Below are positions 1 through 64,000 of a stretch of 64,000 bases of DNA, in pieces; position 1 is the stretch's first letter; each line of letters starts with the position of its first letter. The notes beneath the pieces were generated by a model, which saw only the letters and a program-made list of their open reading frames with translations, had not been told where the DNA came from and made no database searches. Source of the DNA: an uncultured Ruminococcus sp. (GTDB taxonomy: Bacteria > Bacillota > Clostridia > Oscillospirales > Acutalibacteraceae); NCBI GenBank assembly GCA_902800005.1, contig CADCCP010000001.1:22626-86625 (forward strand), in the 5' to 3' direction. The position numbers were made by a program, and so were the translations under genes.

Positions 1-75
1 TATTCCGATGTCTGTACAGCCTGTTATATATAATGCGGACAGTGAGAGCAGGATCGCTGCCAATATCTTCTTCAT
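1..75 (-). CDS. Lipoprotein, N-terminal fragment cut by window edge
   Basis: Only the first 25 codons lie in the window. They read as a textbook lipoprotein signal peptide: MKK start, a hydrophobic stretch, then a lipobox ITGC with Cys20. An alternative in-frame ATG lies nine bases upstream at 84, but the GAGGA ribosome site (about 85-89) touches it and is correctly spaced only for the ATG at 75. The mature protein is outside the window, so its function cannot be told. Confidence 0.7.
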   Translation of the reverse strand, partial: MKKILAAILLSLSALYITGCTDIGI

Positions 76-251
76 CTTTATCATTCCTCGATTTATATTT
101 TGCAGTAACACATTTCATTTTACCGCATACAGCTACCATAAGTCAATATCTTTTATAAAAATTTCATGTGTCATCATCGAAAAAATTTGGAATTTATATT
201 TTGCTTTTGCAATATATTTGTTACTGTAGATCGGTATCTCCGAAAATTGAA

Positions 252-285
252 CAAAAAAATGCCCCCGCACAGACATTATGTGCGG
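252..285 (-). terminator. Rho-independent terminator of the abrB-like gene
   Basis: A seven-base-pair stem (CCGCACA 265-271 with TGTGCGG 279-285) is followed on the minus strand by seven T (253-259). It lies just past the stop codon of the AbrB-type gene. Confidence 0.85.
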
Positions 286-297
286 AAGCAATAAAAT

Positions 298-540
298 CTA
301 TTTTTTCAGGTCTTCCATGCAATTAAGACATACAGATTGATTTTTGTACTCAATAAGATTATCGTGTGATTTGCAGAAGATACACGCCGGACGATATTTT
401 TTGATAATGATCGTATCGTTATCAAGGAAGAATTCTACCGAGTCCTCACCGTTCACGATCCCAAGTTCCTTTCTTATATCCGACGGCAAAACCAACCTTC
501 CCAATTTGTCAACGGGTCTGACACAACCAACAGCTCTCAT
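298..540 (-). CDS. AbrB/SpoVT-family transition-state regulator with C-terminal Cys pairs
   Basis: 80 residues. Residues 1-48 match the AbrB swapped-hairpin DNA-binding domain (VRPVDKLGRLVLPSDIRKEL and following acidic strand), a family that controls stationary-phase and sporulation genes as a dimer or tetramer. The tail carries two CxxC pairs (Cys53/56 and Cys71/74), which suggests a small zinc knuckle in place of the usual AbrB C-terminal domain. It is monocistronic, with its own promoter at 596-624 and terminator at 252-285. Starts at ATG 540 behind GGAGGTG. The regulator class is clear; target genes are unknown. Confidence 0.88.
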   Translation of the reverse strand: MRAVGCVRPVDKLGRLVLPSDIRKELGIVNGEDSVEFFLDNDTIIIKKYRPACIFCKSHDNLIEYKNQSVCLNCMEDLKK

Positions 541-595
541 AACAGCACCTCCGTTTTTTTAAATATATTTCTTGGAATATATTTCTCTTTATATT

Positions 596-624
596 ATAAT
601 ACCTTTATTTGCACTAAATGTCAA
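596..624 (-). promoter_or_regulatory. Sigma-A type promoter for the abrB-like gene
   Basis: On the minus strand TTGACA (619-624), a 17-base spacer, then TATTAT (596-601), about 55 bases upstream of the start codon. Confidence 0.75.
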
Positions 625-818
625 GTGTTTTATCCAAAAAAATTGTATTTTAGTGAATAGTGTAAATATCAGGGAGATTTTGGAAAGACATTGTGTATAT
701 TAGACAAATGTTGAACAAACTTCGACATAAAGCGATATTTGCCTTTTCGGGCGAAAAAATGCCGACATGAAAGATAAAAAAGTAAAATTGTACGATTGTG
801 ACATGAAAGGTGATATAA

Positions 819-1400
819 TTGATAGGTTGTGTATGGCTTTTAATGGTTATCGTGGCATTTATATGTGCATTATGTACAGGAAACATGGAAAAGTTATCTG
901 AAAGTGCCCTTGACGGTGCAGACAGGGCAGTTGAACTTGTCATATCGATGGGGGGAGTTATGTGTTTGTGGACGGGCATCATGAAAATTGCAGACAGGGG
1001 CGGCATAACAAAGGCGGTATCGAAGTTACTGTCACCTCTGCTTTCGAGGATCATGCCCGACTATGATACGGACAGTCCTGCCATGAAAGCAGTCGGTGCA
1101 AATATTACTGCCAATATGCTCGGTCTTGGCAATGCCGCAACACCATTCGGACTTGCTGCCATGAGGGAAATGCAGAAACAAAACAGCTCTCCGTCCTTTC
1201 CGAACAAAAGCATGATAATGTTTGTTGTGATAAATACAGCTTCCTTACAGCTTATCCCCACCACAGTTGCCGCCCTGCGGCAGGCGGCAGGAAGCACCGC
1301 TCCTTACGAGGTGCTTCCTCACATCTGGGTGACTTCCGTACTTACTCTTGTTTCGGGGATAGTTCTTGCAAAGATATTTGAAAGGGTGAGAGCAGTATGA
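819..1400 (+). CDS. spmA: Spore maturation protein A
   Basis: 193 residues, an integral membrane protein of the nucleoside-recognition (Gate) family. SpmA and SpmB are needed for dehydration of the spore core in Bacillus and Clostridium. Recognisable family stretches are LWTGIMKIADRGG, NMLGLGNAATPFGLAAM and NTASLQLIPTTVAALR. The start is TTG at 819 behind AAAGGTG; it places MIGCVWLL where the family N-terminus begins. The end overlaps spmB by ATGA, so translation is coupled. No sporulation-sigma promoter could be picked with confidence upstream. Confidence 0.92.
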   Translation: MIGCVWLLMVIVAFICALCTGNMEKLSESALDGADRAVELVISMGGVMCLWTGIMKIADRGGITKAVSKLLSPLLSRIMPDYDTDSPAMKAVGANITANMLGLGNAATPFGLAAMREMQKQNSSPSFPNKSMIMFVVINTASLQLIPTTVAALRQAAGSTAPYEVLPHIWVTSVLTLVSGIVLAKIFERVRAV

Positions 1401-1906
1401 GTAACTTCATCATACCGTCCGTCATCGTTCTGACGGTGATATACGGAGCATTGAAAAAAGTTGATCTGTTCGAGGCTTTCACCGATGGGGCAAAAGAAGG
1501 TATAGGCTCACTCATCAGTATCGCACCGTCACTGATAGGCTTGGTGACGGCTGTTTCCATGCTTGAAGCATCGGGATTCTTTGATGTGCTCACACAGTTG
1601 CTTCAACCTGTCTGCACAAAGGCAGGAATACCTGCCGAAGTGCTTCCTCTGGGATTGATGCGTCCGGTCACAGGCAGCGGTTCGTTTGCACTTCTTGACT
1701 CAATAATGCGAAGGTACGGAGCTGACAGCGTGATCGGAAAGACTGCTTCCGTCATGGCAGGTTCTACCGAAACTACTTTTTATGCTATCACTGTCTATTT
1801 CGGATCTGTCGGCATAAAAAATACTCGCTATACGATACCGGCGGCTCTCACGGCAGATATACTCGGAATGTTCTTTGCTGTTTTCAGTGTCAGGCTGTTC
1901 GGATAG
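1397..1906 (+). CDS. spmB: Spore maturation protein B
   Basis: 169 residues, membrane partner of SpmA. Family landmarks: the N-terminal IVLTVIYGALKKVDLFEAF, the PAEVLPLGLMRPVTGSGS loop, and MAGSTETTFYAITVYFGSVG near the C-terminus. Its ATG overlaps the spmA stop (ATGA), the same order and coupling as in spore formers. It is followed by an A-rich stretch with no clear terminator before the two-component operon. Confidence 0.93.
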   Translation: MSNFIIPSVIVLTVIYGALKKVDLFEAFTDGAKEGIGSLISIAPSLIGLVTAVSMLEASGFFDVLTQLLQPVCTKAGIPAEVLPLGLMRPVTGSGSFALLDSIMRRYGADSVIGKTASVMAGSTETTFYAITVYFGSVGIKNTRYTIPAALTADILGMFFAVFSVRLFG

Positions 1907-1955
1907 GAAAATCCAAAAAAAATTAAAAAAAATTAGTGCATAAGCAAAAAAAATA

Positions 1956-1964
1956 TGTTATAAT
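1956..1964 (+). promoter_or_regulatory. Extended -10 promoter candidate for the two-component operon
   Basis: TG-T-TATAAT (TATAAT at 1959-1964) lies about 35 bases before the response-regulator start. The -35 position holds no good hexamer, so it would depend on the extended -10. Confidence 0.45.
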
Positions 1965-1998
1965 AGATCAAAAAGCATATTTTATGAAAGGTGCGATA

Positions 1999-2715
1999 AT
2001 GAAAATGAGTATGGGAAAAATTCTTGTAGTGGACGATGATATAAATATTTGTGAACTTCTGAGACTCTATATCGAAAAAGAGGGCTTTGATGTGGTGATC
2101 GCCAACGACGGCGGACAGGCTGTTACTAAATTCAAAACAGAAAAACCCGATCTTGTCATGCTTGATATAATGCTCCCCGTATTTGACGGCTGGAAGGTTT
2201 GCAGAGAGATCAGAAAAACTTCTCAATGCCCGATAATAATGCTTACCGCAAAGGGTGAAGTGTTCGATAAAGTTCTCGGACTTGAACTCGGTGCGGATGA
2301 CTATGTGGTCAAGCCCTTTGAAACAAAAGAGGTCGTTGCAAGAATAAAGGCTGTCTTGAGACGTACTTCGGGAATGGCTGATACAGAAGTTAAAAGCGAT
2401 GAGAATACCATCAAGGAAGTTCGTTATGACAAGCTGGTCGTCAGCATGACGAATTTTGAACTCCGTGTGGACGGCAAACGTGTGGACACTCCACCGAAAG
2501 AAATGGAACTTATCTATCATCTCGCCAGCAACCCGAACAGAGTCTTTACAAGAGATCAACTCCTCGATGAAGTATGGGGATTCGACTATTACGGCGATTC
2601 AAGAACCGTAGATGTGCATATCAAGCGTCTCAGAGAAAAACTTGAAGGTGTGTCTGATAAATGGGAATTGAAAACAGTATGGGGAGTAGGTTATAAATTT
2701 GAAACTAAAAAGTAA
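1999..2715 (+). CDS. OmpR/PhoB-family response regulator
   Basis: 238 residues. The receiver domain (about 6-120) has the acidic pocket Asp12-14, phosphoacceptor Asp56 (LDIMLP), Thr83 and Lys105 (DDYVVKPF). The C-terminal winged helix (about 140-238) includes the DEVWGFDYYGDSRTVDVHIK recognition region. An upstream in-frame ATG at 1936 is unlikely because it precedes the promoter-like -10; the ATG at 1999 has AAAGGTG correctly spaced. Its stop overlaps the start of the kinase gene. With kinase and HtrA protease behind it, this looks like an envelope-stress or cell-wall sensing system; the WalRK operon also ends in an HtrA gene, but the YycHI genes of that operon are absent. Confidence 0.93.
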   Translation: MKMSMGKILVVDDDINICELLRLYIEKEGFDVVIANDGGQAVTKFKTEKPDLVMLDIMLPVFDGWKVCREIRKTSQCPIIMLTAKGEVFDKVLGLELGADDYVVKPFETKEVVARIKAVLRRTSGMADTEVKSDENTIKEVRYDKLVVSMTNFELRVDGKRVDTPPKEMELIYHLASNPNRVFTRDQLLDEVWGFDYYGDSRTVDVHIKRLREKLEGVSDKWELKTVWGVGYKFETKK

Positions 2716-4198
2716 GAGCTTCTATTCAAAAAAATCCATATTCAGAAAATATATGAACGTCAGTGTGCTGATCGTATTTTTCAGCTTCCTGATACTCGGC
2801 ATAATCCTCACCCTGACTATCACAAACTACTGGTCAAACGAAAAAAGACAGGTGCTTGACAGTAGGGCTGACAATGTCGTTAAATTCATCAGACAACATT
2901 CCGCTATCGAATCACCTATTTTTGGCAGGGATATCTATATCAATCAGCGTGATACCGTAGGAGAACTGCTTTCACTGTATGTCGATGATGTCGGAGTAGA
3001 TGTCATCGTTACCGATAAAAGTGCTATACCCGTTATGTCGGTATGCTCAACGGAAAATATCAACATCATACCGAATACTCCGTTTGCACCCGATATTGTT
3101 AAACAAACAATAGAGGAATCAAAGTACTTTTCAAAAAGAAAAATCGATGGTGTCTATGAAAATGACAGATATATCTCTGCAAGACCTATCTATTACACAA
3201 GTCAAAGCAATATCATGGGTATCGTTATCGTTACTTCAAGTACAGATGACATGGCCTCTTTTACGGACATGGTCATGAGAATATTCATCCTTTCCGCTAT
3301 TGCAACACTCTCTATCTCCGTACTTGCGATAGGCATCTTCTCTTATAATCTCGTCAAACCTCTTAAACAAATGGCTCAGGCTGCTAAACAATTCGGTAAA
3401 GGAAACTTCAGTGTACGTGTCAACGTGACAAGCGATGATGAAGTGGGCGATCTTGCACGTTCCTTCAACAACATGGCTGAGTCTCTTTCTGCCTCCGAAA
3501 ATGTCCGCCGGAGCTTTGTCGCTAACGTCTCTCATGAACTTAAAACACCAATGACTACCATTGCGGGCTTTATCGACGGTATCCTTGACGGCACTATCCC
3601 CGAACAAAAACAGGATTACTATTTGCATATCGTTTCCGATGAGATCAAACGTCTTGCAAGACTCGTCAGATCAATGCTTGACCTGTCAAGGCTCGACAGC
3701 GGTGAAATGAAACTCAATTACCAGAAATTCGATCTGCTCTCTATCCTCGTTACCATCATCATAACCTTTGAACATGAGATCGAAAACAAGCATATCGAGA
3801 TCAAGGGACTTGATACTATTTCACCAAAATTCGTATACGGTGACAGAGATCTTATCCATCAGGTCATATACAATCTCATAGAAAATGCCGTCAAGTTCAC
3901 CAATGAAAACGGCTATATCGAGTTCAATATAACCGAAAACTCCGAACAGACAGACTTCTTCGTGAAAAACAGCGGCATGGGTATCAAACAGTCTGAAATA
4001 AGCCTTGTATTCGACAGATTCTACAAGACCGATAAGTCCAGAAGCAAGGATAAAAAAGGTCTCGGTCTCGGTCTCTATCTCGTAAGAAGCATTATCCGTA
4101 TGCATGGCGGAGATATAACTGCAAAAAGTGAATACGGCGAATACTGTGAATTCGATTTCTACATACCTAAAAAACAGGATAAAAAAGGTTTGCCTTAA
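2699..4198 (+). CDS. Sensor histidine kinase, two TM segments, HAMP, HisKA-HATPase
   Basis: 499 residues. TM1 about 19-42, an extracytoplasmic sensor of roughly 150 residues, TM2 about 194-217, then HAMP. Phosphorylated His279 sits in FVANVSHELKTPM; the ATP-binding N box is around Asn392-Asn396 (NLIENAVKF) and the glycine-rich box near 453-460 (GLGLGLYLV). The TTG start at 2699 overlaps the last codons of the regulator gene and has GGAGTAGG upstream; ATG at residue 19 would cut off the cytoplasmic tail only. It surely phosphorylates the adjacent regulator. The periplasmic sensor matches no family I can name. Confidence 0.92.
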   Translation: MKLKSKSFYSKKSIFRKYMNVSVLIVFFSFLILGIILTLTITNYWSNEKRQVLDSRADNVVKFIRQHSAIESPIFGRDIYINQRDTVGELLSLYVDDVGVDVIVTDKSAIPVMSVCSTENINIIPNTPFAPDIVKQTIEESKYFSKRKIDGVYENDRYISARPIYYTSQSNIMGIVIVTSSTDDMASFTDMVMRIFILSAIATLSISVLAIGIFSYNLVKPLKQMAQAAKQFGKGNFSVRVNVTSDDEVGDLARSFNNMAESLSASENVRRSFVANVSHELKTPMTTIAGFIDGILDGTIPEQKQDYYLHIVSDEIKRLARLVRSMLDLSRLDSGEMKLNYQKFDLLSILVTIIITFEHEIENKHIEIKGLDTISPKFVYGDRDLIHQVIYNLIENAVKFTNENGYIEFNITENSEQTDFFVKNSGMGIKQSEISLVFDRFYKTDKSRSKDKKGLGLGLYLVRSIIRMHGGDITAKSEYGEYCEFDFYIPKKQDKKGLP

Positions 4199-4210
4199 AG
4201 GGGTGGTATA

Positions 4211-5512
4211 ATGGACGATTTTAACAAAGAAAATGCGGCTTTCAATAATGATCGACCGTTCATGCCTTACGGCTATCAGCCGTACACTGCCCTTCCTCCA
4301 CGCAAAAAAAGAGGAAACGGTATCAGAGCATTGCTGTGGTCTTCGGCGGTATTTATGATACTAATATCTTCAGGAATTATTGCATTGGGAATGGCAGGCT
4401 CTGCCGGTATCAGCTTGATGTCAGATGTCAGAAGTCCCTATAAAGATGGTCTGCCGTCTAACAGCTATTCGGGATCATCTTATGCGACTGATACCGATAT
4501 ACCCGATGCTCCCGACGTATCAGCCGATATTAACGGACCGCAAATATCAGCCGTGATTATCGCAAATGATGATGTTTCCAAAAACAGTGCAAATGCAGCA
4601 TATACAACTGCTTCACCCTCAGTTGTGAACATCACCTCCTACGAGGCGGGAACTGACTATGCCCTTACCAAGTCCGGCGACGGCTCAGGTATCATCATCA
4701 CTTCCGACGGCTATATCTCTACCAACAGCCATGTCGTCAATGACAGCAAGGACACGGGTGTCATGATAACCCTCTTTGACGGTTCGCAGTATCTCGGTAC
4801 CGTCATCGGCATAGACACAAAAACAGACCTCGCTGTCGTCAAAATAGATGAGACCGGTCTGAAAGCTGCACAGTTTGCTGATTCCGACAAAATATATGTC
4901 GGTCAGGATGCCTATGCTATCGGCAGTCCCGGCGGTGCAAAATTCTCAAACTCCCTTACCAAAGGCACTGTCTCCGCTGTCAACAGGATAGTTTCCGGAG
5001 GCTATGTACGATATATCCAGACCGATGCAGCTATCAATCCGGGCAACTCCGGCGGTGCACTCATCAATTCCGACGGGCAGGTCATCGGTGTCAATACCAT
5101 CAAATTTGTCGGCACTGACTATGAGGGAATGGGCTTCGCTATCCCAAGCAATCAGGTCATTAAGATCGTCAATGAACTGATCCGTTACGGCAGTATCAAA
5201 AGTCGGGGAACTCTCGGCATAGAAGGAAAAAACTGCACCCTTTACGAATCCAAAATGAAAAATGTCCCACAGGGCATTATCATCACTAATATCAGCTATA
5301 AAAGCCCCCTCTATACAAGTCCTGCACGAGAAAATGACATAATAACCGCCGTTAACGGTGTCGTTATCACGGATTTTGCCGAACTGATCGATGAACTCGG
5401 CAAATTTAAGCCTGATGATGAAGTTATCCTGACACTGTTTCATGTTCCGGAAAAGAAAAATATGCCTCCAAGCCGTTTCGATGTCGCTGTCACTTTGATA
5501 AGTGATGAATGA
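4211..5512 (+). CDS. HtrA/DegP-type membrane-anchored serine protease with PDZ domain
   Basis: 433 residues. A cytoplasmic Pro/Arg-rich N-terminus, one TM segment at about 37-60, a Ser/Asp-rich linker, a trypsin-like domain with triad His174 (NSHVV), Asp206 (KTDLAVVK) and Ser280 (NPGNSGGAL), and a C-terminal PDZ domain (about 340-430). All catalytic residues are intact. The start ATG has AAAGGGGTGG just upstream and the gene follows the kinase by 12 bases, so it belongs to the same operon and is a likely target or feedback element of that system. HtrA proteins degrade or refold damaged exported proteins at the outer face of the membrane. Confidence 0.94.
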   Translation: MDDFNKENAAFNNDRPFMPYGYQPYTALPPRKKRGNGIRALLWSSAVFMILISSGIIALGMAGSAGISLMSDVRSPYKDGLPSNSYSGSSYATDTDIPDAPDVSADINGPQISAVIIANDDVSKNSANAAYTTASPSVVNITSYEAGTDYALTKSGDGSGIIITSDGYISTNSHVVNDSKDTGVMITLFDGSQYLGTVIGIDTKTDLAVVKIDETGLKAAQFADSDKIYVGQDAYAIGSPGGAKFSNSLTKGTVSAVNRIVSGGYVRYIQTDAAINPGNSGGALINSDGQVIGVNTIKFVGTDYEGMGFAIPSNQVIKIVNELIRYGSIKSRGTLGIEGKNCTLYESKMKNVPQGIIITNISYKSPLYTSPARENDIITAVNGVVITDFAELIDELGKFKPDDEVILTLFHVPEKKNMPPSRFDVAVTLISDE

Positions 5513-5539
5513 TATTATATAATTTTTTAAAAAAAACTC

Positions 5540-5568
5540 TTGAAAAATCGTATAAAATATGCTACAAT
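5540..5568 (+). promoter_or_regulatory. Sigma-A type promoter of the structured RNA
   Basis: TTGAAA (5540-5545), 17 bases, TACAAT (5563-5568). Predicted start near 5575, with no open reading frame immediately after it. Confidence 0.75.
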
Positions 5569-5574
5569 GAGATC

Positions 5575-5765
5575 GTCAAGATAGATTTCAACTTAACTAA
5601 CAAGGATTTCCCTGCTGACAGGGGGGCTCACGCCTGAGAATAAAATGTCATCTTAAAGATAAGATGTGCCTTGCGTGGATCGAAGCAAGATCGTTGTGCT
5701 GTTTTGTTTTTTTCATTATCACTTCCTTTTGGTATGAGGTGCAGTCTGAAAAATGACTGCACCTT
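5575..5765 (+). ncRNA. Unidentified structured small RNA
   Basis: No convincing ORF lies between 5513 and the next promoter at 5811, yet a strong promoter fires into it. Visible hairpins are CCCTG/CAGGG (about 5610-5624), CTCA/TGAG (about 5628-5639), CATCTT/AAGATG (about 5650-5667) and CTTGC/GCAAG (about 5671-5691), then a T-rich stretch near 5700-5713, and a 10-bp stem 5737-5746 with 5755-5764. The RNA may end at the T run (about 140 nt) or at the last stem. I could not match it to 6S, SRP, TPP, GEMM or T-box RNAs. The next gene has its own promoter, which argues for an independent RNA over a leader. Confidence 0.5.
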
Positions 5766-5810
5766 ATGCTTTAATAAAAAAATGTATTATCATTTTTTTG
5801 AAAGAATACA

Positions 5811-5839
5811 TTGACAAACTTGTTAAAAAATAGTATCAT
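5811..5839 (+). promoter_or_regulatory. Sigma-A type promoter for the EAL-domain gene
   Basis: TTGACA (5811-5816), 17 bases, TATCAT (5834-5839). It overlaps an upstream in-frame TTG, which rules that codon out as the start and supports GTG 5883. Confidence 0.75.
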
Positions 5840-5882
5840 TGTGTTAAAATTAATTGTGTTTTGTTACGGGAGGGCTTTTGCA

Positions 5883-8753
5883 GTGGACAATTTCAGACGC
5901 TTTGAATACTCTGAAAGTCAGAGGGATTTTATTGAGACCTCAGTCATTCCGTTTGCCTTTTTCCGTGTGACAGACGGAAAGGTCAAAACTGTGCTTGTAT
6001 CGGACGGTCTTTGTGTACTGCTGAATGACAGCCGTGAAGATGCCGCAAAGTGTCTTGAGGGCGGCATCTACGACTATGTTCACGGCGAAGATGTTGAGGA
6101 ACTCAGAAAAAAGTGCAGGAGCTTCTTCTTCGGTGACGGCGAGGTCAATACCTCTTTCAGAGTCAAGCTCAAGGGGGATCACGATTACCACACCATCTTC
6201 CTCAGCAGCAGGCGTATGGTCTCCGATACAGATGAACCTATGTATGTTCTTTGGTACAATGCTATCGATGTCAAGGATTACGATTTTGAAGCCGAAGAAC
6301 AAAAAAGAAATTTTGCTGACTTCCTCCACGGCGAAGCCAATATCATGGCTTTTAACGAGTTCGGATATAAAGGCTATTCCATATGGAATGTTACTAATGA
6401 TACTCTTATCTATCAGTCGGGACTCGGTCCTGCAGTGTCTGTCCTCGGCGACAAGTTCGGATACAGGGAATACTATTCTCTCAACAGGGGCTGGCTCTTT
6501 GAAAAAGAAGATATGGAGTTCTTTGAGAAAATATCACCCGAAAATATCATCAATACAGGTTTGTCCAATCCTGTTGAGCATATCTTTACTTTCAGCTCCA
6601 GCTACGGTCAGATAAGTGTCAAAGTTTCTGCTTGTGCAATGAAGTCACCCGAATCGGACGAGATATATCTGAAATTGCAGGCTGAAAACGTCACCGACAG
6701 CGTTGTATACGAAACTATGATACGCTCCTCTGCAATGGTGTCAGAGTTCATGGCGTACATTGACGGCAATGCCGGCAGTGTCTACTTTATCAGCGGAGAA
6801 AATAAATTCAAACTCACTTTACAGCAGATGCTTCCCATGCTTTCCGCTAATCTCGGGCATATATTCAACGCCCCCGATCAGATCATCAGTTTTATCGAGT
6901 ACAAGTGCAGTGAAAATTCCAACTCCACCATCGTAAATAAACTCTCTGATGACTGCATAAAAAGCATACGTCTTGAAGTTATTGACAAGGAAGAAAAAAA
7001 ATATTTTATCTGCGGTTCTGATGTCACCTCTCTTATGAAAATGGAAGTAAACTCCTATTATGATGCCTTGACAGGATTGCCGAATATGGCGGCGTTCAGG
7101 ATCATTGCAAAAGATGCTCTCGTTAAAATGAGAAATCAGAACAAAATGCCTGTTGTTGTGTATTTCGATCTGCGTGATATGAAAGCCATTAATGAAAAAT
7201 ACGGCTTTGAACAAGGCAACAGCGTCCTTATCAATACTGCATATATAATCAGGATCATTTTTGCAGGTGAGCCTGCCGCAAGAATGGCAGAAGACCATTT
7301 TGTCGTGCTGACCGATAAGATCGGCATTGAACAGCGTATAGAAAAAGTGTATGAAAAAGTCCTGCGTAATCCCTCAAATATACCCGTACAGATATGTGCG
7401 GGCATTTACAACGATAACGGTCAGGATCTGGATATAGATGCTCTTTGCGATCGTGCAAGACTTGCCTGCAAGAGCCTAAAGGGTGACTACAATACCCGCT
7501 ACAAAATATTTGACAGCAATATGTTCGAAGAGTACCACAAGAGAAGATATATCCTTACCAACTTTGATGAGGCTCTTGAAAACCACTATATCAAGGTCTA
7601 CTATCAGCCTATCGTAAGATGTCTGACAGGCAATATCTGTGATATGGAAGCCCTATGCCGATGGGAAAAACCTGACAGGGGTGTTGTACAGCCTTCTCAG
7701 TTCATCTCCGTACTTGAAGAACACCGTCTTATACATAAACTTGACTTCTACATGATACGCAAAATATGCGAAGACATCGACATGATGAGAACAAAAAATT
7801 TCCCTCTTGTTCCCGTGTCCGTCAATCTCTCACGCATCAATTTTGAGATGTTCGATGTTGCCGATGAGGTGATAAAGATCGTTGACGGCTACCGTATACC
7901 TCACAAACTCCTCTCTATCGAAATAACAGAGAGTGCCTTCATACATAACCCCTTCTTCCTCAACGAACAGATCAATAAATTCCGCTCTTCAGGCTTTGAA
8001 GTCTGGATGGATGACTTCGGGAGCGAGTATTCTTCACTCAATACCCTCAGAAAATATACTTTTGACCTTATAAAACTCGACATGGAATTTATGAAGGATT
8101 TCAGCCTTACTGTCAAAAGCTCCTCTATCCTCAGTGACATAATCAAAATGATACAAAAACTCGGTATACATACCCTTGCGGAAGGTGTCAATGCAAAGGA
8201 AAAACTACAATTCCTGCGTGACATAGGCTGTGAAAAGGCTCAAGGCTTCCTTTTCAGCCGTGCTATGCCGTGTGAATACTTCATCGAAAAATATCAGCAA
8301 AATTCGGGACTCGGCTATGATGACTTCACTACAGCCAACTACTACAATCAGATCGGTGCTATCCGCCTTGACGAGTCGCTCCTTAAAAAGAGCCGTATCA
8401 AACTTAACGATACTGCTCTCGGAATTCCGGCGGCTGTCATAGAATACCGCAGCGGCAACTTCAGACTCCTTAAGGCTAACGAGGAATATAAATTATTCCT
8501 TGAAAAAGTGGGACTTGGCGAACAGTGCAAAGACGGCGATTATGACCTGTGGAAAAAACAGCCTTCACGAGAGTTCGTTCGCTCCGCTATAAAATGTCTT
8601 GTAACTCACACCGATGAAGTTATCACAAATGACAGAGAGGGCGATTACCTTGTATCTGCAAAACTGATCTGCATATCCTACAAGTATTCCCTTGATATAG
8701 GTGCTTTTGCGGTCGTTGTCGAAAAATACAGAAAAATCGGTGATGGCAAGTGA
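5883..8753 (+). CDS. Cyclic-di-GMP phosphodiesterase: PAS-like, degenerate GGDEF, intact EAL
   Basis: 956 residues, no TM segment. Order: N-terminal PAS-like sensor region (about 1-390), GGDEF domain (about 400-540) beginning DALTGLP, EAL domain (about 565-805), and a second PAS-like tail (about 835-950). The GGDEF signature reads AEDHF at 469-473, so cyclase activity is unlikely. The EAL domain keeps Glu589 (EAL), Asp710/Asp711 (DDFGS) and Glu767 (AEGV), all needed for metal-dependent hydrolysis of c-di-GMP to pGpG. GTG 5883 is preceded by GGGAGGGC and lies downstream of the promoter. The degenerate GGDEF may act as a GTP sensor, as known for related proteins. Confidence 0.9.
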   Translation: MDNFRRFEYSESQRDFIETSVIPFAFFRVTDGKVKTVLVSDGLCVLLNDSREDAAKCLEGGIYDYVHGEDVEELRKKCRSFFFGDGEVNTSFRVKLKGDHDYHTIFLSSRRMVSDTDEPMYVLWYNAIDVKDYDFEAEEQKRNFADFLHGEANIMAFNEFGYKGYSIWNVTNDTLIYQSGLGPAVSVLGDKFGYREYYSLNRGWLFEKEDMEFFEKISPENIINTGLSNPVEHIFTFSSSYGQISVKVSACAMKSPESDEIYLKLQAENVTDSVVYETMIRSSAMVSEFMAYIDGNAGSVYFISGENKFKLTLQQMLPMLSANLGHIFNAPDQIISFIEYKCSENSNSTIVNKLSDDCIKSIRLEVIDKEEKKYFICGSDVTSLMKMEVNSYYDALTGLPNMAAFRIIAKDALVKMRNQNKMPVVVYFDLRDMKAINEKYGFEQGNSVLINTAYIIRIIFAGEPAARMAEDHFVVLTDKIGIEQRIEKVYEKVLRNPSNIPVQICAGIYNDNGQDLDIDALCDRARLACKSLKGDYNTRYKIFDSNMFEEYHKRRYILTNFDEALENHYIKVYYQPIVRCLTGNICDMEALCRWEKPDRGVVQPSQFISVLEEHRLIHKLDFYMIRKICEDIDMMRTKNFPLVPVSVNLSRINFEMFDVADEVIKIVDGYRIPHKLLSIEITESAFIHNPFFLNEQINKFRSSGFEVWMDDFGSEYSSLNTLRKYTFDLIKLDMEFMKDFSLTVKSSSILSDIIKMIQKLGIHTLAEGVNAKEKLQFLRDIGCEKAQGFLFSRAMPCEYFIEKYQQNSGLGYDDFTTANYYNQIGAIRLDESLLKKSRIKLNDTALGIPAAVIEYRSGNFRLLKANEEYKLFLEKVGLGEQCKDGDYDLWKKQPSREFVRSAIKCLVTHTDEVITNDREGDYLVSAKLICISYKYSLDIGAFAVVVEKYRKIGDGK

Positions 8754-8983
8754 GATCAAAATATGAACATAAATTCCCGCTGATATACGTCATAGTTACA
8801 GCAGTCCTTGTACTGTTGGCGGCTTTGGTCGGCTATCATCTGACTAAACGCTATCAGGAAACCATTACTGATACTTATAACACTACCGTCAGCAATATCT
8901 CTGAAAAACTCAACAGCTTTCAGGATGATGTCGCAAACGAGATATCAAAGCTCGAAGAAAGTGTTGAACCGTCCGTAAATTAG
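8750..8983 (+). CDS. Small single-TM protein with coiled tail, coupled to the phosphodiesterase gene
   Basis: 77 residues: a short basic N-terminus, one TM helix (about 10-30), then a polar helical tail rich in Glu, Ser and Asn that looks like a coiled coil. The GTG start overlaps the TGA stop of the upstream gene (GTGA), so it is translationally coupled and probably expressed in fixed ratio. It matches no family I recognise. A role as membrane partner or localiser of the c-di-GMP enzyme is inference from the overlap alone. Confidence 0.65.
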   Translation: MRSKYEHKFPLIYVIVTAVLVLLAALVGYHLTKRYQETITDTYNTTVSNISEKLNSFQDDVANEISKLEESVEPSVN

Positions 8984-9013
8984 TCCTTATGTCAAAAAAA
9001 TTTCCCATCTCCA

Positions 9014-9042
9014 TTGACATTCGGGAAAATTTATTGTATAAT
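9014..9042 (+). promoter_or_regulatory. Consensus sigma-A promoter for rubredoxin
   Basis: TTGACA (9014-9019), 17 bases, TATAAT (9037-9042): both hexamers perfect. The -35 sits in the loop of a weak inverted repeat (AAATTTCCC...GGGAAAATTT). Confidence 0.85.
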
Positions 9043-9076
9043 CAATAAAAATTTATACAGGTGAGGTGCGATTTCT

Positions 9077-9235
9077 ATGCAGAAATATGTATGTGATGTT
9101 TGCGGATATGTTTATGATCCCCACGTCGGCGATGAGGAAAACGGCATTGCAGCAGGTACGGCTTTTGAAGACCTTCCCGAAGATTGGGTATGTCCTCTTT
9201 GCGGTGTTGACAAGAGCAACTTCTCAGCAGAATAA
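9077..9235 (+). CDS. Rubredoxin
   Basis: 52 residues, a short ORF easily missed. It has the full rubredoxin pattern: Cys6-x-x-Cys9-Gly, the aromatic core (Tyr4, Tyr11, Tyr13, Trp37) and Cys39-Pro-Leu-Cys42-Gly, which hold one iron atom. Rubredoxins carry single electrons, in anaerobes often to oxygen- or peroxide-reducing enzymes. The ATG at 9077 has GAGGTG about eight bases upstream. It is monocistronic, with a perfect promoter and a strong terminator, so it should be well expressed. A larger overlapping frame from 9066 is a shadow. Confidence 0.96.
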
Positions 9236-9242
9236 TTCTTTC

Positions 9243-9280
9243 GGGGAAAACAAATTTCTTTGTTTTCCCCCTTGTTTTTT
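9243..9280 (+). terminator. Rho-independent terminator after rubredoxin
   Basis: A twelve-base-pair stem, GGGGAAAACAAA (9243-9254) with TTTGTTTTCCCC (9259-9270), a TTTC loop, then CTTGTTTTTT. Confidence 0.9.
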
Positions 9281-9291
9281 GAGGTGATGAT

Positions 9292-10206
9292 GTGAAACTC
9301 TGGAACGGCAGACGATACTATTCCCTTGACTGCTTCCTAAAGCAAACTTTCGGTCAAAAACTTTATAAACTTTCCCTAAACGGCGGCATGACCTGCCCGA
9401 ACCGTGACGGCACTATCTCAACAGGCGGCTGCATTTTTTGCAGTGAGGGAGGTTCGGGTGAATTTTCCGCTCCCTGTACCGATATAGATACACAAATACA
9501 ATATGCAAGATCACTTGTTGACGAAAAATTTACGGGAAACAAATATATCGCTTATTTCCAAGCTTATACCAACACTTATGCGACCGTTGACTATCTTCAA
9601 AATCTTTTCATGCCCGTAATAAAAAGAGATGATATTGCCGTACTCTCCGTTGCAACACGCCCCGACTGCCTTCAAGATGACAAAATACAGCTTATTGCCG
9701 AACTTGCCAAAATAAAGCCTGTATGGGTGGAACTCGGCTTGCAGACCTTGCACCAAAAAACAGCAGACTTCATCAACAGGGGCTACACCCTTGACTGCTA
9801 TGAAAAAGCCGTTGCAGACCTTAAAAAAGCAGGGGCAAATGTCATTACCCATATCATTCTCGGTTTGCCCGGTGAAACACATGAAGATATGCTCCGGACT
9901 GCCCGATATGTCGGAAAGTTCACTGACGGCGTGAAAATCCAACTTCTGCACGTCCTTAAAAATACACGCTTGGCTGAACTGTATGAAAACGGCTATTTTG
10001 ACACTCTGAGCGAAAACGAATATATATCCCTTGTATGCGATGTGATAGCTGTACTTCCGCCGAATGTCGTTATACACCGCCTTACAGGTGACGGCGATAA
10101 AAATTTGCTGATCTCTCCAAAATGGAGCGGTGACAAACGCCGTGTCCTCAACCTGATTAACCACGAACTTAAAATCAAAAATATTTATCAGGGAAAAAAC
10201 AGGTGA
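9292..10206 (+). CDS. Radical SAM protein, YhcC / TIGR01212 family
   Basis: 304 residues. The [4Fe-4S]-binding cysteines are Cys35, Cys47 and Cys50 (C-x11-C-x-x-C), the unusual spacing of the YhcC family, with surrounding NGGMTCPNRDG and GGCIFCSEGG. Later stretches VELGLQTLH and ITHIILGLPGET fit the Elp3/MiaB-like radical SAM barrel. The family is conserved but its substrate is not established. GTG 9292 is chosen because GAGGTGATGA precedes it directly. The stop codon lies inside the stem of the terminator at 10198-10228. Confidence 0.9.
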   Translation: MKLWNGRRYYSLDCFLKQTFGQKLYKLSLNGGMTCPNRDGTISTGGCIFCSEGGSGEFSAPCTDIDTQIQYARSLVDEKFTGNKYIAYFQAYTNTYATVDYLQNLFMPVIKRDDIAVLSVATRPDCLQDDKIQLIAELAKIKPVWVELGLQTLHQKTADFINRGYTLDCYEKAVADLKKAGANVITHIILGLPGETHEDMLRTARYVGKFTDGVKIQLLHVLKNTRLAELYENGYFDTLSENEYISLVCDVIAVLPPNVVIHRLTGDGDKNLLISPKWSGDKRRVLNLINHELKIKNIYQGKNR

Positions 10207-10228
10207 GTTTCCTCACCTGTTTTTTTTA
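10198..10228. terminator. Bidirectional terminator between convergent genes
   Basis: ACAGGTGAG and CTCACCTGT with a TTTC-type loop, flanked by A6 on the left and T8 on the right. It serves the radical SAM gene (+) and the acidic surface protein (-). Confidence 0.85.
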
Positions 10229-10852
10229 TCTTATATGCCTTTTGGATATTTTTTTAGCCTTTCTGTAACGGTGTCCGTTTTTGATGGAGTCTATACAGCT
10301 CGTTCTCGGCAGAAATATGATACAAACTATCATCATCAAAAATACGATACCCCACATAACTGTGCCTGATACGGTACTCCCGTTATTATTCTCTTTTTCT
10401 GCCGTCATCGCAACATTCAGCACCTTCGGTTCATATACCTTTGAGATCTCCGACTTCTCAGCAACGCTTCCTTCTATCTTGCTTACCTCACTTACAACAC
10501 TTTCTTCTTTGCTTATCTCTGACGGCTTTTCCTGTATGCTCTCCTCTGCAACAGAACTTTCCTCTGCCACACTCTCCTCTGAAATATAACTCTCCTCCGT
10601 CACGCTTTCATCAACAAAGTTCTCTTCACTTTCTTCTTCATAATAATAACTCTCTTCATATTCCTCTATGTATTCCTCACTTTCCGCTTCTTGATCCCCA
10701 TAGTATTCATATTCATCGTAATTTTCATAATCTTCATAATCTTCATATTCCTCTGTGTAGTCCCATTCTTCGTCATATTCCTCTGCATAAACATTCATGC
10801 TTATACAGAATATTCCTATGACTGCCAATATTATACATATTGCCTTTTTCAT
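10226..10852 (-). CDS. Exported Glu/Tyr/Ser-rich surface protein with C-terminal TM anchor
   Basis: 208 residues. A signal peptide (about 1-23, ending VYA) is followed by an extremely acidic Glu/Asp/Tyr-rich stretch (about 24-75), then Glu-Ser-Val repeats (about 80-140), a TM helix (about 164-182), and a short basic cytoplasmic tail rich in Lys and Arg. The extracellular part is low complexity and predicted disordered, without an enzymatic domain. Tyrosine-rich acidic stretches can bind metal or take part in crosslinking, but nothing proves that here. It lies downstream of gpr-spoIIP in the same direction, about 60 bases after spoIIP, and ends at a terminator. Confidence 0.75.
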   Translation of the reverse strand: MKKAICIILAVIGIFCISMNVYAEEYDEEWDYTEEYEDYEDYENYDEYEYYGDQEAESEEYIEEYEESYYYEEESEENFVDESVTEESYISEESVAEESSVAEESIQEKPSEISKEESVVSEVSKIEGSVAEKSEISKVYEPKVLNVAMTAEKENNNGSTVSGTVMWGIVFLMMIVCIIFLPRTSCIDSIKNGHRYRKAKKISKRHIR

Positions 10853-10914
10853 TTAAAACACCCCGTCTTTCAGAATATCCCTATTATACCACATCTTTAT
10901 ACAAGAATACACTA

Positions 10915-12048
10915 TTATTTTGACGGATAATTTTTTTTCAGTACCTCTGTCAATACCTTTCCCAACAGATAACCCGAATATCTCACCTCTTCCAGTGTAT
11001 TCGACTCCGCTCCCATCTCTATAAGAAGCGAACCTGTATTGATATTCATATTATACATGAAATCTGAAAAATTCAGCGGTCTGACCATGTTCGGATACAT
11101 ATCTGCCGCTGTTTTTTGTATCTGAAGGGCAAACCTCAGATTATATTCCCAATCCCTGAACTCCTCGTCACCGTCATAGTTATATCCCGACAATATCATG
11201 ATCTGTGCGGCTTTCCTGCCGTCAACAGTGAATACAGGCTTTGTTTTCTGTGTATCCGTTCCGATGCCGTCACGGTGTATATCAAGTGTTACCTTGATCG
11301 TCGGGTATTTTTTCAGATATTCACTCACGGTTGCATAACTCCTGTCATATGCACCGTTATAACTCGGATAATCATGCAAAGTAGTATCATGTATCGTCTT
11401 TATGCCTGCCGAATTCAACTGCTTTGCGATCTCCTCACCTACCGCACATATATTCTCCGTTGTATCTGTCGTTCTCGGATAGAAGCTCTCATAAAAATAT
11501 CCTGTGTCATATTTCAGAAAACTCTCCGATGTATGCGTGTGATAAATAAGTACCTGCGGCTTATCGGTGTCCTCCATCTCGAATCCTAACTTGCTTTCAA
11601 GCTCGTTTTTTATATTGATACTCGTTGAGGATGTGTTTTTCATCTGCACATTTTTATAGCTTGTATTTCCCTCTGTTATCGTAAATTCATAAACGGGATA
11701 CTGCTCTTCACCTTCATGACTTTTGTCATATTCCTCTATCTCACTTTCAGTAGGTTCAGATGTTTCAAATTCTGTTTTTTTTACTTCCTTGACAGTCCTG
11801 CTCTCTTCGGGGGAAGATATTTCCGAACTCTCAACTGCTACCACTGCACGACTTTCTTCTTTTGGCGGCTCGGAACTTTCCTCAGTCTCTTTATATGCCG
11901 TATTGCCTGTAGGAAATGCCATTTCTGCCGCCGCTATGTCGAGGGCAGGAATAATATCCGTATACGCTATCTTAACGCCTGCACATATCACTCCCGTCAA
12001 TATGAGCATCCCTGACACTATAAAAATAAAAAAATTTTTTATCTTCAT
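10915..12048 (-). CDS. spoIIP: Stage II sporulation protein P
   Basis: 377 residues. One N-terminal TM segment (about 5-27), a Glu/Ser-rich linker (about 50-115), and a C-terminal SpoIIP amidase/endopeptidase domain. Catalytic landmarks are YHTHTSESF (His170, His172, Glu175), DIHRDG, and a late LLIEMGAESNT. SpoIIP degrades peptidoglycan together with SpoIID during engulfment of the forespore. It follows gpr by about 50 bases, the gpr-spoIIP order of Bacillus and Clostridium, so both are probably co-transcribed. Confidence 0.95.
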   Translation of the reverse strand: MKIKNFFIFIVSGMLILTGVICAGVKIAYTDIIPALDIAAAEMAFPTGNTAYKETEESSEPPKEESRAVVAVESSEISSPEESRTVKEVKKTEFETSEPTESEIEEYDKSHEGEEQYPVYEFTITEGNTSYKNVQMKNTSSTSINIKNELESKLGFEMEDTDKPQVLIYHTHTSESFLKYDTGYFYESFYPRTTDTTENICAVGEEIAKQLNSAGIKTIHDTTLHDYPSYNGAYDRSYATVSEYLKKYPTIKVTLDIHRDGIGTDTQKTKPVFTVDGRKAAQIMILSGYNYDGDEEFRDWEYNLRFALQIQKTAADMYPNMVRPLNFSDFMYNMNINTGSLLIEMGAESNTLEEVRYSGYLLGKVLTEVLKKNYPSK

Positions 12049-12100
12049 ATCTTTTACCCCCCGAAACTCTCTTTCAATCTTTATGCAATATCCCTCTTAT

Positions 12101-12967
12101 TTATGATACAAGCGATAAAAGCGTGTCAAAATCGTACTCGCTCTGCAAGGCACAATTTATTGCCATGCCAACCAATTTTGCCGCGCTCTCTATCAGCAGA
12201 TCTATTTCACGGGGAGTAACTATCATGCTTTCACCTCTCGGTGAAATTTTGCTTTTTTCAATATCATGCCTGTTTAAAATGTCCTGTGCGAGCGTTACCG
12301 CATCAACTACTGTCGGTACTCCCACCGCTATTACAGGTACACCTATATTTTCTTTTGTAATGCCCTTTCGGTGATTTCCCACACCTGAACCCGGATATAT
12401 CCCTGTATCGCTTATCTGCACCGTACAGCCTAATCTTGATAACTCCTTTGCTGCAAGTGCATCTACCACTATCACTGCCGACGGCTTTACACTTTCCGAC
12501 AAACTCTTGACTATCTCACTCACTTCTATGCCCGTCTGTCCCATTACTCCCGCCGATATGACAGATACGCTCCTTAATTTCTCAAGTCCTGTGCTTCTTG
12601 CAAACTCCCCTTTTATATGCCGTGTCGCTAAAACATATCTCATGCTTTTTGCACCCAATGCATCGGGTGTTATATCCGTATTGCCAAGCCCTGCTGCCAA
12701 TACATCTCCCTGCGGCAGAAACTGCCTTATCTCATTCCCGATCATCAGGGCTTCCTTCCTCAAATCACGAAAATTGTCCGTCAACGGCAGACTCTCAACT
12801 GTGATATACCTTCCTACAGGCTTCTTTATCAATCCCGCTGTTTCTTCACTCGTTATCTCTATCCTCGTTATCTTTATATCTCCATCGTTTAACTCCTCTT
12901 TGACGATCCCCGGTAAGTCCGTTTGTGTTTCGGTGTTCTCTATGGCAAGATCTGTTCGTGTCTGCAT
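12101..12967 (-). CDS. gpr: Germination protease GPR
   Basis: 288 residues, an aspartic-type endopeptidase that degrades small acid-soluble spore proteins on germination. Seen: the N-terminal RTDLAIENTE, the central GQTGIEVSEIVKSL and VVDALAAKELSRLG, and GIYPGSGVGNHRKGI. The Bacillus enzyme is about 80 residues longer; the missing part seems to come from loops, as the core motifs are all present. ATG 12967 is preceded by AAAGGA. First gene of the gpr-spoIIP operon. Confidence 0.95.
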   Translation of the reverse strand: MQTRTDLAIENTETQTDLPGIVKEELNDGDIKITRIEITSEETAGLIKKPVGRYITVESLPLTDNFRDLRKEALMIGNEIRQFLPQGDVLAAGLGNTDITPDALGAKSMRYVLATRHIKGEFARSTGLEKLRSVSVISAGVMGQTGIEVSEIVKSLSESVKPSAVIVVDALAAKELSRLGCTVQISDTGIYPGSGVGNHRKGITKENIGVPVIAVGVPTVVDAVTLAQDILNRHDIEKSKISPRGESMIVTPREIDLLIESAAKLVGMAINCALQSEYDFDTLLSLVS

Positions 12968-13054
12968 AAAATATCCGTCCTTTCTCCATACTTATTATTG
13001 ACATATCTCCTAAAAAATAATCTTTTGTTTTGTTAATTACGTCAAAAATACTTG

Positions 13055-13083
13055 TTGACATTCACCCTCTCCAAAAGTATAAT
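13055..13083 (+). promoter_or_regulatory. Consensus sigma-A promoter for the binding lipoprotein
   Basis: TTGACA (13055-13060), 17 bases, TATAAT (13078-13083), both perfect, about 57 bases before the start codon. Confidence 0.88.
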
Positions 13084-13139
13084 TAAACTGTCGGATAAAG
13101 TATATTCTTGAACAGATATGTGTTTCTTTGGAGGAAATT

Positions 13140-14390
13140 ATGAAAAAATTTGTTTCGGCTGTTGTTATGACTGCTGTTATTTTATCGTTATTATCAATGT
13201 CTGCCTGCGATGACCAAAAAACGCCTGAAAGCACTGTTTCCGTGACGGAAAGCACCATACAATCATCTGTAGTCGTTTCTGTGCCGCAGGAAAGCTCCCA
13301 GATAAGCTGGGAAGAAAGCAAAACGGCTGAAAATGCCATCACTTCCGAACAAATGGATGAAATGACTTCATCTGTCTCTAACTGTCAGTATATGCCGCAG
13401 TTTGCTTCGCAAGGCTCCACTTTCAGTGCAAAGTCTGTTGCAAACGGAAAGACTATTACTCTCATTGCAGATGACATGAATTTATCATATACACAACTTG
13501 TTGCGGAACAGTTCAAGGTCGCCGCAGAAGCCGCCGGATTTGAAAAAGCCATTACTGCAAAAACGGATGGCTCCGAAAGCTCCATCAACACTGCTCTCAA
13601 CAATGCCGTGAATGACAAGTCCGATATTATCATCATGTTCGGTGACATAAATAAAGACAAGTTTTCTACAAATATCGAATATGCTCAGGCTAACGGTATC
13701 GAAGTTATCTCAGCCGGCAGTATCAATTCAGGTAAAAATGACCATTTTACCGATCATACCATGCCTGTCGATTATGTCAGCATAGGAAAATATCTTGCTG
13801 ACTGGACTATAATCAAAACGGAGGGTAAGCCAAATGTACTTGCCGTAAACTGCACTGATTCCGCCCTTTCAAATACAATTGCAAGCGGTTTTAAGGACGA
13901 GTTTGAAAAGTATATCTCAGGCGTGACGGGCTACTGTACGGGTGTCAATGCCCTGATCGGAGAAAACGGCGACAAGCTGACCGCCAAAATAAAAGAAGTC
14001 CTTCTTAAAGACAAAAAACTTAATTATATCGTTGTATTTGATGACAGAATGATCGACAGTGCATTGAGTGCCGTTGAACTTGCCGGTGTGAAAATCCCCG
14101 TTATATCTACAGGCGGCTCTGATGAGGCTTTCGATTTCGCAAGATACGGCAAAATTGAAATGCTTATTGCCCAAAGCTATGAATGGACGGCTTACGGCAT
14201 GGTGGATTATGCCATGCGTATTCTCGGAAACGTCACGATTCCCGATGAACAGTATGTTCCTTTCAGAATACTCACTCAGGAAGTTATTTCTAATGCCATT
14301 GACAATTTCGGCGGTCTCGGAGGTAATTTTAACCGTATCTGCTTCGGCTCTCACTTTGAATACGGCTATAACTCCCTCTGGCAAGTATAA
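13140..14390 (+). CDS. Sugar-type periplasmic-binding-like lipoprotein
   Basis: 416 residues. A lipoprotein signal peptide with Cys23 (lipobox MSAC), a Ser/Glu/Val linker (about 25-90), then a two-lobed type I periplasmic binding fold (LITLIADD..., SINTALNNAVNDKSDIIIMFG, ADWTIIKTEGKPNVLAVNCTD and related strands) like ribose or simple-sugar receptors. No ABC permease or ATPase lies next to it, so it may serve a transporter elsewhere or a sensor. GGAGG at 13130 fits ATG 13140; an upstream TTG at 13128 lies inside that site. Ends before tandem terminators. Confidence 0.82.
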   Translation: MKKFVSAVVMTAVILSLLSMSACDDQKTPESTVSVTESTIQSSVVVSVPQESSQISWEESKTAENAITSEQMDEMTSSVSNCQYMPQFASQGSTFSAKSVANGKTITLIADDMNLSYTQLVAEQFKVAAEAAGFEKAITAKTDGSESSINTALNNAVNDKSDIIIMFGDINKDKFSTNIEYAQANGIEVISAGSINSGKNDHFTDHTMPVDYVSIGKYLADWTIIKTEGKPNVLAVNCTDSALSNTIASGFKDEFEKYISGVTGYCTGVNALIGENGDKLTAKIKEVLLKDKKLNYIVVFDDRMIDSALSAVELAGVKIPVISTGGSDEAFDFARYGKIEMLIAQSYEWTAYGMVDYAMRILGNVTIPDEQYVPFRILTQEVISNAIDNFGGLGGNFNRICFGSHFEYGYNSLWQV

Positions 14391-14427
14391 AATATAGAGA
14401 GTTTACGCTTTTTAATGTTGGTGATCT

Positions 14428-14460
14428 TTGACAGGTAACTTTATGTTACCTGTTATTTTT
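14428..14460 (+). terminator. Terminator 1 upstream of the phage-like locus
   Basis: ACAGGTAAC (14431-14439) pairs with GTTACCTGT (14445-14453), followed by a T run. The same DNA has TTGACA (14428-14433), 17 bases, TGTTAT, a weak promoter look-alike. Confidence 0.8.
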
Positions 14461-14493
14461 TTGCCTTTTTTTACAAAATTTAAACTCTTTTTT

Positions 14494-14525
14494 AAAAATT
14501 CGACCTGTCGGGGTTGAATTTTTTT
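14494..14525 (+). terminator. Terminator 2 upstream of the phage-like locus
   Basis: AAAAATTCGACC (14494-14505) pairs, with one G-U, to GGTTGAATTTTT (from 14512), followed by T residues. It ends only 30 bases before the terminase start codon. Confidence 0.7.
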
Positions 14526-14554
14526 GTTTTTGGATGAATGGGTGAAAGGAGGTT

Positions 14555-15040
14555 TTGAACATCAATCGAAAAAATCTTACTGCGAAAGAAAAACTGTTCT
14601 GCGTGTTATTTGCACAAAACGGCAGTGCTGAGAGATCTGCAAGGTTTGCAGGTTATTCCTCTCCTCAAAAAGACGGTTTTGTTTTGCTGTCTCGTGAGGA
14701 TATAGGAAATTATATCGATTCTATCTGTAATCAAAATTTACAGTATCTTTCAAAACAGGTCATTGCCGGATATGAAAGACTTGCTTTCGGAAGTATTGCC
14801 GATGCCGTGAAACTCATATTTTCAGAAAGCCCTGATGAACTCGGTGAATGTGATCTTTTCAATGTTTCCGAAATAAAGCACCTGAAAAACGGCTCTGTTG
14901 AGATCAAATTCTTTGACCGTATGAAAGCCCTTGAAAAACTTGAAACTCTCGGTACTCCAAATCAATCGGCTGTTTCGGGCTTTGTTAACGCCATAACTGA
15001 GGGCTTTAAAAATTCGGGGGGTGGTAGCAATGTCAAATGA
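14555..15040 (+). CDS. Phage terminase small subunit
   Basis: 161 residues. The N-terminus has the classic terminase-small pattern: LTAKEKLFCVLFAQNGSAER followed by FAGYS, a helix-turn-helix that recognises the packaging site. The rest is helical. The TTG start at 14555 sits behind AAAGGAGG. The stop overlaps the large-subunit start (ATGA). It would dock phage-type DNA to the motor; what DNA it selects here is unknown. Confidence 0.85.
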   Translation: MNINRKNLTAKEKLFCVLFAQNGSAERSARFAGYSSPQKDGFVLLSREDIGNYIDSICNQNLQYLSKQVIAGYERLAFGSIADAVKLIFSESPDELGECDLFNVSEIKHLKNGSVEIKFFDRMKALEKLETLGTPNQSAVSGFVNAITEGFKNSGGGSNVK

Positions 15041-16284
15041 ATTTTGTGCCTTTTTCTTCTAAACAGCTTGAAGTTTTAAGCTGGTGGTTACCGTCAAGGT
15101 CAACTTCCAAATGTGACGGCATTATCTGTGACGGGGCTGTCAGAAGCGGAAAGACACTTTGTATGAGCATCTCTTTTATTGTATGGGCAATGCTCTCTTT
15201 CGATAACAGTTTTTTTGCAATATGCGGAAAGACCATAAGATCTGCAAGAAGAAATGTTGTTGTACCTCTGTTAAACGTGCTGCGTGACATGGGATTTCAG
15301 GTAAATGAAAAAATATCTTTGAATTACTTTGAGGTGCATGACAAAAACAAAGAAAATACTTTTTATCTCTTTGGCGGGCGTGATGAAAGCTCCGCTGCTC
15401 TCATTCAGGGCGTTACACTTTCAGGTATCCTCTTTGATGAAGTTGCACTTATGCCACGTTCGTTTGTCGATCAGGCTATCGCAAGATGTTCTGTCAGCAA
15501 TTCAAAACTTTGGTTCAACTGCAATCCCGAACATCCAAAACATTGGTTTTACCTTGATTGGATAAAAAAAACCGAAGAAAAAAATATGCTGTATATGCAA
15601 TTCACTATGGACGACAATCCCTCCCTTTCAAAAACGATCCGTGAACGCTATAAAAACCTGTATTCAGGCAAATTCTATGAGCGTTTCATACTCGGTCGGT
15701 GGGTGGCGACAGACGGGCTTATTTATGACTTTATGTCCGAAAAAAATATGCTTTACGATGTGCCTCACGGTGAGTTTACCGAATTTGCCGTTTCATGCGA
15801 CTACGGTACTGTGAATCCCGCCTCTTTCGGATTATGGGGACTTCTTGGTGATACTTGGTACAGAATTGATGAATATTACTACAATTCACGCCTTGAAGGT
15901 TCTTCTCGGACTGACGAGGAACATTACGATGCCCTTTGTGAACTCATCGGTGACAGGAATATCTCAACTGTTGTTGTAGACCCGTCTGCCGCAAGCTTTA
16001 TCGAAGTCATTCGCAGACATGGCAGGTTTAATGTCAAACCTGCAAAAAACAATGTTCTTGACGGTATCCGTCAGACAAGTACTGCCCTTAAAAACGGCAA
16101 AATTAAAATCTGTAAAAACTGTCGTGACAGTATCAATGAATTCGGACTTTACCGCTGGAAAAACGGCGGAAAGGATTCTCCCGTGAAAGAAAACGATCAC
16201 GCTATGGACGATATACGTTACTTTGTCACTACCGTTGTCAATGAAGAAATCGATGATTTTTTTGCATTCGCTTCAGACAGATAA
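15037..16284 (+). CDS. Phage terminase large subunit (PBSX type)
   Basis: 415 residues. ATPase domain: Walker A GAVRSGKT at 33-40, Walker B ILFDE at 131-135 with catalytic Glu135. RNase H-like nuclease domain: Asp255 (CDYG), Asp315 (VVVDPSA) and Asp391 (AMDDIRYF), the expected three acidic residues. All residues needed for DNA translocation and headful cutting look intact, which is notable for an element lacking so many other genes. Overlaps the small subunit by four bases and is followed after 22 bases by the portal gene. Confidence 0.93.
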   Translation: MNFVPFSSKQLEVLSWWLPSRSTSKCDGIICDGAVRSGKTLCMSISFIVWAMLSFDNSFFAICGKTIRSARRNVVVPLLNVLRDMGFQVNEKISLNYFEVHDKNKENTFYLFGGRDESSAALIQGVTLSGILFDEVALMPRSFVDQAIARCSVSNSKLWFNCNPEHPKHWFYLDWIKKTEEKNMLYMQFTMDDNPSLSKTIRERYKNLYSGKFYERFILGRWVATDGLIYDFMSEKNMLYDVPHGEFTEFAVSCDYGTVNPASFGLWGLLGDTWYRIDEYYYNSRLEGSSRTDEEHYDALCELIGDRNISTVVVDPSAASFIEVIRRHGRFNVKPAKNNVLDGIRQTSTALKNGKIKICKNCRDSINEFGLYRWKNGGKDSPVKENDHAMDDIRYFVTTVVNEEIDDFFAFASDR

Positions 16285-16306
16285 AATTTTTTGGAGGTGA
16301 TATATA

Positions 16307-17443
16307 TTGGCTCTCTTCAACTTCCTCGGCAGAAAAAAAACCGATACAGATATTCAGACTTTTTCTGCCGATGGTTTCAATTCGGATATTTCTGTCATGT
16401 ACGGTGATCCCGTGTGTGAAAGAAATCTCTATAAAACTCTTAAAAACACCGTTCCGGTCATCGATGCCGCTATTTACAAGATCATCCGTCTGATGGGTGA
16501 TTTCAATATCAAAACGGATTCCGATGAACTTGACCGTGACATAAAAAAATTTCTTCAAAATGTCCGTGTAAATGCCTGTGAAACGGGTATCAACAGTTTC
16601 CTTTCCTGCTATCTTGAACAAATGCTCGTTTACGGTACTGCCGTGGGCGAAATAGTCCTTGACAGAAAACACAAACATATTTCCGCTCTTTACAATGCTT
16701 CCCTTGATGATGTACAGATAGTTTCAGACGGCAATCCCCTTGATATAAAAATCTGCACCGTCAATTCCGACAGCTCTCTCTCTCCCGTGAAATACCCGTC
16801 ACTTGTACTGTGCAGTGCCATTATGCCTGAACCTGCACATATCTACGGTACATCCGTTTTAAAAGGCTTGCCTTTTATCGGTGAAGTTCTCATGAAAATA
16901 TTCAATGCCGTCGGCACAAACTGGGACAGAGTGGGAAATATACGTTTTGCGGTCTCCTACAAGCCAAATGACAATGAACGCTCATTTTCAAAGGAACGTG
17001 CAAAAATAATTGCGGACGAGTGGAGCAAGGCTATGAAAAGCTCTGCTCCAAAAGACTTCATAACTGTCGGTGATGTCAGCATTAAAGTCATAGGTGCTGA
17101 CAATCAGATACCCGACAGCAATATCCCTGTCCGTCAGCTTCTGGAACAGATAGTTGCAAAACTCTCTATACCGCCGTTTTTACTGGGCTTTTCATGGTCG
17201 TCTACAGAGAGAATGTCCGCACAACAAGCCGACATTCTTACAAGTGAACTTGAATATTACAGACGTATCCTTGATTCCACTATCCGTAAAATATGCGATA
17301 TGTATTTCAGGCTCAACGGCATTAAAACCAATTTTGAGATAATCTGGGACAACATCAACTTACAAGATGAAGTGGAACTTGCCCGTGCAAGACTTCTCAA
17401 TGCACAGGCTCAAAAATTGGAAAACACTTTAAGAAAGGACTGA
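16307..17443 (+). CDS. Phage portal protein
   Basis: 378 residues, start TTG 16307 behind GGAGGTGATAT. N-terminal half: DAAIYKIIRLMGDF and GTAVGEIVLDRKHKHI, typical of portal wing regions. C-terminal half: LSIPPFLLGFSWSSTERMSA followed by a helix with ELARARLLNAQ, the crown/stem part. Portals form the dodecameric vertex through which DNA enters. It is somewhat shorter than many portals of 400-500 residues but shows no break. Confidence 0.85.
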   Translation: MALFNFLGRKKTDTDIQTFSADGFNSDISVMYGDPVCERNLYKTLKNTVPVIDAAIYKIIRLMGDFNIKTDSDELDRDIKKFLQNVRVNACETGINSFLSCYLEQMLVYGTAVGEIVLDRKHKHISALYNASLDDVQIVSDGNPLDIKICTVNSDSSLSPVKYPSLVLCSAIMPEPAHIYGTSVLKGLPFIGEVLMKIFNAVGTNWDRVGNIRFAVSYKPNDNERSFSKERAKIIADEWSKAMKSSAPKDFITVGDVSIKVIGADNQIPDSNIPVRQLLEQIVAKLSIPPFLLGFSWSSTERMSAQQADILTSELEYYRRILDSTIRKICDMYFRLNGIKTNFEIIWDNINLQDEVELARARLLNAQAQKLENTLRKD

Positions 17444-17447
17444 TATT

Positions 17448-18380
17448 TTGAATAAAAACGATATTCGTGAAGGGGAACTTGCACTCATCAACAGGCATAC
17501 AAGAACCCCTCTTACCGAAAATGATGTTTACGCATTTTCAGTGATACTCTGCGACAACGACATTGACCGTGATCTTGAACGCTTTTCCGATAATGCCCTT
17601 GATGAACTTGCAAAACTCTTTGACGGAGTGACGGGCATTACAGACCATAACCCTAAATCCGACAATCAGACTGCAAGAATATTTTCATGTAAGTCTGAAT
17701 TTGTACCCGATAAGTTCACCTCTGACGGCAAGCCTTATAAACGTCTTTTTGCCCGTGCATATGTGCCGAGTTCTCAGGCTGACTTCATACGCTCCATTGA
17801 AAGCGGCATTAAAAAAGAAGTCAGTATCGGCTGTTCCGTCAAAAGACGTATATGCTCAATATGCGGCAGGGATATTTCGCTTTGTCCACATACAAAAGGC
17901 AAATACTATGAAGATCAACTCTGCTTTGTCACTCTCGACAAGCCTACAGATGCATATGAATGGTCATTCGTCGCTGTGCCTGCACAGAAAAATGCAGGCG
18001 TTATCAAAAATTTTGACTTGAAAGGAAATGATGAAATGAATGTCGAAAAACGTCTTTTCAGCGGTGAAGAACAGACCTTCTCCGCTGAAGAAGTGAGGGA
18101 ACTTGCTGAAACTTTCCGTTCCCTCAAACAGAAAGCCGCTGACGGTGAAGTTTACCGTAACAGCCTTGTCAGAGAGATAAAAACTCTTTCAGCTTTTGCA
18201 CTCCCCGATATGAGTGCCGATACTCTCGACTGCATGACAAAAAATCTCTCTGTCGTTCAGCTTAATGAACTTATCAAATCTCTTGAAACAAAAACCGCTG
18301 ACGTTCTTCCTACAGAACCTCAACTCGCCAAAAACGGCAATTCCCGCACTTCCAACAACACTATCTATAAAAACATTTAA
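17448..18380 (+). CDS. Capsid maturation protease, XkdF-like, possibly fused to scaffold
   Basis: 310 residues, TTG start four bases after the portal stop. Residues 1-190 resemble prohead proteases of Firmicute phages: ITDHNPKSDNQTARI, a Cys-rich insert with two CxxC-like pairs (CSICGRDISLCPH), and PTDAYEWSFVAVPAQ. Residues 205-290 are helical and charged and could act as an internal scaffold, as in delta-domain fusions. The catalytic residues cannot be named with certainty; His45 of TDHNP and the conserved Ser of VSIGCS are candidates. Confidence 0.75.
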   Translation: MNKNDIREGELALINRHTRTPLTENDVYAFSVILCDNDIDRDLERFSDNALDELAKLFDGVTGITDHNPKSDNQTARIFSCKSEFVPDKFTSDGKPYKRLFARAYVPSSQADFIRSIESGIKKEVSIGCSVKRRICSICGRDISLCPHTKGKYYEDQLCFVTLDKPTDAYEWSFVAVPAQKNAGVIKNFDLKGNDEMNVEKRLFSGEEQTFSAEEVRELAETFRSLKQKAADGEVYRNSLVREIKTLSAFALPDMSADTLDCMTKNLSVVQLNELIKSLETKTADVLPTEPQLAKNGNSRTSNNTIYKNI

Positions 18381-18395
18381 GGAGGATATTTTAAC

Positions 18396-18728
18396 ATGAC
18401 TGTATCTTTTGACGGCTATAATGCCAATACTGTAACTTTTGAAGCAGCAAGCGGTGTAACTGTCGGTTTGCCCGTAATGATCTCCGCAAACGGCAAAGTT
18501 TCAAATGCGACTTCCGCTTTTTGCGGTGTCTGCAAGTCCCTTAAAAACGGCTATGCCGCTGTACAGCTTGACGGCTATGTAAGACTTCCCTATACGGGTT
18601 CCATCGCTGTCGGATATAAACAGCTTGTCGTTGATGACGGCGAAATAAAAGTTGACACCACCAACGGCAGAGAACATCTTGTCATAGATGTAGATTCAAC
18701 AACAAATACCGCAGGTATTATTCTTTAA
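18396..18728 (+). CDS. Small beta-rich head protein, probably capsid decoration
   Basis: 110 residues, all beta by look (alternating hydrophobic residues, many Gly and Val), encoded between protease and capsid with AAGGAGGA upstream. Position and size match head-decoration or DUF2190-like proteins that stabilise expanded capsids. No specific motif proves this; the assignment rests on gene order and composition. Confidence 0.6.
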   Translation: MTVSFDGYNANTVTFEAASGVTVGLPVMISANGKVSNATSAFCGVCKSLKNGYAAVQLDGYVRLPYTGSIAVGYKQLVVDDGEIKVDTTNGREHLVIDVDSTTNTAGIIL

Positions 18729-18746
18729 AAGGAGGATTTTTTAACT

Positions 18747-19742
18747 ATGGCTTTCTATGATTCTATCAAACTTGAAAAAGGTATGTATGCAAACGGTAAA
18801 TCACTTACCAAAACCCTGGAGGAACTCGATCCCTCCGAAAACTACAGGAATACCGATATGGAAGGCTTGGACGCTTTCCAGAGACAGCTTAAAAGATATG
18901 ATATAAAAGTCGGCGGTGCTTACTCCGATGACGTGCAGAAATTCTTTCAGTCTGCCAATTCCGCTGTACTCTTCCCCGAATACATTGCCCGTGCCGTCAA
19001 GCAGGGCATGAAAAATGCCGATGTCCTTTCAGACATCGTGGCTGCAAAAACCAAAATTAACGGCATGGATTACCGTTCGGTTACATCTTCGCCTGTCGGT
19101 GAAAACAACAGTATCGTTGCAGAAAGTGCCGAACTTCCTCAGACGGAAATAAAAACAAATCCCAATCTTGTTACACTTACAAAGCGTGGCAGAATGCTGA
19201 CGGCTTCCTATGAGGCTCTCAAATATCAGCGTTTGGACATTTTCACTGTAACACTTCGTCAGATCGGTGCATATATAGCAAGAGAACAGCTTTCCGATGC
19301 AGTGAATGTCCTCGTCAACGGTGACGGCGGCAACAATGCCGCTGAAGTCATTACAGAAAGCGGTACTTTCTCTTATGACTCTTTGCTCAAACTCTGGGCA
19401 GGTCTTGCACCCTACGAACTCAATACTATAATCGCTCCGCCTGCCCTCATTCAGCAGATATTGGCATTCTCCGAAATGAGAGATTCAAATGCCGGTCTTG
19501 ATTTTCACGGTACGGGCAAAATGCTTACTCCTCTCGGTGCAAAGCTGATCTGTGCTCCCACTTTGGCAAGCAATAAGATCATCGGTCTTGATAAGAACTG
19601 TGCATTGGAAATGATACAGTCCGGCGGCATCGTAATAGACTCCGACAAGCTCATTGACAGACAGCTCGGTCGTACCGCTATAAGCTGTACGACAGGTTTC
19701 TCAAAGATATTCACTGATGCTGCAAAAGTCCTTTCACTTTAA
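18747..19742 (+). CDS. Major capsid protein, HK97-fold
   Basis: 331 residues. An N-terminal arm (about 1-60) precedes ...VLFPEYIARAVKQGMKNADV and VLSDIVAAKTKINGMDYRSV, then VTLTKRGRMLTASYEAL and a C-terminal region with LICAPTLASNKIIGLDKNCA, as in HK97-fold capsids of Firmicute phages. It sits after the protease and decoration genes and has a strong AAGGAGG site. Complete, with no frameshift. Confidence 0.87.
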   Translation: MAFYDSIKLEKGMYANGKSLTKTLEELDPSENYRNTDMEGLDAFQRQLKRYDIKVGGAYSDDVQKFFQSANSAVLFPEYIARAVKQGMKNADVLSDIVAAKTKINGMDYRSVTSSPVGENNSIVAESAELPQTEIKTNPNLVTLTKRGRMLTASYEALKYQRLDIFTVTLRQIGAYIAREQLSDAVNVLVNGDGGNNAAEVITESGTFSYDSLLKLWAGLAPYELNTIIAPPALIQQILAFSEMRDSNAGLDFHGTGKMLTPLGAKLICAPTLASNKIIGLDKNCALEMIQSGGIVIDSDKLIDRQLGRTAISCTTGFSKIFTDAAKVLSL

Positions 19743-19756
19743 TGGAGGTGTGACGG

Positions 19757-20113
19757 TTGAATATCGAAAATATCATTTCTGTATTCAGCCGTCTTTCAGG
19801 CTCCGATGAGGAAACTTCTGTAAACTTCCGCTTCATGTGCGAAAATGCAAAAGACTATATCCTTTCACACCTGAAGCCGAAATCCGATATGGCAAGCTGC
19901 TGCGGCAAACTTGAATTTGCGGCAGCAGCCCTTGCCTATTACAGATATATTCTTTGGTCGGTCGCTGAAAGCGGCGGTGATATTACCGTAGGAGATGTTT
20001 CCGTTAAGTCATCTTCCGCTGTCCTTGCAAATGCTCAAAAAATTTGTGAACAGGCTTTTGCAGATATTTCTGATGTCTTTGACAACGGCTGTTTTGTATT
20101 CGGGGTGATGTGA
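19757..20113 (+). CDS. Head-tail connector-like protein
   Basis: 118 residues, mainly helical, TTG start behind GGAGGTG. Placement directly after the capsid and its size match gp6-type connector or adaptor proteins (XkdH region of PBSX) that bind below the portal. CCGKLEFAAAALAYYRYILW forms a central helix. Function inferred mostly from position. Confidence 0.6.
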   Translation: MNIENIISVFSRLSGSDEETSVNFRFMCENAKDYILSHLKPKSDMASCCGKLEFAAAALAYYRYILWSVAESGGDITVGDVSVKSSSAVLANAQKICEQAFADISDVFDNGCFVFGVM

Positions 20114-20114
20114 C

Positions 20115-20435
20115 GTGGACAGACTTCAAAAAGCTATACGAAAACTCGGTATACCTGTTTCCGTCACCGTCTCCGATGAAACAAGAACAGGTCTTGCCGT
20201 GATATATCCCGAAAAGTCGGGCAGGCTCTCTCACACTTCCGAAGGACATTCCGACAGCGGTAAATTCATGCTTTTTTCCGAAACATCATTTCTTGAAAAC
20301 GCAAATTACGGTGACATCATTTCTGACGGTACAAACCAATATATGCTCCTTTGGGCAAATACATATTCATGCAAATGCGGTTCTTATGCCAAAGCCTGCA
20401 TGAAAATCTTTACGAATGGGAGTGTTGTTTCTTAA
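20115..20435 (+). CDS. Putative head-completion / minor structural protein
   Basis: 106 residues, GTG start one base after the preceding stop. It has a short helix, then beta strands (SGKFMLFSETSF, GDIISDGTNQYMLLWANTYS), consistent with a head-closure or stopper fold. Its stop overlaps the next start as TAATG. No diagnostic motif; assigned by position. Confidence 0.5.
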   Translation: MDRLQKAIRKLGIPVSVTVSDETRTGLAVIYPEKSGRLSHTSEGHSDSGKFMLFSETSFLENANYGDIISDGTNQYMLLWANTYSCKCGSYAKACMKIFTNGSVVS

Positions 20436-20848
20436 TGAACAGCTTTATTGATGAAATTTATACGCTTGCCGAAAATGACAGCCTTTTTGAAAACTGCAAA
20501 CTCATGAAAGCAAATGACTTTGAAAAATTTGCCTTTCCCGTAAATAAGCCTGTTGTTTCATTCGGCTCCGAAAAATACGACAGAATGAATTTTCTTCTGG
20601 GTTATGACATAGTGGAATCGGCTGATGAAAAAGCTGTTATCAATGTCGTGACCGATGAGAAACAGGGCGGTGCATTCTGCGAGGAACTTGCAAAAAATAT
20701 CTGTATCAGGCTCATCGAACTTGACGAGGGAAAAAATATCATTTCCGTTGCCGTTGACAGATGTGTCTTTGACAAGAATATTTTTGCTTACAAGATAAAA
20801 ATAACCTTCGGCTTGCGTGAAACGATCATAAAAATGGGGGAGGAGTGA
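20435..20848 (+). CDS. Putative tail-terminator-like protein
   Basis: 137 residues. ATG 20435 shares its A with the previous stop (TAATG). A longer frame starting at 20351 is unlikely because it would overlap the preceding gene by 85 bases. The alternating pattern RMNFLLGYDIVESADEKAVI resembles alpha/beta tail-terminator or minor capsid folds (gpU/XkdJ place). In an ordinary contractile phage the sheath gene would follow here; it is absent. Confidence 0.5.
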   Translation: MNSFIDEIYTLAENDSLFENCKLMKANDFEKFAFPVNKPVVSFGSEKYDRMNFLLGYDIVESADEKAVINVVTDEKQGGAFCEELAKNICIRLIELDEGKNIISVAVDRCVFDKNIFAYKIKITFGLRETIIKMGEE

Positions 20849-20852
20849 TATT

Positions 20853-21242
20853 TTGGAGGAATTAAAGACCGTTTGCGGACGTGATGTCCGTATCTTCATC
20901 AATGGCAGACAGCTTTTGCAGGCTGAAAATGCGGAAGTTCGTGAAGTTATGCACATCCACAAAATACGCACCTGCTTTTCAAACAGCGATTTTGCTCACA
21001 TAAAAGGCAAGTCCGAATATAAAGCGATATTTTCAAATCTCATATTCATTCAGCCCTTTGAAAACTGCAATTTCCATGACCTTGAAAATTTCACTGTCGG
21101 CATTGAATTTGACGATACAAAGATAACTCTTTCAAACTGCCTTTGGAATGACTTTGCTTTGACGGCGGATAAAGAAAAATTCCGTGAACATATCACTCTT
21201 ACCGCTCTGGATATGGAGGTGGAAAATATCAATGGAGAATGA
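20853..21242 (+). CDS. Tail-tube-like protein (tentative)
   Basis: 129 residues, TTG start behind GGGGGAGGAG. The early VCGRDVRIFINGRQLLQAEN followed by alternating beta strands and a late ITLTALDMEVENI resembles the short tube proteins of PBSX-type tails (XkdM, about 147 residues), whose order in the locus it would match. Sequence similarity is weak by eye. If this is the tube subunit, the particle would have a tube without a sheath or a tape measure to set its length. Confidence 0.5.
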   Translation: MEELKTVCGRDVRIFINGRQLLQAENAEVREVMHIHKIRTCFSNSDFAHIKGKSEYKAIFSNLIFIQPFENCNFHDLENFTVGIEFDDTKITLSNCLWNDFALTADKEKFREHITLTALDMEVENINGE

Positions 21243-21354
21243 AAATTTCAGTGACGAATTGTCCGTTTTGACGGATATTTCCGATATGATTGAATATGAT
21301 ATGCTCCGATATGACAAGACTATCTCAGTAGAGGAGGAATCCTATGACACCTGA
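21232..21354 (+). CDS. 40-residue ORF in the tail chaperone/tape-measure position
   Basis: A very acidic 40-residue frame. Its ATG at 21232 lies inside the end of the tube-like gene and has ATGGAGGTGG about ten bases upstream. Its stop overlaps the next gene by eleven bases. In PBSX/P2-type phages this slot holds the tail-assembly chaperone and then the tape measure, the longest gene. The little ORF might be a remnant or a dedicated short spacer protein. Translation is likely from the ribosome site but unproven. Confidence 0.5.
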   Translation: MENENFSDELSVLTDISDMIEYDMLRYDKTISVEEESYDT

Positions 21355-21865
21355 CGGTAAAATGAGCTATAAGAATTTTATTTTCCCCGTGAATCCCTAT
21401 GTAATACACATTTCACACGCTAAAAAATCTGTTGAGCATAAAATTCCACTTGCACAGAATATTGTTTGCGACTTGGGAGAAAATGCCCGTATAATCACGG
21501 GTGAAGGTGAATTTTTCGGTACGAACTGCATGAATGACTTTGACAGACTTGAAAGTATCTTTCACTCGAAAGGCGGCGGAATGTTATACATTCCGTCACA
21601 AAAGCCTGTTTACGCTGTATTTGACAAGCTGGAGCTTATTGCACAGGATACCGAAAATGTCGTGAAATATACATTCCGTTTCATTGAGAGTTTTGACAGG
21701 AATAAAAACAATGTTTCGGAAACGTGCATTTCAGACGGCATCAAATGCCTGTGGGATCACTCGTATGAACACGGCATTGACATAGAAAGGCTTGTAAAAG
21801 CAAATCCCGATATACTTCGTCCCGATATTCCGATACCTCACGGAAAGGCTGTGAAATTATGCTGA
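21344..21865 (+). CDS. Baseplate hub/tail connector protein with C-terminal LysM (XkdP-like)
   Basis: 173 residues. Residues about 10-120 resemble the DNA-circularisation/N-terminal tail domain found in phage hub connectors: VNPYVIHISHAKKSVEHKIP, ENARIITGEGEFFG and GGGMLYIPSQKPVYAVFDKL. The last 45 residues (CLWDHSYEHGIDIERLVKAN, then DIPIPHGKAV) match a LysM fold that can bind the peptidoglycan or link hub proteins. PBSX XkdP has the same layout. GAGGAGGA precedes ATG 21344. Confidence 0.8.
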   Translation: MTPDGKMSYKNFIFPVNPYVIHISHAKKSVEHKIPLAQNIVCDLGENARIITGEGEFFGTNCMNDFDRLESIFHSKGGGMLYIPSQKPVYAVFDKLELIAQDTENVVKYTFRFIESFDRNKNNVSETCISDGIKCLWDHSYEHGIDIERLVKANPDILRPDIPIPHGKAVKLC

Positions 21866-22776
21866 GATACATTTTAAAAGATATTTACGGAAATGAAACG
21901 GCTTTGAAAAAGCCTCTTAAAGTCAGTTTTGTATCGTCTGAAGATGCACCTGCCGACAGGCTTACAGCGGCTTTTGCAGTAAAGGAAGTTTTTCAGCCGC
22001 TTATGTCCGTTGAAGTCCTCGACAGAACGGAACGTATATTTTTCGGTTACGTTGATACTCAAACAGATGAACAGACCGTCAACGGAATTATCCTGACCGT
22101 TTCGGCAAGAAGTCTTGCTTGTGTCCTGCTGGATAACGAGGCTTTACCGCAAACTTATTGTATGATTTCCATGCGTGACCTGATGGAAAGACATTTTGCA
22201 CCTCTGGGTCTCACGCATTTCAAAGGCACAAATAAAACTTTTGATGATGAATTTATCGTGTCAAAGGGCATGAGTGAATGGGCGGTATTGTCGGAGTTCT
22301 GTAAAAAATTTACAGGAACTTCACCGAAGATCGATCGTAACGGCGTTATTGACATTTCGGGTGAAAGTGACGGCAAAGCCGTTTATATATCGTCAGACCG
22401 CTGTATTTCCAAAAAACATACGCTTAAAAGACATCTTCTCATATCGGATATAATGGTGAGGGCGGAAACGTCAAACGGCTATGTCATGCCGTTTGAAGAT
22501 GATTTTGCAAACTCTCTCGGCATTAAAAAAAGACGTTATCTGAATGCTGCCGACAGTAAAAATCTTTCTCCGCTGAGTGCGGTCAGGATTCTTGAAAATG
22601 CCGATAATCACTATGAACAAGTTTTTCTGAATGTATCGGGTTGTGTGATATGTACAGTCGGTACTGAGTTGATCTTGGATAACGAGGATAAGAAATATAT
22701 CATTAAAGAAATACAGTATTCTCTGAGTGACAGGGGAGAACATACAGGAATTTATGCAGAGGTGAAGTATATTTGA
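21859..22776 (+). CDS. Baseplate hub protein, gpD/XkdQ-like
   Basis: 305 residues. Strand-rich hub with VSFVSSEDAPADRLTAAF and FFGYVDTQTDEQ early, and a central WAVLSEFCKKFTGTSPKI helix, as in P2 gpD or PBSX XkdQ, which form the trimeric hub above the spike. Overlaps the preceding gene (ATGCTGA) and the next (TTGA). Length close to the XkdQ size of about 325. Confidence 0.8.
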   Translation: MLRYILKDIYGNETALKKPLKVSFVSSEDAPADRLTAAFAVKEVFQPLMSVEVLDRTERIFFGYVDTQTDEQTVNGIILTVSARSLACVLLDNEALPQTYCMISMRDLMERHFAPLGLTHFKGTNKTFDDEFIVSKGMSEWAVLSEFCKKFTGTSPKIDRNGVIDISGESDGKAVYISSDRCISKKHTLKRHLLISDIMVRAETSNGYVMPFEDDFANSLGIKKRRYLNAADSKNLSPLSAVRILENADNHYEQVFLNVSGCVICTVGTELILDNEDKKYIIKEIQYSLSDRGEHTGIYAEVKYI

Positions 22777-23120
22777 AAATATCAAGAAACATATCGAATA
22801 AAAATAAAAATCTGACCTGCATTACAGGCAAGGTCGTTTCAAGTGCCGACAGGAGAATTGCTGCCGCATCTTCGGACGGTACGGCACAATTTTCTGTCGT
22901 TGCACCCAAAGGTATAGACTATGTACCGCAAATGAATGATGATTCCGTTGTGATAGCATCCGAAAATGAAAGACTTTGCATTGGAGTCAGACGTTCCGAC
23001 AATCCCTATGAGATACAAACAGGAGAACTTGCTTTGTATTCACAGGGCGGTGCTTATATCATATTGAAAAATGACGGCACTGTTGTAATCAACGGTCATG
23101 TCTTTGGAACGGGGGAATGA
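22773..23120 (+). CDS. Short baseplate spike / gpV-like OB-fold protein (XkdR position)
   Basis: 115 residues, TTG start overlapping the previous stop. ITGKVVSSADRRIAAASSDG, then VAPKGIDYVPQMNDDSVVIA, reads as an OB-fold, and the C-terminus (GGAYIILKNDGTVVINGHVF) is the repeat that begins a beta-helical spike. It is a minimal version of gp45/gpV-type membrane-piercing spikes; no metal-binding HxH tip is seen. Confidence 0.75.
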   Translation: MKISRNISNKNKNLTCITGKVVSSADRRIAAASSDGTAQFSVVAPKGIDYVPQMNDDSVVIASENERLCIGVRRSDNPYEIQTGELALYSQGGAYIILKNDGTVVINGHVFGTGE

Positions 23121-23122
23121 AC

Positions 23123-23437
23123 ATGGATACAGCTTTGAATATAACGGGAGATATATCCCGTGATACCGTTTCGGGCAGCGATGAGATACAGCAGAGATTA
23201 TATATACTTCTTTCCGCAAGGTATGGAAAATTCATATATGACCGTGAACTTGGCAGTGATATATTTTCAGTTGACATATCACAGCCCGATTGTACGGATA
23301 TAATAGAATCCCATGCAAGAAAGGCACTCTCGGATATGCCGAATGCAGAGATAGTCGGAGTAGTTGCGGATAACGGTAATATCTGCATAGGCGTTGAAGC
23401 GGACGGAGAAATTTATGAGATAACTTTAAGACAATAG
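23123..23437 (+). CDS. Baseplate wedge protein, gp25/XkdS-like (DUF2634)
   Basis: 104 residues. DEIQQRLYILLSARYGKFIY and the late beta part fit the gp25/gpW family, a lysozyme-like or wedge component that in contractile tails nucleates sheath assembly. GGGGG fits ATG 23123; an ATG at 23117 overlapping the former stop is an alternative adding two residues. Keeping a sheath-nucleating protein without a sheath gene nearby is odd. Confidence 0.8.
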   Translation: MDTALNITGDISRDTVSGSDEIQQRLYILLSARYGKFIYDRELGSDIFSVDISQPDCTDIIESHARKALSDMPNAEIVGVVADNGNICIGVEADGEIYEITLRQ

Positions 23438-23447
23438 GAGGATATTT

Positions 23448-24503
23448 ATGGCATACACATATAATGAAATTCTTGCAAGAATGAATGACAGATTTGAAGA
23501 TGCTGCGGGTTTCGCACCTGACAGGGCAAGCGATATCGAAATAAGACTGAAACTGCTTGCAGGGGAGATATACTCTCTTTGCACTGAGATAGACGGCATT
23601 AAAAAACAGATGTTCCCCAATACCGCAACAGGTGAATATCTTGATCGCCATGCAAGTCAGAGAGGTCTTTCACGCATCAAGGGCAATAAAGCCACAGGAT
23701 TTGTCGTGTTCAGACTTGATACCCCTCTTGACCATGATATTACGATACCTCGTGGAACGGTCTGTTCAAATGCGGACGGTTCATTGAGATATGTAACTGT
23801 CAATGACGACACTATCCCCCGTGAAAGCTCATATAAACTCATTGTATGCGAGGCAGTTGACAGCGGTGAAAGATATAATGTCGGTCGTGGGATCGTCGGT
23901 GTTATCATGACATATTTTTCGGTAGGATTGAGTATCACGAATTCGACCTCTTTTATAGGCGGCAGCGATGATGAAAGTGATGAAGAACTGCGTAAGAGAA
24001 TTGCAGACAGCTATCTGAATACACCAAATGGTGCAAATGAGGCTTATTACATAAATTTGGCAAAGTCCGTTGACGGCATAAATTCGGCAACGGTAACAAG
24101 TTCTGCCGCAGGCAGTATAACTGTTTGTGTGGGAGGTGAAGGCGATGTTCCGTCAAATGATGAGTATCAGAATGCCAATGACGTTCTTAGTGCAGGCAGA
24201 CCTTTGGGTATAAATCTGACTGTGACAAGACCTGAACTTGTGACGGTGAACGTCACGGCTGAGATAGATGTCAAAGACGGCTTCACGGCAAACGAAGCTA
24301 TTTCAAATGCTACTGTAAGCATGACAAACTTTTTCAATAAACTTTCGGTCGGTGAAGGTGTAAAATTGGCGGCACTCGGCAAGGCTCTGTATGAAGCTGA
24401 CGGTGTAGATAATTACACACTTGTCGGCATGACGGACACGACTGTATCAAAAAGTCAGCTTGCAAAACTCGGTACTGTAAGCATTACCGCACCGAATGCT
24501 TAA
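23448..24503 (+). CDS. Baseplate J-like protein (XkdT)
   Basis: 351 residues, the same length as PBSX XkdT. Seen: the N-terminal helix EILARMNDRFEDAAGFAPDR, TATGEYLDRHASQRGLSRIK, the beta middle with IPRGTVCSNADGSLRYVT, and the family signature FIGGSDDESDEELRKRIADS followed by GANEAYY. Baseplate J/gp6 proteins form the wedge ring. AGGAGGATATTT precedes the ATG. Confidence 0.92.
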   Translation: MAYTYNEILARMNDRFEDAAGFAPDRASDIEIRLKLLAGEIYSLCTEIDGIKKQMFPNTATGEYLDRHASQRGLSRIKGNKATGFVVFRLDTPLDHDITIPRGTVCSNADGSLRYVTVNDDTIPRESSYKLIVCEAVDSGERYNVGRGIVGVIMTYFSVGLSITNSTSFIGGSDDESDEELRKRIADSYLNTPNGANEAYYINLAKSVDGINSATVTSSAAGSITVCVGGEGDVPSNDEYQNANDVLSAGRPLGINLTVTRPELVTVNVTAEIDVKDGFTANEAISNATVSMTNFFNKLSVGEGVKLAALGKALYEADGVDNYTLVGMTDTTVSKSQLAKLGTVSITAPNA

Positions 24504-24515
24504 AGGAGGTTTGTC

Positions 24516-24986
24516 ATGTCTGAATTTCAGAGAATGAGCGATATACTTTCAGCAACGGGATTATATAATGCTGAAAGAAACAGCCTTTTATTTGCAGAAC
24601 TGAAAGCCTATGCAGAGGGCTTGGACATGGTTTTTGACGAACTTGAGGAGATGTTGAGAGAGTGCTTTGTTGAAACGGCGGAGAGTTACGGATTGACCAT
24701 GCGTGAAACGTGGTTAAAGAGATACAATCCCGACAGGACGCTTGAAACAAGACGTAATGCAATAAAGTCCGCCCTGTCGGTAAGTCAGAGCGACTACACA
24801 TACAGCGGTATGCGAAAGATATGTGACAGCTTCAATTTACACGGCGATTTCAATGCTTATACATCACCTATGAAAGTTACGTTTACCTGTACGGACACTC
24901 TCACCAACACTCAAAAAACCGTGCTTGCAGATCAGATGAAGAAATTCATGCCTTGTTGGTTAGAATTTGAATTTATCTGCAATTAA
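24516..24986 (+). CDS. Baseplate protein gpI/YmfQ-like (XkdU)
   Basis: 156 residues. ETRRNAIKSALSVSQSDYTY and the preceding helices match the DUF2313/YmfQ family that joins the baseplate to tail fibres. It is the last gene; instead of a fibre gene, two terminators follow directly. AAAGGAGGT precedes ATG 24516. Confidence 0.82.
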   Translation: MSEFQRMSDILSATGLYNAERNSLLFAELKAYAEGLDMVFDELEEMLRECFVETAESYGLTMRETWLKRYNPDRTLETRRNAIKSALSVSQSDYTYSGMRKICDSFNLHGDFNAYTSPMKVTFTCTDTLTNTQKTVLADQMKKFMPCWLEFEFICN

Positions 24987-24994
24987 AAAATTTT

Positions 24995-25032
24995 CCCCGA
25001 AATGCCGTTCAAAAACATTTCGGGGATTTTAT
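24995..25032 (+). terminator. Terminator 1 after the phage-like locus
   Basis: CCCCGAAATG (24995-25004) pairs with CATTTCGGGG (25016-25025), then ATTTTATT. Confidence 0.88.
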
Positions 25033-25038
25033 TAAGAA

Positions 25039-25071
25039 ACGAACTGTTTTTTTTACAGTTCGTCTTTTTTT
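25039..25071 (+). terminator. Terminator 2 after the phage-like locus
   Basis: ACGAACTGT (25039-25047) pairs with ACAGTTCGT (25055-25063), loop of T, then CTTTTTTT. A short direct repeat of ATTATGAATTATG-like units follows at 25073-25105. Confidence 0.88.
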
Positions 25072-25107
25072 ATTCATTATGAATTATGCATTATGAATTA
25101 TGAATTG

Positions 25108-25893
25108 TTAAAGTTTAGTGTCGTCCTGAGTGCCGATAGTTTTGCTGCCGTTGAGGTTGACGATGAAATCCTGATAATCTTCCTGAGTATATTTAACGAT
25201 CTTGCTTTTGAAAGCGGATATTTTTTCGGCAGGGGAGAGGGAAATATAATCAATTCCGCCGCCGAATAAATTATCAGCTTCGGTGGTAGCCTTGACGTAG
25301 AAAGCCATGTGTCTGAGCCATGAATCTTTGGGAGATGTGAGCATTTTATAAGAGGTGATGGCAACTACCATAGCACTTATCGCAACGCAGGTGAAATCCA
25401 GATATACGGAGATGTTGTATTCGAATTGATAGAGTTTAAGGGCATTAAGGAGAGTGTTGACAAATGCAAGGATAAGCAGACTTCTCTCCCAGAAAAAATA
25501 TTTTCTTTTTTGAGCCTGTTTTTGTTTGTGAGTATCTCTTAATGTTTGTATGAGAATATCCATGAACTTTACATCTTCGGTTTTTTTGGTACCGGCTTCT
25601 TCGCAAAGCTCCAACCAGCTTTCCCTGTAATAGATTTCCTTCATGTTATCGGACTTATAAGCTGATTTAAGTTCGCCTGACAGGTCTGCTTCATAATCTT
25701 CATCGGATTCAGCGGTGACGTTCTGAGTTCCGTCCGAATGGATGTTTATGTTGATATTCTGATTTTTTTCGGTATTGATGTTTATATCCTGCTGTTCTTC
25801 ATTTTTTTCGGGAGCGGGTTCTTCAGGCTGTTTTTCGGTCTCTTTAATATCCTGTTTGCTGTCGGTATTTTCTCGGCGGTTCTTGACACTCAT
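25108..25893 (-). CDS. Two-TM protein with SLATT/DUF4231-like C-terminal region
   Basis: 261 residues. A charged low-complexity N-terminus (Glu/Lys/Pro, then Asn-Ile repeats near 40-55), a helical region, two adjacent TM helices (about 138-158 and 164-185), and a soluble C-terminus with DSWLRHMAFYVKATTEADNL and a final helix. This layout fits the SLATT/DUF4231 group, proposed as pore-forming effectors tied to nucleotide-signalling defence systems; here no cyclase or SLOG sensor is adjacent. ATG 25893 has AAAGGAAG at proper distance; a frame 41 codons longer upstream lacks a ribosome site. Family assignment is by layout, so moderate. Confidence 0.55.
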   Translation of the reverse strand: MSVKNRRENTDSKQDIKETEKQPEEPAPEKNEEQQDININTEKNQNININIHSDGTQNVTAESDEDYEADLSGELKSAYKSDNMKEIYYRESWLELCEEAGTKKTEDVKFMDILIQTLRDTHKQKQAQKRKYFFWERSLLILAFVNTLLNALKLYQFEYNISVYLDFTCVAISAMVVAITSYKMLTSPKDSWLRHMAFYVKATTEADNLFGGGIDYISLSPAEKISAFKSKIVKYTQEDYQDFIVNLNGSKTIGTQDDTKL

Positions 25894-26107
25894 AAGATCG
25901 ACTTCCTTTTCTTGATATATTTTAATAGAATTGTAACACAAATCACATAGGCTTTCAACTTTTTTCTTGAAAAATTTAAATGTTGGATTAAAGAATTGTT
26001 CCCGAAATCGTTTCAATTTATCTATGGAATATTTTTGTAAGTATGTTATAATCTAATCAACAAAGACAAACAAACATTTTGACAGACATTTAAAGGAGGT
26101 CATCTCT

Positions 26108-27583
26108 ATGAAAAAAAGAAGTATAGCCATAGCATTGGCAGTATTGATGATAACGGCAGCGGCAGGCTGCGATCAGGCAGTTACACAGGTCTCTCAGGGT
26201 GAAGTATCCATTGTCAGTACGGGACTTGAAAGCACAGATAAAAATGAAAAAACCATTGATGAAGTGCTTGAAGATATAGGACAGAGTACCGACAACGAAA
26301 ATGTACAGAGTGCCGACAATGAAAAGTCATCTTCAAATGCACAGGCTGTCACGACAGGAAGTATTGTTGAAACGGCTGATTTGTTCAGTGATCGTGATTT
26401 GGAGCAAAACCCCGATTTGTCGGGTGCAGAGCAACTGACCGTTTCTGACGGTCAGACACTCAATATCACTCAGGAAGGTACTTATGTAATAAGCGGCTCT
26501 GCAAGCAACTGCACTGTAAAAGTAGATGCAGGCAAGGAAAGCAAAGTGCAGATAATTCTTGACGGTGTGAGTATAACAAATGAAAATTTCCCTGCAATAT
26601 ACGTCGTATCGGCAGACAAGTGTTTTGTAACGCTGAAAGGTGAAAATTCCCTTTCCGTGACGGGCGAGTTCAAAGCCGATGGAAATACCAATACAGATGC
26701 TGTTATTTTCTCAAAAGACGACCTTGTATTCAACGGTACGGGCAGCCTTACGATAAATTCAAGTGCAAACGGCATTTCATGCAAAGATGATCTGAAATTC
26801 ACGGGCGGCACATACGATATTACAAGCGTGAAAGACAGCGTTGAAGCAAAAGACAGTATCTCGATATATAGCGGAACTTTCAAGATAAACTCGTCAAAGG
26901 ACGCTTTCCACAGTGAAGATGATGAAGATGATACAAAAGGTACGATATATATTGCAGACGGCACTTTTGACATCACGGCAAAAAGTGACAGTATACAAGG
27001 TACAAGTGCAGTACAGATAGACGGCGGCAAGTTTACGATCAATTCCTCTGAGGGTATCGAAGCAACATATGTGCAGATAAACGGCGGTACTATAAGTATA
27101 GATGCAAGTGATGACGGTATAAACGCCTCAAAGAAAAGCAGTTTGTACACAACACCGACTATTGAAGTAAACGGCGGTGAACTCACGATAGTGATGGGTG
27201 CAGGCGATACAGACGGCTTGGACGCAAACGGTGATATAATCGTGAATGGCGGAAAGATAGACGTAACTGCACAGATGTCCTCATTTGACTATGACGGCAA
27301 GGCGGAATTTAACGGCGGTACAATAATCGTAAACGGCGAGGAAGTTGACGAGATACCGCAATCAATGATGCCGGGCGGTTTTGGCGGAATGGGCGGCAGA
27401 GGCGGAATGAGATTTAACGGACAAATGCCCGATGGTGAAGAACCTCCTGAAGTGCCTGACGGAGAAAGACCGAGTTTCATGCCTGACGGCGAAATGCCGT
27501 CCATGCCCGAAGGCGAACAGCCTGATTTTTCAAAATTCAAGGAAAAGAGATCTGAGAATGTCAGCTCAGACAGCGAAACTTGA
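26108..27583 (+). CDS. Carbohydrate-binding beta-helix lipoprotein (Cthe_2159 / DUF4353-like)
   Basis: 491 residues. Lipoprotein signal with Cys21 (AAGC), a linker, then a right-handed beta-helix like region (about 105-410) built from short strands with repeated GG, DGI and NSS turns (ANGISCKDDLKFTGGTYDIT and similar). The C-terminal tail is rich in Gly, Met and Pro-Asp-Gly-Glu repeats (about 420-480). The family includes polygalacturonate- and cellulose-binding proteins of anaerobic plant-fibre degraders. Strong AAAGGAGGT site, consensus TATAAT at about 26047. Ends at the bidirectional terminator 27601-27642. Confidence 0.8.
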   Translation: MKKRSIAIALAVLMITAAAGCDQAVTQVSQGEVSIVSTGLESTDKNEKTIDEVLEDIGQSTDNENVQSADNEKSSSNAQAVTTGSIVETADLFSDRDLEQNPDLSGAEQLTVSDGQTLNITQEGTYVISGSASNCTVKVDAGKESKVQIILDGVSITNENFPAIYVVSADKCFVTLKGENSLSVTGEFKADGNTNTDAVIFSKDDLVFNGTGSLTINSSANGISCKDDLKFTGGTYDITSVKDSVEAKDSISIYSGTFKINSSKDAFHSEDDEDDTKGTIYIADGTFDITAKSDSIQGTSAVQIDGGKFTINSSEGIEATYVQINGGTISIDASDDGINASKKSSLYTTPTIEVNGGELTIVMGAGDTDGLDANGDIIVNGGKIDVTAQMSSFDYDGKAEFNGGTIIVNGEEVDEIPQSMMPGGFGGMGGRGGMRFNGQMPDGEEPPEVPDGERPSFMPDGEMPSMPEGEQPDFSKFKEKRSENVSSDSET

Positions 27584-27600
27584 TATATTTAATGACATAA

Positions 27601-27642
27601 AAACCCTCCCGAAATGCCTTTAAAAAGCGTTTCGGGAGGGTT
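27601..27642. terminator. Bidirectional terminator between convergent genes
   Basis: A fourteen-base-pair stem, AAACCCTCCCGAAA (27601-27614) with TTTCGGGAGGGTTT (27630-27643), with A/T runs on both sides. Confidence 0.85.
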
Positions 27643-27650
27643 TGTCATGG

Positions 27651-28364
27651 TCATTTTACGGTGAGAGTAAAGAATTTTTTAACAACATTTCCTGTTTTGT
27701 CGTCCTTGACTTTTGAGCATATCTGGTATTGTGAACGTCTGGCGGGCTTGATCTCGGCAGATGTCTCTTCACTCAAAGTTTGACACCATGTCCACTTTTT
27801 GTCGGTAGTTTTTTTGTATACCACTGCATAGAGATAATGTCCAGAACCGCCTTCGGCAGATGAGGTGAGAGTGACTGTCTCGCCGAAGTTTATTTCTTTT
27901 GCAGAGATGGCGGAGTTGTTGACGAGTTCGGGCATACTGTCCTTGATAAAGAACGGTATAGACATAATGCCTGTAAAATTGCCCTTGAAGGTCAACAGAG
28001 CGGAAGCCTTGCCGGGCAAGGTGTTGTTTTCATATTCAATATCGTAATCCTTGCCTTCCTCAAGAGTATTTTCACCGAATCTCACGACTATCTTCATGGT
28101 CTTGGGCTGACCGTCATATAAAAATACGGTGCTGTCGGCAAAATAGGAAAGTGTTCTTGCCTGAACGGGTTCTATTTCAAATGTGTATACATGTGAGCCT
28201 GTATATTCCCCCAAGCCCGTAATATAGACATGAGCCGTACCGACATTGATGTTGTCGAGTATCTCCATACGGTAATCTTCGCCCTGTACAAGCGTTTTAC
28301 CGTTGATATTCAGTGCAAAAGGCGGTTTTATAGGCTTGCCCGTGTAGGTGTAGGATTTTTCCAT
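27651..28364 (-). CDS. Protein with two Ig-like surface repeats, no signal peptide
   Basis: 237 residues. Two repeats of about 75 residues resemble the bacterial surface repeat with Y-x-G-K-P-I, GEDY/GKDY, and GTA..ITG.G.YTG..TF.I; the third part (about 155-237) is another beta sandwich with TVTLTSSAEGGSGHYLYAVV. Such repeats are usually on exported adhesins or glycoside hydrolases, but the start here gives no signal peptide or anchor, and the ribosome site (AAGGAGT) fits the ATG at 28364. It might be exported by another route, be a truncated C-terminus of a longer protein, or act inside the cell. Confidence 0.65.
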   Translation of the reverse strand: MEKSYTYTGKPIKPPFALNINGKTLVQGEDYRMEILDNINVGTAHVYITGLGEYTGSHVYTFEIEPVQARTLSYFADSTVFLYDGQPKTMKIVVRFGENTLEEGKDYDIEYENNTLPGKASALLTFKGNFTGIMSIPFFIKDSMPELVNNSAISAKEINFGETVTLTSSAEGGSGHYLYAVVYKKTTDKKWTWCQTLSEETSAEIKPARRSQYQICSKVKDDKTGNVVKKFFTLTVK

Positions 28365-28393
28365 AATATATAGTACTCCTTTTCAAGAATTTG

Positions 28394-28882
28394 TCAGGCT
28401 AATTCATTCATCAAAGTTTCAAGTGTTTTTCCGACTGTGATCATATCGGTGACATCAAAGACTTCATATTGTTTTCTGTATTCATCAAGAAAACTTTGTT
28501 CATTGTCATAAATGATTTCTTTTCCGTACCATGATTTGCTTGACTGCGGCGTTAATTCCAGATATACAGCCTTGTTTTCAGCCGAAAAGGTCAAGACAGT
28601 ATGATATTTATTTTTCGTCAAGTCATGCAAAGTCCACATTTTATTTGGAATATCATATTCATCAAGAATGGATTTCATCAGCAGTGCAATATCATTGCAA
28701 GTGCCGATTTTTTCTCTCATGGTATCATTCGGATTTTGAATATGGTAAACCATTGACAGCAAATCAAAAAATTCCCTGTCAACGTCAGGTTTATATTTTT
28801 TGCCGTTCAGAAAGAAACCGTATTCATAACCATTATCAAGCAATTCTTTTTTCAGCAGACCGCATATTTCACTGATAAGCAT
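28394..28882 (-). CDS. Transglutaminase-like cysteine protease-fold protein
   Basis: 162 residues. A possible Cys-His-acid triad is Cys62 (GTCNDIALLMKSIL), His94 (KYHTVLTF) and Glu109 (YLELTP), the usual order and spacing of the transglutaminase-like superfamily. Many bacterial members are proteases or peptide-editing enzymes. ATG 28882 is preferred over GTG 28897 because GAGGGA sits seven bases before it. It follows deoD by 11 bases and so is likely its operon partner, though no functional link is evident. Confidence 0.6.
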   Translation of the reverse strand: MLISEICGLLKKELLDNGYEYGFFLNGKKYKPDVDREFFDLLSMVYHIQNPNDTMREKIGTCNDIALLMKSILDEYDIPNKMWTLHDLTKNKYHTVLTFSAENKAVYLELTPQSSKSWYGKEIIYDNEQSFLDEYRKQYEVFDVTDMITVGKTLETLMNELA

Positions 28883-28893
28883 TTTTATTTCCC

Positions 28894-29592
28894 TCACAAA
28901 GATTCCAGTGCAATTTCCATCATGTTATTAAAAGTTTTCTCTCTTTCATCGGAAGTACAGCTTTCACCCGTCAATGGACAGTCTGAAATTGTGCAGATAC
29001 AAAGGGCATTTTTGCCAAGTCTTGCGGCATTGAGATAAAGTGCCGCACACTCCATTTCAGTTGCAAGGATACCCAATTTTCTCCAATCGGCAAGGTTATC
29101 TGTATCGTTATAGAAAATATCCGTTGTGTAGACAGAGCCGACATATACTTTTTTATTAAGTCTTTGAGCAGTTTCAAAGGCTTTTTTAAGGAGTTCAAAA
29201 CTTGCAGTGGGAGCGATATTTCCCGAAAGTCCATACTGTGCGGCAAAATTGGAGTTCGTGCAGGCGGACATTGCAATAACTATATCACGCAAGCCCAATT
29301 TATCACTTATTGCCCCTGCTGTGCCGATTCTGATTATATTTTCAACGTCAAAGAACTTGAAAAGTTCATATGAGTAAATTGCCATAGAAGGCATACCCAT
29401 GCCGCTTGCCATGACGGAAACGGGCTTATTTTTATAAGTTCCCGTATAGCCAAGCATACCTCTTACATCATTCACCAAAACTGCATTTTCAAGATATTTT
29501 TCAGCTATGTACTTAGCCCTTAACGGATCGCCGGGCATGAGAACGGTTTTGGCAAAATCGCCTTTTTCGGCTTTTATATGCGGAGTAGCCAT
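28894..29592 (-). CDS. deoD: Purine-nucleoside phosphorylase
   Basis: 232 residues, full length for the hexameric trimeric-type DeoD enzymes. Seen: the N-terminal TPHIKAEKGDFAKTVLMPGD phosphate loop, MASGMGMPSMAIYSYEL, and the active-site region ATEMECAALY with ISDCPLTGE near the C-terminus (Asp of ISD). It cleaves purine ribo- and deoxyribonucleosides with phosphate in the cytoplasm. Oddly, no Shine-Dalgarno sequence is visible before the ATG: the upstream DNA is an AT-rich TAGCAAT repeat merging into a 7-bp tandem repeat. Confidence 0.95.
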   Translation of the reverse strand: MATPHIKAEKGDFAKTVLMPGDPLRAKYIAEKYLENAVLVNDVRGMLGYTGTYKNKPVSVMASGMGMPSMAIYSYELFKFFDVENIIRIGTAGAISDKLGLRDIVIAMSACTNSNFAAQYGLSGNIAPTASFELLKKAFETAQRLNKKVYVGSVYTTDIFYNDTDNLADWRKLGILATEMECAALYLNAARLGKNALCICTISDCPLTGESCTSDEREKTFNNMMEIALESL

Positions 29593-29616
29593 AATTCAAT
29601 TAGCAATTAGCAATTT

Positions 29617-29727
29617 ACAATGTACAATGTACAATGTGCAATGTACAATGTGCAATGTGCAATGTGCAATGTACAATGTGCAATGTGCAATGTACAATGT
29701 GCAATGTGCAATGTGCAATGTACAATT
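29617..29727. repeat. 7-bp tandem repeat, about 15 copies of RCAATGT
   Basis: Fifteen full units from 29617 to 29721 plus a partial one. Each unit is ACAATGT or GCAATGT; in order the first bases run A A A G A G G G A G G A G G G. Degenerate TAGCAAT units extend left to about 29597, reaching the deoD start. No ORF on either strand is supported here. Slippage-prone; copy number is probably variable between strains. Confidence 0.95.
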
Positions 29728-29789
29728 ACTGATTGCTATCTCCTTTCTTGTCATTATGTTGATTTCGGTAATTCAATTATGAATTGAAT

Positions 29790-30440
29790 TTAGTATCCTA
29801 ATTCTTCATTTACGAGAATGACTTTAATTCTGTCTTTGTGACGTTGCTGTGCAGTAACGACATAATTGCAGCATATCCTGTCGGGACTTTTGCAGCCTTC
29901 GCCTATGAGACTATCGGGTTTGTCGGTAGCAATACATTTTCCGTTTACGGCACAAGGTGTTTTGCAGTTAAGTCTTTTTGTATTGAGGGGAGCAGCAACG
30001 GTTTTCAGTCTTGCAACGGCGGCATTCATATCGGGAACTATTTTATTTACGCCTGCAATGACGATAACGCTTTCGGGACCGTACACGATAGCCGCAACTC
30101 TGTTTGAATTGCCGTCAACATTGTAAAGCAAGCCGTTTTCGGTAATGGCATTTGCACTTGTGAAGAATACATCTGCGGAAAAAGTCTTTCTGTAAATATC
30201 CTTTACTTGTTCGGGGGTAATGCCGGGAGCTTTTCTGTCGAGATAATTATAATCGCCGTTTGAGAGAAGGGCAGGTATGCCACATTCGCTGAGAGTGACA
30301 GAACCGCCGTGTGTAACGGTATCACCTTTTTTAATAAGAGTTTTAACGAGGTCGATAACGTCCTCTTTTTTCTCCACGAAATATGCTTGCATATTATTTT
30401 TGCGGAGGGCGGTCATGGTTTTTTCAATGATTTCGTTCAT
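29790..30440 (-). CDS. LUD-domain protein (LutC/YkgG-like) with Cys-rich tail
   Basis: 216 residues. LUD domain signature parts: KGDTVTHGGSVTLSECGIP, FFTSANAITENGLLYNVDGN, GPESVIVIAGVNKIVPDMNA. The C-terminus has clustered cysteines (CKTPCAVNGKC and CKSPDRICC) that could bind an Fe-S cluster or zinc. The LutABC system oxidises lactate, but lutA and lutB are not nearby, so this is an orphan member common in anaerobes. ATG 30440 has AAAGGAAG upstream. Confidence 0.85.
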   Translation of the reverse strand: MNEIIEKTMTALRKNNMQAYFVEKKEDVIDLVKTLIKKGDTVTHGGSVTLSECGIPALLSNGDYNYLDRKAPGITPEQVKDIYRKTFSADVFFTSANAITENGLLYNVDGNSNRVAAIVYGPESVIVIAGVNKIVPDMNAAVARLKTVAAPLNTKRLNCKTPCAVNGKCIATDKPDSLIGEGCKSPDRICCNYVVTAQQRHKDRIKVILVNEELGY

Positions 30441-30526
30441 GGTAAAAAACTTCCTTTCAAGTGAATATATTTATATTTTGTGAGCCAAAATAGTATCATA
30501 AAAAATAAAATGTGAGGTAAAGAGTT

Positions 30527-30961
30527 ATGAACAGTGCAAACAATGAGCTTTTGTCGGGGATATACAAGCTGTCAAAGACAGGCATGGAAGCAGTTGAAAC
30601 GGTCTTGCCGAAGGTAGAGCAGGGGGCATTGAAGGAGGAGTTGACGGAGCAGTACGGGGATTACTGCAAGGCGGCAAACGACAGCGAACAGGCACTTCTG
30701 CAAAACGGAGTTGTACCGAAGGATATAGGAGTCTTGCAGAAGGCGGGAATGTGGACATCTGTACAGATGCACACCATCAATGACACGAGTTCGGATCACA
30801 TAGCCGAAATTATGATAACGGGTACGACAAAAGGCATTATCGACTTGACAAAGCATATAGGAACGTGCAAAAATGCCGACAAAGAGATAATCGACTATGC
30901 CAACGGCTTTATCTCAAAAGAGCAGAAACACATTGACAATCTGAAAGTCTTTCTTCAATGA
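30527..30961 (+). CDS. Small helical-bundle protein, function unknown
   Basis: 144 residues, predicted almost all helix, four segments of about 25-30 residues (GIYKLSKTGMEAVETVLPKV, ELTEQYGDYCKAANDSEQAL and so on), like a ferritin-like or DUF2383-type four-helix bundle. No di-iron ExxH motif can be seen. No TM and no signal peptide. Start at ATG 30527 with GAGGT eight bases upstream. It stands alone on the plus strand between two minus-strand clusters. Not recognised further. Confidence 0.65.
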   Translation: MNSANNELLSGIYKLSKTGMEAVETVLPKVEQGALKEELTEQYGDYCKAANDSEQALLQNGVVPKDIGVLQKAGMWTSVQMHTINDTSSDHIAEIMITGTTKGIIDLTKHIGTCKNADKEIIDYANGFISKEQKHIDNLKVFLQ

Positions 30962-31068
30962 GGGTGAGGAATAACTCCACTCTCCACTCTATATTTATTT
31001 TACTACAAAAAAGAAATTTTTACAATGAAAAAATTAAAGCCGGCAAAAATAATTGCCGACTTTTTTGT

Positions 31069-31560
31069 TTAAGATTCATTTTTGCGGTAGAGAATAAATT
31101 TTCTTGCAAAGAAATTCCACATATATACCAATACGGTGGAAAGGCACTTGCCAATGATATAGTACTTGTCAACGGGGATAAGTTGACCGAAAACGGCATT
31201 TCTGACAAGAAAGCCTGCCGATTGAAAGATATTGTGTTCGGCAAATGGAGCTATGATAAGTTCGGTAAGTCCAAGACCGATAATGCCTATAACGGCAAAG
31301 CCGATGAAATCAGCAGTACGGTTTTTGACTTTTGCCTTTGCGAAAACCCAGAATGTTGAGATAACATAGTTGGCTGTCAAGCCGAAGACAAATCCGAAAA
31401 CAACCGCCCATGTTTCGGGCATTTCAAAGAGTTCCTTGCAGAGTATCGTAACAAGCATATCGACAACAGTAGCTATACCGCCTACAAAGATACTGCGAAA
31501 AAATTGAATGGCGGTGTTGCTTGTTTCACGGATAAAGATTTTTTCAAACAGTTGTTTCAT
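31069..31560 (-). CDS. GtrA-family membrane protein
   Basis: 163 residues with four TM helices; the family is proposed to flip lipid-linked sugars for cell-wall or surface glycosylation. Typical features: FFRSIFVGGIATVVDMLVTI, GFVFGLTANYVISTFWVFAK, and a last helix ending in basic residues. ATG 31560 is chosen because GGAGG lies nine bases upstream; the frame extends 16 codons further without such a site. It follows the unknown membrane gene by 13 bases, probably in the sortase operon. Confidence 0.85.
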   Translation of the reverse strand: MKQLFEKIFIRETSNTAIQFFRSIFVGGIATVVDMLVTILCKELFEMPETWAVVFGFVFGLTANYVISTFWVFAKAKVKNRTADFIGFAVIGIIGLGLTELIIAPFAEHNIFQSAGFLVRNAVFGQLIPVDKYYIIGKCLSTVLVYMWNFFARKFILYRKNES

Positions 31561-31573
31561 AAACCGTCCTCCG

Positions 31574-32515
31574 TTATGCATTCCTGTATTTGTCGTAATA
31601 TTTGACATACATGAGAAAGGTTATGAGTGCAAGTACCGCAAATACTGCAGTACATACATAGAAGTCTTTGAAAACTCCTGTGAAGTAGCCGACAAAGAGA
31701 TTGTAAAGTGAACGGGTAGCTATATTTATCTTTGGTATGATATTTGAGGCAAGGACTACAGACGGAAGAACTGCAGAAGCAAGAGCAGCACCTGTCAGAC
31801 CGTAACAGAGATATTTATAGCGTCTGTGTTTGTACTTGTTCGTGAAGAAGATAACGGCAGATATGCCGAGAGTGAGGGCTATAAGAATGCCTATAGTGAT
31901 ATTGATGGCATTATTGAGGTCATCTATATACTTTCCGATCAAAGAGAAGAAAGGTATGGCGATCTGATCGGCGTATATATTGGAAGCCTCATTGACGAAG
32001 TAGATGATATTTTCTTCTGTATCATCGGTGATCGTTATATTTTTGCTTTTTGCATATTCCTCAACAGCGGTATACAATTTTTGTTTGAATTGGGTTTTAT
32101 CAATAATGTTGCTGTCACCTGAATAAAATGAATCGATATAAGTTTCGACTGCATTTTTCACATCGTAGTTGCTGGCAAAGGAGGCGGCAAATTCCGCTTC
32201 AAAGCCGCTGGCATATACGAGGTTGGTAAGACAGCTTTGCAGTTCATACCTGACCATGCTGTAATAGCCATTGTTGTCCATAGTGTTGAGCATATAGTCC
32301 TTTGAAAAGACGGTAAATCTCAGCACCATGCAGACAGACATCAAAAACAGCACGAATGACAGGAAGAATGACATCACCGAATACAAGAAAGGTTTTAATT
32401 TGGATTTTTTTCTGTGATGATGTCTGTGTTCATGCTCTTCCTGTTCGGATTCTTCATGAACTTCGGATTCAAGTTCCTTTTGATTTTCGGGCATGGTTTT
32501 ATCAACTCCTGTCAT
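31574..32515 (-). CDS. Membrane protein of unknown function with His/Glu-rich N-terminus
   Basis: 313 residues. A cytoplasmic N-terminus rich in Glu and His (EEHEHRHHHRKK near 25-37), TM1 (about 43-66), a long extracytoplasmic loop of about 130 residues, then three TM helices (about 203-222, 236-258, 283-303). It has the architecture of a membrane scaffold but matches no family I know. Its start may be ATG 32515 overlapping the sortase stop (TGATG), or ATG 32494 with AGGAG upstream. Located between sortase and gtrA, so likely tied to envelope assembly. Confidence 0.6.
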   Translation of the reverse strand: MTGVDKTMPENQKELESEVHEESEQEEHEHRHHHRKKSKLKPFLYSVMSFFLSFVLFLMSVCMVLRFTVFSKDYMLNTMDNNGYYSMVRYELQSCLTNLVYASGFEAEFAASFASNYDVKNAVETYIDSFYSGDSNIIDKTQFKQKLYTAVEEYAKSKNITITDDTEENIIYFVNEASNIYADQIAIPFFSLIGKYIDDLNNAINITIGILIALTLGISAVIFFTNKYKHRRYKYLCYGLTGAALASAVLPSVVLASNIIPKINIATRSLYNLFVGYFTGVFKDFYVCTAVFAVLALITFLMYVKYYDKYRNA

Positions 32516-33270
32516 CAACTGTTTTTGTCTATCATGGGACCTGAAACATATTTTGCATAGATAAAGGCTCGAAGGTTTGTAAGACCGAGCGTATCAAACG
32601 GATAGCAGGTATAGAGAATTATATTTTCCTCATTTTTATTGAGGTCATATGCCGAGCGATCTTCGCAGTCAGTGATCTTTGTACCTGTTATCTCGTATTT
32701 ATAGTTGCCGTAATTGGTTCTTATTTTAATGATCTGACCTTCTTCCGCATATTTCAGACCATTGAAATAAGTATTGTTATGACCGGCTATCAGAACGGTT
32801 CTGCCGTATCCGGGAATGGCACTTCCGTTGTAGATACCGACACCATTGCCGAGAACATACCAACTGTCACCAAAATAAAGGTCTGCCCTGATCTGGCAGT
32901 CATCTATTATGAGTTCACCGAATTGATCCTCATAGGATGGGAAAGTGAAGCTTGAAATGCTGACGGTATCGGGTTTGTCGGAAGCCTTTGAAGCTTCGGA
33001 GGATTCCTCGACAGGTACGAATATATTTCTGTGAGTATGCTCAAAGGATTTCTCCCTGTCAGAGAAGAACATATTGCTCATAGATATATAGGAAGCTGAC
33101 GAGGGCATTATTACCGCCGCACATATCAGATAGATGAGTACGCAAAAAACAATGGGAAGAATAATGAAATTCTTCCCATTTAATGAACCTTTTTTCTGGG
33201 ATCGGCTTTTGTTCCTGGAGCCGCCGCTGCGACGGCTGTGATGATGGTGATGATGTTTGATCTCAGGCAT
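32515..33270 (-). CDS. Sortase, class D-like, with His6 N-terminus
   Basis: 251 residues. A cytoplasmic N-terminus carrying six consecutive His (6-11) and basic residues, one TM (about 35-55), then the sortase beta barrel. Catalytic residues: His164 (AGHNNTYF), Cys222 (LYTCYPF) and Arg234 (NLRAF), all present. The TLxTC-like Cys box and context suit class D/E sortases. Its ATG overlaps the stop of the substrate gene (ATGCCTGA), so translation is coupled. It should cleave the sorting signal of the upstream protein and attach it to the wall. Confidence 0.88.
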   Translation of the reverse strand: MPEIKHHHHHHSRRSGGSRNKSRSQKKGSLNGKNFIILPIVFCVLIYLICAAVIMPSSASYISMSNMFFSDREKSFEHTHRNIFVPVEESSEASKASDKPDTVSISSFTFPSYEDQFGELIIDDCQIRADLYFGDSWYVLGNGVGIYNGSAIPGYGRTVLIAGHNNTYFNGLKYAEEGQIIKIRTNYGNYKYEITGTKITDCEDRSAYDLNKNEENIILYTCYPFDTLGLTNLRAFIYAKYVSGPMIDKNS

Positions 33271-33994
33271 CTTCACGTACAGCCGATTTTTTTCTTGTGA
33301 CGAGGCAGACACCTGCTGCTGAAACAAGGAGTACACCTGTTCCTGCAACTGACATAACACCCGGAATGTTAAAGTCCATGCCTGTCACTTTGATGGGGTT
33401 GTCGCCGCCGTTATTGCCGCTGTTGCCGCCATTATTGCCGCTGTTGCTACCGTTATTGCCGCTGTTGCCGCCGTTATTGCCGCTGTTGCCGCCGTTATTG
33501 CCGTTCTGATTTCTGGGCTTATCATTGCTGCCGTTGCCGTTGTAGCCTACGTTTGAAGCGGAGAATACAGTCTTGCCGTCAGCATCCACGATAGTAACAG
33601 TTCTTGTAGCCTTGTCATAGAAAAGCTTGAGGTTGATAACACTTACGATGTCATTGCACTTAGCGATAAATTCATCGATCTGTGCATCGGTGAGAGAGTC
33701 ATAGTTGACAGCACCGGTGTTTGTCAGAAAAGTCTTTGTTTCTTCGATCTTGCTGATGATCTCATTTGCTTGAGCGTCAGTGATCTCGATCGTATTGAAG
33801 TAATTTTCTGCCTGGTTGATGTAATTTGTCGGAAGTGTTTTCATATTTCCTTCCATATCAACAGTTGTGTTGAGTTCATCGAGAATCTTCTGTTCTGCTG
33901 TGTTGATACCTGCAGCAAAGACAGACATAGATGCTGCAGCGGCGACTGCTGCTGAAAGCAAGCCTATAGAAATGAACTTGAGTGTCCTTTTCAT
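33263..33994 (-). CDS. Secreted sortase substrate with Gly/Asn linker and LPxTG-like tail
   Basis: 243 residues. A signal peptide (about 1-27, ending VFA), a helical acidic domain (about 30-125), a short beta stretch, a low-complexity Asn/Gly/Ser linker (about 150-190) of repeats of NNGGNSG type, then the sorting tail: a polar motif NPIKVTG, a hydrophobic helix and a terminal Arg-Lys-Lys. The motif is non-canonical. ATG 33994 is preferred since AAAGGAA is seven bases upstream; ATG 34000 sits too near it. Together with the overlapping sortase it forms a dedicated substrate-enzyme pair, like the class D pairs with processed acidic surface proteins. Confidence 0.8.
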   Translation of the reverse strand: MKRTLKFISIGLLSAAVAAAASMSVFAAGINTAEQKILDELNTTVDMEGNMKTLPTNYINQAENYFNTIEITDAQANEIISKIEETKTFLTNTGAVNYDSLTDAQIDEFIAKCNDIVSVINLKLFYDKATRTVTIVDADGKTVFSASNVGYNGNGSNDKPRNQNGNNGGNSGNNGGNSGNNGSNSGNNGGNSGNNGGDNPIKVTGMDFNIPGVMSVAGTGVLLVSAAGVCLVTRKKSAVREDA

Positions 33995-34225
33995 ATACAT
34001 TTCCTTTCTTACGAAATATTGTTTACGATCTCCTCACAGAGAAATCTAAACTTGAGATTATTATACTACCAATATTCGTATTTGTCAATCCAAACATTTA
34101 TAATTTTACGGTAAAAAATGAGGAATTTTTTGGTATTTAATATAATACGGTTTATGATTGTAATATATTTTTATTCTTTATTTCTGCCAAGTTTTAGTCA
34201 AAAAGTTAAAAATTCAGGTCTTATA

Positions 34226-34254
34226 TTGACACAGACTGGTTTTGTGTTTATAAT
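34226..34254 (+). promoter_or_regulatory. Consensus sigma-A promoter for the polysaccharide module
   Basis: TTGACA (34226-34231), 17 bases, TATAAT (34249-34254). The rest of the gap from 33995 to 34293 holds nothing else I can support. Confidence 0.88.
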
Positions 34255-34293
34255 GTTAGTGCTATAAAAATATAATGAAACAGGGGAGTTTGA

Positions 34294-35049
34294 ATGGAAG
34301 AGAAAATTGAACAGCAGCTGCAGTCGCAGTCACAGCAGCTTCAGCAGCCTCAGGGCGAAAAAGAGATCGATCTCAGAGCCGTTTACGGCGTTATCAGAAA
34401 AAATCTGATACTGATAGTCATTGTTACTGTATTGTTCGGAATAGGAGCTTATCTGTACTCTTCTTTCTTCATTCCAAAACAGTATTCCGCCAGTGCCATG
34501 ATCATTGTCAACAATAAGTCCACCGACAAGAGTGTTGTCAATGCGACGGAGATCAATGCTGCTCAGGATCTTGCGGAGGTCTACTCCATCATCATCAAGT
34601 CCGATACGGTTCTTCAGCAGGTAATTGATAATCTTCAGCTCAACATGAGCTATGAAGCACTTGACTCGAGAATAAGTGTTTCGGCTGTCAACTCCACTCA
34701 GGTCATGAAAATAACCATGACACATACGAATGCCGAATTTGCAAAAAAAGTTGTAGAGGAGGTCGTGGAAGTTGCACCGCCGATAATTGCGGATAAGGTC
34801 GAAGCGGGTTCGGTAAAAGTTATCAGTGCCGCTAAGATCAACAACAGCGGTAAACCTGTAAGTCCGAGTCTCAGAAGAAATGCCTTGATAGGTGCATTGG
34901 CAGGATTGGCACTTGTATTGTTGCTCGTGTTCCTCAAGGAAATGACAAACAATACCTTCAAGACCGAAGATGATATACTGAATACGCTGAATGTTCCGCT
35001 TATCGGAATCATTCCTGAAGTTGACGGAAAGGAGTTCAATCAGTCATGA
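34294..35049 (+). CDS. Capsular polysaccharide chain-length / kinase modulator (YveK/CpsC-like)
   Basis: 251 residues. A Gln-rich cytoplasmic N-terminus (about 7-22), TM1 (about 37-57), a Wzz-like extracytoplasmic domain (QYSASAMIIVNNKSTDKSVV, ...), TM2 (about 194-214) and a short tail. This is the membrane activator of bacterial tyrosine kinases; the split two-protein design is typical of Firmicutes. Its stop overlaps the kinase start (ATGA). Confidence 0.92.
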   Translation: MEEKIEQQLQSQSQQLQQPQGEKEIDLRAVYGVIRKNLILIVIVTVLFGIGAYLYSSFFIPKQYSASAMIIVNNKSTDKSVVNATEINAAQDLAEVYSIIIKSDTVLQQVIDNLQLNMSYEALDSRISVSAVNSTQVMKITMTHTNAEFAKKVVEEVVEVAPPIIADKVEAGSVKVISAAKINNSGKPVSPSLRRNALIGALAGLALVLLLVFLKEMTNNTFKTEDDILNTLNVPLIGIIPEVDGKEFNQS

Positions 35050-35882
35050 GTAAAATCAAACACAGAAAACCGACTACCAAACAGCTTTTCAGTGTGGCAG
35101 ACGAAAATGCACCTTTTTCCTATGTCGAAGCATATAAAATGCTCTGCACGAACCTTGAATTTATCACCGCTGCACAGGACTGCAAAAAGATCATGATCAC
35201 ATCTACCCTCGCCAACGAGGGCAAAACCAATGTTTCTGTCAATCTTGCCCTTACTCTCGCAGGCTATGACAAAAAAGTGTGCCTTGTAGAGTGCGATCTC
35301 CGCCGTCCCAGTGTACACAGATTCCTCAAAGCCAACAGAAATGATGAAGGTCTTACCAATGTCCTCAAAGGTGAAAAGACTGTTAACGAAGTTATAAGAC
35401 ACGTTGATGACACCACAATGGATATTCTTCTTTCGGGTTCTACTCCTCCTAACCCCTCAGAACTTCTTGCAAGTGCTAAGATGAAAAAACTCATAGATGA
35501 ACTTGAAACTATGTACGACTATGTAATTTACGATACACCGCCTGTACTTCTTGTAACTGATGCAGCGGCTCTGGGTAAATACATGAACGGTGCTTTGCTC
35601 GTTGTAAAGCACAATGCAACTGAAAAAGGTCTTGTGCTGAAAGCAAAGGGCTATCTCGATTCTGCAGGCGTGAAGATACTCGGTGCGATATACAGTATTT
35701 ACAGCGAAAAATCAGCAGGAAATTACTATTCAAAATATTCATCTTACAATTATTATTACTATTACGGCGGGTATTACGGCTATGGCTACGGCTACGGTCA
35801 CAAGCCTAAAAAGAAATCCAAAGATGAACTGCCTGATGAGGCGGAATATGATGAAAAAAATACCGATAATGGTGAGGAGTAA
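35046..35882 (+). CDS. Bacterial tyrosine kinase (YwqD/CpsD-like) with Tyr-rich C-terminus
   Basis: 278 residues. P-loop MinD-like kinase: Walker A MITSTLANEGKTNVS with Lys60 (Asn57 replaces the usual Gly of GEGK), Walker A-prime VECDLRRPSVH, Walker B DYVIYDTPP. The C-terminus (about 219-252) holds 14 tyrosines within 26 residues, the autophosphorylation cluster, longer than the usual four to six. It acts with the membrane modulator upstream and the phosphatase downstream to control exopolysaccharide synthesis. No glycosyltransferases follow in this window. Confidence 0.92.
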   Translation: MSKIKHRKPTTKQLFSVADENAPFSYVEAYKMLCTNLEFITAAQDCKKIMITSTLANEGKTNVSVNLALTLAGYDKKVCLVECDLRRPSVHRFLKANRNDEGLTNVLKGEKTVNEVIRHVDDTTMDILLSGSTPPNPSELLASAKMKKLIDELETMYDYVIYDTPPVLLVTDAAALGKYMNGALLVVKHNATEKGLVLKAKGYLDSAGVKILGAIYSIYSEKSAGNYYSKYSSYNYYYYYGGYYGYGYGYGHKPKKKSKDELPDEAEYDEKNTDNGEE

Positions 35883-35892
35883 GTGACAGCCT

Positions 35893-36651
35893 ATGATAGA
35901 TATGCATTGCCACATACTGCCGGGAATAGATGACGGGGCACAGACTGTTGAGGATTCACTTGCCTTGCTTCGTGCAGAGAAGGAACAGGAAATTAAAAAA
36001 ATAGTTTTTACACCCCATTTCAACCCCGAAAGGCAGGACATGGATATGTTCCTGGAAGCCCGTGAGAAAAGCTGGGAAGCTCTTAGACAAGCCGATGGTT
36101 TTTCCGATATAGGCATTGACACTAAACTCGGCTGTGAGGTATTCTTTACCATGCGTCTGATAGAAATGGATATATCTAAACTCGCTTTTGAAAATACAAG
36201 ATATATCCTTATCGAGTTCCCAACCATCAACAGACCTTACGGTATTACCCGTACTATGCAGAATATACTCGGCAGGGGCTATACACCTATCCTTGCCCAT
36301 GTCGAAAGATATGAATACTTTACGGACGACCCCGTGAAACTTTATGATCTTGTGTCATTGGGCTGCATCGCACAGGTCAATGCTGCGGCAGTCGTGAATA
36401 CATCACATATGAGGGGCGTTAATGCCATGCAGTACATAAACTGGGAGCTTGCACACATCATCTCCAGTGATGCACATTCCGTTGACCGCCGTCCGCCTAA
36501 TACAAAAGCAGCTTACCGTTTAGTTGAAAAAAAGCTCGGTTCTCAGTACAAGGATTGGCTTATAAAAAATACCCGTGACATCTTCAATAACAGGTACTTT
36601 GACGATCCGATCATTCAGAAGCCTAAAAAACTTCTCGGACGCTGGCGTTGA
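35893..36651 (+). CDS. PHP-family tyrosine-protein phosphatase (YwqE/CpsB-like)
   Basis: 252 residues. The metal-binding motifs MIDMHCHILPGIDDGA at the start, TPHFNPERQ, ELTC-like GCEVFF, AHVERYEY and SSDAHSVDRRP are all present, giving a manganese-dependent phosphatase that removes phosphate from the adjacent kinase. It ends the three-gene module; a terminator follows at once (36659). Confidence 0.94.
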   Translation: MIDMHCHILPGIDDGAQTVEDSLALLRAEKEQEIKKIVFTPHFNPERQDMDMFLEAREKSWEALRQADGFSDIGIDTKLGCEVFFTMRLIEMDISKLAFENTRYILIEFPTINRPYGITRTMQNILGRGYTPILAHVERYEYFTDDPVKLYDLVSLGCIAQVNAAAVVNTSHMRGVNAMQYINWELAHIISSDAHSVDRRPPNTKAAYRLVEKKLGSQYKDWLIKNTRDIFNNRYFDDPIIQKPKKLLGRWR

Positions 36652-36658
36652 TATAACA

Positions 36659-36688
36659 GGGAAGTGTTTTTTTAAGACTTCCCTTTTT
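36659..36688 (+). terminator. Terminator of the polysaccharide-control module
   Basis: GGGAAGT (36659-36665) pairs with ACTTCCC (36677-36683), then TTTTT. Confidence 0.82.
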
Positions 36689-36691
36689 GAA

Positions 36692-36720
36692 TTGACAAAG
36701 AATAGTTTATGTGATATGAT
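36692..36720 (+). promoter_or_regulatory. Sigma-A type promoter for the ABC transporter
   Basis: TTGACA (36692-36697), 17 bases, TATGAT (36715-36720), only a few bases after the preceding terminator. Confidence 0.82.
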
Positions 36721-36745
36721 TCTAATTTAGAATAGGAGTGAGGGT

Positions 36746-39553
36746 ATGCTTCAAATAAAAAATATTTCCAAACAGTACAAAACAGGTGAACTTGTTCAAA
36801 AAGCTCTTGATGATGTAAGTCTGAATTTCCGTGATAACGAGTTCGTTGCCATACTCGGACCGTCCGGCTCCGGCAAAACGACTTTATTGAATATCGTAGG
36901 TGGTCTTGACAGATATGACAGCGGTGATCTCATCATCAACGGCATCTCTACCAAAAAGTATAGAGACAGAGATTGGGATTCCTACAGAAATCACACCATC
37001 GGATTTGTATTCCAAAGCTATAATCTGATCCCTCATCAGAATGTACTTGCAAACGTGGAACTTGCCCTGACCATTTCGGGCATCTCCAAATCCGAAAGAA
37101 GAAAACGTGCAAAACAGGCTCTTGAAAAAGTCGGTCTCGGCGATCAGCTCCATAAACGTCCGAATCAGATGTCCGGCGGTCAAATGCAGAGAGTTGCCAT
37201 TGCAAGAGCATTGGTCAACGATCCCGATATACTCCTTGCAGACGAACCTACAGGTGCATTGGACTCCGAAACAAGCATACAGGTCATGAACCTGCTCAAC
37301 GAAGTCGCAAAAGACAGGCTTGTTATCATGGTAACTCATAATCCCGAACTTGCCGAAAAATATGCAAACCGTATCGTCAACCTTGCCGACGGCAAGATCA
37401 CGGGAGATTCCAATCCCTTTGAGGTCACGGAAACAGAAAAAGAACCTGAACATAAAAATATGGGCAGGGCTTCTATGTCATTCTTTACAGCACTTGCACT
37501 CAGCTTCAACAATCTGCGTACAAAAAAAGGCAGGACTATCCTTACATCTTTCGCAGGCTCAATAGGAATAATAGGTATTGCACTGATACTTTCCATCTCC
37601 AACGGCGTTAATATGTACATCGAAACTATTCAGCGAAATACCATGACTTCCTACCCCATCAAGATAGATGCCAAAACTATAGACCTCAGCAGTATGATCG
37701 CCGCAAGACAGAACACTGCCGATCCTGATGAAGTCACACACGATATGAATGCAGTTTACTCCGACAATTCTCAGCTTGAAGCTGTTTCAAAAATGTCCAC
37801 GAGTTTCACCGAAAACAATCTTACGGATTTCAAGAAATATCTTGACGATCCAAAAAGCGAGATACACAAATATGTCGGTGACAACGGCATAGTTTATTCC
37901 TATGCAACGAAGTTTGATGTATACACCTACGACAGCAATGATACTCTTGTGAATGCGGACGGCAGTACACTCCAAGACCAGAAAACTCAGACTATCTCAT
38001 TCGGCGGTATGGAGTTCGGTACAACAGAGGGTGCTATGCGAATGATAGGCGGAGGAAGCTCTCTTTTTGAAGAGATACTCCCCGATGCCGACAATAAGAC
38101 TGTCGGTACGGCTGTAAAAGAAAATTATGATCTGATATACGGAGAATATCCGCAGGCATATAATGAATTGGTACTTGTACTTGACCGCAACAATGAGATA
38201 CCTGTCACGGCACTGTATCAGTTGGGATTTTTGCCCGTAGATGACTATAAGAAAATTGCAAAGAAAATTGAAAAAGGCGAAGATGTGGAACTTGAAGAAC
38301 AGAAGCTGTCTTACAGTGATATATGTGAAAAGGACTTCTATCTGATGCCCGATTGTGACTATTATGTCAAAAACAGATTCGGCACATATGACAGTATTGC
38401 AGATGATGAAGAAAAGATCGCCAAAAAGCTCAAGAATGCAGTAGTGTTGAAAATAACGGGTATTATCAAGCAAAAAAAGGACTCCGATAATATGCTCATA
38501 ACTCAGCCTCTTGCATATACAAAGCTGCTTACGGAGTATCTTATGGAATACACAGATAACAGCAGTGTCGTCAAGGCACAGCGTGCAGACGAAAATATCA
38601 ATGTGATAACGGGTATAGCGTTTGAGCCGAAAGATGACAGTCAAAAAGCAAATGATGCAAGAAAATATCTTGAACAGCTCGGTACGGATGAAAAATCGGA
38701 GATGTATACGGCATTCATGGCAATTATGAGCGGTACATCAGGGGGAGCGAAAATTTCCGAAACATCACAGCCTTCTGAAGATACAGACAAGTTAAGTTTT
38801 TCACAGCTTATCAAAATGAAAAAAGCCCGGTCTTCCGCTGCCGACACAGAGGGCGGAATGTCAAAAATGTTTGATGAGTATATGAGGAATGCCAGTGACA
38901 AGACTCTTGTTTCCATATATGATAATTATATCTCAACGGGAAGCTATAAGGATAATCTCAGTAAAATGGGTGTCGTCAGTTCAGATGCACCGTCATCTAT
39001 AAGCATTTATGCCGACAGCTTTGAAAACAAGGATCTCATCTCACAGTGTATAGAGAATTACAACAAGGATGTGGAAGAAGAAAATAAGATAACTTACACT
39101 GATTTTGTAGGCTTGCTGATGTCATCCGTAACAACTATAGTCAATGTGATTTCTTATGTGCTGATAGCATTCGTGGCGGTATCGCTCATAGTTTCGTCCA
39201 TAATGATAGGTATTATAACTTATATATCCGTTTTGGAACGTACAAAAGAAATAGGCATACTTCGTGCGATAGGTGCTTCAAAGAAGAATATCTCACAGGT
39301 GTTCAATGCGGAAACATTCATCATAGGACTTTTTTCGGGATTGATGGGAATAGGCATAACTCTGCTGCTTCTAATACCCATCAATGAAGTCGTTCATGTC
39401 CTCACTGAAAAAACAAATATCAATGCAGTCCTGCCGCTTAACGGTGCAGTGGTACTGATAATTTTGAGTGTCATACTGACACTCATAGGCGGGCTTATCC
39501 CCTCAAAGAAGGCGGCAACGAAAGATCCTGTTACCGCTCTCAGAACAGAATAA
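36746..39553 (+). CDS. MacB-like ABC transporter, ATPase and permease fused
   Basis: 935 residues. N-terminal ATPase (1-225): Walker A GPSGSGKTT (about 38-46), signature MSGGQMQRVAIARAL, Walker B ILLADEPTGALD, H-loop MVTHN. Then a permease: TM1 about 265-285, a very large extracytoplasmic domain (about 290-790), and three C-terminal TM helices with ERTKEIGILRAIGASKKNIS, the FtsX/MacB domain signature. Such transporters export or sense lipids, peptides and antibiotics (often bacitracin-like); the substrate is unknown. The extracytoplasmic domain is bigger than in most MacB. Own promoter and terminator, no linked two-component system. Confidence 0.93.
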   Translation: MLQIKNISKQYKTGELVQKALDDVSLNFRDNEFVAILGPSGSGKTTLLNIVGGLDRYDSGDLIINGISTKKYRDRDWDSYRNHTIGFVFQSYNLIPHQNVLANVELALTISGISKSERRKRAKQALEKVGLGDQLHKRPNQMSGGQMQRVAIARALVNDPDILLADEPTGALDSETSIQVMNLLNEVAKDRLVIMVTHNPELAEKYANRIVNLADGKITGDSNPFEVTETEKEPEHKNMGRASMSFFTALALSFNNLRTKKGRTILTSFAGSIGIIGIALILSISNGVNMYIETIQRNTMTSYPIKIDAKTIDLSSMIAARQNTADPDEVTHDMNAVYSDNSQLEAVSKMSTSFTENNLTDFKKYLDDPKSEIHKYVGDNGIVYSYATKFDVYTYDSNDTLVNADGSTLQDQKTQTISFGGMEFGTTEGAMRMIGGGSSLFEEILPDADNKTVGTAVKENYDLIYGEYPQAYNELVLVLDRNNEIPVTALYQLGFLPVDDYKKIAKKIEKGEDVELEEQKLSYSDICEKDFYLMPDCDYYVKNRFGTYDSIADDEEKIAKKLKNAVVLKITGIIKQKKDSDNMLITQPLAYTKLLTEYLMEYTDNSSVVKAQRADENINVITGIAFEPKDDSQKANDARKYLEQLGTDEKSEMYTAFMAIMSGTSGGAKISETSQPSEDTDKLSFSQLIKMKKARSSAADTEGGMSKMFDEYMRNASDKTLVSIYDNYISTGSYKDNLSKMGVVSSDAPSSISIYADSFENKDLISQCIENYNKDVEEENKITYTDFVGLLMSSVTTIVNVISYVLIAFVAVSLIVSSIMIGIITYISVLERTKEIGILRAIGASKKNISQVFNAETFIIGLFSGLMGIGITLLLLIPINEVVHVLTEKTNINAVLPLNGAVVLIILSVILTLIGGLIPSKKAATKDPVTALRTE

Positions 39554-39594
39554 AAAAATGTACAGTGCTTTTTGAAGGCACTGTACATTTTTTT
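39552..39594. terminator. Bidirectional terminator between convergent genes
   Basis: AAAAAAATGTACAGTGC pairs with GCACTGTACATTTTTTT. Strong on both strands. Confidence 0.9.
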
Positions 39595-39598
39595 ATCA

Positions 39599-40609
39599 TT
39601 AATTTCCGAATATTCTTTTTTCTGCTTTTAGGACACTGTCGGAAACGGTCTCGAAATATTTGAGAGTTTTCATGCGGAAATATATCTTTTCTGAAAGTTC
39701 GGTGTAATTTCCTTCTTCGTCAGTGCGGATATAGTTGGAACCGAACTTTTTATCCATAGCAATATCAAGCTCAGAATTGGCCGGAGTTCGACAGACAATT
39801 ATATATTTGTCACTGTTGAGTTGATGTTTGATAATATCACTGTGATATTTGATGAATCGATCAACAGAGGAATAGTTGTTGTTTCCGAAGAATATGACAG
39901 GTAAACATTCCCTATATTGTTCGGAAGTTGCAAACGATACTATCGAACCGGACATGATATTTATTTCATCGCCGTTAGTTACACGTTTGAATATATATGC
40001 ACCGGACTCTTCCGAGTGAGAGCGTGAAAGTTTGCCGACAACACCGCCTATGGTGACCTTACCGAGAGAGGTGTATGACTGGACGGAGAGGTCAATGGGA
40101 TTTCCCGAAACGGTTTTGAGATATATGTCAACCCCCTCATTGCTTTTTGACGGTATGACGAAATCTTTGGCAACAAAGACTGTTTCAGTGCCTATCCTTG
40201 TCATGATGGTGTCAAGGCTTTCGTTATGCACCTCAAAGTTGTGTACGGGTATCTCAAGAAACTGACCGATGATCCTGGGATACCTTTTGACTTCAGCATT
40301 GAGTTTTTCGAAAAGTTCGTTATTTATCCGTTTATATATCTCATTTGCAAGAGTACCGTTGCCGGAGTAATTATCACCGTATAGAACAATACTGCCGAAA
40401 TCTTTTATGGAAGCCTGTACTTTCTTTGTATTATTAGTAATAAGCTGTTCGTACTGTTGCTGATCGGCATTAGAAAAAGCTGTCTGGGAAGTTTGTGAAA
40501 TGAAACTTTGCAAATTGTTGTCACTGTAGAGCATGAACACGAATATGATGACAAGTAAAACTGCGATCACCGAAATGATTATCCTGCCTATGCTGAAACG
40601 TCTTTCCAA
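39599..40609 (-). CDS. Membrane-anchored protein, weakly SGNH-hydrolase-like
   Basis: 336 residues from TTG 40609, with GGAGGG seven bases upstream; the ATG 15 bases before lies in that site. One TM near residues 10-30, then an extracytoplasmic domain. The stretch SIVLYGDNYSGNG recalls the first block of SGNH hydrolases (GDS replaced by GDN), and later IIVCRTPANSELDIAMDK could belong to the same fold, but the classic Ser and the terminal DxxH are not clear. A binding or scaffold protein without esterase activity is possible. Monocistronic by position. Confidence 0.5.
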   Translation of the reverse strand: MERRFSIGRIIISVIAVLLVIIFVFMLYSDNNLQSFISQTSQTAFSNADQQQYEQLITNNTKKVQASIKDFGSIVLYGDNYSGNGTLANEIYKRINNELFEKLNAEVKRYPRIIGQFLEIPVHNFEVHNESLDTIMTRIGTETVFVAKDFVIPSKSNEGVDIYLKTVSGNPIDLSVQSYTSLGKVTIGGVVGKLSRSHSEESGAYIFKRVTNGDEINIMSGSIVSFATSEQYRECLPVIFFGNNNYSSVDRFIKYHSDIIKHQLNSDKYIIVCRTPANSELDIAMDKKFGSNYIRTDEEGNYTELSEKIYFRMKTLKYFETVSDSVLKAEKRIFGN

Positions 40610-40700
40610 AAAAAATCCCTCCATATAGTATATGATAATATGATATTACAAGTTGACCGCTTTGTCAACAGTAAAAAATACTCACATATTTTAAAGTGAA

Positions 40701-40736
40701 AAAAGCGTGAAGACTTTTTACGGTCTTCACGCTTTT
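40701..40736 (-). terminator. Terminator of the ileS-valS operon
   Basis: AAAAGCGTGAAGAC (40701-40714) pairs with GTCTTCACGCTTTT (40723-40736), with a T run on the minus strand. Confidence 0.9.
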
Positions 40737-40738
40737 AA

Positions 40739-43432
40739 TTAAAGTGAATTGTACATATCGGTCAAATTCTGTATAAGAGCCTTTGCTTTCTGTTCCTTTG
40801 CTTTTATGTCGTCAATGACTTTCTGAGGAGCTTTTGAAATGAATTTCTCATTGCCGAGTTTAGCCTGAAGGAAAGAAAGGTCTTTTTCAGCTTTTGCAAG
40901 TTCTTTTTGAATTCTGTCTTTTTCCTTGTCAACGTCAACGAGTTCAGCCAAAGGCATATAGATCTTAGCATCAGCCGTAGCAATGCTTACCATTCCTTTG
41001 GTGTCGTTGAGGTCTGTCGAAGTGACTTCAACGGAAGATGCACCGGCAAGGCGGATAAGAAAGTCTTTTGCCGGAGCGTACATTTCGGGAACGTCTGTAA
41101 CGATAGTGATGTGAGCCTTTTTGGAGTTCGGCACTTTGAGTTCTGCACGGTTTTCACGGACGGCTTTAATGCTGTCCATGATTCTCTCCATGACTTTTTC
41201 ATCATTGGGGAAAGCAAGTTCATCTTTGAAAACAGGGAATTTTTGAAGCATTAAGTAGCCTTTTTCATGTGGGAGAGCCTGATAAATTTCCTCTGTGATG
41301 AACGGCATGAAGGGGTGGAGAAGTTTCAGTGATTCCGTGAGAACGTAGCAAAGGACATTTTCAACATCTTTCTTTCTCTGTTCATCGGAGCCGTTGAGGT
41401 AAATTTTAGAAAGTTCAATGTACCAGTCACAGAAGCTGTACCAGATGAAATCATATATTTTCTGTGCAGCAATACCCATATCGAACTGTTCCATGTTATA
41501 GGTGACTTCTTTGACAAGTGTATTGAGTTTTGAAAGGATCCATTTATCTTCAAGAAGAAGATTTTCGGGCAACTCAACTTTATCAATGGTCATGTTCATG
41601 AGCAGGAAACGGGAAGCATTCCAAATCTTGTTGTTAAAGTTACGGGTGGAAAGTATTTTTTCCTCACTGTAACGCATATCATTTCCGGGGGAACTGCCTT
41701 GAACAAGCATGAATCTTAAAGCATCAGCACCGTATTTTTCAATGACTTCAAGGGGATCAATGCCGTTTCCGAGAGATTTGGACATTTTTCTTCCCTGACT
41801 GTCACGGACGATACCGTGAATAACGACTGTATCAAAAGGCGGTTTACCTGTGTAGGCAAGTCCGGAGAAGATCATTCTGCTTACCCAGAAGCCGATTATA
41901 TCATAACCTGTAACGAGAGTGCTTGTAGGATAGAAATATTTGTAGTCCTCTGAATTTTCATTGGGCCAGCCCAATATTGAGAAAGGCCACAATGCAGACG
42001 AGAACCATGTATCAAGTGTATCGGGGTCTTGAGTGAGGTTTGTACTGCCGCATTTCTGACACTTACAGGGAGCGGATTTTGCGACATTGGTTTCACCGCA
42101 GTCATCACAATACCATGCAGGAATACGGTGTCCCCACCACAACTGACGGGAGATACACCAGTCACGAGTATTTTTCATCCAGTTGAGATAGATTTTAGTA
42201 AACCTTTCGGGAACGAATTTTATCTCACCGTCAAGAACGGCTTGAACAGCGGGTTCTGCAAGAGATTTCATGCGAACGAACCATTGCTTTGAGATCATGG
42301 GTTCGATAGTCGTATGACAGCGGTAACAAGTGCCGACATCATGTTTCAAGTCCTCTATTTCTTTGAGAAGTCCGAGTTCGGTAAGGTCTGCAACAACGGC
42401 TTTTCTTGCCTGAGCGGTAGTCATGCCGGCATATTTGCCGCAGTCGAGAACTTCGGGTTCATCTTCGGCGGCGTGGCCGCTTGCAATGAGTTCTTTATAT
42501 GCTTTGACATCTTCTGCACCCGTCATGTGACCGTCATAAGTGAAACATCTGACAGCAGGCAAATTATGACGTAAACCAACTTCAAAGTCATTCGGATCGT
42601 GTGCAGGAGTTATTTTAACTACACCTGTACCTTTTTCCATGTCGGCGTGTTCATCGCATACGATAGGGATTTCTTTATTTATAAGAGGGAGAATCGCATG
42701 ACAGCCGTGAAGATGTTTGTATCTTTCATCTTCTGCATTGATGGCTACAGCGGTATCACCGAGCATAGTTTCGGGACGGGTTGTAGCTATTTCGAGAAAT
42801 TCTCCTGTTTCCTTGACGGGATAGAGGATATGCCAGAAATGACCGTTTTGTTCTTCATATTCAACTTCCGCATCGGAGATCGATGTACAGCATTTCGGAC
42901 ACCAGTTGACCATTCTGTTGCCACGATATATCTTTTTTTCGTTATAGAGTTTTGTAAAGACTTCGAGAACGGCATTTGAACATTGTTCATCCATTGTGAA
43001 ATGTTCTCTTTTCCAGTCGCATGAAGAACCGAGAGTTCTGAGCTGAGTAACGATCCTGTTGCCGAACTTTTCTTTCCAAGCCCAAGCACGTTCCATAAAT
43101 TTATCTCTGCCGAGGTCTTCTTTTGTCAGACCTTCGGAACGCATTTGTTCAACGATTTTCGCTTCTGTTGCAATAGCGGCATGGTCTGTACCGGGGATCC
43201 ACAGTGCAGAATAGCCCTGCATTCTCTTGAAACGAATGAGAATATCTTGTAAAGTGTTGTCAACGGCGTGTCCCATGTGAAGCTGTCCCGTTACGTTGGG
43301 TGGGGGCATGGCTATGGAATAGGATTTTTTATTGCTGTCGGGTTCTGCACCGAAACAGCCGTCATTTTCCCACTGCTGATAGATTTTTTTTTCGGTATCA
43401 GAGGGGTTATATGTTTTTGGGAGTTCGTTCAA
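40739..43432 (-). CDS. valS: Valyl-tRNA synthetase
   Basis: 897 residues, normal length. HIGH motif HMGH at 52-55 and KMSKS at GRKMSKSLGNGIDP; a zinc-type pair in CYRCHTTIEPMI and CQKCGS; a C-terminal coiled-coil arm (KEKDRIQKELAKAEKDLSFL) that binds tRNA. The start is TTG at 43432 behind AAAGGGG. It lies 15 bases after ileS on the same strand, so both synthetases are co-transcribed. No T-box leader is present. Confidence 0.97.
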   Translation of the reverse strand: MNELPKTYNPSDTEKKIYQQWENDGCFGAEPDSNKKSYSIAMPPPNVTGQLHMGHAVDNTLQDILIRFKRMQGYSALWIPGTDHAAIATEAKIVEQMRSEGLTKEDLGRDKFMERAWAWKEKFGNRIVTQLRTLGSSCDWKREHFTMDEQCSNAVLEVFTKLYNEKKIYRGNRMVNWCPKCCTSISDAEVEYEEQNGHFWHILYPVKETGEFLEIATTRPETMLGDTAVAINAEDERYKHLHGCHAILPLINKEIPIVCDEHADMEKGTGVVKITPAHDPNDFEVGLRHNLPAVRCFTYDGHMTGAEDVKAYKELIASGHAAEDEPEVLDCGKYAGMTTAQARKAVVADLTELGLLKEIEDLKHDVGTCYRCHTTIEPMISKQWFVRMKSLAEPAVQAVLDGEIKFVPERFTKIYLNWMKNTRDWCISRQLWWGHRIPAWYCDDCGETNVAKSAPCKCQKCGSTNLTQDPDTLDTWFSSALWPFSILGWPNENSEDYKYFYPTSTLVTGYDIIGFWVSRMIFSGLAYTGKPPFDTVVIHGIVRDSQGRKMSKSLGNGIDPLEVIEKYGADALRFMLVQGSSPGNDMRYSEEKILSTRNFNNKIWNASRFLLMNMTIDKVELPENLLLEDKWILSKLNTLVKEVTYNMEQFDMGIAAQKIYDFIWYSFCDWYIELSKIYLNGSDEQRKKDVENVLCYVLTESLKLLHPFMPFITEEIYQALPHEKGYLMLQKFPVFKDELAFPNDEKVMERIMDSIKAVRENRAELKVPNSKKAHITIVTDVPEMYAPAKDFLIRLAGASSVEVTSTDLNDTKGMVSIATADAKIYMPLAELVDVDKEKDRIQKELAKAEKDLSFLQAKLGNEKFISKAPQKVIDDIKAKEQKAKALIQNLTDMYNSL

Positions 43433-43447
43433 TTTATATATCCCCTT

Positions 43448-46400
43448 TCAAATTTTCTTTGTACTTACAGTAACTTTTCTTCCGTCATCGTATTCGATCT
43501 CATAGGAAACTTCGGGTTCATCAATAACGGCGATTTTACCGAGTGTTTCACTGCAAATATGATCTGTCCATGCTGTCGGATAGTCACCTTTGAGTTCAAG
43601 CAGAATGTTATCTGTAATTTCACATTCCATTTTACGTCTTGTATCCTGAATACTTCTGATAATGTCACGCACAAAGCCTTCATCACGGAGTTCATCTGTG
43701 ATAGTCAGGTCAAGTGAAACGACAATGCCCTTGTCACTTGAAACGTGCTGACCTTCTTTTGCATGGTAGGTGACAAGTATGATTTCACTGTCAAAAGTTT
43801 TTTCTTCGCCGTTGATTTCAAGGACAGCACCATCTGCTGTAAGTTTAAATTTATTTGTCTTAACGGCTTTTATGATATTCGGGATATTGTCGGGATAACG
43901 GTTTCTTATCTCGTTGAAGTTCGGAGCATACTTGACTTCAGCGACACTTCCGACATCTTCAAGAATCTCGACGTTTTTGACATTGAGTTCTTCGGCGATA
44001 ATATCTTTAAAGCTCTCAACAACTGCATTGTCTTTTTTATCTGAGAGGATAACTCTGAGAGTGCTGAGGGGCTGACGGTTTTTAACTTTATTCTTATTTC
44101 TGATAGAACGTGCAAGATAAATGACATTGCGAACAAGAGTTACTTGTTCAAGGAGTTCATCATCTTTGAAGTTTTCGGGGATAACGGGGAAGTCTGCAAG
44201 ATGTACGGAAAATTCTCCCGTCAATGTCTGATAGACTTTTTCGGAGATGATAGGAGCAACAGGTGCAAAGAGTTTTGTCATGTTGACAAGGACATAATAA
44301 AGTGTTTCATAAGCATTTTTCTTGTCCTGAGTCATTTCCTTTTCCCAGAAACGCCTTCTTGAACGGCGGATAAACCAGTTTGTCAAGCCGTCCACGAGGT
44401 CAATGAGTTTATCAACGTATCTGTTGACTTGGTAATTGTCCATGTTTACGGTGATGTAATCGGTAACTTCATAGAGTTTAGCCAACATCCACCTGTCAAG
44501 CTGATTGTCGCTTGTGGGGGGAGTGAGAGTTTCGGGGCGGAAATCATCTATATTTGCATAAGAGATGAAGAAGTTGCAAGCATTCCAATAAGGAAGGATA
44601 ATTTGCTGATAAGCGTCTTGGATACCGGCATCATCAAAGAGAAGATCGCCGATAAGCATAGCATTAGTCTGATAGAGATACAGACGGAAAGCATCTGTAC
44701 CGTAGTTTTTCATAAGGAGCATGGGGTCTGTATAGTTCTTTGAAGACTTGGAAAGTTTCTTTCCGTCTTTTGCAAGGATAGTACCGTGAACGATACAGTT
44801 CGAGAAACAGGGCTTATCAAAGAGTGCAACGGAGAGAACATGGAGATAGTAGAACCAACAACGAATCTGACCGGTGTATTCAACGATAAAATCACTCGGG
44901 AAGTGAGAGTCGAACCACTCTTTGTTTTCAAAGGGATAGTGTTTCTGAGCGAAAGGCACAGAACCGCTTTCAAACCAGCAATCGAGAACTTCGGGAACTC
45001 TTACTTTTGTACCGGTACAGCCCTCGCAAGTGCAGGGGAAAGTAACTTTATCCATGAACTGACGGTGCAGGTTTTCAAGACGGATACCGCTGTATTGTTC
45101 TATCTCGTCAATGCTGCCCAAAACAGTTCTGTCACCGCACTTGTCACATTCCCAAATAGGAATAGGAGTAGACCAGTAACGGTTACGGGAGATATTCCAG
45201 TCACGAGCATTTTCAAGCCACTTTCCGAAACGACCGTGCTTGATGGTTTCGGGAATCCAGTTTATATCTTCGTTATACTGAATGAGTTTATCTTTTATCT
45301 TGCCGATATTGAAGTACCAAGCATCCATAGCCTTGTATATAAGGGGACGTTTACATCTCCAACAATGCGGATAGTTATGTTCGATAGTGCCGTCAGCAAC
45401 GGCTTTATTGTTGTCATAGAGGAAACGGATAACGGTCGGGTTCATTTCGATGACATTCTTTTCACCGTTCTCGTCATAGAAGTCTGTAACTTCTTTTGTA
45501 AATCTGCCCTTTTCGTCAACGGGATTGACAAGGGGGATATTATTATTCTTACAAGTCCAATAGTCATCTTCACCGAAAGCGGGAGCTGTATGGACGATGC
45601 CGACACCTTCATCAGAACCGACATAGTCTGCTGTAACAACTTTGAAGGCTGTACCCTTGAGATTTTCAAAATACGGGAATAAAGGCTCATATTCAATGCC
45701 TACAAGGTCAGTACCCTTACATTCTTTTACGATAACGGGCTTTTCACCGAAAATCTTTGTATATTTTGAAAGTACATTTGTGCAGGCAATGAAAATTTCT
45801 TCGCCTACATCTACAAATGAATAGTCGAGATTTTCGCCGACAGCAAGACACAAGTTAGAGGGGAGAGTCCACGGAGTAGTTGTCCATGCAAGGAAATAAA
45901 CGGTTTTGCCGTCAATGACTTCATCGGTCTTGAATTTGGCAATTATCCATCTGTCCTGACGGGGACGGGTGGAATCTGATTCTCTCGTATCGGAGATGGA
46001 GAGAGATGTTTCACAGTGAGTACAGTAGGGAGTTACACGGTAATCTCTGTAAATAAGTCCCTTGTCATAGCACTGCTTGAAAGCCCACATGACACTTTCC
46101 ATGAAAGTAGGGTTCATGGTCTTGTAAGCACCGTCATAGTCTACCCAGCGAGCCATCATTTCAACGTATTCTTTCCAGGCTTCATTGTTGCCGGAAACTA
46201 TCTCATAGCACTTGTCATTGAATTTGTCAATGCCGAGAGAGTTTTCAATGATGTTCTTGTCGTTAATGCCGAGTTGAACTTCCGCTTGATTTTCGATAGG
46301 CAAGCCGTGACAATCCCAGCCCCATACACGAGGAACTTTATAGCCACGCATGGTCTGATAACGAGCCACCATGTCTTTAATGAAAGATACAAGGATAGTA

Positions 46401-46570
46401 CCGTGATGAGGTCTGCCTGTGGGGAAGGGAGGGCCGTCATAAAAGACCTTTTCACCTTTGGCTTCTTTTTCAACGGACTTTTCAAAGACCTTGTTTTCTT
46501 TCCAGAATTTAAGGACATAGTCCTGAATTTCCGAAATATTCGGTTTTCCTGCCAGTTGTTCGTATTTCAT
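43448..46570 (-). CDS. ileS: Isoleucyl-tRNA synthetase, eukaryote-like (type 2)
   Basis: 1040 residues, the length of the long type-2 IleRS, whose members tend to be naturally less sensitive to mupirocin. The HIGH region reads PHHGT (55-58), with Thr in place of the last His, and the KMSKS loop is KKLSKSSKNY. Editing domain and C-terminal anticodon region are present. ATG 46570 has AGGGTGA upstream; longer frames from 46693 run through the promoter and the PadR terminator and are rejected. Operon with valS. Regulated by a plain sigma-A promoter, not by a T-box. Confidence 0.95.
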   Translation of the reverse strand: MKYEQLAGKPNISEIQDYVLKFWKENKVFEKSVEKEAKGEKVFYDGPPFPTGRPHHGTILVSFIKDMVARYQTMRGYKVPRVWGWDCHGLPIENQAEVQLGINDKNIIENSLGIDKFNDKCYEIVSGNNEAWKEYVEMMARWVDYDGAYKTMNPTFMESVMWAFKQCYDKGLIYRDYRVTPYCTHCETSLSISDTRESDSTRPRQDRWIIAKFKTDEVIDGKTVYFLAWTTTPWTLPSNLCLAVGENLDYSFVDVGEEIFIACTNVLSKYTKIFGEKPVIVKECKGTDLVGIEYEPLFPYFENLKGTAFKVVTADYVGSDEGVGIVHTAPAFGEDDYWTCKNNNIPLVNPVDEKGRFTKEVTDFYDENGEKNVIEMNPTVIRFLYDNNKAVADGTIEHNYPHCWRCKRPLIYKAMDAWYFNIGKIKDKLIQYNEDINWIPETIKHGRFGKWLENARDWNISRNRYWSTPIPIWECDKCGDRTVLGSIDEIEQYSGIRLENLHRQFMDKVTFPCTCEGCTGTKVRVPEVLDCWFESGSVPFAQKHYPFENKEWFDSHFPSDFIVEYTGQIRCWFYYLHVLSVALFDKPCFSNCIVHGTILAKDGKKLSKSSKNYTDPMLLMKNYGTDAFRLYLYQTNAMLIGDLLFDDAGIQDAYQQIILPYWNACNFFISYANIDDFRPETLTPPTSDNQLDRWMLAKLYEVTDYITVNMDNYQVNRYVDKLIDLVDGLTNWFIRRSRRRFWEKEMTQDKKNAYETLYYVLVNMTKLFAPVAPIISEKVYQTLTGEFSVHLADFPVIPENFKDDELLEQVTLVRNVIYLARSIRNKNKVKNRQPLSTLRVILSDKKDNAVVESFKDIIAEELNVKNVEILEDVGSVAEVKYAPNFNEIRNRYPDNIPNIIKAVKTNKFKLTADGAVLEINGEEKTFDSEIILVTYHAKEGQHVSSDKGIVVSLDLTITDELRDEGFVRDIIRSIQDTRRKMECEITDNILLELKGDYPTAWTDHICSETLGKIAVIDEPEVSYEIEYDDGRKVTVSTKKI

Positions 46571-46629
46571 TCTTTCGATCACCCTTTTTTCTTGATTTGT
46601 ATATAATACATCAGTATCTATTGTATAAC

Positions 46630-46658
46630 TCTCATCTTTTTTTGTCAAGAAAAAAGAG
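46630..46658 (-). promoter_or_regulatory. Sigma-A type promoter for ileS-valS
   Basis: On the minus strand TTGACA (46653-46658), 17 bases, TACAAT (46630-46635). The -35 directly abuts the T tract of the padR terminator. Confidence 0.82.
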
Positions 46659-46693
46659 TACATTTCAGGAAGAAATGTACTCTGAAAGTTCAT
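46659..46693 (-). terminator. Terminator of the PadR gene
   Basis: AGAGTACATTT (46665-46675) pairs with AAATGTACTCT (46683-46693), T run on the minus strand at 46660-46664. Confidence 0.85.
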
Positions 46694-46695
46694 AT

Positions 46696-47055
46696 TCAGT
46701 TGACACCGCCGATAAACCTGTCCACAGCGAGCAGGAGTTCACAGTATTTTTTCAGGAGGAAGTCAAGATGATTCCTGCCTTTGTCAGTGATGGTGTAATA
46801 GTTGCGTGTGCGGTGACTTTCGGTGATCTCTTGGGAGTATTCGGTGATATAGCCGTTTTGTTGGAGCTTGTACAGTATCGGATAGAGGAAGTTGAGTGTA
46901 TAGGCATGGTCACTTCTCTTTTCAAGCTCCTGAGAGAGCCGATAAGCATACATGGGCTTTTCGCTGAGCAGGATCAGGACGATCATAGGACTGACAGAGC
47001 GTTTGAAATTGTCCTCAAATGAAGTTGCTTTATTGTTTTCGGCAGTTCTGCTCAT
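46696..47055 (-). CDS. PadR-family transcriptional regulator
   Basis: 119 residues. Winged helix with SVSPMIVLILLSEKPMYAYR, LNFLYPILYKLQQNGYITEY and NYYTITDKGRNHLDFLLKK, the typical PadR helix-wing order, followed by a short C-terminal helix for dimerisation. PadR proteins usually repress neighbouring transporter or membrane genes in response to small molecules. The nearest candidate targets are itself and the PAP2 gene upstream; nothing in the sequence decides. RBS AAAGGACGG. Confidence 0.92.
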   Translation of the reverse strand: MSRTAENNKATSFEDNFKRSVSPMIVLILLSEKPMYAYRLSQELEKRSDHAYTLNFLYPILYKLQQNGYITEYSQEITESHRTRNYYTITDKGRNHLDFLLKKYCELLLAVDRFIGGVN

Positions 47056-47173
47056 ACAGACACCGTCCTTTCCGTAAATGTGAAGTTATTGCTACTATTA
47101 TATCAGAAAATTTTGATTTATTCAACAGATATTGTGTAAAAAAAGTATGAAAAAAACATTGAAAAAAATTAAG

Positions 47174-47199
47174 AAACGGAACATACCGGTATGTTCCGT
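47174..47199 (-). terminator. Terminator of the PAP2 gene
   Basis: ACGGAACATA (47176-47185) pairs with TATGTTCCGT (47190-47199), loop CCGG, then T-rich DNA on the minus strand. Confidence 0.82.
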
Positions 47200-47206
47200 C
47201 GGGGAT

Positions 47207-47749
47207 TCAAAAGACGAAGTCAAAAAATGGGATATAAGCAGAAACCGGTACGGCAACACAGCCGCAGATTACACCGAACAATGCACCTGCAATTACATCT
47301 GTCGGGTAATGCACGAGAAGATACATTCTGGAGAAAGCCATGAGAGCAGCAAAGATGAATACAGGGATAAACAACTGCTGACACATGAAGAACATCACGA
47401 CAGAAACTGCAAATGATGAGGAGGAGTGACCTGAAGGAAAGGAGTAGTGAGGGGGATTTTCGATCAGAAGATATTCTTCAAAGGACTTGTTGCAGGGACG
47501 GACACGGCCGACGATATGTTTTATGGTGACCTCACCGCCGAGCCATGTGAAGCATAGGGCAACAAGTATGGTAAAGCCTGTTATCCGCCACCTGTTCATG
47601 ACAAGGAAGGGAGCTGCAAATACAAACCATATATAACCGTGATTGCCGACAGTGGTTATGAGTATCATGATCTTATTGAGCAGAGAAGTTCTTTTATGAG
47701 TAAGGTTGAGAAGTATTTTTTCATCCCAAGCCTGAATTTTTTCAAGCAT
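47207..47749 (-). CDS. PAP2-family membrane phosphatase
   Basis: 180 residues, five to six TM helices. The three catalytic motifs are complete: KHIVGRVRP (K-x6-RP), PSGHSSSSF (PSGH) and SRMYLLVHYPTD (SR-x5-HxxxD). Likely recycles undecaprenyl pyrophosphate or acts on phosphatidic acid; the family alone does not tell. AGGGTG is well placed before ATG 47749. Confidence 0.94.
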   Translation of the reverse strand: MLEKIQAWDEKILLNLTHKRTSLLNKIMILITTVGNHGYIWFVFAAPFLVMNRWRITGFTILVALCFTWLGGEVTIKHIVGRVRPCNKSFEEYLLIENPPHYSFPSGHSSSSFAVSVVMFFMCQQLFIPVFIFAALMAFSRMYLLVHYPTDVIAGALFGVICGCVAVPVSAYIPFFDFVF

Positions 47750-47930
47750 ATTTTATTCACCCTTTTAAAGTTACAAAGATGTTACCTATATTATATCACA
47801 ATGATTTGACATTTTCAAATATATTATTTGGATATGGAAGAAATTTTTTGCAGGATAATTCCCCAAAATGTGTTTTTATGGCGAACAAATGTGTTATCAT
47901 AAAAAACAGAGAGATCATGGAGGTTAAAAT

Positions 47931-48348
47931 GTGAACAAACTTGGAAAATATCTTGAAAGTGCATTCACCAGCATGAAAATTGCATACAGAAAGACCGAAA
48001 ATCCGAATCAGTTGGTATATAAGATCGACTTTCCCGACAGCGGCATTTTTTTTCGGTACTGTGACATTGGTGATAGATGAGATGTTCTGTGCGGAGATCA
48101 GTGCATTCATTGCAAGGGGAATAACGGAAGACAAGCGTTCTGCGGTGCTTGAAGAGATGAACGAAGTGAATGACGGAGTACGTCTGATAAACGTGTGCAT
48201 GGACAGGAATCATGATGTTTATTCTTATCAGCAGTTCATACTTGCAGGTGACGAGCATATAATGTGCAAGCAGATAATCATGAATCTGGTAGTTTTTTAT
48301 GACCTCCACAAAAGAGCAGCAGAAAAAATATACCGCCTTATATCCTGA
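47931..48348 (+). pseudogene. Frameshifted gene, YbjN/chaperone-like size, T8 run
   Basis: A GTG at 47931 with GGAGG seven bases upstream opens a frame that stops at 48080. From about 48050 the sense continues one base over to the stop at 48348. The join is in a run of eight T (about 48046-48053): with seven T the frame would read ...FPDSGIFFGTVTLVIDEMF... and give one 138-residue protein. The joined product is an alpha/beta protein of the size and feel of YbjN or type III chaperone-like folds. Reasons could be a sequencing error, phase variation, transcript slippage or real decay. Terminator at 48332-48369 is intact. Confidence 0.65.
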
Positions 48349-48369
48349 ATGGGATGAAGGCGGTTTTTG
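48332..48369 (+). terminator. Terminator of the frameshifted gene
   Basis: ACCGCCTT (48332-48339) pairs with AAGGCGGT (48357-48364), followed by TTTT. The stop codon lies in the loop. Confidence 0.8.
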
Positions 48370-48373
48370 GATT

Positions 48374-49333
48374 TTAAAGGAGTTTTCCCGCACCCGCTGC
48401 CACGCAGTCGAGCGGCTGGTCTGCGATCTTTACGGGAAGTGATATTTTTTGTGACAGATATAGGTCAATGCCCCGAAGCAAAGCCCCGCCGCCTGTCAAT
48501 GTCAGACCGTTGTCGAGAATATCGGCAGACAGTTCGGGAGGTGTGTTTTCAAGGACTTTCCGGACACTTTGGGCGATGCGTTCAAGTGATAAGCTGAGAG
48601 CCTCGCATACATCTGAAGATGAGACTTTTATCTCACTTGAAAGTCCTTTTTGATTTCTGCCGCTGACGTTCATGTAAGTCAGCTTTTTGTCGGCAGACAG
48701 GGAGGCACAGCCGATGTTTATTTTTATCTGTTCGGCAGTATTTGTGCCGACAGTAAGATGATATTTGTTTTTGATATAGTTTTCAATGTCACGGTCGAAT
48801 GCATCACCGCCTGCTTTGACAGAATCCGATACGACTATATCGCCTGACGAGATGACAGCAGTTTCAGATGTGCCGCCGCCTATATCGAGTACCATGCAGC
48901 CGACGGGACTTTTTATGTCAAGACCTGCACCGAGAGCCGCTGCAAGCGGTTCTTCAAGAATATCAGCCTGTCTTGCATAAAGGGAAGAGATAACGTCCTC
49001 AGCGGCAATTTTTTCGACTTCGGTACTGCATGACGGTACACAGACGATTATATTATGACGTGAAAAGAAGCTGTGTTTGACAGCTTTTTTTATAAAGCCG
49101 TCAAGCATCTGTGAAGTGATGGCAGTATCTGTGACAACGCCGTTTTTGAGAGGGCGTATGACCTGAACATTTTGCGGAGTCCTGCCTGTCATGTTTTTGG
49201 CATCAACGCCTACAGCTATCACGCTGTTATTTTTGGTACTGACGGCAACTACAGAAGGTTCTCTGAGTACGATGCCTTTTCCTTTTAAATATATGACGGT
49301 GTTAGCCGTTCCGAGATCGATTCCGATATCCAA
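48374..49333 (-). CDS. MreB/Mbl-family rod-shape actin homologue
   Basis: 319 residues. Actin-like ATPase: IGIDLGTANTVIYLKGKG (phosphate 1), LDIGGGTSETAVIS (phosphate 2), LTGGGALLRGIDLYL (adenosine). MreB filaments guide lateral wall synthesis. Start at TTG 49333, which follows AAGGAG at eight bases; longer frames run back into the dut gene and are rejected. It is slightly short at the C-terminus compared with the usual 330-345. Located 14 bases after dut without mreC or mreD, so this is probably a paralogue outside the main mre operon. Confidence 0.9.
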   Translation of the reverse strand: MDIGIDLGTANTVIYLKGKGIVLREPSVVAVSTKNNSVIAVGVDAKNMTGRTPQNVQVIRPLKNGVVTDTAITSQMLDGFIKKAVKHSFFSRHNIIVCVPSCSTEVEKIAAEDVISSLYARQADILEEPLAAALGAGLDIKSPVGCMVLDIGGGTSETAVISSGDIVVSDSVKAGGDAFDRDIENYIKNKYHLTVGTNTAEQIKINIGCASLSADKKLTYMNVSGRNQKGLSSEIKVSSSDVCEALSLSLERIAQSVRKVLENTPPELSADILDNGLTLTGGGALLRGIDLYLSQKISLPVKIADQPLDCVAAGAGKLL

Positions 49334-49346
49334 ATTGATCCACTCC

Positions 49347-49787
49347 TTAAAGTTTGCCGCTTGAGCCGAAGCCGCCCTCACCTCTAACGGTATCGGAAAG
49401 TTCATCGGCTTCCATGAAGTCGGCAAGCACCACAGGCATTATGACCATTTGTGCGATCCTCTCATCGGGCTGAACGGTATAGGGCTTGTCGGACACGTTG
49501 CACAAGCCGACACATATCTCACCTCTGTAGTCGCTGTCAACGACACCGACACTGTTGGAAAGAGTAATGCCGTGTTTTACGCCGAGACCGCTCCTTGCAA
49601 ACAAAAAAGCAGCCATATCGGGCTTAGGCATTTCGATGGCGATACCTGTAGGAATTTTTGCAAGCTGTGAAGGCTCTATTGTAACAGCTTCGTCTATGCA
49701 GGCATAGAGGTCTGCACCTGCGGAAAACTCTGTTGCTCTTTTGGGAATGATGGCATTTTCCCTGAGTTTTTTTATTTTAACTGTCAT
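49347..49787 (-). CDS. dut: dUTP diphosphatase
   Basis: 146 residues, standard trimeric dUTPase. Motifs: AGADLYAC (1), FARSGLGVKHGI (2), GVVDSDYRGEI (3), QPDERIAQMVI (4) and GEGGFGSSGK (5) in order. Hydrolyses dUTP to dUMP and keeps uracil out of DNA. Co-directional with mreB-like gene downstream by 14 bases. ATG 49787 with AAAGGAA upstream. Confidence 0.97.
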   Translation of the reverse strand: MTVKIKKLRENAIIPKRATEFSAGADLYACIDEAVTIEPSQLAKIPTGIAIEMPKPDMAAFLFARSGLGVKHGITLSNSVGVVDSDYRGEICVGLCNVSDKPYTVQPDERIAQMVIMPVVLADFMEADELSDTVRGEGGFGSSGKL

Positions 49788-49862
49788 AAAAACATTCCTT
49801 TCAAAAATAAATACTTTTTCATGTTTTTCTTAAAGATAACATAAATGAAATGTCAAGTCAAG

Positions 49863-49902
49863 AAAAAAAATCTGCCCGTTTGGACTCGGACAGATTTTTT
49901 TT
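49863..49902. terminator. A/T-flanked hairpin terminator after the anti-sigma gene
   Basis: AAAAAAAATCTG pairs with CAGATTTTTTTT. It can terminate on either strand; on the minus strand it ends the sigma/anti-sigma transcript. A further stem GGTACA/TGTACC lies at about 49917-49935. Confidence 0.75.
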
Positions 49903-49992
49903 ATTCGGTACACTCAGGGTAAAAATGACTGTACCGCTTGCAAGCTGTTAAAAATGAGGAATCAGGATTGATAAAGGTTTCTCATTTATTAT

Positions 49993-51246
49993 TTATTCGC
50001 CGTAAATGGTGATGTCGTTATATACGACTTTGACGATATTATCAGGATTTATCACCACTGTTTTCCAATCCTCCGAACTGAATGAAAATTCAAGGCGTTG
50101 GATATTGTCGCTTTGATAGAAGGTGTTATTGTTTGCCTTGTAGACCGTGCCGTCCTGCATAGTCACCTCTATGCGATCGATCATCTTGTCATCAAATTTA
50201 TCCTGTATAGCATTTATCTCGTCTATGTCATTTGTGGGATATACCAAATCAAGTTTAATACCGAAAGCGTGTGCTTCAAGTTCCTTAATTGTCATATCTT
50301 TGCAGTTGTTGAAATTGACGGTTTTGCCTTTTGCCTCATTGAGATATTTAGTGGTGTCTTTATAGTTGAGTTTCACAGAAAGGTCATAGTCAAATTCAAA
50401 GGGATATTCACTTGCAATTACAAAGTTTCCTTTTCCGTCAAATGTTAAAAGCTGGTCTTCAGTGAGAGTGCTTTCATATTCCCTTTGAGCGATCAAATAA
50501 GGTGCTTGGGACATATCTGTATTTTCATCTATATTCGAGAAAAATTCACCGATTTCTTCATCTGTGCAAAGAACTTTATCGACATGGTAGAACAGAGGTT
50601 TGCTTTCGTTTACTGTGAGAGTTTCACCGATAATATTGTATTGTGAACCGTAGGAGATAACTGCATTGATCGTATTGGTATCTTTGAAAGTGTAGGTAAT
50701 GTTTCCGCCCTGCATTTCCTGACCGAAATACCAAAGTTTGCCTATAAGCTGATTCATGGGAGAGAGTATGCAGTCCACTTTGTCATTGGAGGAGCTTGTA
50801 TATCCGAAGAAATAATCATCTGCATTTTCAACGAAAGCAGAACCGTCTTTTTTAGTGATCGACATCATGCCGTACACTTCATGTTTGTCACCTGCAATGC
50901 CCTTGAAATCTATGTCAAGTTCATCACTTTGTACCTGCACATTTCCGCCGGCATACATTCCGCCGTGCATTTCACCTGCAAGCAGTTCGCCGAATACGGA
51001 GTTAAAACTTCCTGTTGCTGTGGCAGTTGTTCCGACTACCGCAACAGCAGCGGCGGCAGCTATAAGATAGAAAACAACACCTTTCTTTTTATGTTTTTTC
51101 ACAGCGGGCTTGTTTTCATGTATTTTATTCATAACTATCTCTTTTACGTTGTCAACATTCACGCCTGTATTTTCATATATGGTTTTTTCATCTATGCTTT
51201 CGGGATCGTTCAGCATATAGTTGAAAATGTTATTTGTCTTTGTCAT
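49993..51246 (-). CDS. Membrane-anchored anti-sigma-like protein (DUF4179 type)
   Basis: 417 residues. A cytoplasmic N-terminus (about 1-55) with a predicted helical sigma-binding part, one TM (about 56-78), and a large extracellular beta-rich domain (about 85-415) that may sense the envelope. It starts one base after the sigma-factor stop, so expression is coupled, as for cognate sigma/anti-sigma pairs. The extracellular domain has no cysteine pair pattern or known catalytic site. Confidence 0.75.
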   Translation of the reverse strand: MTKTNNIFNYMLNDPESIDEKTIYENTGVNVDNVKEIVMNKIHENKPAVKKHKKKGVVFYLIAAAAAVAVVGTTATATGSFNSVFGELLAGEMHGGMYAGGNVQVQSDELDIDFKGIAGDKHEVYGMMSITKKDGSAFVENADDYFFGYTSSSNDKVDCILSPMNQLIGKLWYFGQEMQGGNITYTFKDTNTINAVISYGSQYNIIGETLTVNESKPLFYHVDKVLCTDEEIGEFFSNIDENTDMSQAPYLIAQREYESTLTEDQLLTFDGKGNFVIASEYPFEFDYDLSVKLNYKDTTKYLNEAKGKTVNFNNCKDMTIKELEAHAFGIKLDLVYPTNDIDEINAIQDKFDDKMIDRIEVTMQDGTVYKANNNTFYQSDNIQRLEFSFSSEDWKTVVINPDNIVKVVYNDITIYGE

Positions 51247-51247
51247 A

Positions 51248-51787
51248 TCAATAACCCCTTTCAGTTAAAAAAGCTTTCAATTTTACTCTTGCACGTTTTA
51301 TCTTTGACTTGACGGCTTCAAGTTTCAAGTCCATTATGTCTGCTATCTTCTGGGCTGTCTGGTAATAGTAGTAGTATCTGACAAGGATCTCCTTGTCAGG
51401 CTCGCCGAATTGGTTCAATGCGTCACACAGGTCTTTATGTAAAGCCTGCCTGTCGATGTTGTCCTCTATCATGTATTCGTCTGCGAGTACGACATCATCT
51501 ATATCCACTATTTCGGGAGATTTGACGGTACGCATTTTATCAAGTGCTTTTGTCTTTGCGATGGCAGATATGTAGCCTTTGAGACTGCCTTCCTGAACCT
51601 TGTCGGTATTGTTCCAGAGTGTGATGAACACATCTGCGGCAGCTTCCTCAATGTCGGAGGAATTAAGACTTCCCTTTGAAACATTGTAGATAATTGCCGA
51701 AACAAGCGGAGTAAATTTGTCCATGATTTCCGCTAAGGCTCTTTCATCACGCTTTTTCAGCCTGTCAACGATTTGGTTTTCATTCAT
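51248..51787 (-). CDS. ECF-type RNA polymerase sigma factor
   Basis: 179 residues. Region 2 (IEEAAADVFITLWNNTDKVQ then LKGYISAIAKTKALDKMR) and region 4 (LNQFGEPDKEILVRYYYYYQ followed by a helix-turn-helix SKIKRARVKLK) are clear. ATG 51787 is chosen since GAGAGGA lies nine bases upstream; ATG 51796 overlaps that site. Controlled by the membrane protein encoded one base downstream. Target promoters cannot be told from this window. Confidence 0.9.
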   Translation of the reverse strand: MNENQIVDRLKKRDERALAEIMDKFTPLVSAIIYNVSKGSLNSSDIEEAAADVFITLWNNTDKVQEGSLKGYISAIAKTKALDKMRTVKSPEIVDIDDVVLADEYMIEDNIDRQALHKDLCDALNQFGEPDKEILVRYYYYYQTAQKIADIMDLKLEAVKSKIKRARVKLKAFLTERGY

Positions 51788-51902
51788 CTTGTTCATTCCT
51801 CTCGACACGTTTTTTTTGAATGTTGAAATTTCAGCTTTCACTTATATAAACGTAAGCATTTTATAAAAAGGTCTGAAATTTAAAAAAATTTTTTTGGAAA
51901 TC

Positions 51903-51931
51903 AAAAAAGGACTGCCGTTTGACAGTCCTTT
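51903..51931 (-). terminator. Terminator of the hydrolase operon
   Basis: AAAGGACTG pairs with CAGTCCTTT around loop CCGTTTGA; T run on the minus strand. Confidence 0.8.
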
Positions 51932-51936
51932 GTAAA

Positions 51937-52887
51937 TTACTTATTTTCCAGCCATTCTATTACTTTGGGAATATCGTCCTCATGTATTCCGTGCAGGTCA
52001 TCATCATGTGTAATAAAAGTGCAGTCTGTGTGGTCTTTGAGAAGTTCATACATTTTTTGTGCCTGTTCAAATGAAACTTTTTCATCTCCCTTGCTGTGAA
52101 TGATAAGAACAGGGATATTTATTTCATCTGCCCAGTATACAGCCGACCTTTTTTCATATTCTTCGGGCATTTCTTGGGGAGAACCGCCTATGCAGTCAAT
52201 GAGTACCTGTTTCATTTTTTCCTCACGCTCGTCATAGCAGTCAAAAAGGTCACTTACACCCGAAAAAACAATAAGTTTCTTTACTCTCTTATCCTGACGG
52301 GCAGTCATATAAGCAGTCATACCGCCTCTCGATACACCCATTACGCAAAAATCATTCATATCAATAAACTTGAAATGATTTTCGCACAAGTCTATCAGCT
52401 TGAATACATCATGCAGTTCATCACCGCCGAATTGGTCATAACCCTCAGAACCGTTGTCCCCTCTTATCTCGCAGGCAACAACTGCACGACCTGTATAAGC
52501 ACATACCAATGAAACATATTCATAGTCCAACGAACCGTAATTATAATGTCCGCCCCTGTTATGAAGTATACACTTGCAAGGCTGTTGTGACTTGATACTC
52601 TCCATAGGAATGGAAATATACGCCTTTATCTGACAGCCGTCTGAAAGAAAATTAAATTCATAAGTTTTGCATTTTTCGGCTAAATCATCTTTCAATTCAA
52701 TTTCATCTACATAAAATACCTCGTCATTTTCATAGGCGTACATATCGAATATATTTTCCTCAACGGAACTTTCAATAATTGACGATAAATCGACGGATAT
52801 TTCACTGTCACTCAAATTTTCATTCTGACAGCCGAGAATCGACAATGCAATTATAAATGAAAGTATGCCGGAAATAAATTTTTTCAT
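51937..52887 (-). CDS. Alpha/beta-hydrolase lipoprotein (prolyl-oligopeptidase-like)
   Basis: 316 residues. Lipoprotein signal with Cys20 (ILGC). Hydrolase triad: Ser186 (GVSRGG nucleophile elbow), Asp268 (HSKGDEKV) and His299 (DLHG). ATG 52887 has GGGGGTG nine bases upstream. Last gene of a three-gene run with two membrane proteins; the ATG lies within the end of the upstream gene. An exported peptidase or esterase; its substrate is unknown. Confidence 0.85.
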   Translation of the reverse strand: MKKFISGILSFIIALSILGCQNENLSDSEISVDLSSIIESSVEENIFDMYAYENDEVFYVDEIELKDDLAEKCKTYEFNFLSDGCQIKAYISIPMESIKSQQPCKCILHNRGGHYNYGSLDYEYVSLVCAYTGRAVVACEIRGDNGSEGYDQFGGDELHDVFKLIDLCENHFKFIDMNDFCVMGVSRGGMTAYMTARQDKRVKKLIVFSGVSDLFDCYDEREEKMKQVLIDCIGGSPQEMPEEYEKRSAVYWADEINIPVLIIHSKGDEKVSFEQAQKMYELLKDHTDCTFITHDDDLHGIHEDDIPKVIEWLENK

Positions 52888-52888
52888 T

Positions 52889-53554
52889 TTATAATGCACC
52901 CCCATTTTGTTCTTTCAACATTTTCAAAGTCTTTGAAAGAAATACGATAAACATAACGGCTTTAACGGTACTTAGAACACTTGCCGTGACTGCCGTAAGA
53001 GTTGAAAACGGCAGAAATGCTCCACTAACGAAAAGACAAACTAACTGCATTACAGTAATAGCGATCATAACAGCAGAGTAAAATTTTACTTTGTCCTTAA
53101 TATCGTTTCTGTCGATTTTCTCGGCGATATGTCCGACTGCACTTATGAAACGGAGCCTGAAAAAAAGAAACAGAATGCCCGATATTGCCGAAAACAGAAC
53201 ACCGATCCAGCCTCCCGAAAACAACATATATATTGTATAAGCAACAATTCCCATACATACAAATGAAAATGCTTTATCAAAATCAGTATCTTCGTTTCTG
53301 GTTTTGCTGATACCGATCACCAATGCTATGTAGGAGATTATAAGCAAACCGATCATAACATAATTGGATATTCCTATGATTTGGTAATTGCCTGTTATGT
53401 TATAAAAATGCTGTACAACGATATGGCTTACATCTCCGCCTGTAACGGTTATCATAACCGCTGCAACAACAATATAGATAAGCAAGCCGATGATACTTAT
53501 GATTTCGGATGCAATCAGAAATCGGGTTCCTTTATAAACATTATTGTATTTCAT
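52889..53554 (-). CDS. Multi-spanning membrane protein, unknown
   Basis: 221 residues with about six TM helices, a short charged cytoplasmic loop SKTRNEDTDFDKAFS and another (AEKIDRNDIKDKVKF). No family recognised. GGTCGG precedes ATG 53554. Followed at once by the hydrolase lipoprotein, preceded by a 62-residue membrane protein, all in one direction. Confidence 0.65.
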   Translation of the reverse strand: MKYNNVYKGTRFLIASEIISIIGLLIYIVVAAVMITVTGGDVSHIVVQHFYNITGNYQIIGISNYVMIGLLIISYIALVIGISKTRNEDTDFDKAFSFVCMGIVAYTIYMLFSGGWIGVLFSAISGILFLFFRLRFISAVGHIAEKIDRNDIKDKVKFYSAVMIAITVMQLVCLFVSGAFLPFSTLTAVTASVLSTVKAVMFIVFLSKTLKMLKEQNGGAL

Positions 53555-53586
53555 TTTATTCCGACCTTTCAGCCATCATCTGCCCG

Positions 53587-53775
53587 TTATCTCAGAATGC
53601 CATTGTTGTCATAGTAGTTCTGATCGGAAAACTCTTTATTGTTTTCGTCAAGGTTGTTGTCACTCATTTTGAAAAGATGTTTTCCGGCGGTATAACTGCG
53701 GTTCATACCCATTTTTTTAGAAACCACAACAACAACCATAAAAATGACAATGCCTAAAATAATTTCCCAACCCAT
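53587..53775 (-). CDS. Small single-TM protein
   Basis: 62 residues: N-terminal TM helix (about 4-20), a short basic stretch, then an Asn/Asp-rich tail. AGGAG lies eight bases before ATG 53775. First in the run with the membrane protein and hydrolase. No family recognised. Confidence 0.6.
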   Translation of the reverse strand: MGWEIILGIVIFMVVVVVSKKMGMNRSYTAGKHLFKMSDNNLDENNKEFSDQNYYDNNGILR

Positions 53776-53927
53776 AACTCATTCTCCTATCTTTTGTAAA
53801 AATTTTGTGTGTGCATTCAGTTTATTTTTGAACTGCGACAATAATACCATAAAACATTGAAAAGCAAATGAGAGAAACTTCGATTTTTCCAAAATAAAAA
53901 TCGGAAATTTTCTACTTTTTTTATATG

Positions 53928-55373
53928 TCATTTTGTAAAGAAATGAATTTTATTGTAAGAAAGCAGATTTTGTGCTTTATCAAGGGGTATATGCTTGACG
54001 GTATGGACAGCACGGTTTTCAAAATACAGATATACTTGTACGTTACAAGTGCCTGCAAGACGTTGGGGAATGCTTTGAGTTATCTTTGCACACTGTATTT
54101 TATTAAACGGGATATAATAAGTTTTAAGTGTGAGTTTTTGAAAACTGCATACAACGAGATGTTTTGAAGTTATGCCGAGATGAGAGTATTCATGTGCGAA
54201 TATCCTGAAAAGCATCCACCAGAACAGCGGTATCAACAAAAAAAGCAAAAGGGCTTTGAAAAGGTCATTTATGATACTGAAATTGTCTGCAAGCATGATC
54301 GTGAGGACGGTCACGGCAGTAACGAAAAACGGCAGATACAAATAAGCCGGCATGGTGTTTTTAGCCGTATAGACGGACATCTTTTCTTTATGGGAAACTT
54401 TTAAAAGTTTTTGCAGGGAACGGAAAAAAGTCTTTTTATGTTCGGGAGCAATGATGATACTTCTGTCACCTTTGAGTTTTCCGGAGCCGATGGTAAAGAT
54501 GCCTGAGATGTAGAGTCCCATGAGGTGCATGAGAAGTCCCTGTTCGACAGTGATGGCGGAAAGGCATTTTCTTTTGGTGAAAGTGATGTTTTTATTGATA
54601 AGTCCTTTGGAAACAACGATATATTCGCCTTGATTGTAGGCTTTGAAGCCGGAATAACGCATGAAGCCGAGAAGTATTGATATTATCCAGCCTATGATAA
54701 GCACACTTGCTGCTCCTGCCGTTGCAGGCGGTATGTTCAGGGCAATAAGACGTAAACGGAAGTCTGATTGGGCACTGAAAATATTATTGGCAAGCTCGTT
54801 TCCGACAATATCGCCTAACTTTGAGATAACGGGAGCAATGAATAAAAGTCCCGTTGCGGGATTTGACCAGAACGTACACATCAAAAGAGTGCTGATGAAA
54901 TTTGATCTTACACATGATGTTTCGGGGTTCATGTCGTGTATTTTGAGCAGTATCATTTTGGTATTTTTGCGTGAGAAGTAGGCAGATATATCATATTTTT
55001 TACTGAGTCCTGCAGGTGTATCGAAGGAAACCTTGACAGCACCGAAAATTGCCGCAAAAGCGTCCATGTTAAAAACGATGGTTTGTATTTTTGAGTACGG
55101 CACTGTGAAACGTCTTTTTATAAACAATCCGTCATGTATCTGTATACCGTTTTCAATGATCCTGTATCTGTAACGGCTGTAGGAATAGACGGCATAGGCG
55201 ACTGCTGCAAGAGCATATACTGTACCCGAACTGACGGTCGCAATATATTCAAGAATATCTCTCGGTCTGTAAAGGAACTGCTGAATTATTGACAGGAGTA
55301 CCAGAAATACCGATATTTTAAGTTTTTTAATGATGGAGAAGGGGTGTGTTTTTTTATATTTTCTTCTTTCCAT
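53928..55373 (-). CDS. Bacterial PH-domain membrane protein (YdbT-like)
   Basis: 481 residues from ATG 55373 with GGGTG upstream; an ATG seven codons earlier has no site. Several TM pairs separated by three bPH2 domains, each with the family pattern ENGIQIHDGLFIKRRFTVPY, PYSKIQTIVF, and the later FTKRKCLSAITVEQGLL. In Bacillus the YdbS-YdbT pair sits in the membrane and affects resistance to a bacteriocin. It overlaps the upstream partner by 20 bases. Confidence 0.85.
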   Translation of the reverse strand: MERRKYKKTHPFSIIKKLKISVFLVLLSIIQQFLYRPRDILEYIATVSSGTVYALAAVAYAVYSYSRYRYRIIENGIQIHDGLFIKRRFTVPYSKIQTIVFNMDAFAAIFGAVKVSFDTPAGLSKKYDISAYFSRKNTKMILLKIHDMNPETSCVRSNFISTLLMCTFWSNPATGLLFIAPVISKLGDIVGNELANNIFSAQSDFRLRLIALNIPPATAGAASVLIIGWIISILLGFMRYSGFKAYNQGEYIVVSKGLINKNITFTKRKCLSAITVEQGLLMHLMGLYISGIFTIGSGKLKGDRSIIIAPEHKKTFFRSLQKLLKVSHKEKMSVYTAKNTMPAYLYLPFFVTAVTVLTIMLADNFSIINDLFKALLLFLLIPLFWWMLFRIFAHEYSHLGITSKHLVVCSFQKLTLKTYYIPFNKIQCAKITQSIPQRLAGTCNVQVYLYFENRAVHTVKHIPLDKAQNLLSYNKIHFFTK

Positions 55374-55809
55374 TTCGTTCACCCGAATGTTCAATGAGGT
55401 TTTTCAGACGGTAGGCGTTGATGAGAGTTATCTGGCTGACACTTTCAAAAGAGCCTGCCATCATGAGCCTTACGGAACACAGACCGTAAAATCTCTGCAA
55501 AACGCCCTGAGAGATGACACAGTATTGTATCTGTGAAACAGGTATTTTAGTTTCGTGGTATATGAAAACACCGCTGCTTATAGAGATAATGTCGTTTTCA
55601 AAGAAGTAGCCGCAGCGTTTGTAGAGCATGGGAAAGTAGAATGTTATCATGAGTAAGTATGCGGTAATTCCGAGTATAGCGAAAAATATCGACCATTTCG
55701 GGAAAAATACAAATATTCCCCCGTCAAAGAATGAAAATATTATAAGAAGTGCGGTTGCTCTGATACGCCACAGATGTATACACTTTTCCGAAAGCAAATT
55801 ATTTTGCAT
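55354..55809 (-). CDS. Bacterial PH-domain protein (YdbS-like)
   Basis: 151 residues: two TM helices (about 17-60), then one bPH2 domain with FFENDIISISSGVFIYHETK, IPVSQIQYCVISQGVLQRFY. Overlaps the next gene, so it is coupled to the YdbT-like protein. The joint role at the membrane is not defined. Confidence 0.85.
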   Translation of the reverse strand: MQNNLLSEKCIHLWRIRATALLIIFSFFDGGIFVFFPKWSIFFAILGITAYLLMITFYFPMLYKRCGYFFENDIISISSGVFIYHETKIPVSQIQYCVISQGVLQRFYGLCSVRLMMAGSFESVSQITLINAYRLKNLIEHSGERNGKKKI

Positions 55810-55886
55810 GGCAGTCCCTCCGTTCCGATATATATTTTATCATAAAATATCTGCAAAATCCATTCAAATTTGTTTTAAATGGCAGA

Positions 55887-55915
55887 TTGACGGAAAAGAA
55901 TTTTTAGTATAAAAT
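55887..55915 (+). promoter_or_regulatory. Sigma-A-like promoter for the DUF815 ATPase gene
   Basis: TTGACG (55887-55892), 17 bases, TAAAAT (55910-55915). Confidence 0.6.
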
Positions 55916-55953
55916 ATATGGGTAAAATTATATAAATCGGAAGTGAGATATTT

Positions 55954-57183
55954 ATGTATTCTACAAAAGAAGCAGTGCTTTTGATGTCATCACTGTCGAT
56001 ATACAAGGGTATATTGCAAAGGTCTGTTGCAAAGGCATATTACAGATTGCTTTGTGCATATGACAGGGATATAGTTGAGTTCAGCAATGCTTGGGGAGAA
56101 TTTTTTTCGGTGCTTTGCGATAAAGGATGTTCGGAGAGTTTTGCAGCGGCACTTACTGAAACTGCACTGTTTGATGAAAACGCCTTTTCAAGAGCATCAT
56201 CTGCAGGGCTTGAAAAGAAACTGCCGTCAAGTGTGCTGAATGCGGTAAGGCGTGACGTGTATGCAATAAGGAAGCTGTACAGTCTGTCACCCGAAACTAT
56301 CCTCAACGATTATCAATACAGGGACGAATTGGGGAGCATAGCGGAAAATCTGCCGAGATGGAAAACAGGCAAGCCTATCAGTGAGTTTGCGGACGAGGAG
56401 GATACACTTGACCGTCTTGCAGAGTTTCACAAAAGGAACGGATGCGGCATTTTTGCAAGATACAGGGCGTTCATATGGCGTGACGGTGATGTACAGCCGG
56501 TTTTGCATCCCGATGATATAAAATTATCGTCACTGAAGGGCTATGATATACCGAGAAATACAGTTGTCAAAAACACGCTTGCCTTTATGAAGAATATCGA
56601 CAGCAATAACTGTCTGCTTTACGGCGACAGAGGTACGGGCAAATCCTCTACAATAAAGGCAATCTTGAATGAGTATTATAAAGATGGCTTGAGAATGGTT
56701 GAAGTGCCGAAGGACAGGCTTGCAGAATTTCCTCTTTTGGTCGATAAGATAGCAGCATTGCCTTTGAAGTTCATCATATTCATAGATGACCTGTCATTTG
56801 CAGGTGAGGACAAGAGTTATGCACAGCTTAAAGCCGTACTTGAAGGAGGTCTTGCAGCAAGACCTCAAAACACGCTCATCTATGCAACCTCTAACAGAAG
56901 GCATATCATCAAAGAGAACTTTTCAGACCGTGAAGGTGATGATATGCACCGAAATGACAGTATACAGGAAAGTCTGTCGCTGTCGGACAGGTTCGGAATG
57001 TCCGTGAACTTCTCAAAACCCGACAAAGAGCAGTATCTTGAGATAGTCAAGAGCCTTGCAAAAGAAAATCACATTGAGATGGGCATAGATGAACTTTGTG
57101 CAGCGGCTGAAAAGTGGGCGATACAGCGTGGAGGACGTTCTCCCCGTGCCGCAAAGCAGTTTATCGCATTCATACAAGCATGA
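55954..57183 (+). CDS. AAA+ ATPase, DUF815 family
   Basis: 409 residues. Helical N-terminal half, then AAA core with Walker A GDRGTGKSS (Lys230), Walker B FIIFIDDLSF, sensor 1 IYATSNRRHI and Arg finger near SLSDRFGMSV. DUF815 proteins are conserved in Firmicutes, function unknown. GAAGTGAG precedes ATG 55954. The binding-protein fusion follows after about 50 bases. Confidence 0.92.
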   Translation: MYSTKEAVLLMSSLSIYKGILQRSVAKAYYRLLCAYDRDIVEFSNAWGEFFSVLCDKGCSESFAAALTETALFDENAFSRASSAGLEKKLPSSVLNAVRRDVYAIRKLYSLSPETILNDYQYRDELGSIAENLPRWKTGKPISEFADEEDTLDRLAEFHKRNGCGIFARYRAFIWRDGDVQPVLHPDDIKLSSLKGYDIPRNTVVKNTLAFMKNIDSNNCLLYGDRGTGKSSTIKAILNEYYKDGLRMVEVPKDRLAEFPLLVDKIAALPLKFIIFIDDLSFAGEDKSYAQLKAVLEGGLAARPQNTLIYATSNRRHIIKENFSDREGDDMHRNDSIQESLSLSDRFGMSVNFSKPDKEQYLEIVKSLAKENHIEMGIDELCAAAEKWAIQRGGRSPRAAKQFIAFIQA

Positions 57184-57235
57184 GAACAATTAATGATTTT
57201 TGTTTTTGATTGGATCGAAAGGAAGAAAAGGGAAG

Positions 57236-58651
57236 ATGAAAAAAATATTGTCGATTTTACTGAGCGGAGTGCTTGCGGCGAGTGTTGCAGGATGTGCATA
57301 TATGTCACCTGATGACGAGTATCCCGTTAAGATCGCCGGCTACACATTTGAAAGAAAACCTCAAAGTATCGTATGTTTGGACGATTCCGTTGCAGATATA
57401 CTGATAGCGTGCGGATATGCTGATCTGATAAAAGCACGTTCAGATGAATGTACGCAGGAGGAAATTGAGGATATAAAAACAGTCGGTTCGGCAGACAAGC
57501 CCGATGTAAAGAAGATCATATCTGCAAAACCTGATGTAGTATTTGTGAACAAGGCTTTTTCGGGAGATGTCAGGACAAAGCTCGAAAATGAAAATATCAA
57601 TGTCATAACGATGGTCAAGGCAAAAAATAATACAGATTTGTCAGTTTTGTATGAAAGTGTGTGTGCGGTGGCAGGCGGCGACAAGTCCGGCAGAAAGAAA
57701 GGTCTTGACAAGGCAGAATCTGTTGTACGCACGATGGGTGACCTGCAGAGGATCATACCTGAAAGCGATTTCCTGATGACTGTGTGCTATCTGTATGACA
57801 CTGAGGGCGATGTCGTGTATAATGATACGTTTGGCGGAAATATATTTGCATATGCAAATGCGGTGAATGTATGCGGATATGAGGACGGTGATGTGATACA
57901 GAAGATCACCTTGTCCGATCCGAAGTATATATTTTGTGATACAGGCGTGAAAGCCCAGCTTGAAAAAAGCGATACTTTCAAAGACCTTACAGCCGTGAAG
58001 GACGGAAATGTCATAGAGATAGCTAAAAATGTGTTTGAACGTCAGGGCAACAGCATCACACAGGTGCTTTCGGATATGATAGAGATCATGTATCCGTCAA
58101 TTCATGATGAGCCTTCAAAGGCTGAAAGCTCCAAAATAGAAGAAAGTTCTGAAACAGAGGAAAGCTCAGAGACAGAGGAAAGCTCCAAAATAGAAGAAAG
58201 TTCAGAGATAGAGGAAAGCTCCAAAATAGAAGAAAGTTCAGAGATAGAGGAAAGTTCAGAAACAGAGGAAAGTTCTGAGATAGAGGAGAGTTCAGAAACA
58301 GAGGAAAGTTCTGAGATAGAGGAAAGTTCAGAGATAGAGGAGAGTTCCGAGACAGAGGAGAGTTCAGAAGAGGAGCCGTCGGTGATAGTGGTAGTAGCAG
58401 ATGACTCTCTTAATATCAGACCGGGAATGAGATACCGTGTCGGTGAAAAAGATGACAATGTAAAGATAATACAGCAGAGATTAAAAAATCTGGGATACTT
58501 CAAGGACGATATAACAGGTTATTACGGTGAACTGACGGCAAAGGCTGTAAGTGAATATGAAGTGACGAACAGGATAGATCCTGACGGAAATTTGAGTACA
58601 CCTGAATTGTATTTGTTGTTCTCAGATGAAGTATTGCCTGCAAATAACTGA
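57236..58651 (+). CDS. ABC-type substrate-binding lipoprotein fused to peptidoglycan-binding domain by Glu-Ser repeats
   Basis: 471 residues. Lipoprotein signal with Cys20 (AGC), an iron-siderophore/cobalamin-type (BtuF-like) binding fold (about 30-290), a linker of fourteen 6-residue repeats of ESSxxE (58124-58375), and a PG_binding_1-like domain (about 405-460; NVKIIQQRLKNLGYFKDDIT). ATG 57236 has AAGGGAAG upstream. No ABC permease or ATPase is adjacent. The fusion would hold a ligand-binding protein to both membrane and wall. Ends at a bidirectional terminator. Confidence 0.82.
   Translation: MKKILSILLSGVLAASVAGCAYMSPDDEYPVKIAGYTFERKPQSIVCLDDSVADILIACGYADLIKARSDECTQEEIEDIKTVGSADKPDVKKIISAKPDVVFVNKAFSGDVRTKLENENINVITMVKAKNNTDLSVLYESVCAVAGGDKSGRKKGLDKAESVVRTMGDLQRIIPESDFLMTVCYLYDTEGDVVYNDTFGGNIFAYANAVNVCGYEDGDVIQKITLSDPKYIFCDTGVKAQLEKSDTFKDLTAVKDGNVIEIAKNVFERQGNSITQVLSDMIEIMYPSIHDEPSKAESSKIEESSETEESSETEESSKIEESSEIEESSKIEESSEIEESSETEESSEIEESSETEESSEIEESSEIEESSETEESSEEEPSVIVVVADDSLNIRPGMRYRVGEKDDNVKIIQQRLKNLGYFKDDITGYYGELTAKAVSEYEVTNRIDPDGNLSTPELYLLFSDEVLPANN
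58124..58375 (+). repeat. Fourteen in-frame 18-bp repeats encoding ESSxxE
   Basis: Units ESSKIE, ESSETE and ESSEIE alternate, last unit ESSEEE. Codon differences (GAA/GAG, AGC/AGT, TCA/TCC) mark the units. A likely site of copy-number change. Confidence 0.95.
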
Positions 58652-58655
58652 AAAA

Positions 58656-58697
58656 AACAATGTCGAAAGCGTTTGGAATGCTTTCGGCATTGTTTTT
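58656..58697. terminator. Bidirectional terminator
   Basis: CAATGTCGAAAGC pairs with GCTTTCGGCATTG (one G-U), A7 on the left and T6 on the right. Confidence 0.85.
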
Positions 58698-59543
58698 TCA
58701 GAAAAGTGTTTTTATACTTTGGGTTTGGAGAAAGTATCTTGCACGAGTATTTTCGGGATATGTGAAGGGGAGATTTGCAACATTGCCCAGATAGAATTCT
58801 GCACTTCTCATGTCACCCGATAAGGCATAAGTTGCACCAAGAATATAGTTGAGGTGCATATTGAAATAGTCATTCCACTGTTCATGCGAGAAGTGTTCGG
58901 AAGAGAGATACTTTCTTGCAAGAAAGTTGAGTTTGTCAATGTTGAGTTTATCGTTTTGGGAGATGCTGTCGGGTGAAAGTGAATAGAAAGCAGTCTCAAG
59001 CCATACTATCTCGGCAAGATGTTCATATTCGTCTTTTTCAAGGATAAAGATGCCGTTTCCGGATTGAAGCTCGTTCATAAGTCTTTCAAACGCATAGGCA
59101 CAGTTTTCAAAGGCTCTTCTTTTACATGAAAGCATGAGGTTCAGAAGAAGATAGTCCAATTTGTAAGAGCGACCTTTTTGGTCGGCAGACGGGGCTATCT
59201 TCATAAGAAGGCTTTCGGATTCATCAAAGTGTTCATGCACGATAAGACCAAAAGCCAGATTTATCTGAGCGGAGAGTTTACGTTTGCCGAAACACCTGTT
59301 TGAAATGGAGATTTGTTCTCTGATGAAGCCGTTGATATTGTCATTGCAGTTTTTGAGAGTTTCGGTGTAGAGTTTCGGGACGGATGAAAGAAGTATTGCA
59401 AGACCGATAGCCGCAAGAATGATAAGAGCGATGCCGACAGGTACGGGGATACCGGTGCCTCCGAAAATGACAAAAAGCCCTGACATGAAAGTTGCGATAA
59501 CGCTTATGAACATTGCTATAGATGAGTTGAAAGCAAACAGCAT
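58698..59543 (-). CDS. Membrane-anchored helical-repeat protein, unknown
   Basis: 281 residues. Two TM helices at the N-terminus (about 8-28, 34-54), then an all-helical soluble part (about 70-280) that reads like TPR-type repeats (AQINLAFGLIVHEHFDESES, LNYILGATYALSGDMRSAEF). No good ribosome site precedes ATG 59543, so the exact start is uncertain. Not recognised. Confidence 0.55.
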   Translation of the reverse strand: MLFAFNSSIAMFISVIATFMSGLFVIFGGTGIPVPVGIALIILAAIGLAILLSSVPKLYTETLKNCNDNINGFIREQISISNRCFGKRKLSAQINLAFGLIVHEHFDESESLLMKIAPSADQKGRSYKLDYLLLNLMLSCKRRAFENCAYAFERLMNELQSGNGIFILEKDEYEHLAEIVWLETAFYSLSPDSISQNDKLNIDKLNFLARKYLSSEHFSHEQWNDYFNMHLNYILGATYALSGDMRSAEFYLGNVANLPFTYPENTRARYFLQTQSIKTLF

Positions 59544-59677
59544 ACCTGTTTTTCACTTCACTTTCTTTTAGAGTGTAGTTTTGAGATCGGAGAGCGGAGC
59601 AGTTGTGTGTTTTAGTTTTTCTGAAAAGCATGAAAGTCATATTGTTCCACTCTTAACTCTCCACTCTCCACACTTTT

Positions 59678-59971
59678 TTACATTCTGCCTGTGGATTTCA
59701 TGTAGAACACGATTCCCACGATAACGAGCATGATGAATACTGCACCGATGGTGGAAGCACATCCGCCGCCGCCATGATAAGTCGGTCTGCTGTAAGTTCT
59801 CCTGTAGCCGTGTCTGTATCCGCCGGTATGGTGGGGAGGCGGCGGTGGAGGAGGTGGCGGTCTGTAACCGCCTCTGCTGCGAGGCGGTGGTGGAGGCGGT
59901 CTGTGTCCGCCGCCGGGAGGGGGTGGTGGTCTGTGACCTCCGCCCATAGGCGGTCTTGGCGGTCTGTTCAT
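59678..59971 (-). CDS. Pro/Gly-rich small membrane protein
   Basis: 97 residues. First 60 residues are Pro runs with Gly, His and Arg (PRPPMGGGHRPPPPP and similar), then His/Tyr/Arg-rich, then one TM (about 72-92). The start at ATG 59971 has GGAGATGATT upstream, inside the end of ribF. Pro-rich cytoplasmic or extracellular tail, orientation unclear. Seen from the opposite strand the repeats give a false Arg-rich frame. No family recognised. Confidence 0.6.
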   Translation of the reverse strand: MNRPPRPPMGGGHRPPPPPGGGHRPPPPPPRSRGGYRPPPPPPPPPHHTGGYRHGYRRTYSRPTYHGGGGCASTIGAVFIMLVIVGIVFYMKSTGRM

Positions 59972-59975
59972 AATA

Positions 59976-60893
59976 TCATCTCCGTAAAAATATTTCTTCA
60001 GCCTGACGACCGTTGAGTAAGATCTCATGTTTTAGTTCGTCAAGGCTTTCAAACTTCTTTTCTTGTCTGATGAACTCAAGAAGACGTACATCAATGTGTT
60101 CATCATACAGGTCACGCCCTTTATAATCGGGCATCCATGTTTCTATTATAACTGTGTCTGAGCCGACAGTCGGTTTTACACCTATGTCGGTCACACCGCA
60201 GAATGTTTCCCCGTCAACCGTAACGGAAGAGGCATATACACCGAATTTCGGGCAGACAAGCCCCTTTGGAAAAAGCTGATTAAGAGTTGGAGTGCCGAAA
60301 GTTCTGCCGAGCTGTCTGCCGTGTACAACGGGAAGGCAGAAGCCGTAATCTCTGCCGAGCATGGCATTGGCAGAAATGATGTCGCCGTCTGAAATGCATT
60401 TTCTGATACGGGTGGAACTGATGGGAATATCGTTGTATAATATCTGACTTTGTGATGAAGTGCTGATACCGATATTATTGCACAGTTCTTTCAGAACATT
60501 CCTGTTGCCGAGGGCGTACTTCCCGAAATGGTAGTTGAAACCGCAGACAGCGTGTTTTGCATTGAAGCAGTTTTTAAGAATGTCATAAACGAAATCTTCG
60601 GCAGTGATATTTCTTATTTCTGTGAAGTCAATGATATATACCTGAGCGATACCCATTGATTCAAGAATTTTCAGTTTTTCGCTGACGGTGATGACACCCT
60701 CGACTTTTTCGTTAAAAAGGACTTTACGGGGGCTTTGCAGAAGGGTAAAGACCGTTGGAATGAGATTATTTTTTTTAGCAAAATCCACAGCATCATTGAT
60801 AACGGCTTTATGTCCGAGATGTATGCCGTCAAAATAGCCCAGTGCAACAGATGCGGGCTGATTGGAATATTCAAGTTTTTTGATTATCTTCAC
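59976..60893 (-). CDS. ribF: Bifunctional riboflavin kinase / FAD synthetase
   Basis: 305 residues. N-terminal FAD synthetase with ALGYFDGIHLGHKAVI (nucleotide-binding) and ISSTRIRKCI; C-terminal riboflavin kinase with LGRTFGTPTLNQLFPKG, later FGVYASSVTVDGETFCGVTD. Converts riboflavin to FMN and FAD. GTG start at 60893 with GGAG twelve bases upstream in a 19-codon ORF. No FMN riboswitch upstream. Confidence 0.95.
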   Translation of the reverse strand: MKIIKKLEYSNQPASVALGYFDGIHLGHKAVINDAVDFAKKNNLIPTVFTLLQSPRKVLFNEKVEGVITVSEKLKILESMGIAQVYIIDFTEIRNITAEDFVYDILKNCFNAKHAVCGFNYHFGKYALGNRNVLKELCNNIGISTSSQSQILYNDIPISSTRIRKCISDGDIISANAMLGRDYGFCLPVVHGRQLGRTFGTPTLNQLFPKGLVCPKFGVYASSVTVDGETFCGVTDIGVKPTVGSDTVIIETWMPDYKGRDLYDEHIDVRLLEFIRQEKKFESLDELKHEILLNGRQAEEIFLRR

Positions 60894-60902
60894 TTTGAAA
60901 AA

Positions 60903-60962
60903 TCACTCCGTTTTTTTTCGCCTTTTACGCTGTGCCTGTTCGTCAAATAAGCTGTCAGACAT
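60903..60962 (-). CDS. Possible 19-residue leader/small ORF between truB and ribF
   Basis: MSDSLFDEQAQRKRRKKTE, with AAGGAG seven bases before its ATG. Its last codons hold the ribosome site of ribF. It could be a coupling leader or a true small basic-tail protein; the window offers no homologue. Confidence 0.4.
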   Translation of the reverse strand: MSDSLFDEQAQRKRRKKTE

Positions 60963-60976
60963 TGTAATGCTCCTTA

Positions 60977-61867
60977 TCAAAATTTCTTTTCAAATTCAAG
61001 TTCGCCTGTTTCGGCATTGACACAGCCCAGACCGAGAAAGTCACGTTCATTATACATACGATATAAAGTGCCGTTTGAGATGTCTGTTATGCCGTGAAGA
61101 CGGGAAAGGGATAAACTTCCGCCGTTTGAGAAACGAAAAGCCTGTTTTTCTGTGATGTGGATTTCGGAAAGATGTGTGAAAAGACTTTCAACGGGTTTTA
61201 TATATGAGGTAATGCCCTCTGCACCGAGTTCACGGACTTTTTCAATGGAGATAGCCTGACTTTCATCAAATCCGCAAGCCTTTACACGTCTTAAAGCCGT
61301 CATTGTACAGAGATCATTCAGTGCTTTTCCGATGTCATCACATATCACTCTTATGTAAGTGCCTTTTGAACAGGCAATTTTAAGACTGCCTGTTTGTGAA
61401 GTTTCGTCAAATTCGAGAAGTTCGAGTTTGGAAACGGTCACGGGACGGGCTTCACGTTCTATTTCAATGCCTTTTCGGGCAAGTTCATAAAGCCTTACAC
61501 CGTTCTTTGAAACAGCGGAATACATGGGGGGGATCTGCATAATATCCCCACGAAATTTCGGAAGTATCTTTTCAATGTCGGAGATCTTTATGTCGGACGG
61601 ACATTCATTCAGAATTTTCCCCGTTATGTCAAGGGTATCTGTTGAAAGTCCGAATTTAAAGGAACATATATATTCTTTATCGGTATCGGGCAGGTAATTG
61701 ACAGCCTTCGTTGCCGAGCCTAACAGCACGGGTAAAACACCTGTTGCCATAGGATCGAGAGTACCCGTATGACCTGTTTTTTTCTCGTGAAGGGCTTTTC
61801 GCACGACTGCCACAACGTCAAATGATGTGAAATCAACGGGTTTATCTATGATAAGGATACCGTTCAT
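60977..61867 (-). CDS. truB: tRNA pseudouridine-55 synthase
   Basis: 296 residues. Catalytic Asp in GHTGTLDPMATGVLPVLLG, and KGTYIRVICDDIG; C-terminal PUA-like region. Modifies U55 in tRNA T-loop. Its start overlaps the nrnA stop (ATGA). Operon rbfA-nrnA-truB-ribF, an order common in Firmicutes. Confidence 0.96.
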   Translation of the reverse strand: MNGILIIDKPVDFTSFDVVAVVRKALHEKKTGHTGTLDPMATGVLPVLLGSATKAVNYLPDTDKEYICSFKFGLSTDTLDITGKILNECPSDIKISDIEKILPKFRGDIMQIPPMYSAVSKNGVRLYELARKGIEIEREARPVTVSKLELLEFDETSQTGSLKIACSKGTYIRVICDDIGKALNDLCTMTALRRVKACGFDESQAISIEKVRELGAEGITSYIKPVESLFTHLSEIHITEKQAFRFSNGGSLSLSRLHGITDISNGTLYRMYNERDFLGLGCVNAETGELEFEKKF

Positions 61868-62814
61868 AAAACTGCACCTGCTGCATTTGTTATCTGACGT
61901 TCTGCATCTGAAAGGGTATCTGTTATTATCGTACAGCCGGCAGCGGCTTTATGACCGCCGCCCCCGAACTGAGTGCATATCGCTGATACATCTATATCTC
62001 CGGCAGAACGCACGGAAATCCTGAAATTATTTTCCTCTTTTTCACGAATGGTAATACCTATTTTAACGCCCTCTATCTGTCGTGGAATACCCGATATACC
62101 CTCTGTATCGTTATCATCTGCACCCGATCTTTCAAGCATTTCCTTTGTGATGAAGATAACGGCGATCTGTTCATCATTATAATATTTGAGAGAGTTCAGG
62201 GCAAGCCTTTCCAATTCAAGACGTGAACGGGATTTTGTATCAAACATGAGTCTGTTTATGAAAAAGCTGTCTGCACCGCAAGTTACCATTTCAGCCGCCA
62301 TTTGATAGGATTCTGCATCAGCATTTGAATATTTGAAACAGCCCGTATCTGTTGAAATGGCTGTAAAGACTGCATTGGCGATATTTTTATCAATGGGAAT
62401 ATCCATTGCAGAGATGACTTTTTTGACTATTTGGGCACAAGCACCGGCACTTCCGTCAACGATACCGTACTTTGCATAGCCTGTATTAGAGGGGTGATGG
62501 TCTATGCACAAATCGACTTTATCTTTATATTGTATAAGTTTATCGCCGAAAAGCTGTGTATCGGCTAAATCTACCGTTACAATGTATTCGGGTTCAAACT
62601 CCTGCACGTCAAGACCGTTTGTGATATAACTGTATTTCGGCGGAATGTTGTCACTACATACAGGCTGGGCGGTTTTGCCTATACTCCTTAAAGCGTATGC
62701 AAGGGCATAACCGCTGCCAACTGCGTCGCCATCAGGGGAGCGGTGCATGAGTATCAATATATTGTCGGCATTTTTGAGTTGTTCGGCACATTCATTTATC
62801 GTCAGAGTTTTCAT
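61864..62814 (-). CDS. nrnA: DHH-family phosphoesterase (NrnA-type nanoRNase / pAp phosphatase)
   Basis: 316 residues. DHH motifs: LMHRSPDGDAVGSGYAL (I), VTVDLADTQLFG (II), LCIDHHPSN (III), STDTGCFKYSN (IV), and the C-terminal DHHA1 GGGHKAAAG. Degrades short RNA oligos and 3'-phosphoadenosine 5'-phosphate. Overlaps rbfA by 23 bases. Confidence 0.94.
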   Translation of the reverse strand: MKTLTINECAEQLKNADNILILMHRSPDGDAVGSGYALAYALRSIGKTAQPVCSDNIPPKYSYITNGLDVQEFEPEYIVTVDLADTQLFGDKLIQYKDKVDLCIDHHPSNTGYAKYGIVDGSAGACAQIVKKVISAMDIPIDKNIANAVFTAISTDTGCFKYSNADAESYQMAAEMVTCGADSFFINRLMFDTKSRSRLELERLALNSLKYYNDEQIAVIFITKEMLERSGADDNDTEGISGIPRQIEGVKIGITIREKEENNFRISVRSAGDIDVSAICTQFGGGGHKAAAGCTIITDTLSDAERQITNAAGAVL

Positions 62815-63172
62815 TTTCGTTATCCTCGCTGTATTCTATGCTGTTTAAAAGTCTTGAAATATTTGCACTGTACTCAATTGAATCAGTTGCTTCAAAGGCA
62901 AGTGCAGGTGCAACTCTGAGTCTGAGTCTTGCACCGAGTTCATGTCTTATAAAGCCCTGTGCATTTTTGAGGGCTTTGACGGCATTTTTAGCTGTTTCGA
63001 TGCCGTTCATGGAACTAATATAAATCTTACAATAAGAGAGGTCGTGAGCCATTTCACACCTTACTATACTTATGATGCCGTCATGCAGACGGGGATCTTT
63101 CATTTCTCTGAGAATAGCTGCAAGTTCTCTCTGTATATCTTCGGACATTCTGTCCGCTCTGTAATTTGGCAT
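62792..63172 (-). CDS. rbfA: Ribosome-binding factor A
   Basis: 126 residues. MPNYRADRMSEDIQRELAAI, GIISIVRCEMAHDLSYCKIY and FIRHELGARLRLRVAPALAF are typical RbfA. Helps mature the 16S rRNA 5' end; a 16S gene starts 650 bases away on the other strand. GGAGGATAA lies upstream of ATG 63172. First gene of its operon. Confidence 0.95.
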   Translation of the reverse strand: MPNYRADRMSEDIQRELAAILREMKDPRLHDGIISIVRCEMAHDLSYCKIYISSMNGIETAKNAVKALKNAQGFIRHELGARLRLRVAPALAFEATDSIEYSANISRLLNSIEYSEDNENENSDDK

Positions 63173-63257
63173 AAAAATTATCCTCCGTTTGTTTTAAGTT
63201 AAATGTAAAGTGAGGAATGTTTTGAAATTCTCAGCTTTCATTTATATTCTAATCTTT

Positions 63258-63286
63258 ATCATATCATACTTTTCGGAAATTATCAA
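63258..63286 (-). promoter_or_regulatory. Sigma-A-like promoter for the rbfA operon
   Basis: On the minus strand TTGATA (63281-63286), 17 bases, TATGAT (63258-63263). Confidence 0.6.
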
Positions 63287-63305
63287 TTAAAATTATTTTA
63301 TTTGC

Positions 63306-63333
63306 TTGACAAAAGACAATATTATGTTAATAT
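63306..63333 (+). promoter_or_regulatory. Upstream promoter candidate of the rRNA operon
   Basis: TTGACA (63306-63311), 16 bases, TAATAT (63328-63333). Distal to the two strong promoters. Confidence 0.45.
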
Positions 63334-63479
63334 TTTTTGAAAATATGGAATAATATAAGAGGAACTAATAGATTTGACTTATGATCTGACGGGCTTATTG
63401 TTTATCAAACTGTTCATAATGTATTTTTATGCAGATGAAATACAATTTGTATAAGTTGAAAGTTTTTTTAAAAAAGGTG

Positions 63480-63508
63480 TTGACAAATCGGAATGAGTGT
63501 GTTATTAT
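63480..63508 (+). promoter_or_regulatory. rRNA promoter P1
   Basis: TTGACA (63480-63485), 17 bases, TATTAT (63503-63508). The spacer contains GAATGAGTGTG, repeated in P2. Confidence 0.85.
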
Positions 63509-63580
63509 AGTCAAGCTGTCGCACGAAAACAAATTTCGACAGAGTGCAAAAAAAGTTTTTGAAAAAATTTAAAAAAACTC

Positions 63581-63609
63581 TTGACAAATGCGAATGAGTG
63601 TGATACAAT
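63581..63609 (+). promoter_or_regulatory. rRNA promoter P2
   Basis: TTGACA (63581-63586), 17 bases, TACAAT (63604-63609). The -35 and spacer nearly copy P1, 101 bases upstream. The leader from 63616 to the 16S start has several small hairpins (such as GAAGTTGTACTTC near 63700); no protein. Confidence 0.88.
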
Positions 63610-63821
63610 AATGAAGTCGCTGAACGAAAGAACAGTGACGAGGATCTTGAAAATTAAACAACGTAAGGAAGACAATTATACCCGTAATTAACTTTGAGAA
63701 GTTGTACTTCTTGAAATATTACAAGTGACAAAACACTATAAAATGAATGCGAAAGCGTAAAAAAAGAGCCATAAGAATGACTCAAAGCTTGATTTGAATG
63801 CCGAAAGGCGTTTAGATACAA

Positions 63822-64000
63822 TAGTTTTGAGAGTTTGATCCTGGCTCAGGACGAACGCTGGCGGCATGCCTAACACATGCAAGTCGAACGGAGTTCGAGG
63901 GGCTTGCTCCTTGAACTTAGTGGCGGACGGGTGAGTAACGCGTGAGTAACCTGCCTTTCAGTGGGGAATAATATTCTGAAAAGAGTACTAATACCGCATA
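63822..64000 (+). rRNA. rrs: 16S ribosomal RNA, 5' end (partial)
   Basis: GAGAGTTTGATCCTGGCTCA, the universal 27F region, begins at 63829, so the mature end is near 63822. The sequence runs on through GACGAACGCTGGCGGC, AAGTCGAACGGAG and GGCGGACGGGTGAGTAACGC and is cut by the window edge. The V1 region fits Oscillospiraceae/Ruminococcus types. Confidence 0.97.

Follow-up and report, generated by a model that had tools for sequence, protein, structure and literature searches.

PBSX of Bacillus subtilis packs host DNA and has a gene order that runs from the terminase to xkdU; a sheath, a full tape measure, fibres and lysis functions are all encoded in its single cluster. The gene transfer agents (GTAs) RcGTA and CcGTA of the Alphaproteobacteria have siphovirus-type tails. 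The passages of Kogay et al. (2022; PMC9662315) that define GTAs give six features: a particle derived from a caudovirus, mostly random host DNA inside it, a genome fixed in the host and often spread over several loci, genes too long for the head, vertical inheritance and DNA delivery. For CcGTA, the part of the literature that deals with its control describes a palindrome-linked anti-terminator and about 18 accessory-gene promoters (PMC11150451). FpGTA of Faecalibacterium (Borodovich et al., 2026; PMC12946183) forms particles of about 40 nm with no identifiable tails and with short random host DNA, and is encoded in two separate operons. Operon I has ten ORFs and encodes proteins resembling those of short-tailed phages, with a TerS that has no obvious DNA-binding domain, and operon II holds the baseplate, fibre, holin and endolysin genes; DNA packaging was also seen in other Ruminococcaceae/Oscillospiraceae (PMC12946183). 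Our search of mainly open-access journals, outside bioRxiv, found nothing on the present locus in this family but that report, which concerns related hosts.

The locus occupies positions 14555-24986 of the window, by which we mean the whole 64-kb stretch of DNA analysed, and in the ORF listing it comprises 17 intact co-directional ORFs, all on the + strand, neighbours overlapping or lying within about 25 bp of each other. An earlier, sequence-only reading of this DNA was right about the intact frames, the common direction and the tight packing, but counted sixteen ORFs; the extra one lies at 21232-21354. Packaging, head, connectors, tube, hub, spike and baseplate are all represented, and the operon is bounded on both sides by terminator-like hairpins, at 14429-14455 (+), 3′ of the upstream sugar-binding-protein gene, and at 25039-25063 (+), 3′ of the operon itself. 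The order of genes is identical in 20 other loci of the genus, apart from the loss of g5 and of g15 (each not found in 2 of the 21 genus loci), and because it recurs in this way the locus is more than a chance assembly. From the terminase to the xkdU counterpart the order is also that of PBSX, from which the locus differs in having no sheath, full tape measure, fibres or lysis genes. With FpGTA, compared by description and here from genes alone, it shares a compact TerS-TerL-portal-scaffold-capsid operon of about 10 kb, but the window's head operon itself holds the tube, hub, spike, gp25, J and I genes, together with a recognisable stub of a tape measure and a shared palindrome.

Profile searches of the products, the check that the sequence-only reading had named, returned Pfam and PHROG matches for the terminases, portal, capsid, hub, gp25-like protein, Baseplate_J and gp48/gpI. 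The small terminase TerS (14555-15040; Pfam Terminase_2, 1.3e-13) retains its N-terminal HTH region in the alignment, unlike the TerS frames of 8/68 loci which, at fewer than 125 codons, are too short for the HTH part; the FpGTA protein thus resembles part of the present family but not the window's TerS. It is followed by the large terminase TerL (15037-16284; Terminase_6N, 7.1e-18; phrog_2, 9.9e-47) and the portal (16307-17443; phrog_30703, 3e-126); the window's genome has one more terL-like match, inside a Mu-like transposable prophage, named by eye. The next gene, g4 (17448-18380; phrog_16951, 2.8e-89, a family without assigned function), encodes a candidate XkdF-like prohead protease or scaffold. 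One of 37 aligned relatives matches Peptidase_S78_2/XkdF (E 0.0012), and the AlphaFold model is confident (pLDDT 87) with no match to PDB folds at E≤0.001, so that this assignment draws on weak Pfam evidence and on position. The small virion protein g5 (18396-18728; phrog_4588, 9.8e-16) is decoration-like, and the major capsid protein (18747-19742; Phage_capsid_4, 1.3e-13; phrog_3922, 1.7e-92) has a profile that matches no PDB sequence up to E 0.1. By synteny, g7 (19757-20113; weak Pfam match only) is a candidate head-tail connector and g8 (20115-20435; no family match in Pfam or PHROG) a candidate neck or head-closure protein.

Tail genes begin with g9 (20435-20848), by position a candidate tail terminator, whose counterpart in some other genera is a g9-like domain fused with a fibre-like domain. 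The product of g10 (20853-21242) is by profile a tail tube protein of contractile type (against the tail tube PDB 8q01, E 9.9e-8), with modest fold support in structure comparison, and in sheath-bearing relatives its counterpart follows the sheath gene. Behind it come g12 (21344-21865; DNA_circ_N, 1.2e-5; phrog_184 hub, 0.0013), a hub or LysM-type tail protein in the place of XkdP, the baseplate hub g13 in the place of XkdQ (21859-22776; phrog_177, 8.5e-10), the gp45-like spike or puncturing protein g14 (22773-23120; PDB 9ki1_V, baseplate puncturing device gp45, E 7.2e-4), the gp25-like wedge or sheath initiator g15 (23117-23437; phrog_120, 8.9e-8; Pfam Sheath_initiator, 0.01, below cut-off), the wedge protein J (23448-24503; Baseplate_J, 1.1e-41) and a short gpI/gp48-like wedge protein (24516-24986; Phage_Mu_Gp48, 3.4e-8, slightly below cut-off; phrog_521, 5.5e-16). 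This gpI has none of the extra residues present in fibre-bearing relatives; I is at least 183 aa long in 47/47 loci with a recognised fibre and shorter than 175 aa in 38 of the 48 without. The tube-like g10, gp45-like spike, gp25, J and I recall contractile tails and tailocins (phage 812, phage Mu, the C. difficile R-type particle), but the locus has no sheath, chaperones or full tape measure and does have a DNA-packing head. A sheath profile built from two relatives, which matches other relatives, found none in the 21 genus loci, as the sequence-only reading had supposed from the absence of a candidate gene.

The same reading had seen no tape-measure candidate whatever, and here it was mistaken: the slot is filled by the 40-codon g11 (21232-21354), present in 21/21 genus loci examined. 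Its C-terminal motif also ends longer ORFs (about 120-290 aa) at the same place in 16/18 sheath-bearing loci by a looser C-terminal pattern (L081 and L212 unmatched) and in 6/18 by a strict one, and because of this common motif g11 appears to be a vestigial tape measure, reduced to its C-terminal piece. A profile of g11 from the genus matched just two of the long rulers significantly, L153 (0.0011) and L080, the latter having been part of its seed; the roughly 150-aa ruler ORFs of L097, L098 and L173 may have been called too long, from upstream start codons, and we did not rely on them.

Within 14555-24986 no sheath, chaperone, fibre, lysis, integration or replication genes were found. The earlier claim that integration genes are missing agrees with our examination of ORFs, tRNA and repeats, which found no temperate-phage integration module or att repeats at the locus, no flanking direct repeat above chance (the best, of 12 bp, lies inside the range of shuffles), no tRNA within the window and no G+C step. 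That reading had also allowed for a full prophage occupying the site in related strains, and none was seen among the 20 other genus loci read. The locus is matched once in 63/64 genus genomes, mostly at full length and without stops, as would suit a GTA genome fixed in its host. It was found in 31/56 other genera sampled in the family, leaving 25/56 without it, and in 5/78 further genomes of the order, and an order-wide draw gave matches in 71/394 genomes, single in 69 of these. Distances at the locus follow those of RecA (Mantel r 0.83 over 47 genomes, 0.73 inside the genus and 0.70 outside it, the observed r being reached by no permutation), and the RecA and particle-gene trees have 15 splits in common against 0.2 by chance, with 8 conflicting pairs of supported splits. 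On these tests the locus is vertically inherited and co-diverges with its host across many related species. In every gene measured dN/dS is 0.03-0.33, most genes having a dS of at least about 0.5, and the head, portal and terminase genes are constrained much like the rest of the operon; these ratios indicate that the locus is under purifying selection. Neither the broken frames nor the relaxed selection of a decayed prophage was found, in line with what had been argued from the frames before.

The relatives place the window in a wider range of forms. In the first type a short contractile tail has a sheath, a chaperone-like pair and a small ruler; further types are that of the window, one without a recognised terminator or tube, and one without a baseplate. 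Among 231 loci, 125 have a baseplate without a sheath, 41 have a sheath, 19 are without a baseplate and 46 were not judged. On the capsid tree, loci with like tail states group together, needing 11 changes where shuffled states need 37.5, and by their gene content the relatives form a reduction series of a contractile tail. A sheath, which the sequence-only reading had named as evidence against itself, is thus present in relatives, though these belong to other genera and families and carry it in a compact short-tailed element.

Shortly 5′ of terS lies a conserved palindrome or hairpin with a T-run (14494-14523, core 14499-14518, +), which may be operator- or attenuator-like. In 18/21 genus loci it scores at least 17 of 20 (control windows, 12/840). 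It recurs at other sites in many genus genomes, and in congeners the extra copies often have holin-endolysin, DnaD-like or putative fibre genes (L403, L413, L417, L422) behind them. Where holin and endolysin lie side by side, a homologue of the 267-aa endolysin has CHAP/CW_7 in Pfam; GH25 enzymes are encoded at L422 and, judging by similarity, at L403. The claim that fibre and lysis genes are absent consequently holds for the locus itself but not for congeners. A counterpart of the second FpGTA operon may exist there, in the form of holin-endolysin genes with the palindrome and of fibre genes that are putative, and is not tied to the window's genome, in which the palindrome was found only at the operon, with no excess over the control pattern when two mismatches are allowed, no fibre or lysis operon tied to it, and no palindrome at the one isolated holin-endolysin pair (G000 contig 66). 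A GTA genome over several loci is therefore supported in congeners, not in the window's own genome. Fibre family A2 matches 15/20 other genomes and 0/64 of the genus. The PF05105 holin, present in 34/64 genus genomes and in several copies in some, is not by itself a universal lysis partner, and SOS control was dropped, the palindrome being unlike the LexA box.

It is unlikely, though far from negligible, that the palindromes are merely a common terminator type and that no regulon really links the operons. Many copies are intergenic with a T-run behind them, only 9/17 unselected sites are followed by a phage-type gene (in two cases recognised just through phage families of unknown function) and the other 8/17 by none that was recognised, arm variants are mixed in 3 of the 20 genomes with two or more sites, among the matches listed, and the window's genome has no further copy. 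However, the best site lies 44-64 nt 5′ of the called terS start in 18/21 genus loci, forward matches sum to 139 against 24 for a control palindrome of the same shape, and 17/20 genomes keep one arm variant, again among the matches listed. Another clade has a different palindrome, likewise repeated and with replication-type genes behind it.

We consider the operon, known here from its genes, to be a vertically inherited GTA-like element, with a probability of roughly 70%. This reading is favoured because the locus is single-copy, co-diverges with its host, has low dN/dS and holds no integration, replication or lysis module; its proteins are caudovirus-derived by similarity, and as part of it the ancestor is best read as a short contractile-tailed phage kept by the host. 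The domesticated particle with a very short tail or none that had been proposed earlier gains from the same evidence. The reduced ruler, the clustered tail states, the gpI lengths, the short TerS frames, the palindrome copies and the FpGTA precedent also speak for the GTA-like reading. Against it stand the HTH region of the window's TerS, the single palindrome in the window's genome, the absence of fibre family A2 from the genus, the phage-type genes at no more than 9/17 unselected palindrome sites, the conflicting splits, the family genera that have no locus and the limited reach of the g11 profile. The operon should build a DNA-packing head with the baseplate kept and the tail cut to a stub: the terminase would fill a small capsid with host DNA, and one or a few tube rings, or none, would connect head and baseplate, so that the particle might look tailless. 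Release would use holin-endolysin genes outside the locus and cell binding fibre genes, in congeners apparently in separate operons under the same palindrome, with production co-ordinated by a regulator that reads the clade-specific palindrome; DNA might enter the recipient without contraction, spike and hub opening the envelope. Vertical inheritance, several loci and co-ordinated control would be shared with RcGTA and CcGTA, which differ in their siphovirus-type tails and unrelated hosts.

A PBSX-like killing or lysis particle, in which packed host DNA is not delivered and baseplate and spike harm or lyse neighbours, is rather improbable. The PBSX gene order and the retention of hub, spike and wedge genes under purifying selection would suit it, and the possibility was named for FpGTA by its authors (PMC12946183), but without a sheath there would be no contraction stroke, the genus loci hold no fibre gene, head, portal and terminase are under similar constraint, and some relatives retain head and hub only. 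Several lineages have no recognisable baseplate and some no recognisable fibre, so that only the head module could carry a role common to them all; the particle could then serve its producer otherwise, by DNA release or as a capsid without a transfer role. We think this improbable, since baseplate, hub and spike are kept in most loci read and the same palindrome precedes retained holin and putative fibre genes in congeners. The DnaD-like loaders, VapE-like protein, SSB-like protein and helicase encoded behind palindrome copies could belong to an active temperate phage or satellite with its genome split over several loci, but the single copy per genome, the co-divergence, the lack of an integrase or flanking repeat and the dispersed parts make this very improbable. 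A neutral prophage remnant, suggested by the missing tail parts and the patchy presence outside the genus, is hardly credible given intact frames and dN/dS well below 1 at such dS.

Beyond the GTA-like reading, we suggest tentatively, putting the chances somewhat short of even, that a contractile tail was dismantled stepwise with the baseplate kept, across several families of one order, within a dispersed palindrome-marked regulon. Ruler and chaperone would have gone first and the sheath next; the loss of terminator and tube would then leave the baseplate docked on the head. The particle operon, fibre and lysis operons and DnaD-like replication genes would form one regulon, and each clade would have rewritten the palindrome together with its regulator. 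If true, this would be a delivery design with a myovirus-type baseplate at zero tail length, for which we found no precedent in mainly open-access journals outside bioRxiv. The relatives offer a visible evolutionary series of a contractile tail shortened to nothing, and the clade-specific palindromes give a handle with which to look for the regulator and for the absent fibre, lysis and replication genes. The GTA-like reading would widen the very recent single-genus finding of FpGTA in the direction of a trait common to many Clostridia of gut and rumen and, if the particles transfer DNA, point to a way in which genes pass between abundant gut bacteria. Many loci of this kind are entered in IMG/VR as small viral contigs. 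Among the 80 named loci taken from 592 relatives there is no record titled Faecalibacterium, and the cultured carriers there are Caproiciproducens faecalis, Caproiciproducens galactitolivorans, Caproicibacter fermentans and Clostridium sporosphaeroides, strains that make the GTA-like reading testable.

The particle operon of the window (14555-24986) comprises 17 ORFs in our own gene calls, all on the + strand, and family or profile matches give the order TerS, TerL, portal, g4 (a protease/scaffold candidate), g5, major capsid, g7, g8, g9, g10, g11, g12 (hub), g13, g14 (spike), g15 (gp25-like), Baseplate_J and gpI/gp48, the labels g7, g8 and g9 denoting position alone. Terminator-like hairpins lie upstream (14429-14455) and downstream (25039-25063). 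None of the 17 ORFs encodes an integrase, a sheath, a fibre or a lysis protein, no flanking direct repeats rose above chance level, and there is neither a compositional step at the operon in the window nor a tRNA anywhere within its 64 kb. The g10 product is a tube protein of the contractile type: its profile matched the tail tube protein 8q01 in the PDB (E = 9.9e-8), and the best fold matches of its predicted model (pLDDT 85) were modest (TM 0.5-0.6, E 1e-4 to 1e-3), falling on chains from the neck of phage 812, the baseplate and trunk of phage Mu, and the R-type tube protein of C. difficile. The g14 product matched the phage Mu gp45 puncturing device at 7.2e-4.

The particle locus is host-bound. 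Its capsid gene has a match in 63 of the 64 genus genomes, the window's own included, in 31 of 56 genera sampled elsewhere in the family, each by one genome, and in 5 of 78 genomes from the rest of the order; within the genus the matches are split or partial in G027, G039 and G059. The sole genus genome without one, G010, may be a mixed bin, since it gave two weaker RecA matches as against the one strong match of most genomes. A draw of 394 genomes across the order contained 71 with a capsid match, a single match in 69 of these, and among named genome contigs there are at least 592 stretches coding for a relative, of which the best 80 were kept. Combined TerL, portal, g4 and capsid distances track RecA distances (Mantel r 0.83, 47 genomes), both inside the genus (0.73, n = 21) and among the other genomes (0.70, n = 26), and no permutation equalled these values. 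FastTree trees of the particle genes and of RecA have 15 of 44 splits in common (0.2 by chance) and each shows the genus as a single clade, with eight conflicting pairs of supported splits; in three species pairs, each of the genes measured gave a dN/dS of 0.03-0.33. The genes flanking the locus are common to sub-clades only. MAG contigs often end, and in all comparisons a gene was scored as absent only where the flank was long enough. Upstream of the operon in the window (10915-12967) are sporulation genes that look by eye SpoIIP-like and Gpr-like, a neighbourhood seen again in only two (L036, L037) of 20 further genus loci that were retrieved.

The tail states of the relatives form a series of reductions. 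On a quick capsid tree with some long branches, whose 132 rows each stand for a group at 90% identity, 24 rows have a sheath, 92 have baseplate J without a sheath, and 16 have no recognised J, some of which still have a hub or tube; 46 loci with too little flank were left unjudged. These states require 11 changes vs 37.5 with shuffled labels, and none of 200 shuffles was as low. Sheath-bearing loci include six of the seven read in family f14, three in f26, many IMG/VR contigs and a few in f1. Ten sheathless loci have less than 1000 bp between the capsid and hub genes, with terminator and tube both unrecognised, and in 11 others this interval is 1100-1200 bp, 10 of these having a tube that was recognised and a terminator that was not. 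Where a fibre gene was recognised (47 loci), the I protein always has at least 183 aa, and in 38 of 48 loci without one it has fewer than 175 aa; at least four of the ten exceptions (L054, L056, L080, L081) carry a fibre that went undetected at the cut-off. Two of 21 genus loci gave no match to the sheath initiator g15, and in L055, L057 and L079 a single protein joins a g9-like domain to a fibre-like one, with non-phage genes downstream. In L349 and L354 the head-module order is permuted with its genes kept (capsid before g4; g5-capsid before portal-g4). Beyond the fibre-like gene of L058 (15287-16568) small ORFs include two very similar 103-aa proteins that look barstar-like by eye and may be an immunity cargo carried at the operon end.

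The tape measure, or ruler, of the genus loci is a stub. The tube-hub interval of every genus locus read encodes a gene of 39-51 aa whose C-terminus carries the motif S..l..D..RY/F followed by an acidic stretch, and most sheathless loci have this motif in the ORF directly before the hub gene. Sheath-bearing relatives have an ORF of about 120-290 aa in the same slot, preceded by a pair of about 140 aa and 85 aa (one fused ORF in L230), which by position is a candidate tail chaperone. D..R(Y/F)D ends the slot ORF in 16 of 18 sheath-bearing loci and is absent in L081 and L212. When a profile of 111 sheathless slot ORFs was searched against 2247 ORFs of sheath-bearing loci, the eight best-ranked hits were all slot ORFs; setting aside L080, part of the seed, their E-values ran from 8e-4 to 0.04. 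A genus-only profile reached only L080, again in the seed, and L153 (0.0011). Among 157 loci with a recognised hub gene, the tube-hub spacing has a median of 1156 bp (18-1446) in the 18 with a sheath and of 132 bp (51-221) in those of the 139 sheathless loci that have a recognised tube (91). L080 and L081, with a sheath (PHROG E about 1e-20) and a ruler that is small or absent, are apparently in an intermediate state.

A palindrome upstream of terS, with arms TTCGACC, TTGACC or TTCAACC, a 4-base loop and usually a T-run after it, may link the operon to the regulation of genes elsewhere. It scored at least 17/20 in 18 of 21 genus loci vs 12 of 840 control windows, some perhaps holding a real site, and the best site lies 44-64 nt ahead of the called terS start in 18 of the 21. 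The 64 genus genomes hold 139 forward matches, vs 8 with the pattern reversed and 24 with a control palindrome of the same shape, with at least two in 37 genomes; among the matches listed, 17 of 20 genomes with at least two sites have a single arm variant, variants being mixed in G056, G018 and G039. We fetched 36 sites away from the particle operon, including all such sites (17) in four genomes. Behind nine of these 17 is a phage-type gene: DnaD-like (L398), VapE-like (L399), Lin1244-like (L402), SSB-like (L407), a lysis cassette (L403), holins (L408, L411) and phage families of function not known (L409, L412); at the other eight, host genes or genes without identification adjoin and no phage-type gene was recognised. 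L413 has a holin and a CHAP endolysin behind the palindrome, and L422 three proteins without known role, of which one, a putative fibre, matches LamG below threshold, together with an 84-aa protein, a holin of the r1t type and a GH25 lysozyme. In the window's genome, as in its close relatives G021 and G045, the particle operon is the only place where the palindrome was found; no copy was found in G031, which has a short particle contig.

Another palindrome, TTGCATA-N4-TATGCAA, precedes terS in 15 other loci. In genera g121 and g122 it stands at the particle operon, and PHROG-supported phage genes follow four of 11 other sites: replication initiators (L480, L482, L485) and a family of function not known (L486). 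Support is weaker at L478, L483 has no PHROG match, and nothing lies behind two more sites in G490. As to TerS itself, its N-terminal HTH region is kept in the genus, with a conservation of 0.57 vs 0.77 for residues 61-130 and 0.43 for the last 30 residues, and the frame is too short for this region in eight of 68 loci. The TerS of FpGTA, the Faecalibacterium gene transfer agent, is described in the accessible text as having no obvious DNA-binding domain (PMC12946183).

On phage descent and vertical inheritance, features testable in sequence, the locus fits a gene transfer agent as the accessible text of Kogay et al. 2022 (PMC9662315) describes it, and dispersal over several loci, also named there, is seen in part; random-DNA packaging, head size and delivery are further features of that description. 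As described, FpGTA is the nearest precedent. The same accessible part of that paper reports particles of about 40 nm with no identifiable tail, random host DNA of 8.4-8.9 kb as cargo, and baseplate, fibre and lysis genes gathered in a second operon; the words sheath and tape measure do not occur in the text of the paper (PMC12946183). It also reports similar packaging in several Ruminococcaceae and Oscillospiraceae, where a gene search in four MAGs gave a strong candidate in one (PMC12946183). The present loci are candidates for the packaging genes of such other Ruminococcaceae and Oscillospiraceae.

Fibre/lysis-type operons adjoin, by eye, a SpoVM-like small ORF (L403, L422) or a PAP2-like phosphatase (L422, L428), neighbours which suggest that the three occupy one chromosomal place; a similar phosphatase in the window (47207-47749) has no such operon beside it. 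L413, L416 and L419 combine palindrome and holin, with an endolysin also in L413 and L419, and judging by gene order and lengths they appear to occupy one chromosomal place in three species, next to acyl carrier protein and/or ilvN-ilvB, which suggests that the lysis pair is vertically inherited. The window's own genome has further phage fragments with PF05105 holins on contigs C99, C111 and C121 (L432-L434), with CHAP-like endolysin ORFs in two, by eye, and an integrase-like ORF in L434, which illustrates how many lysis genes of prophages could rival a candidate partner of the particle operon. Its contig C25 (L078) carries a Mu-like transposable prophage, with transposase- and MuB-like ORFs named by eye, whose terL has 66% DNA identity over 324 bp to that of the particle locus. 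Between ordinary genes of the window, short tandem repeats (29507-29782) produce a repetitive CNVQCAMYN reading frame.
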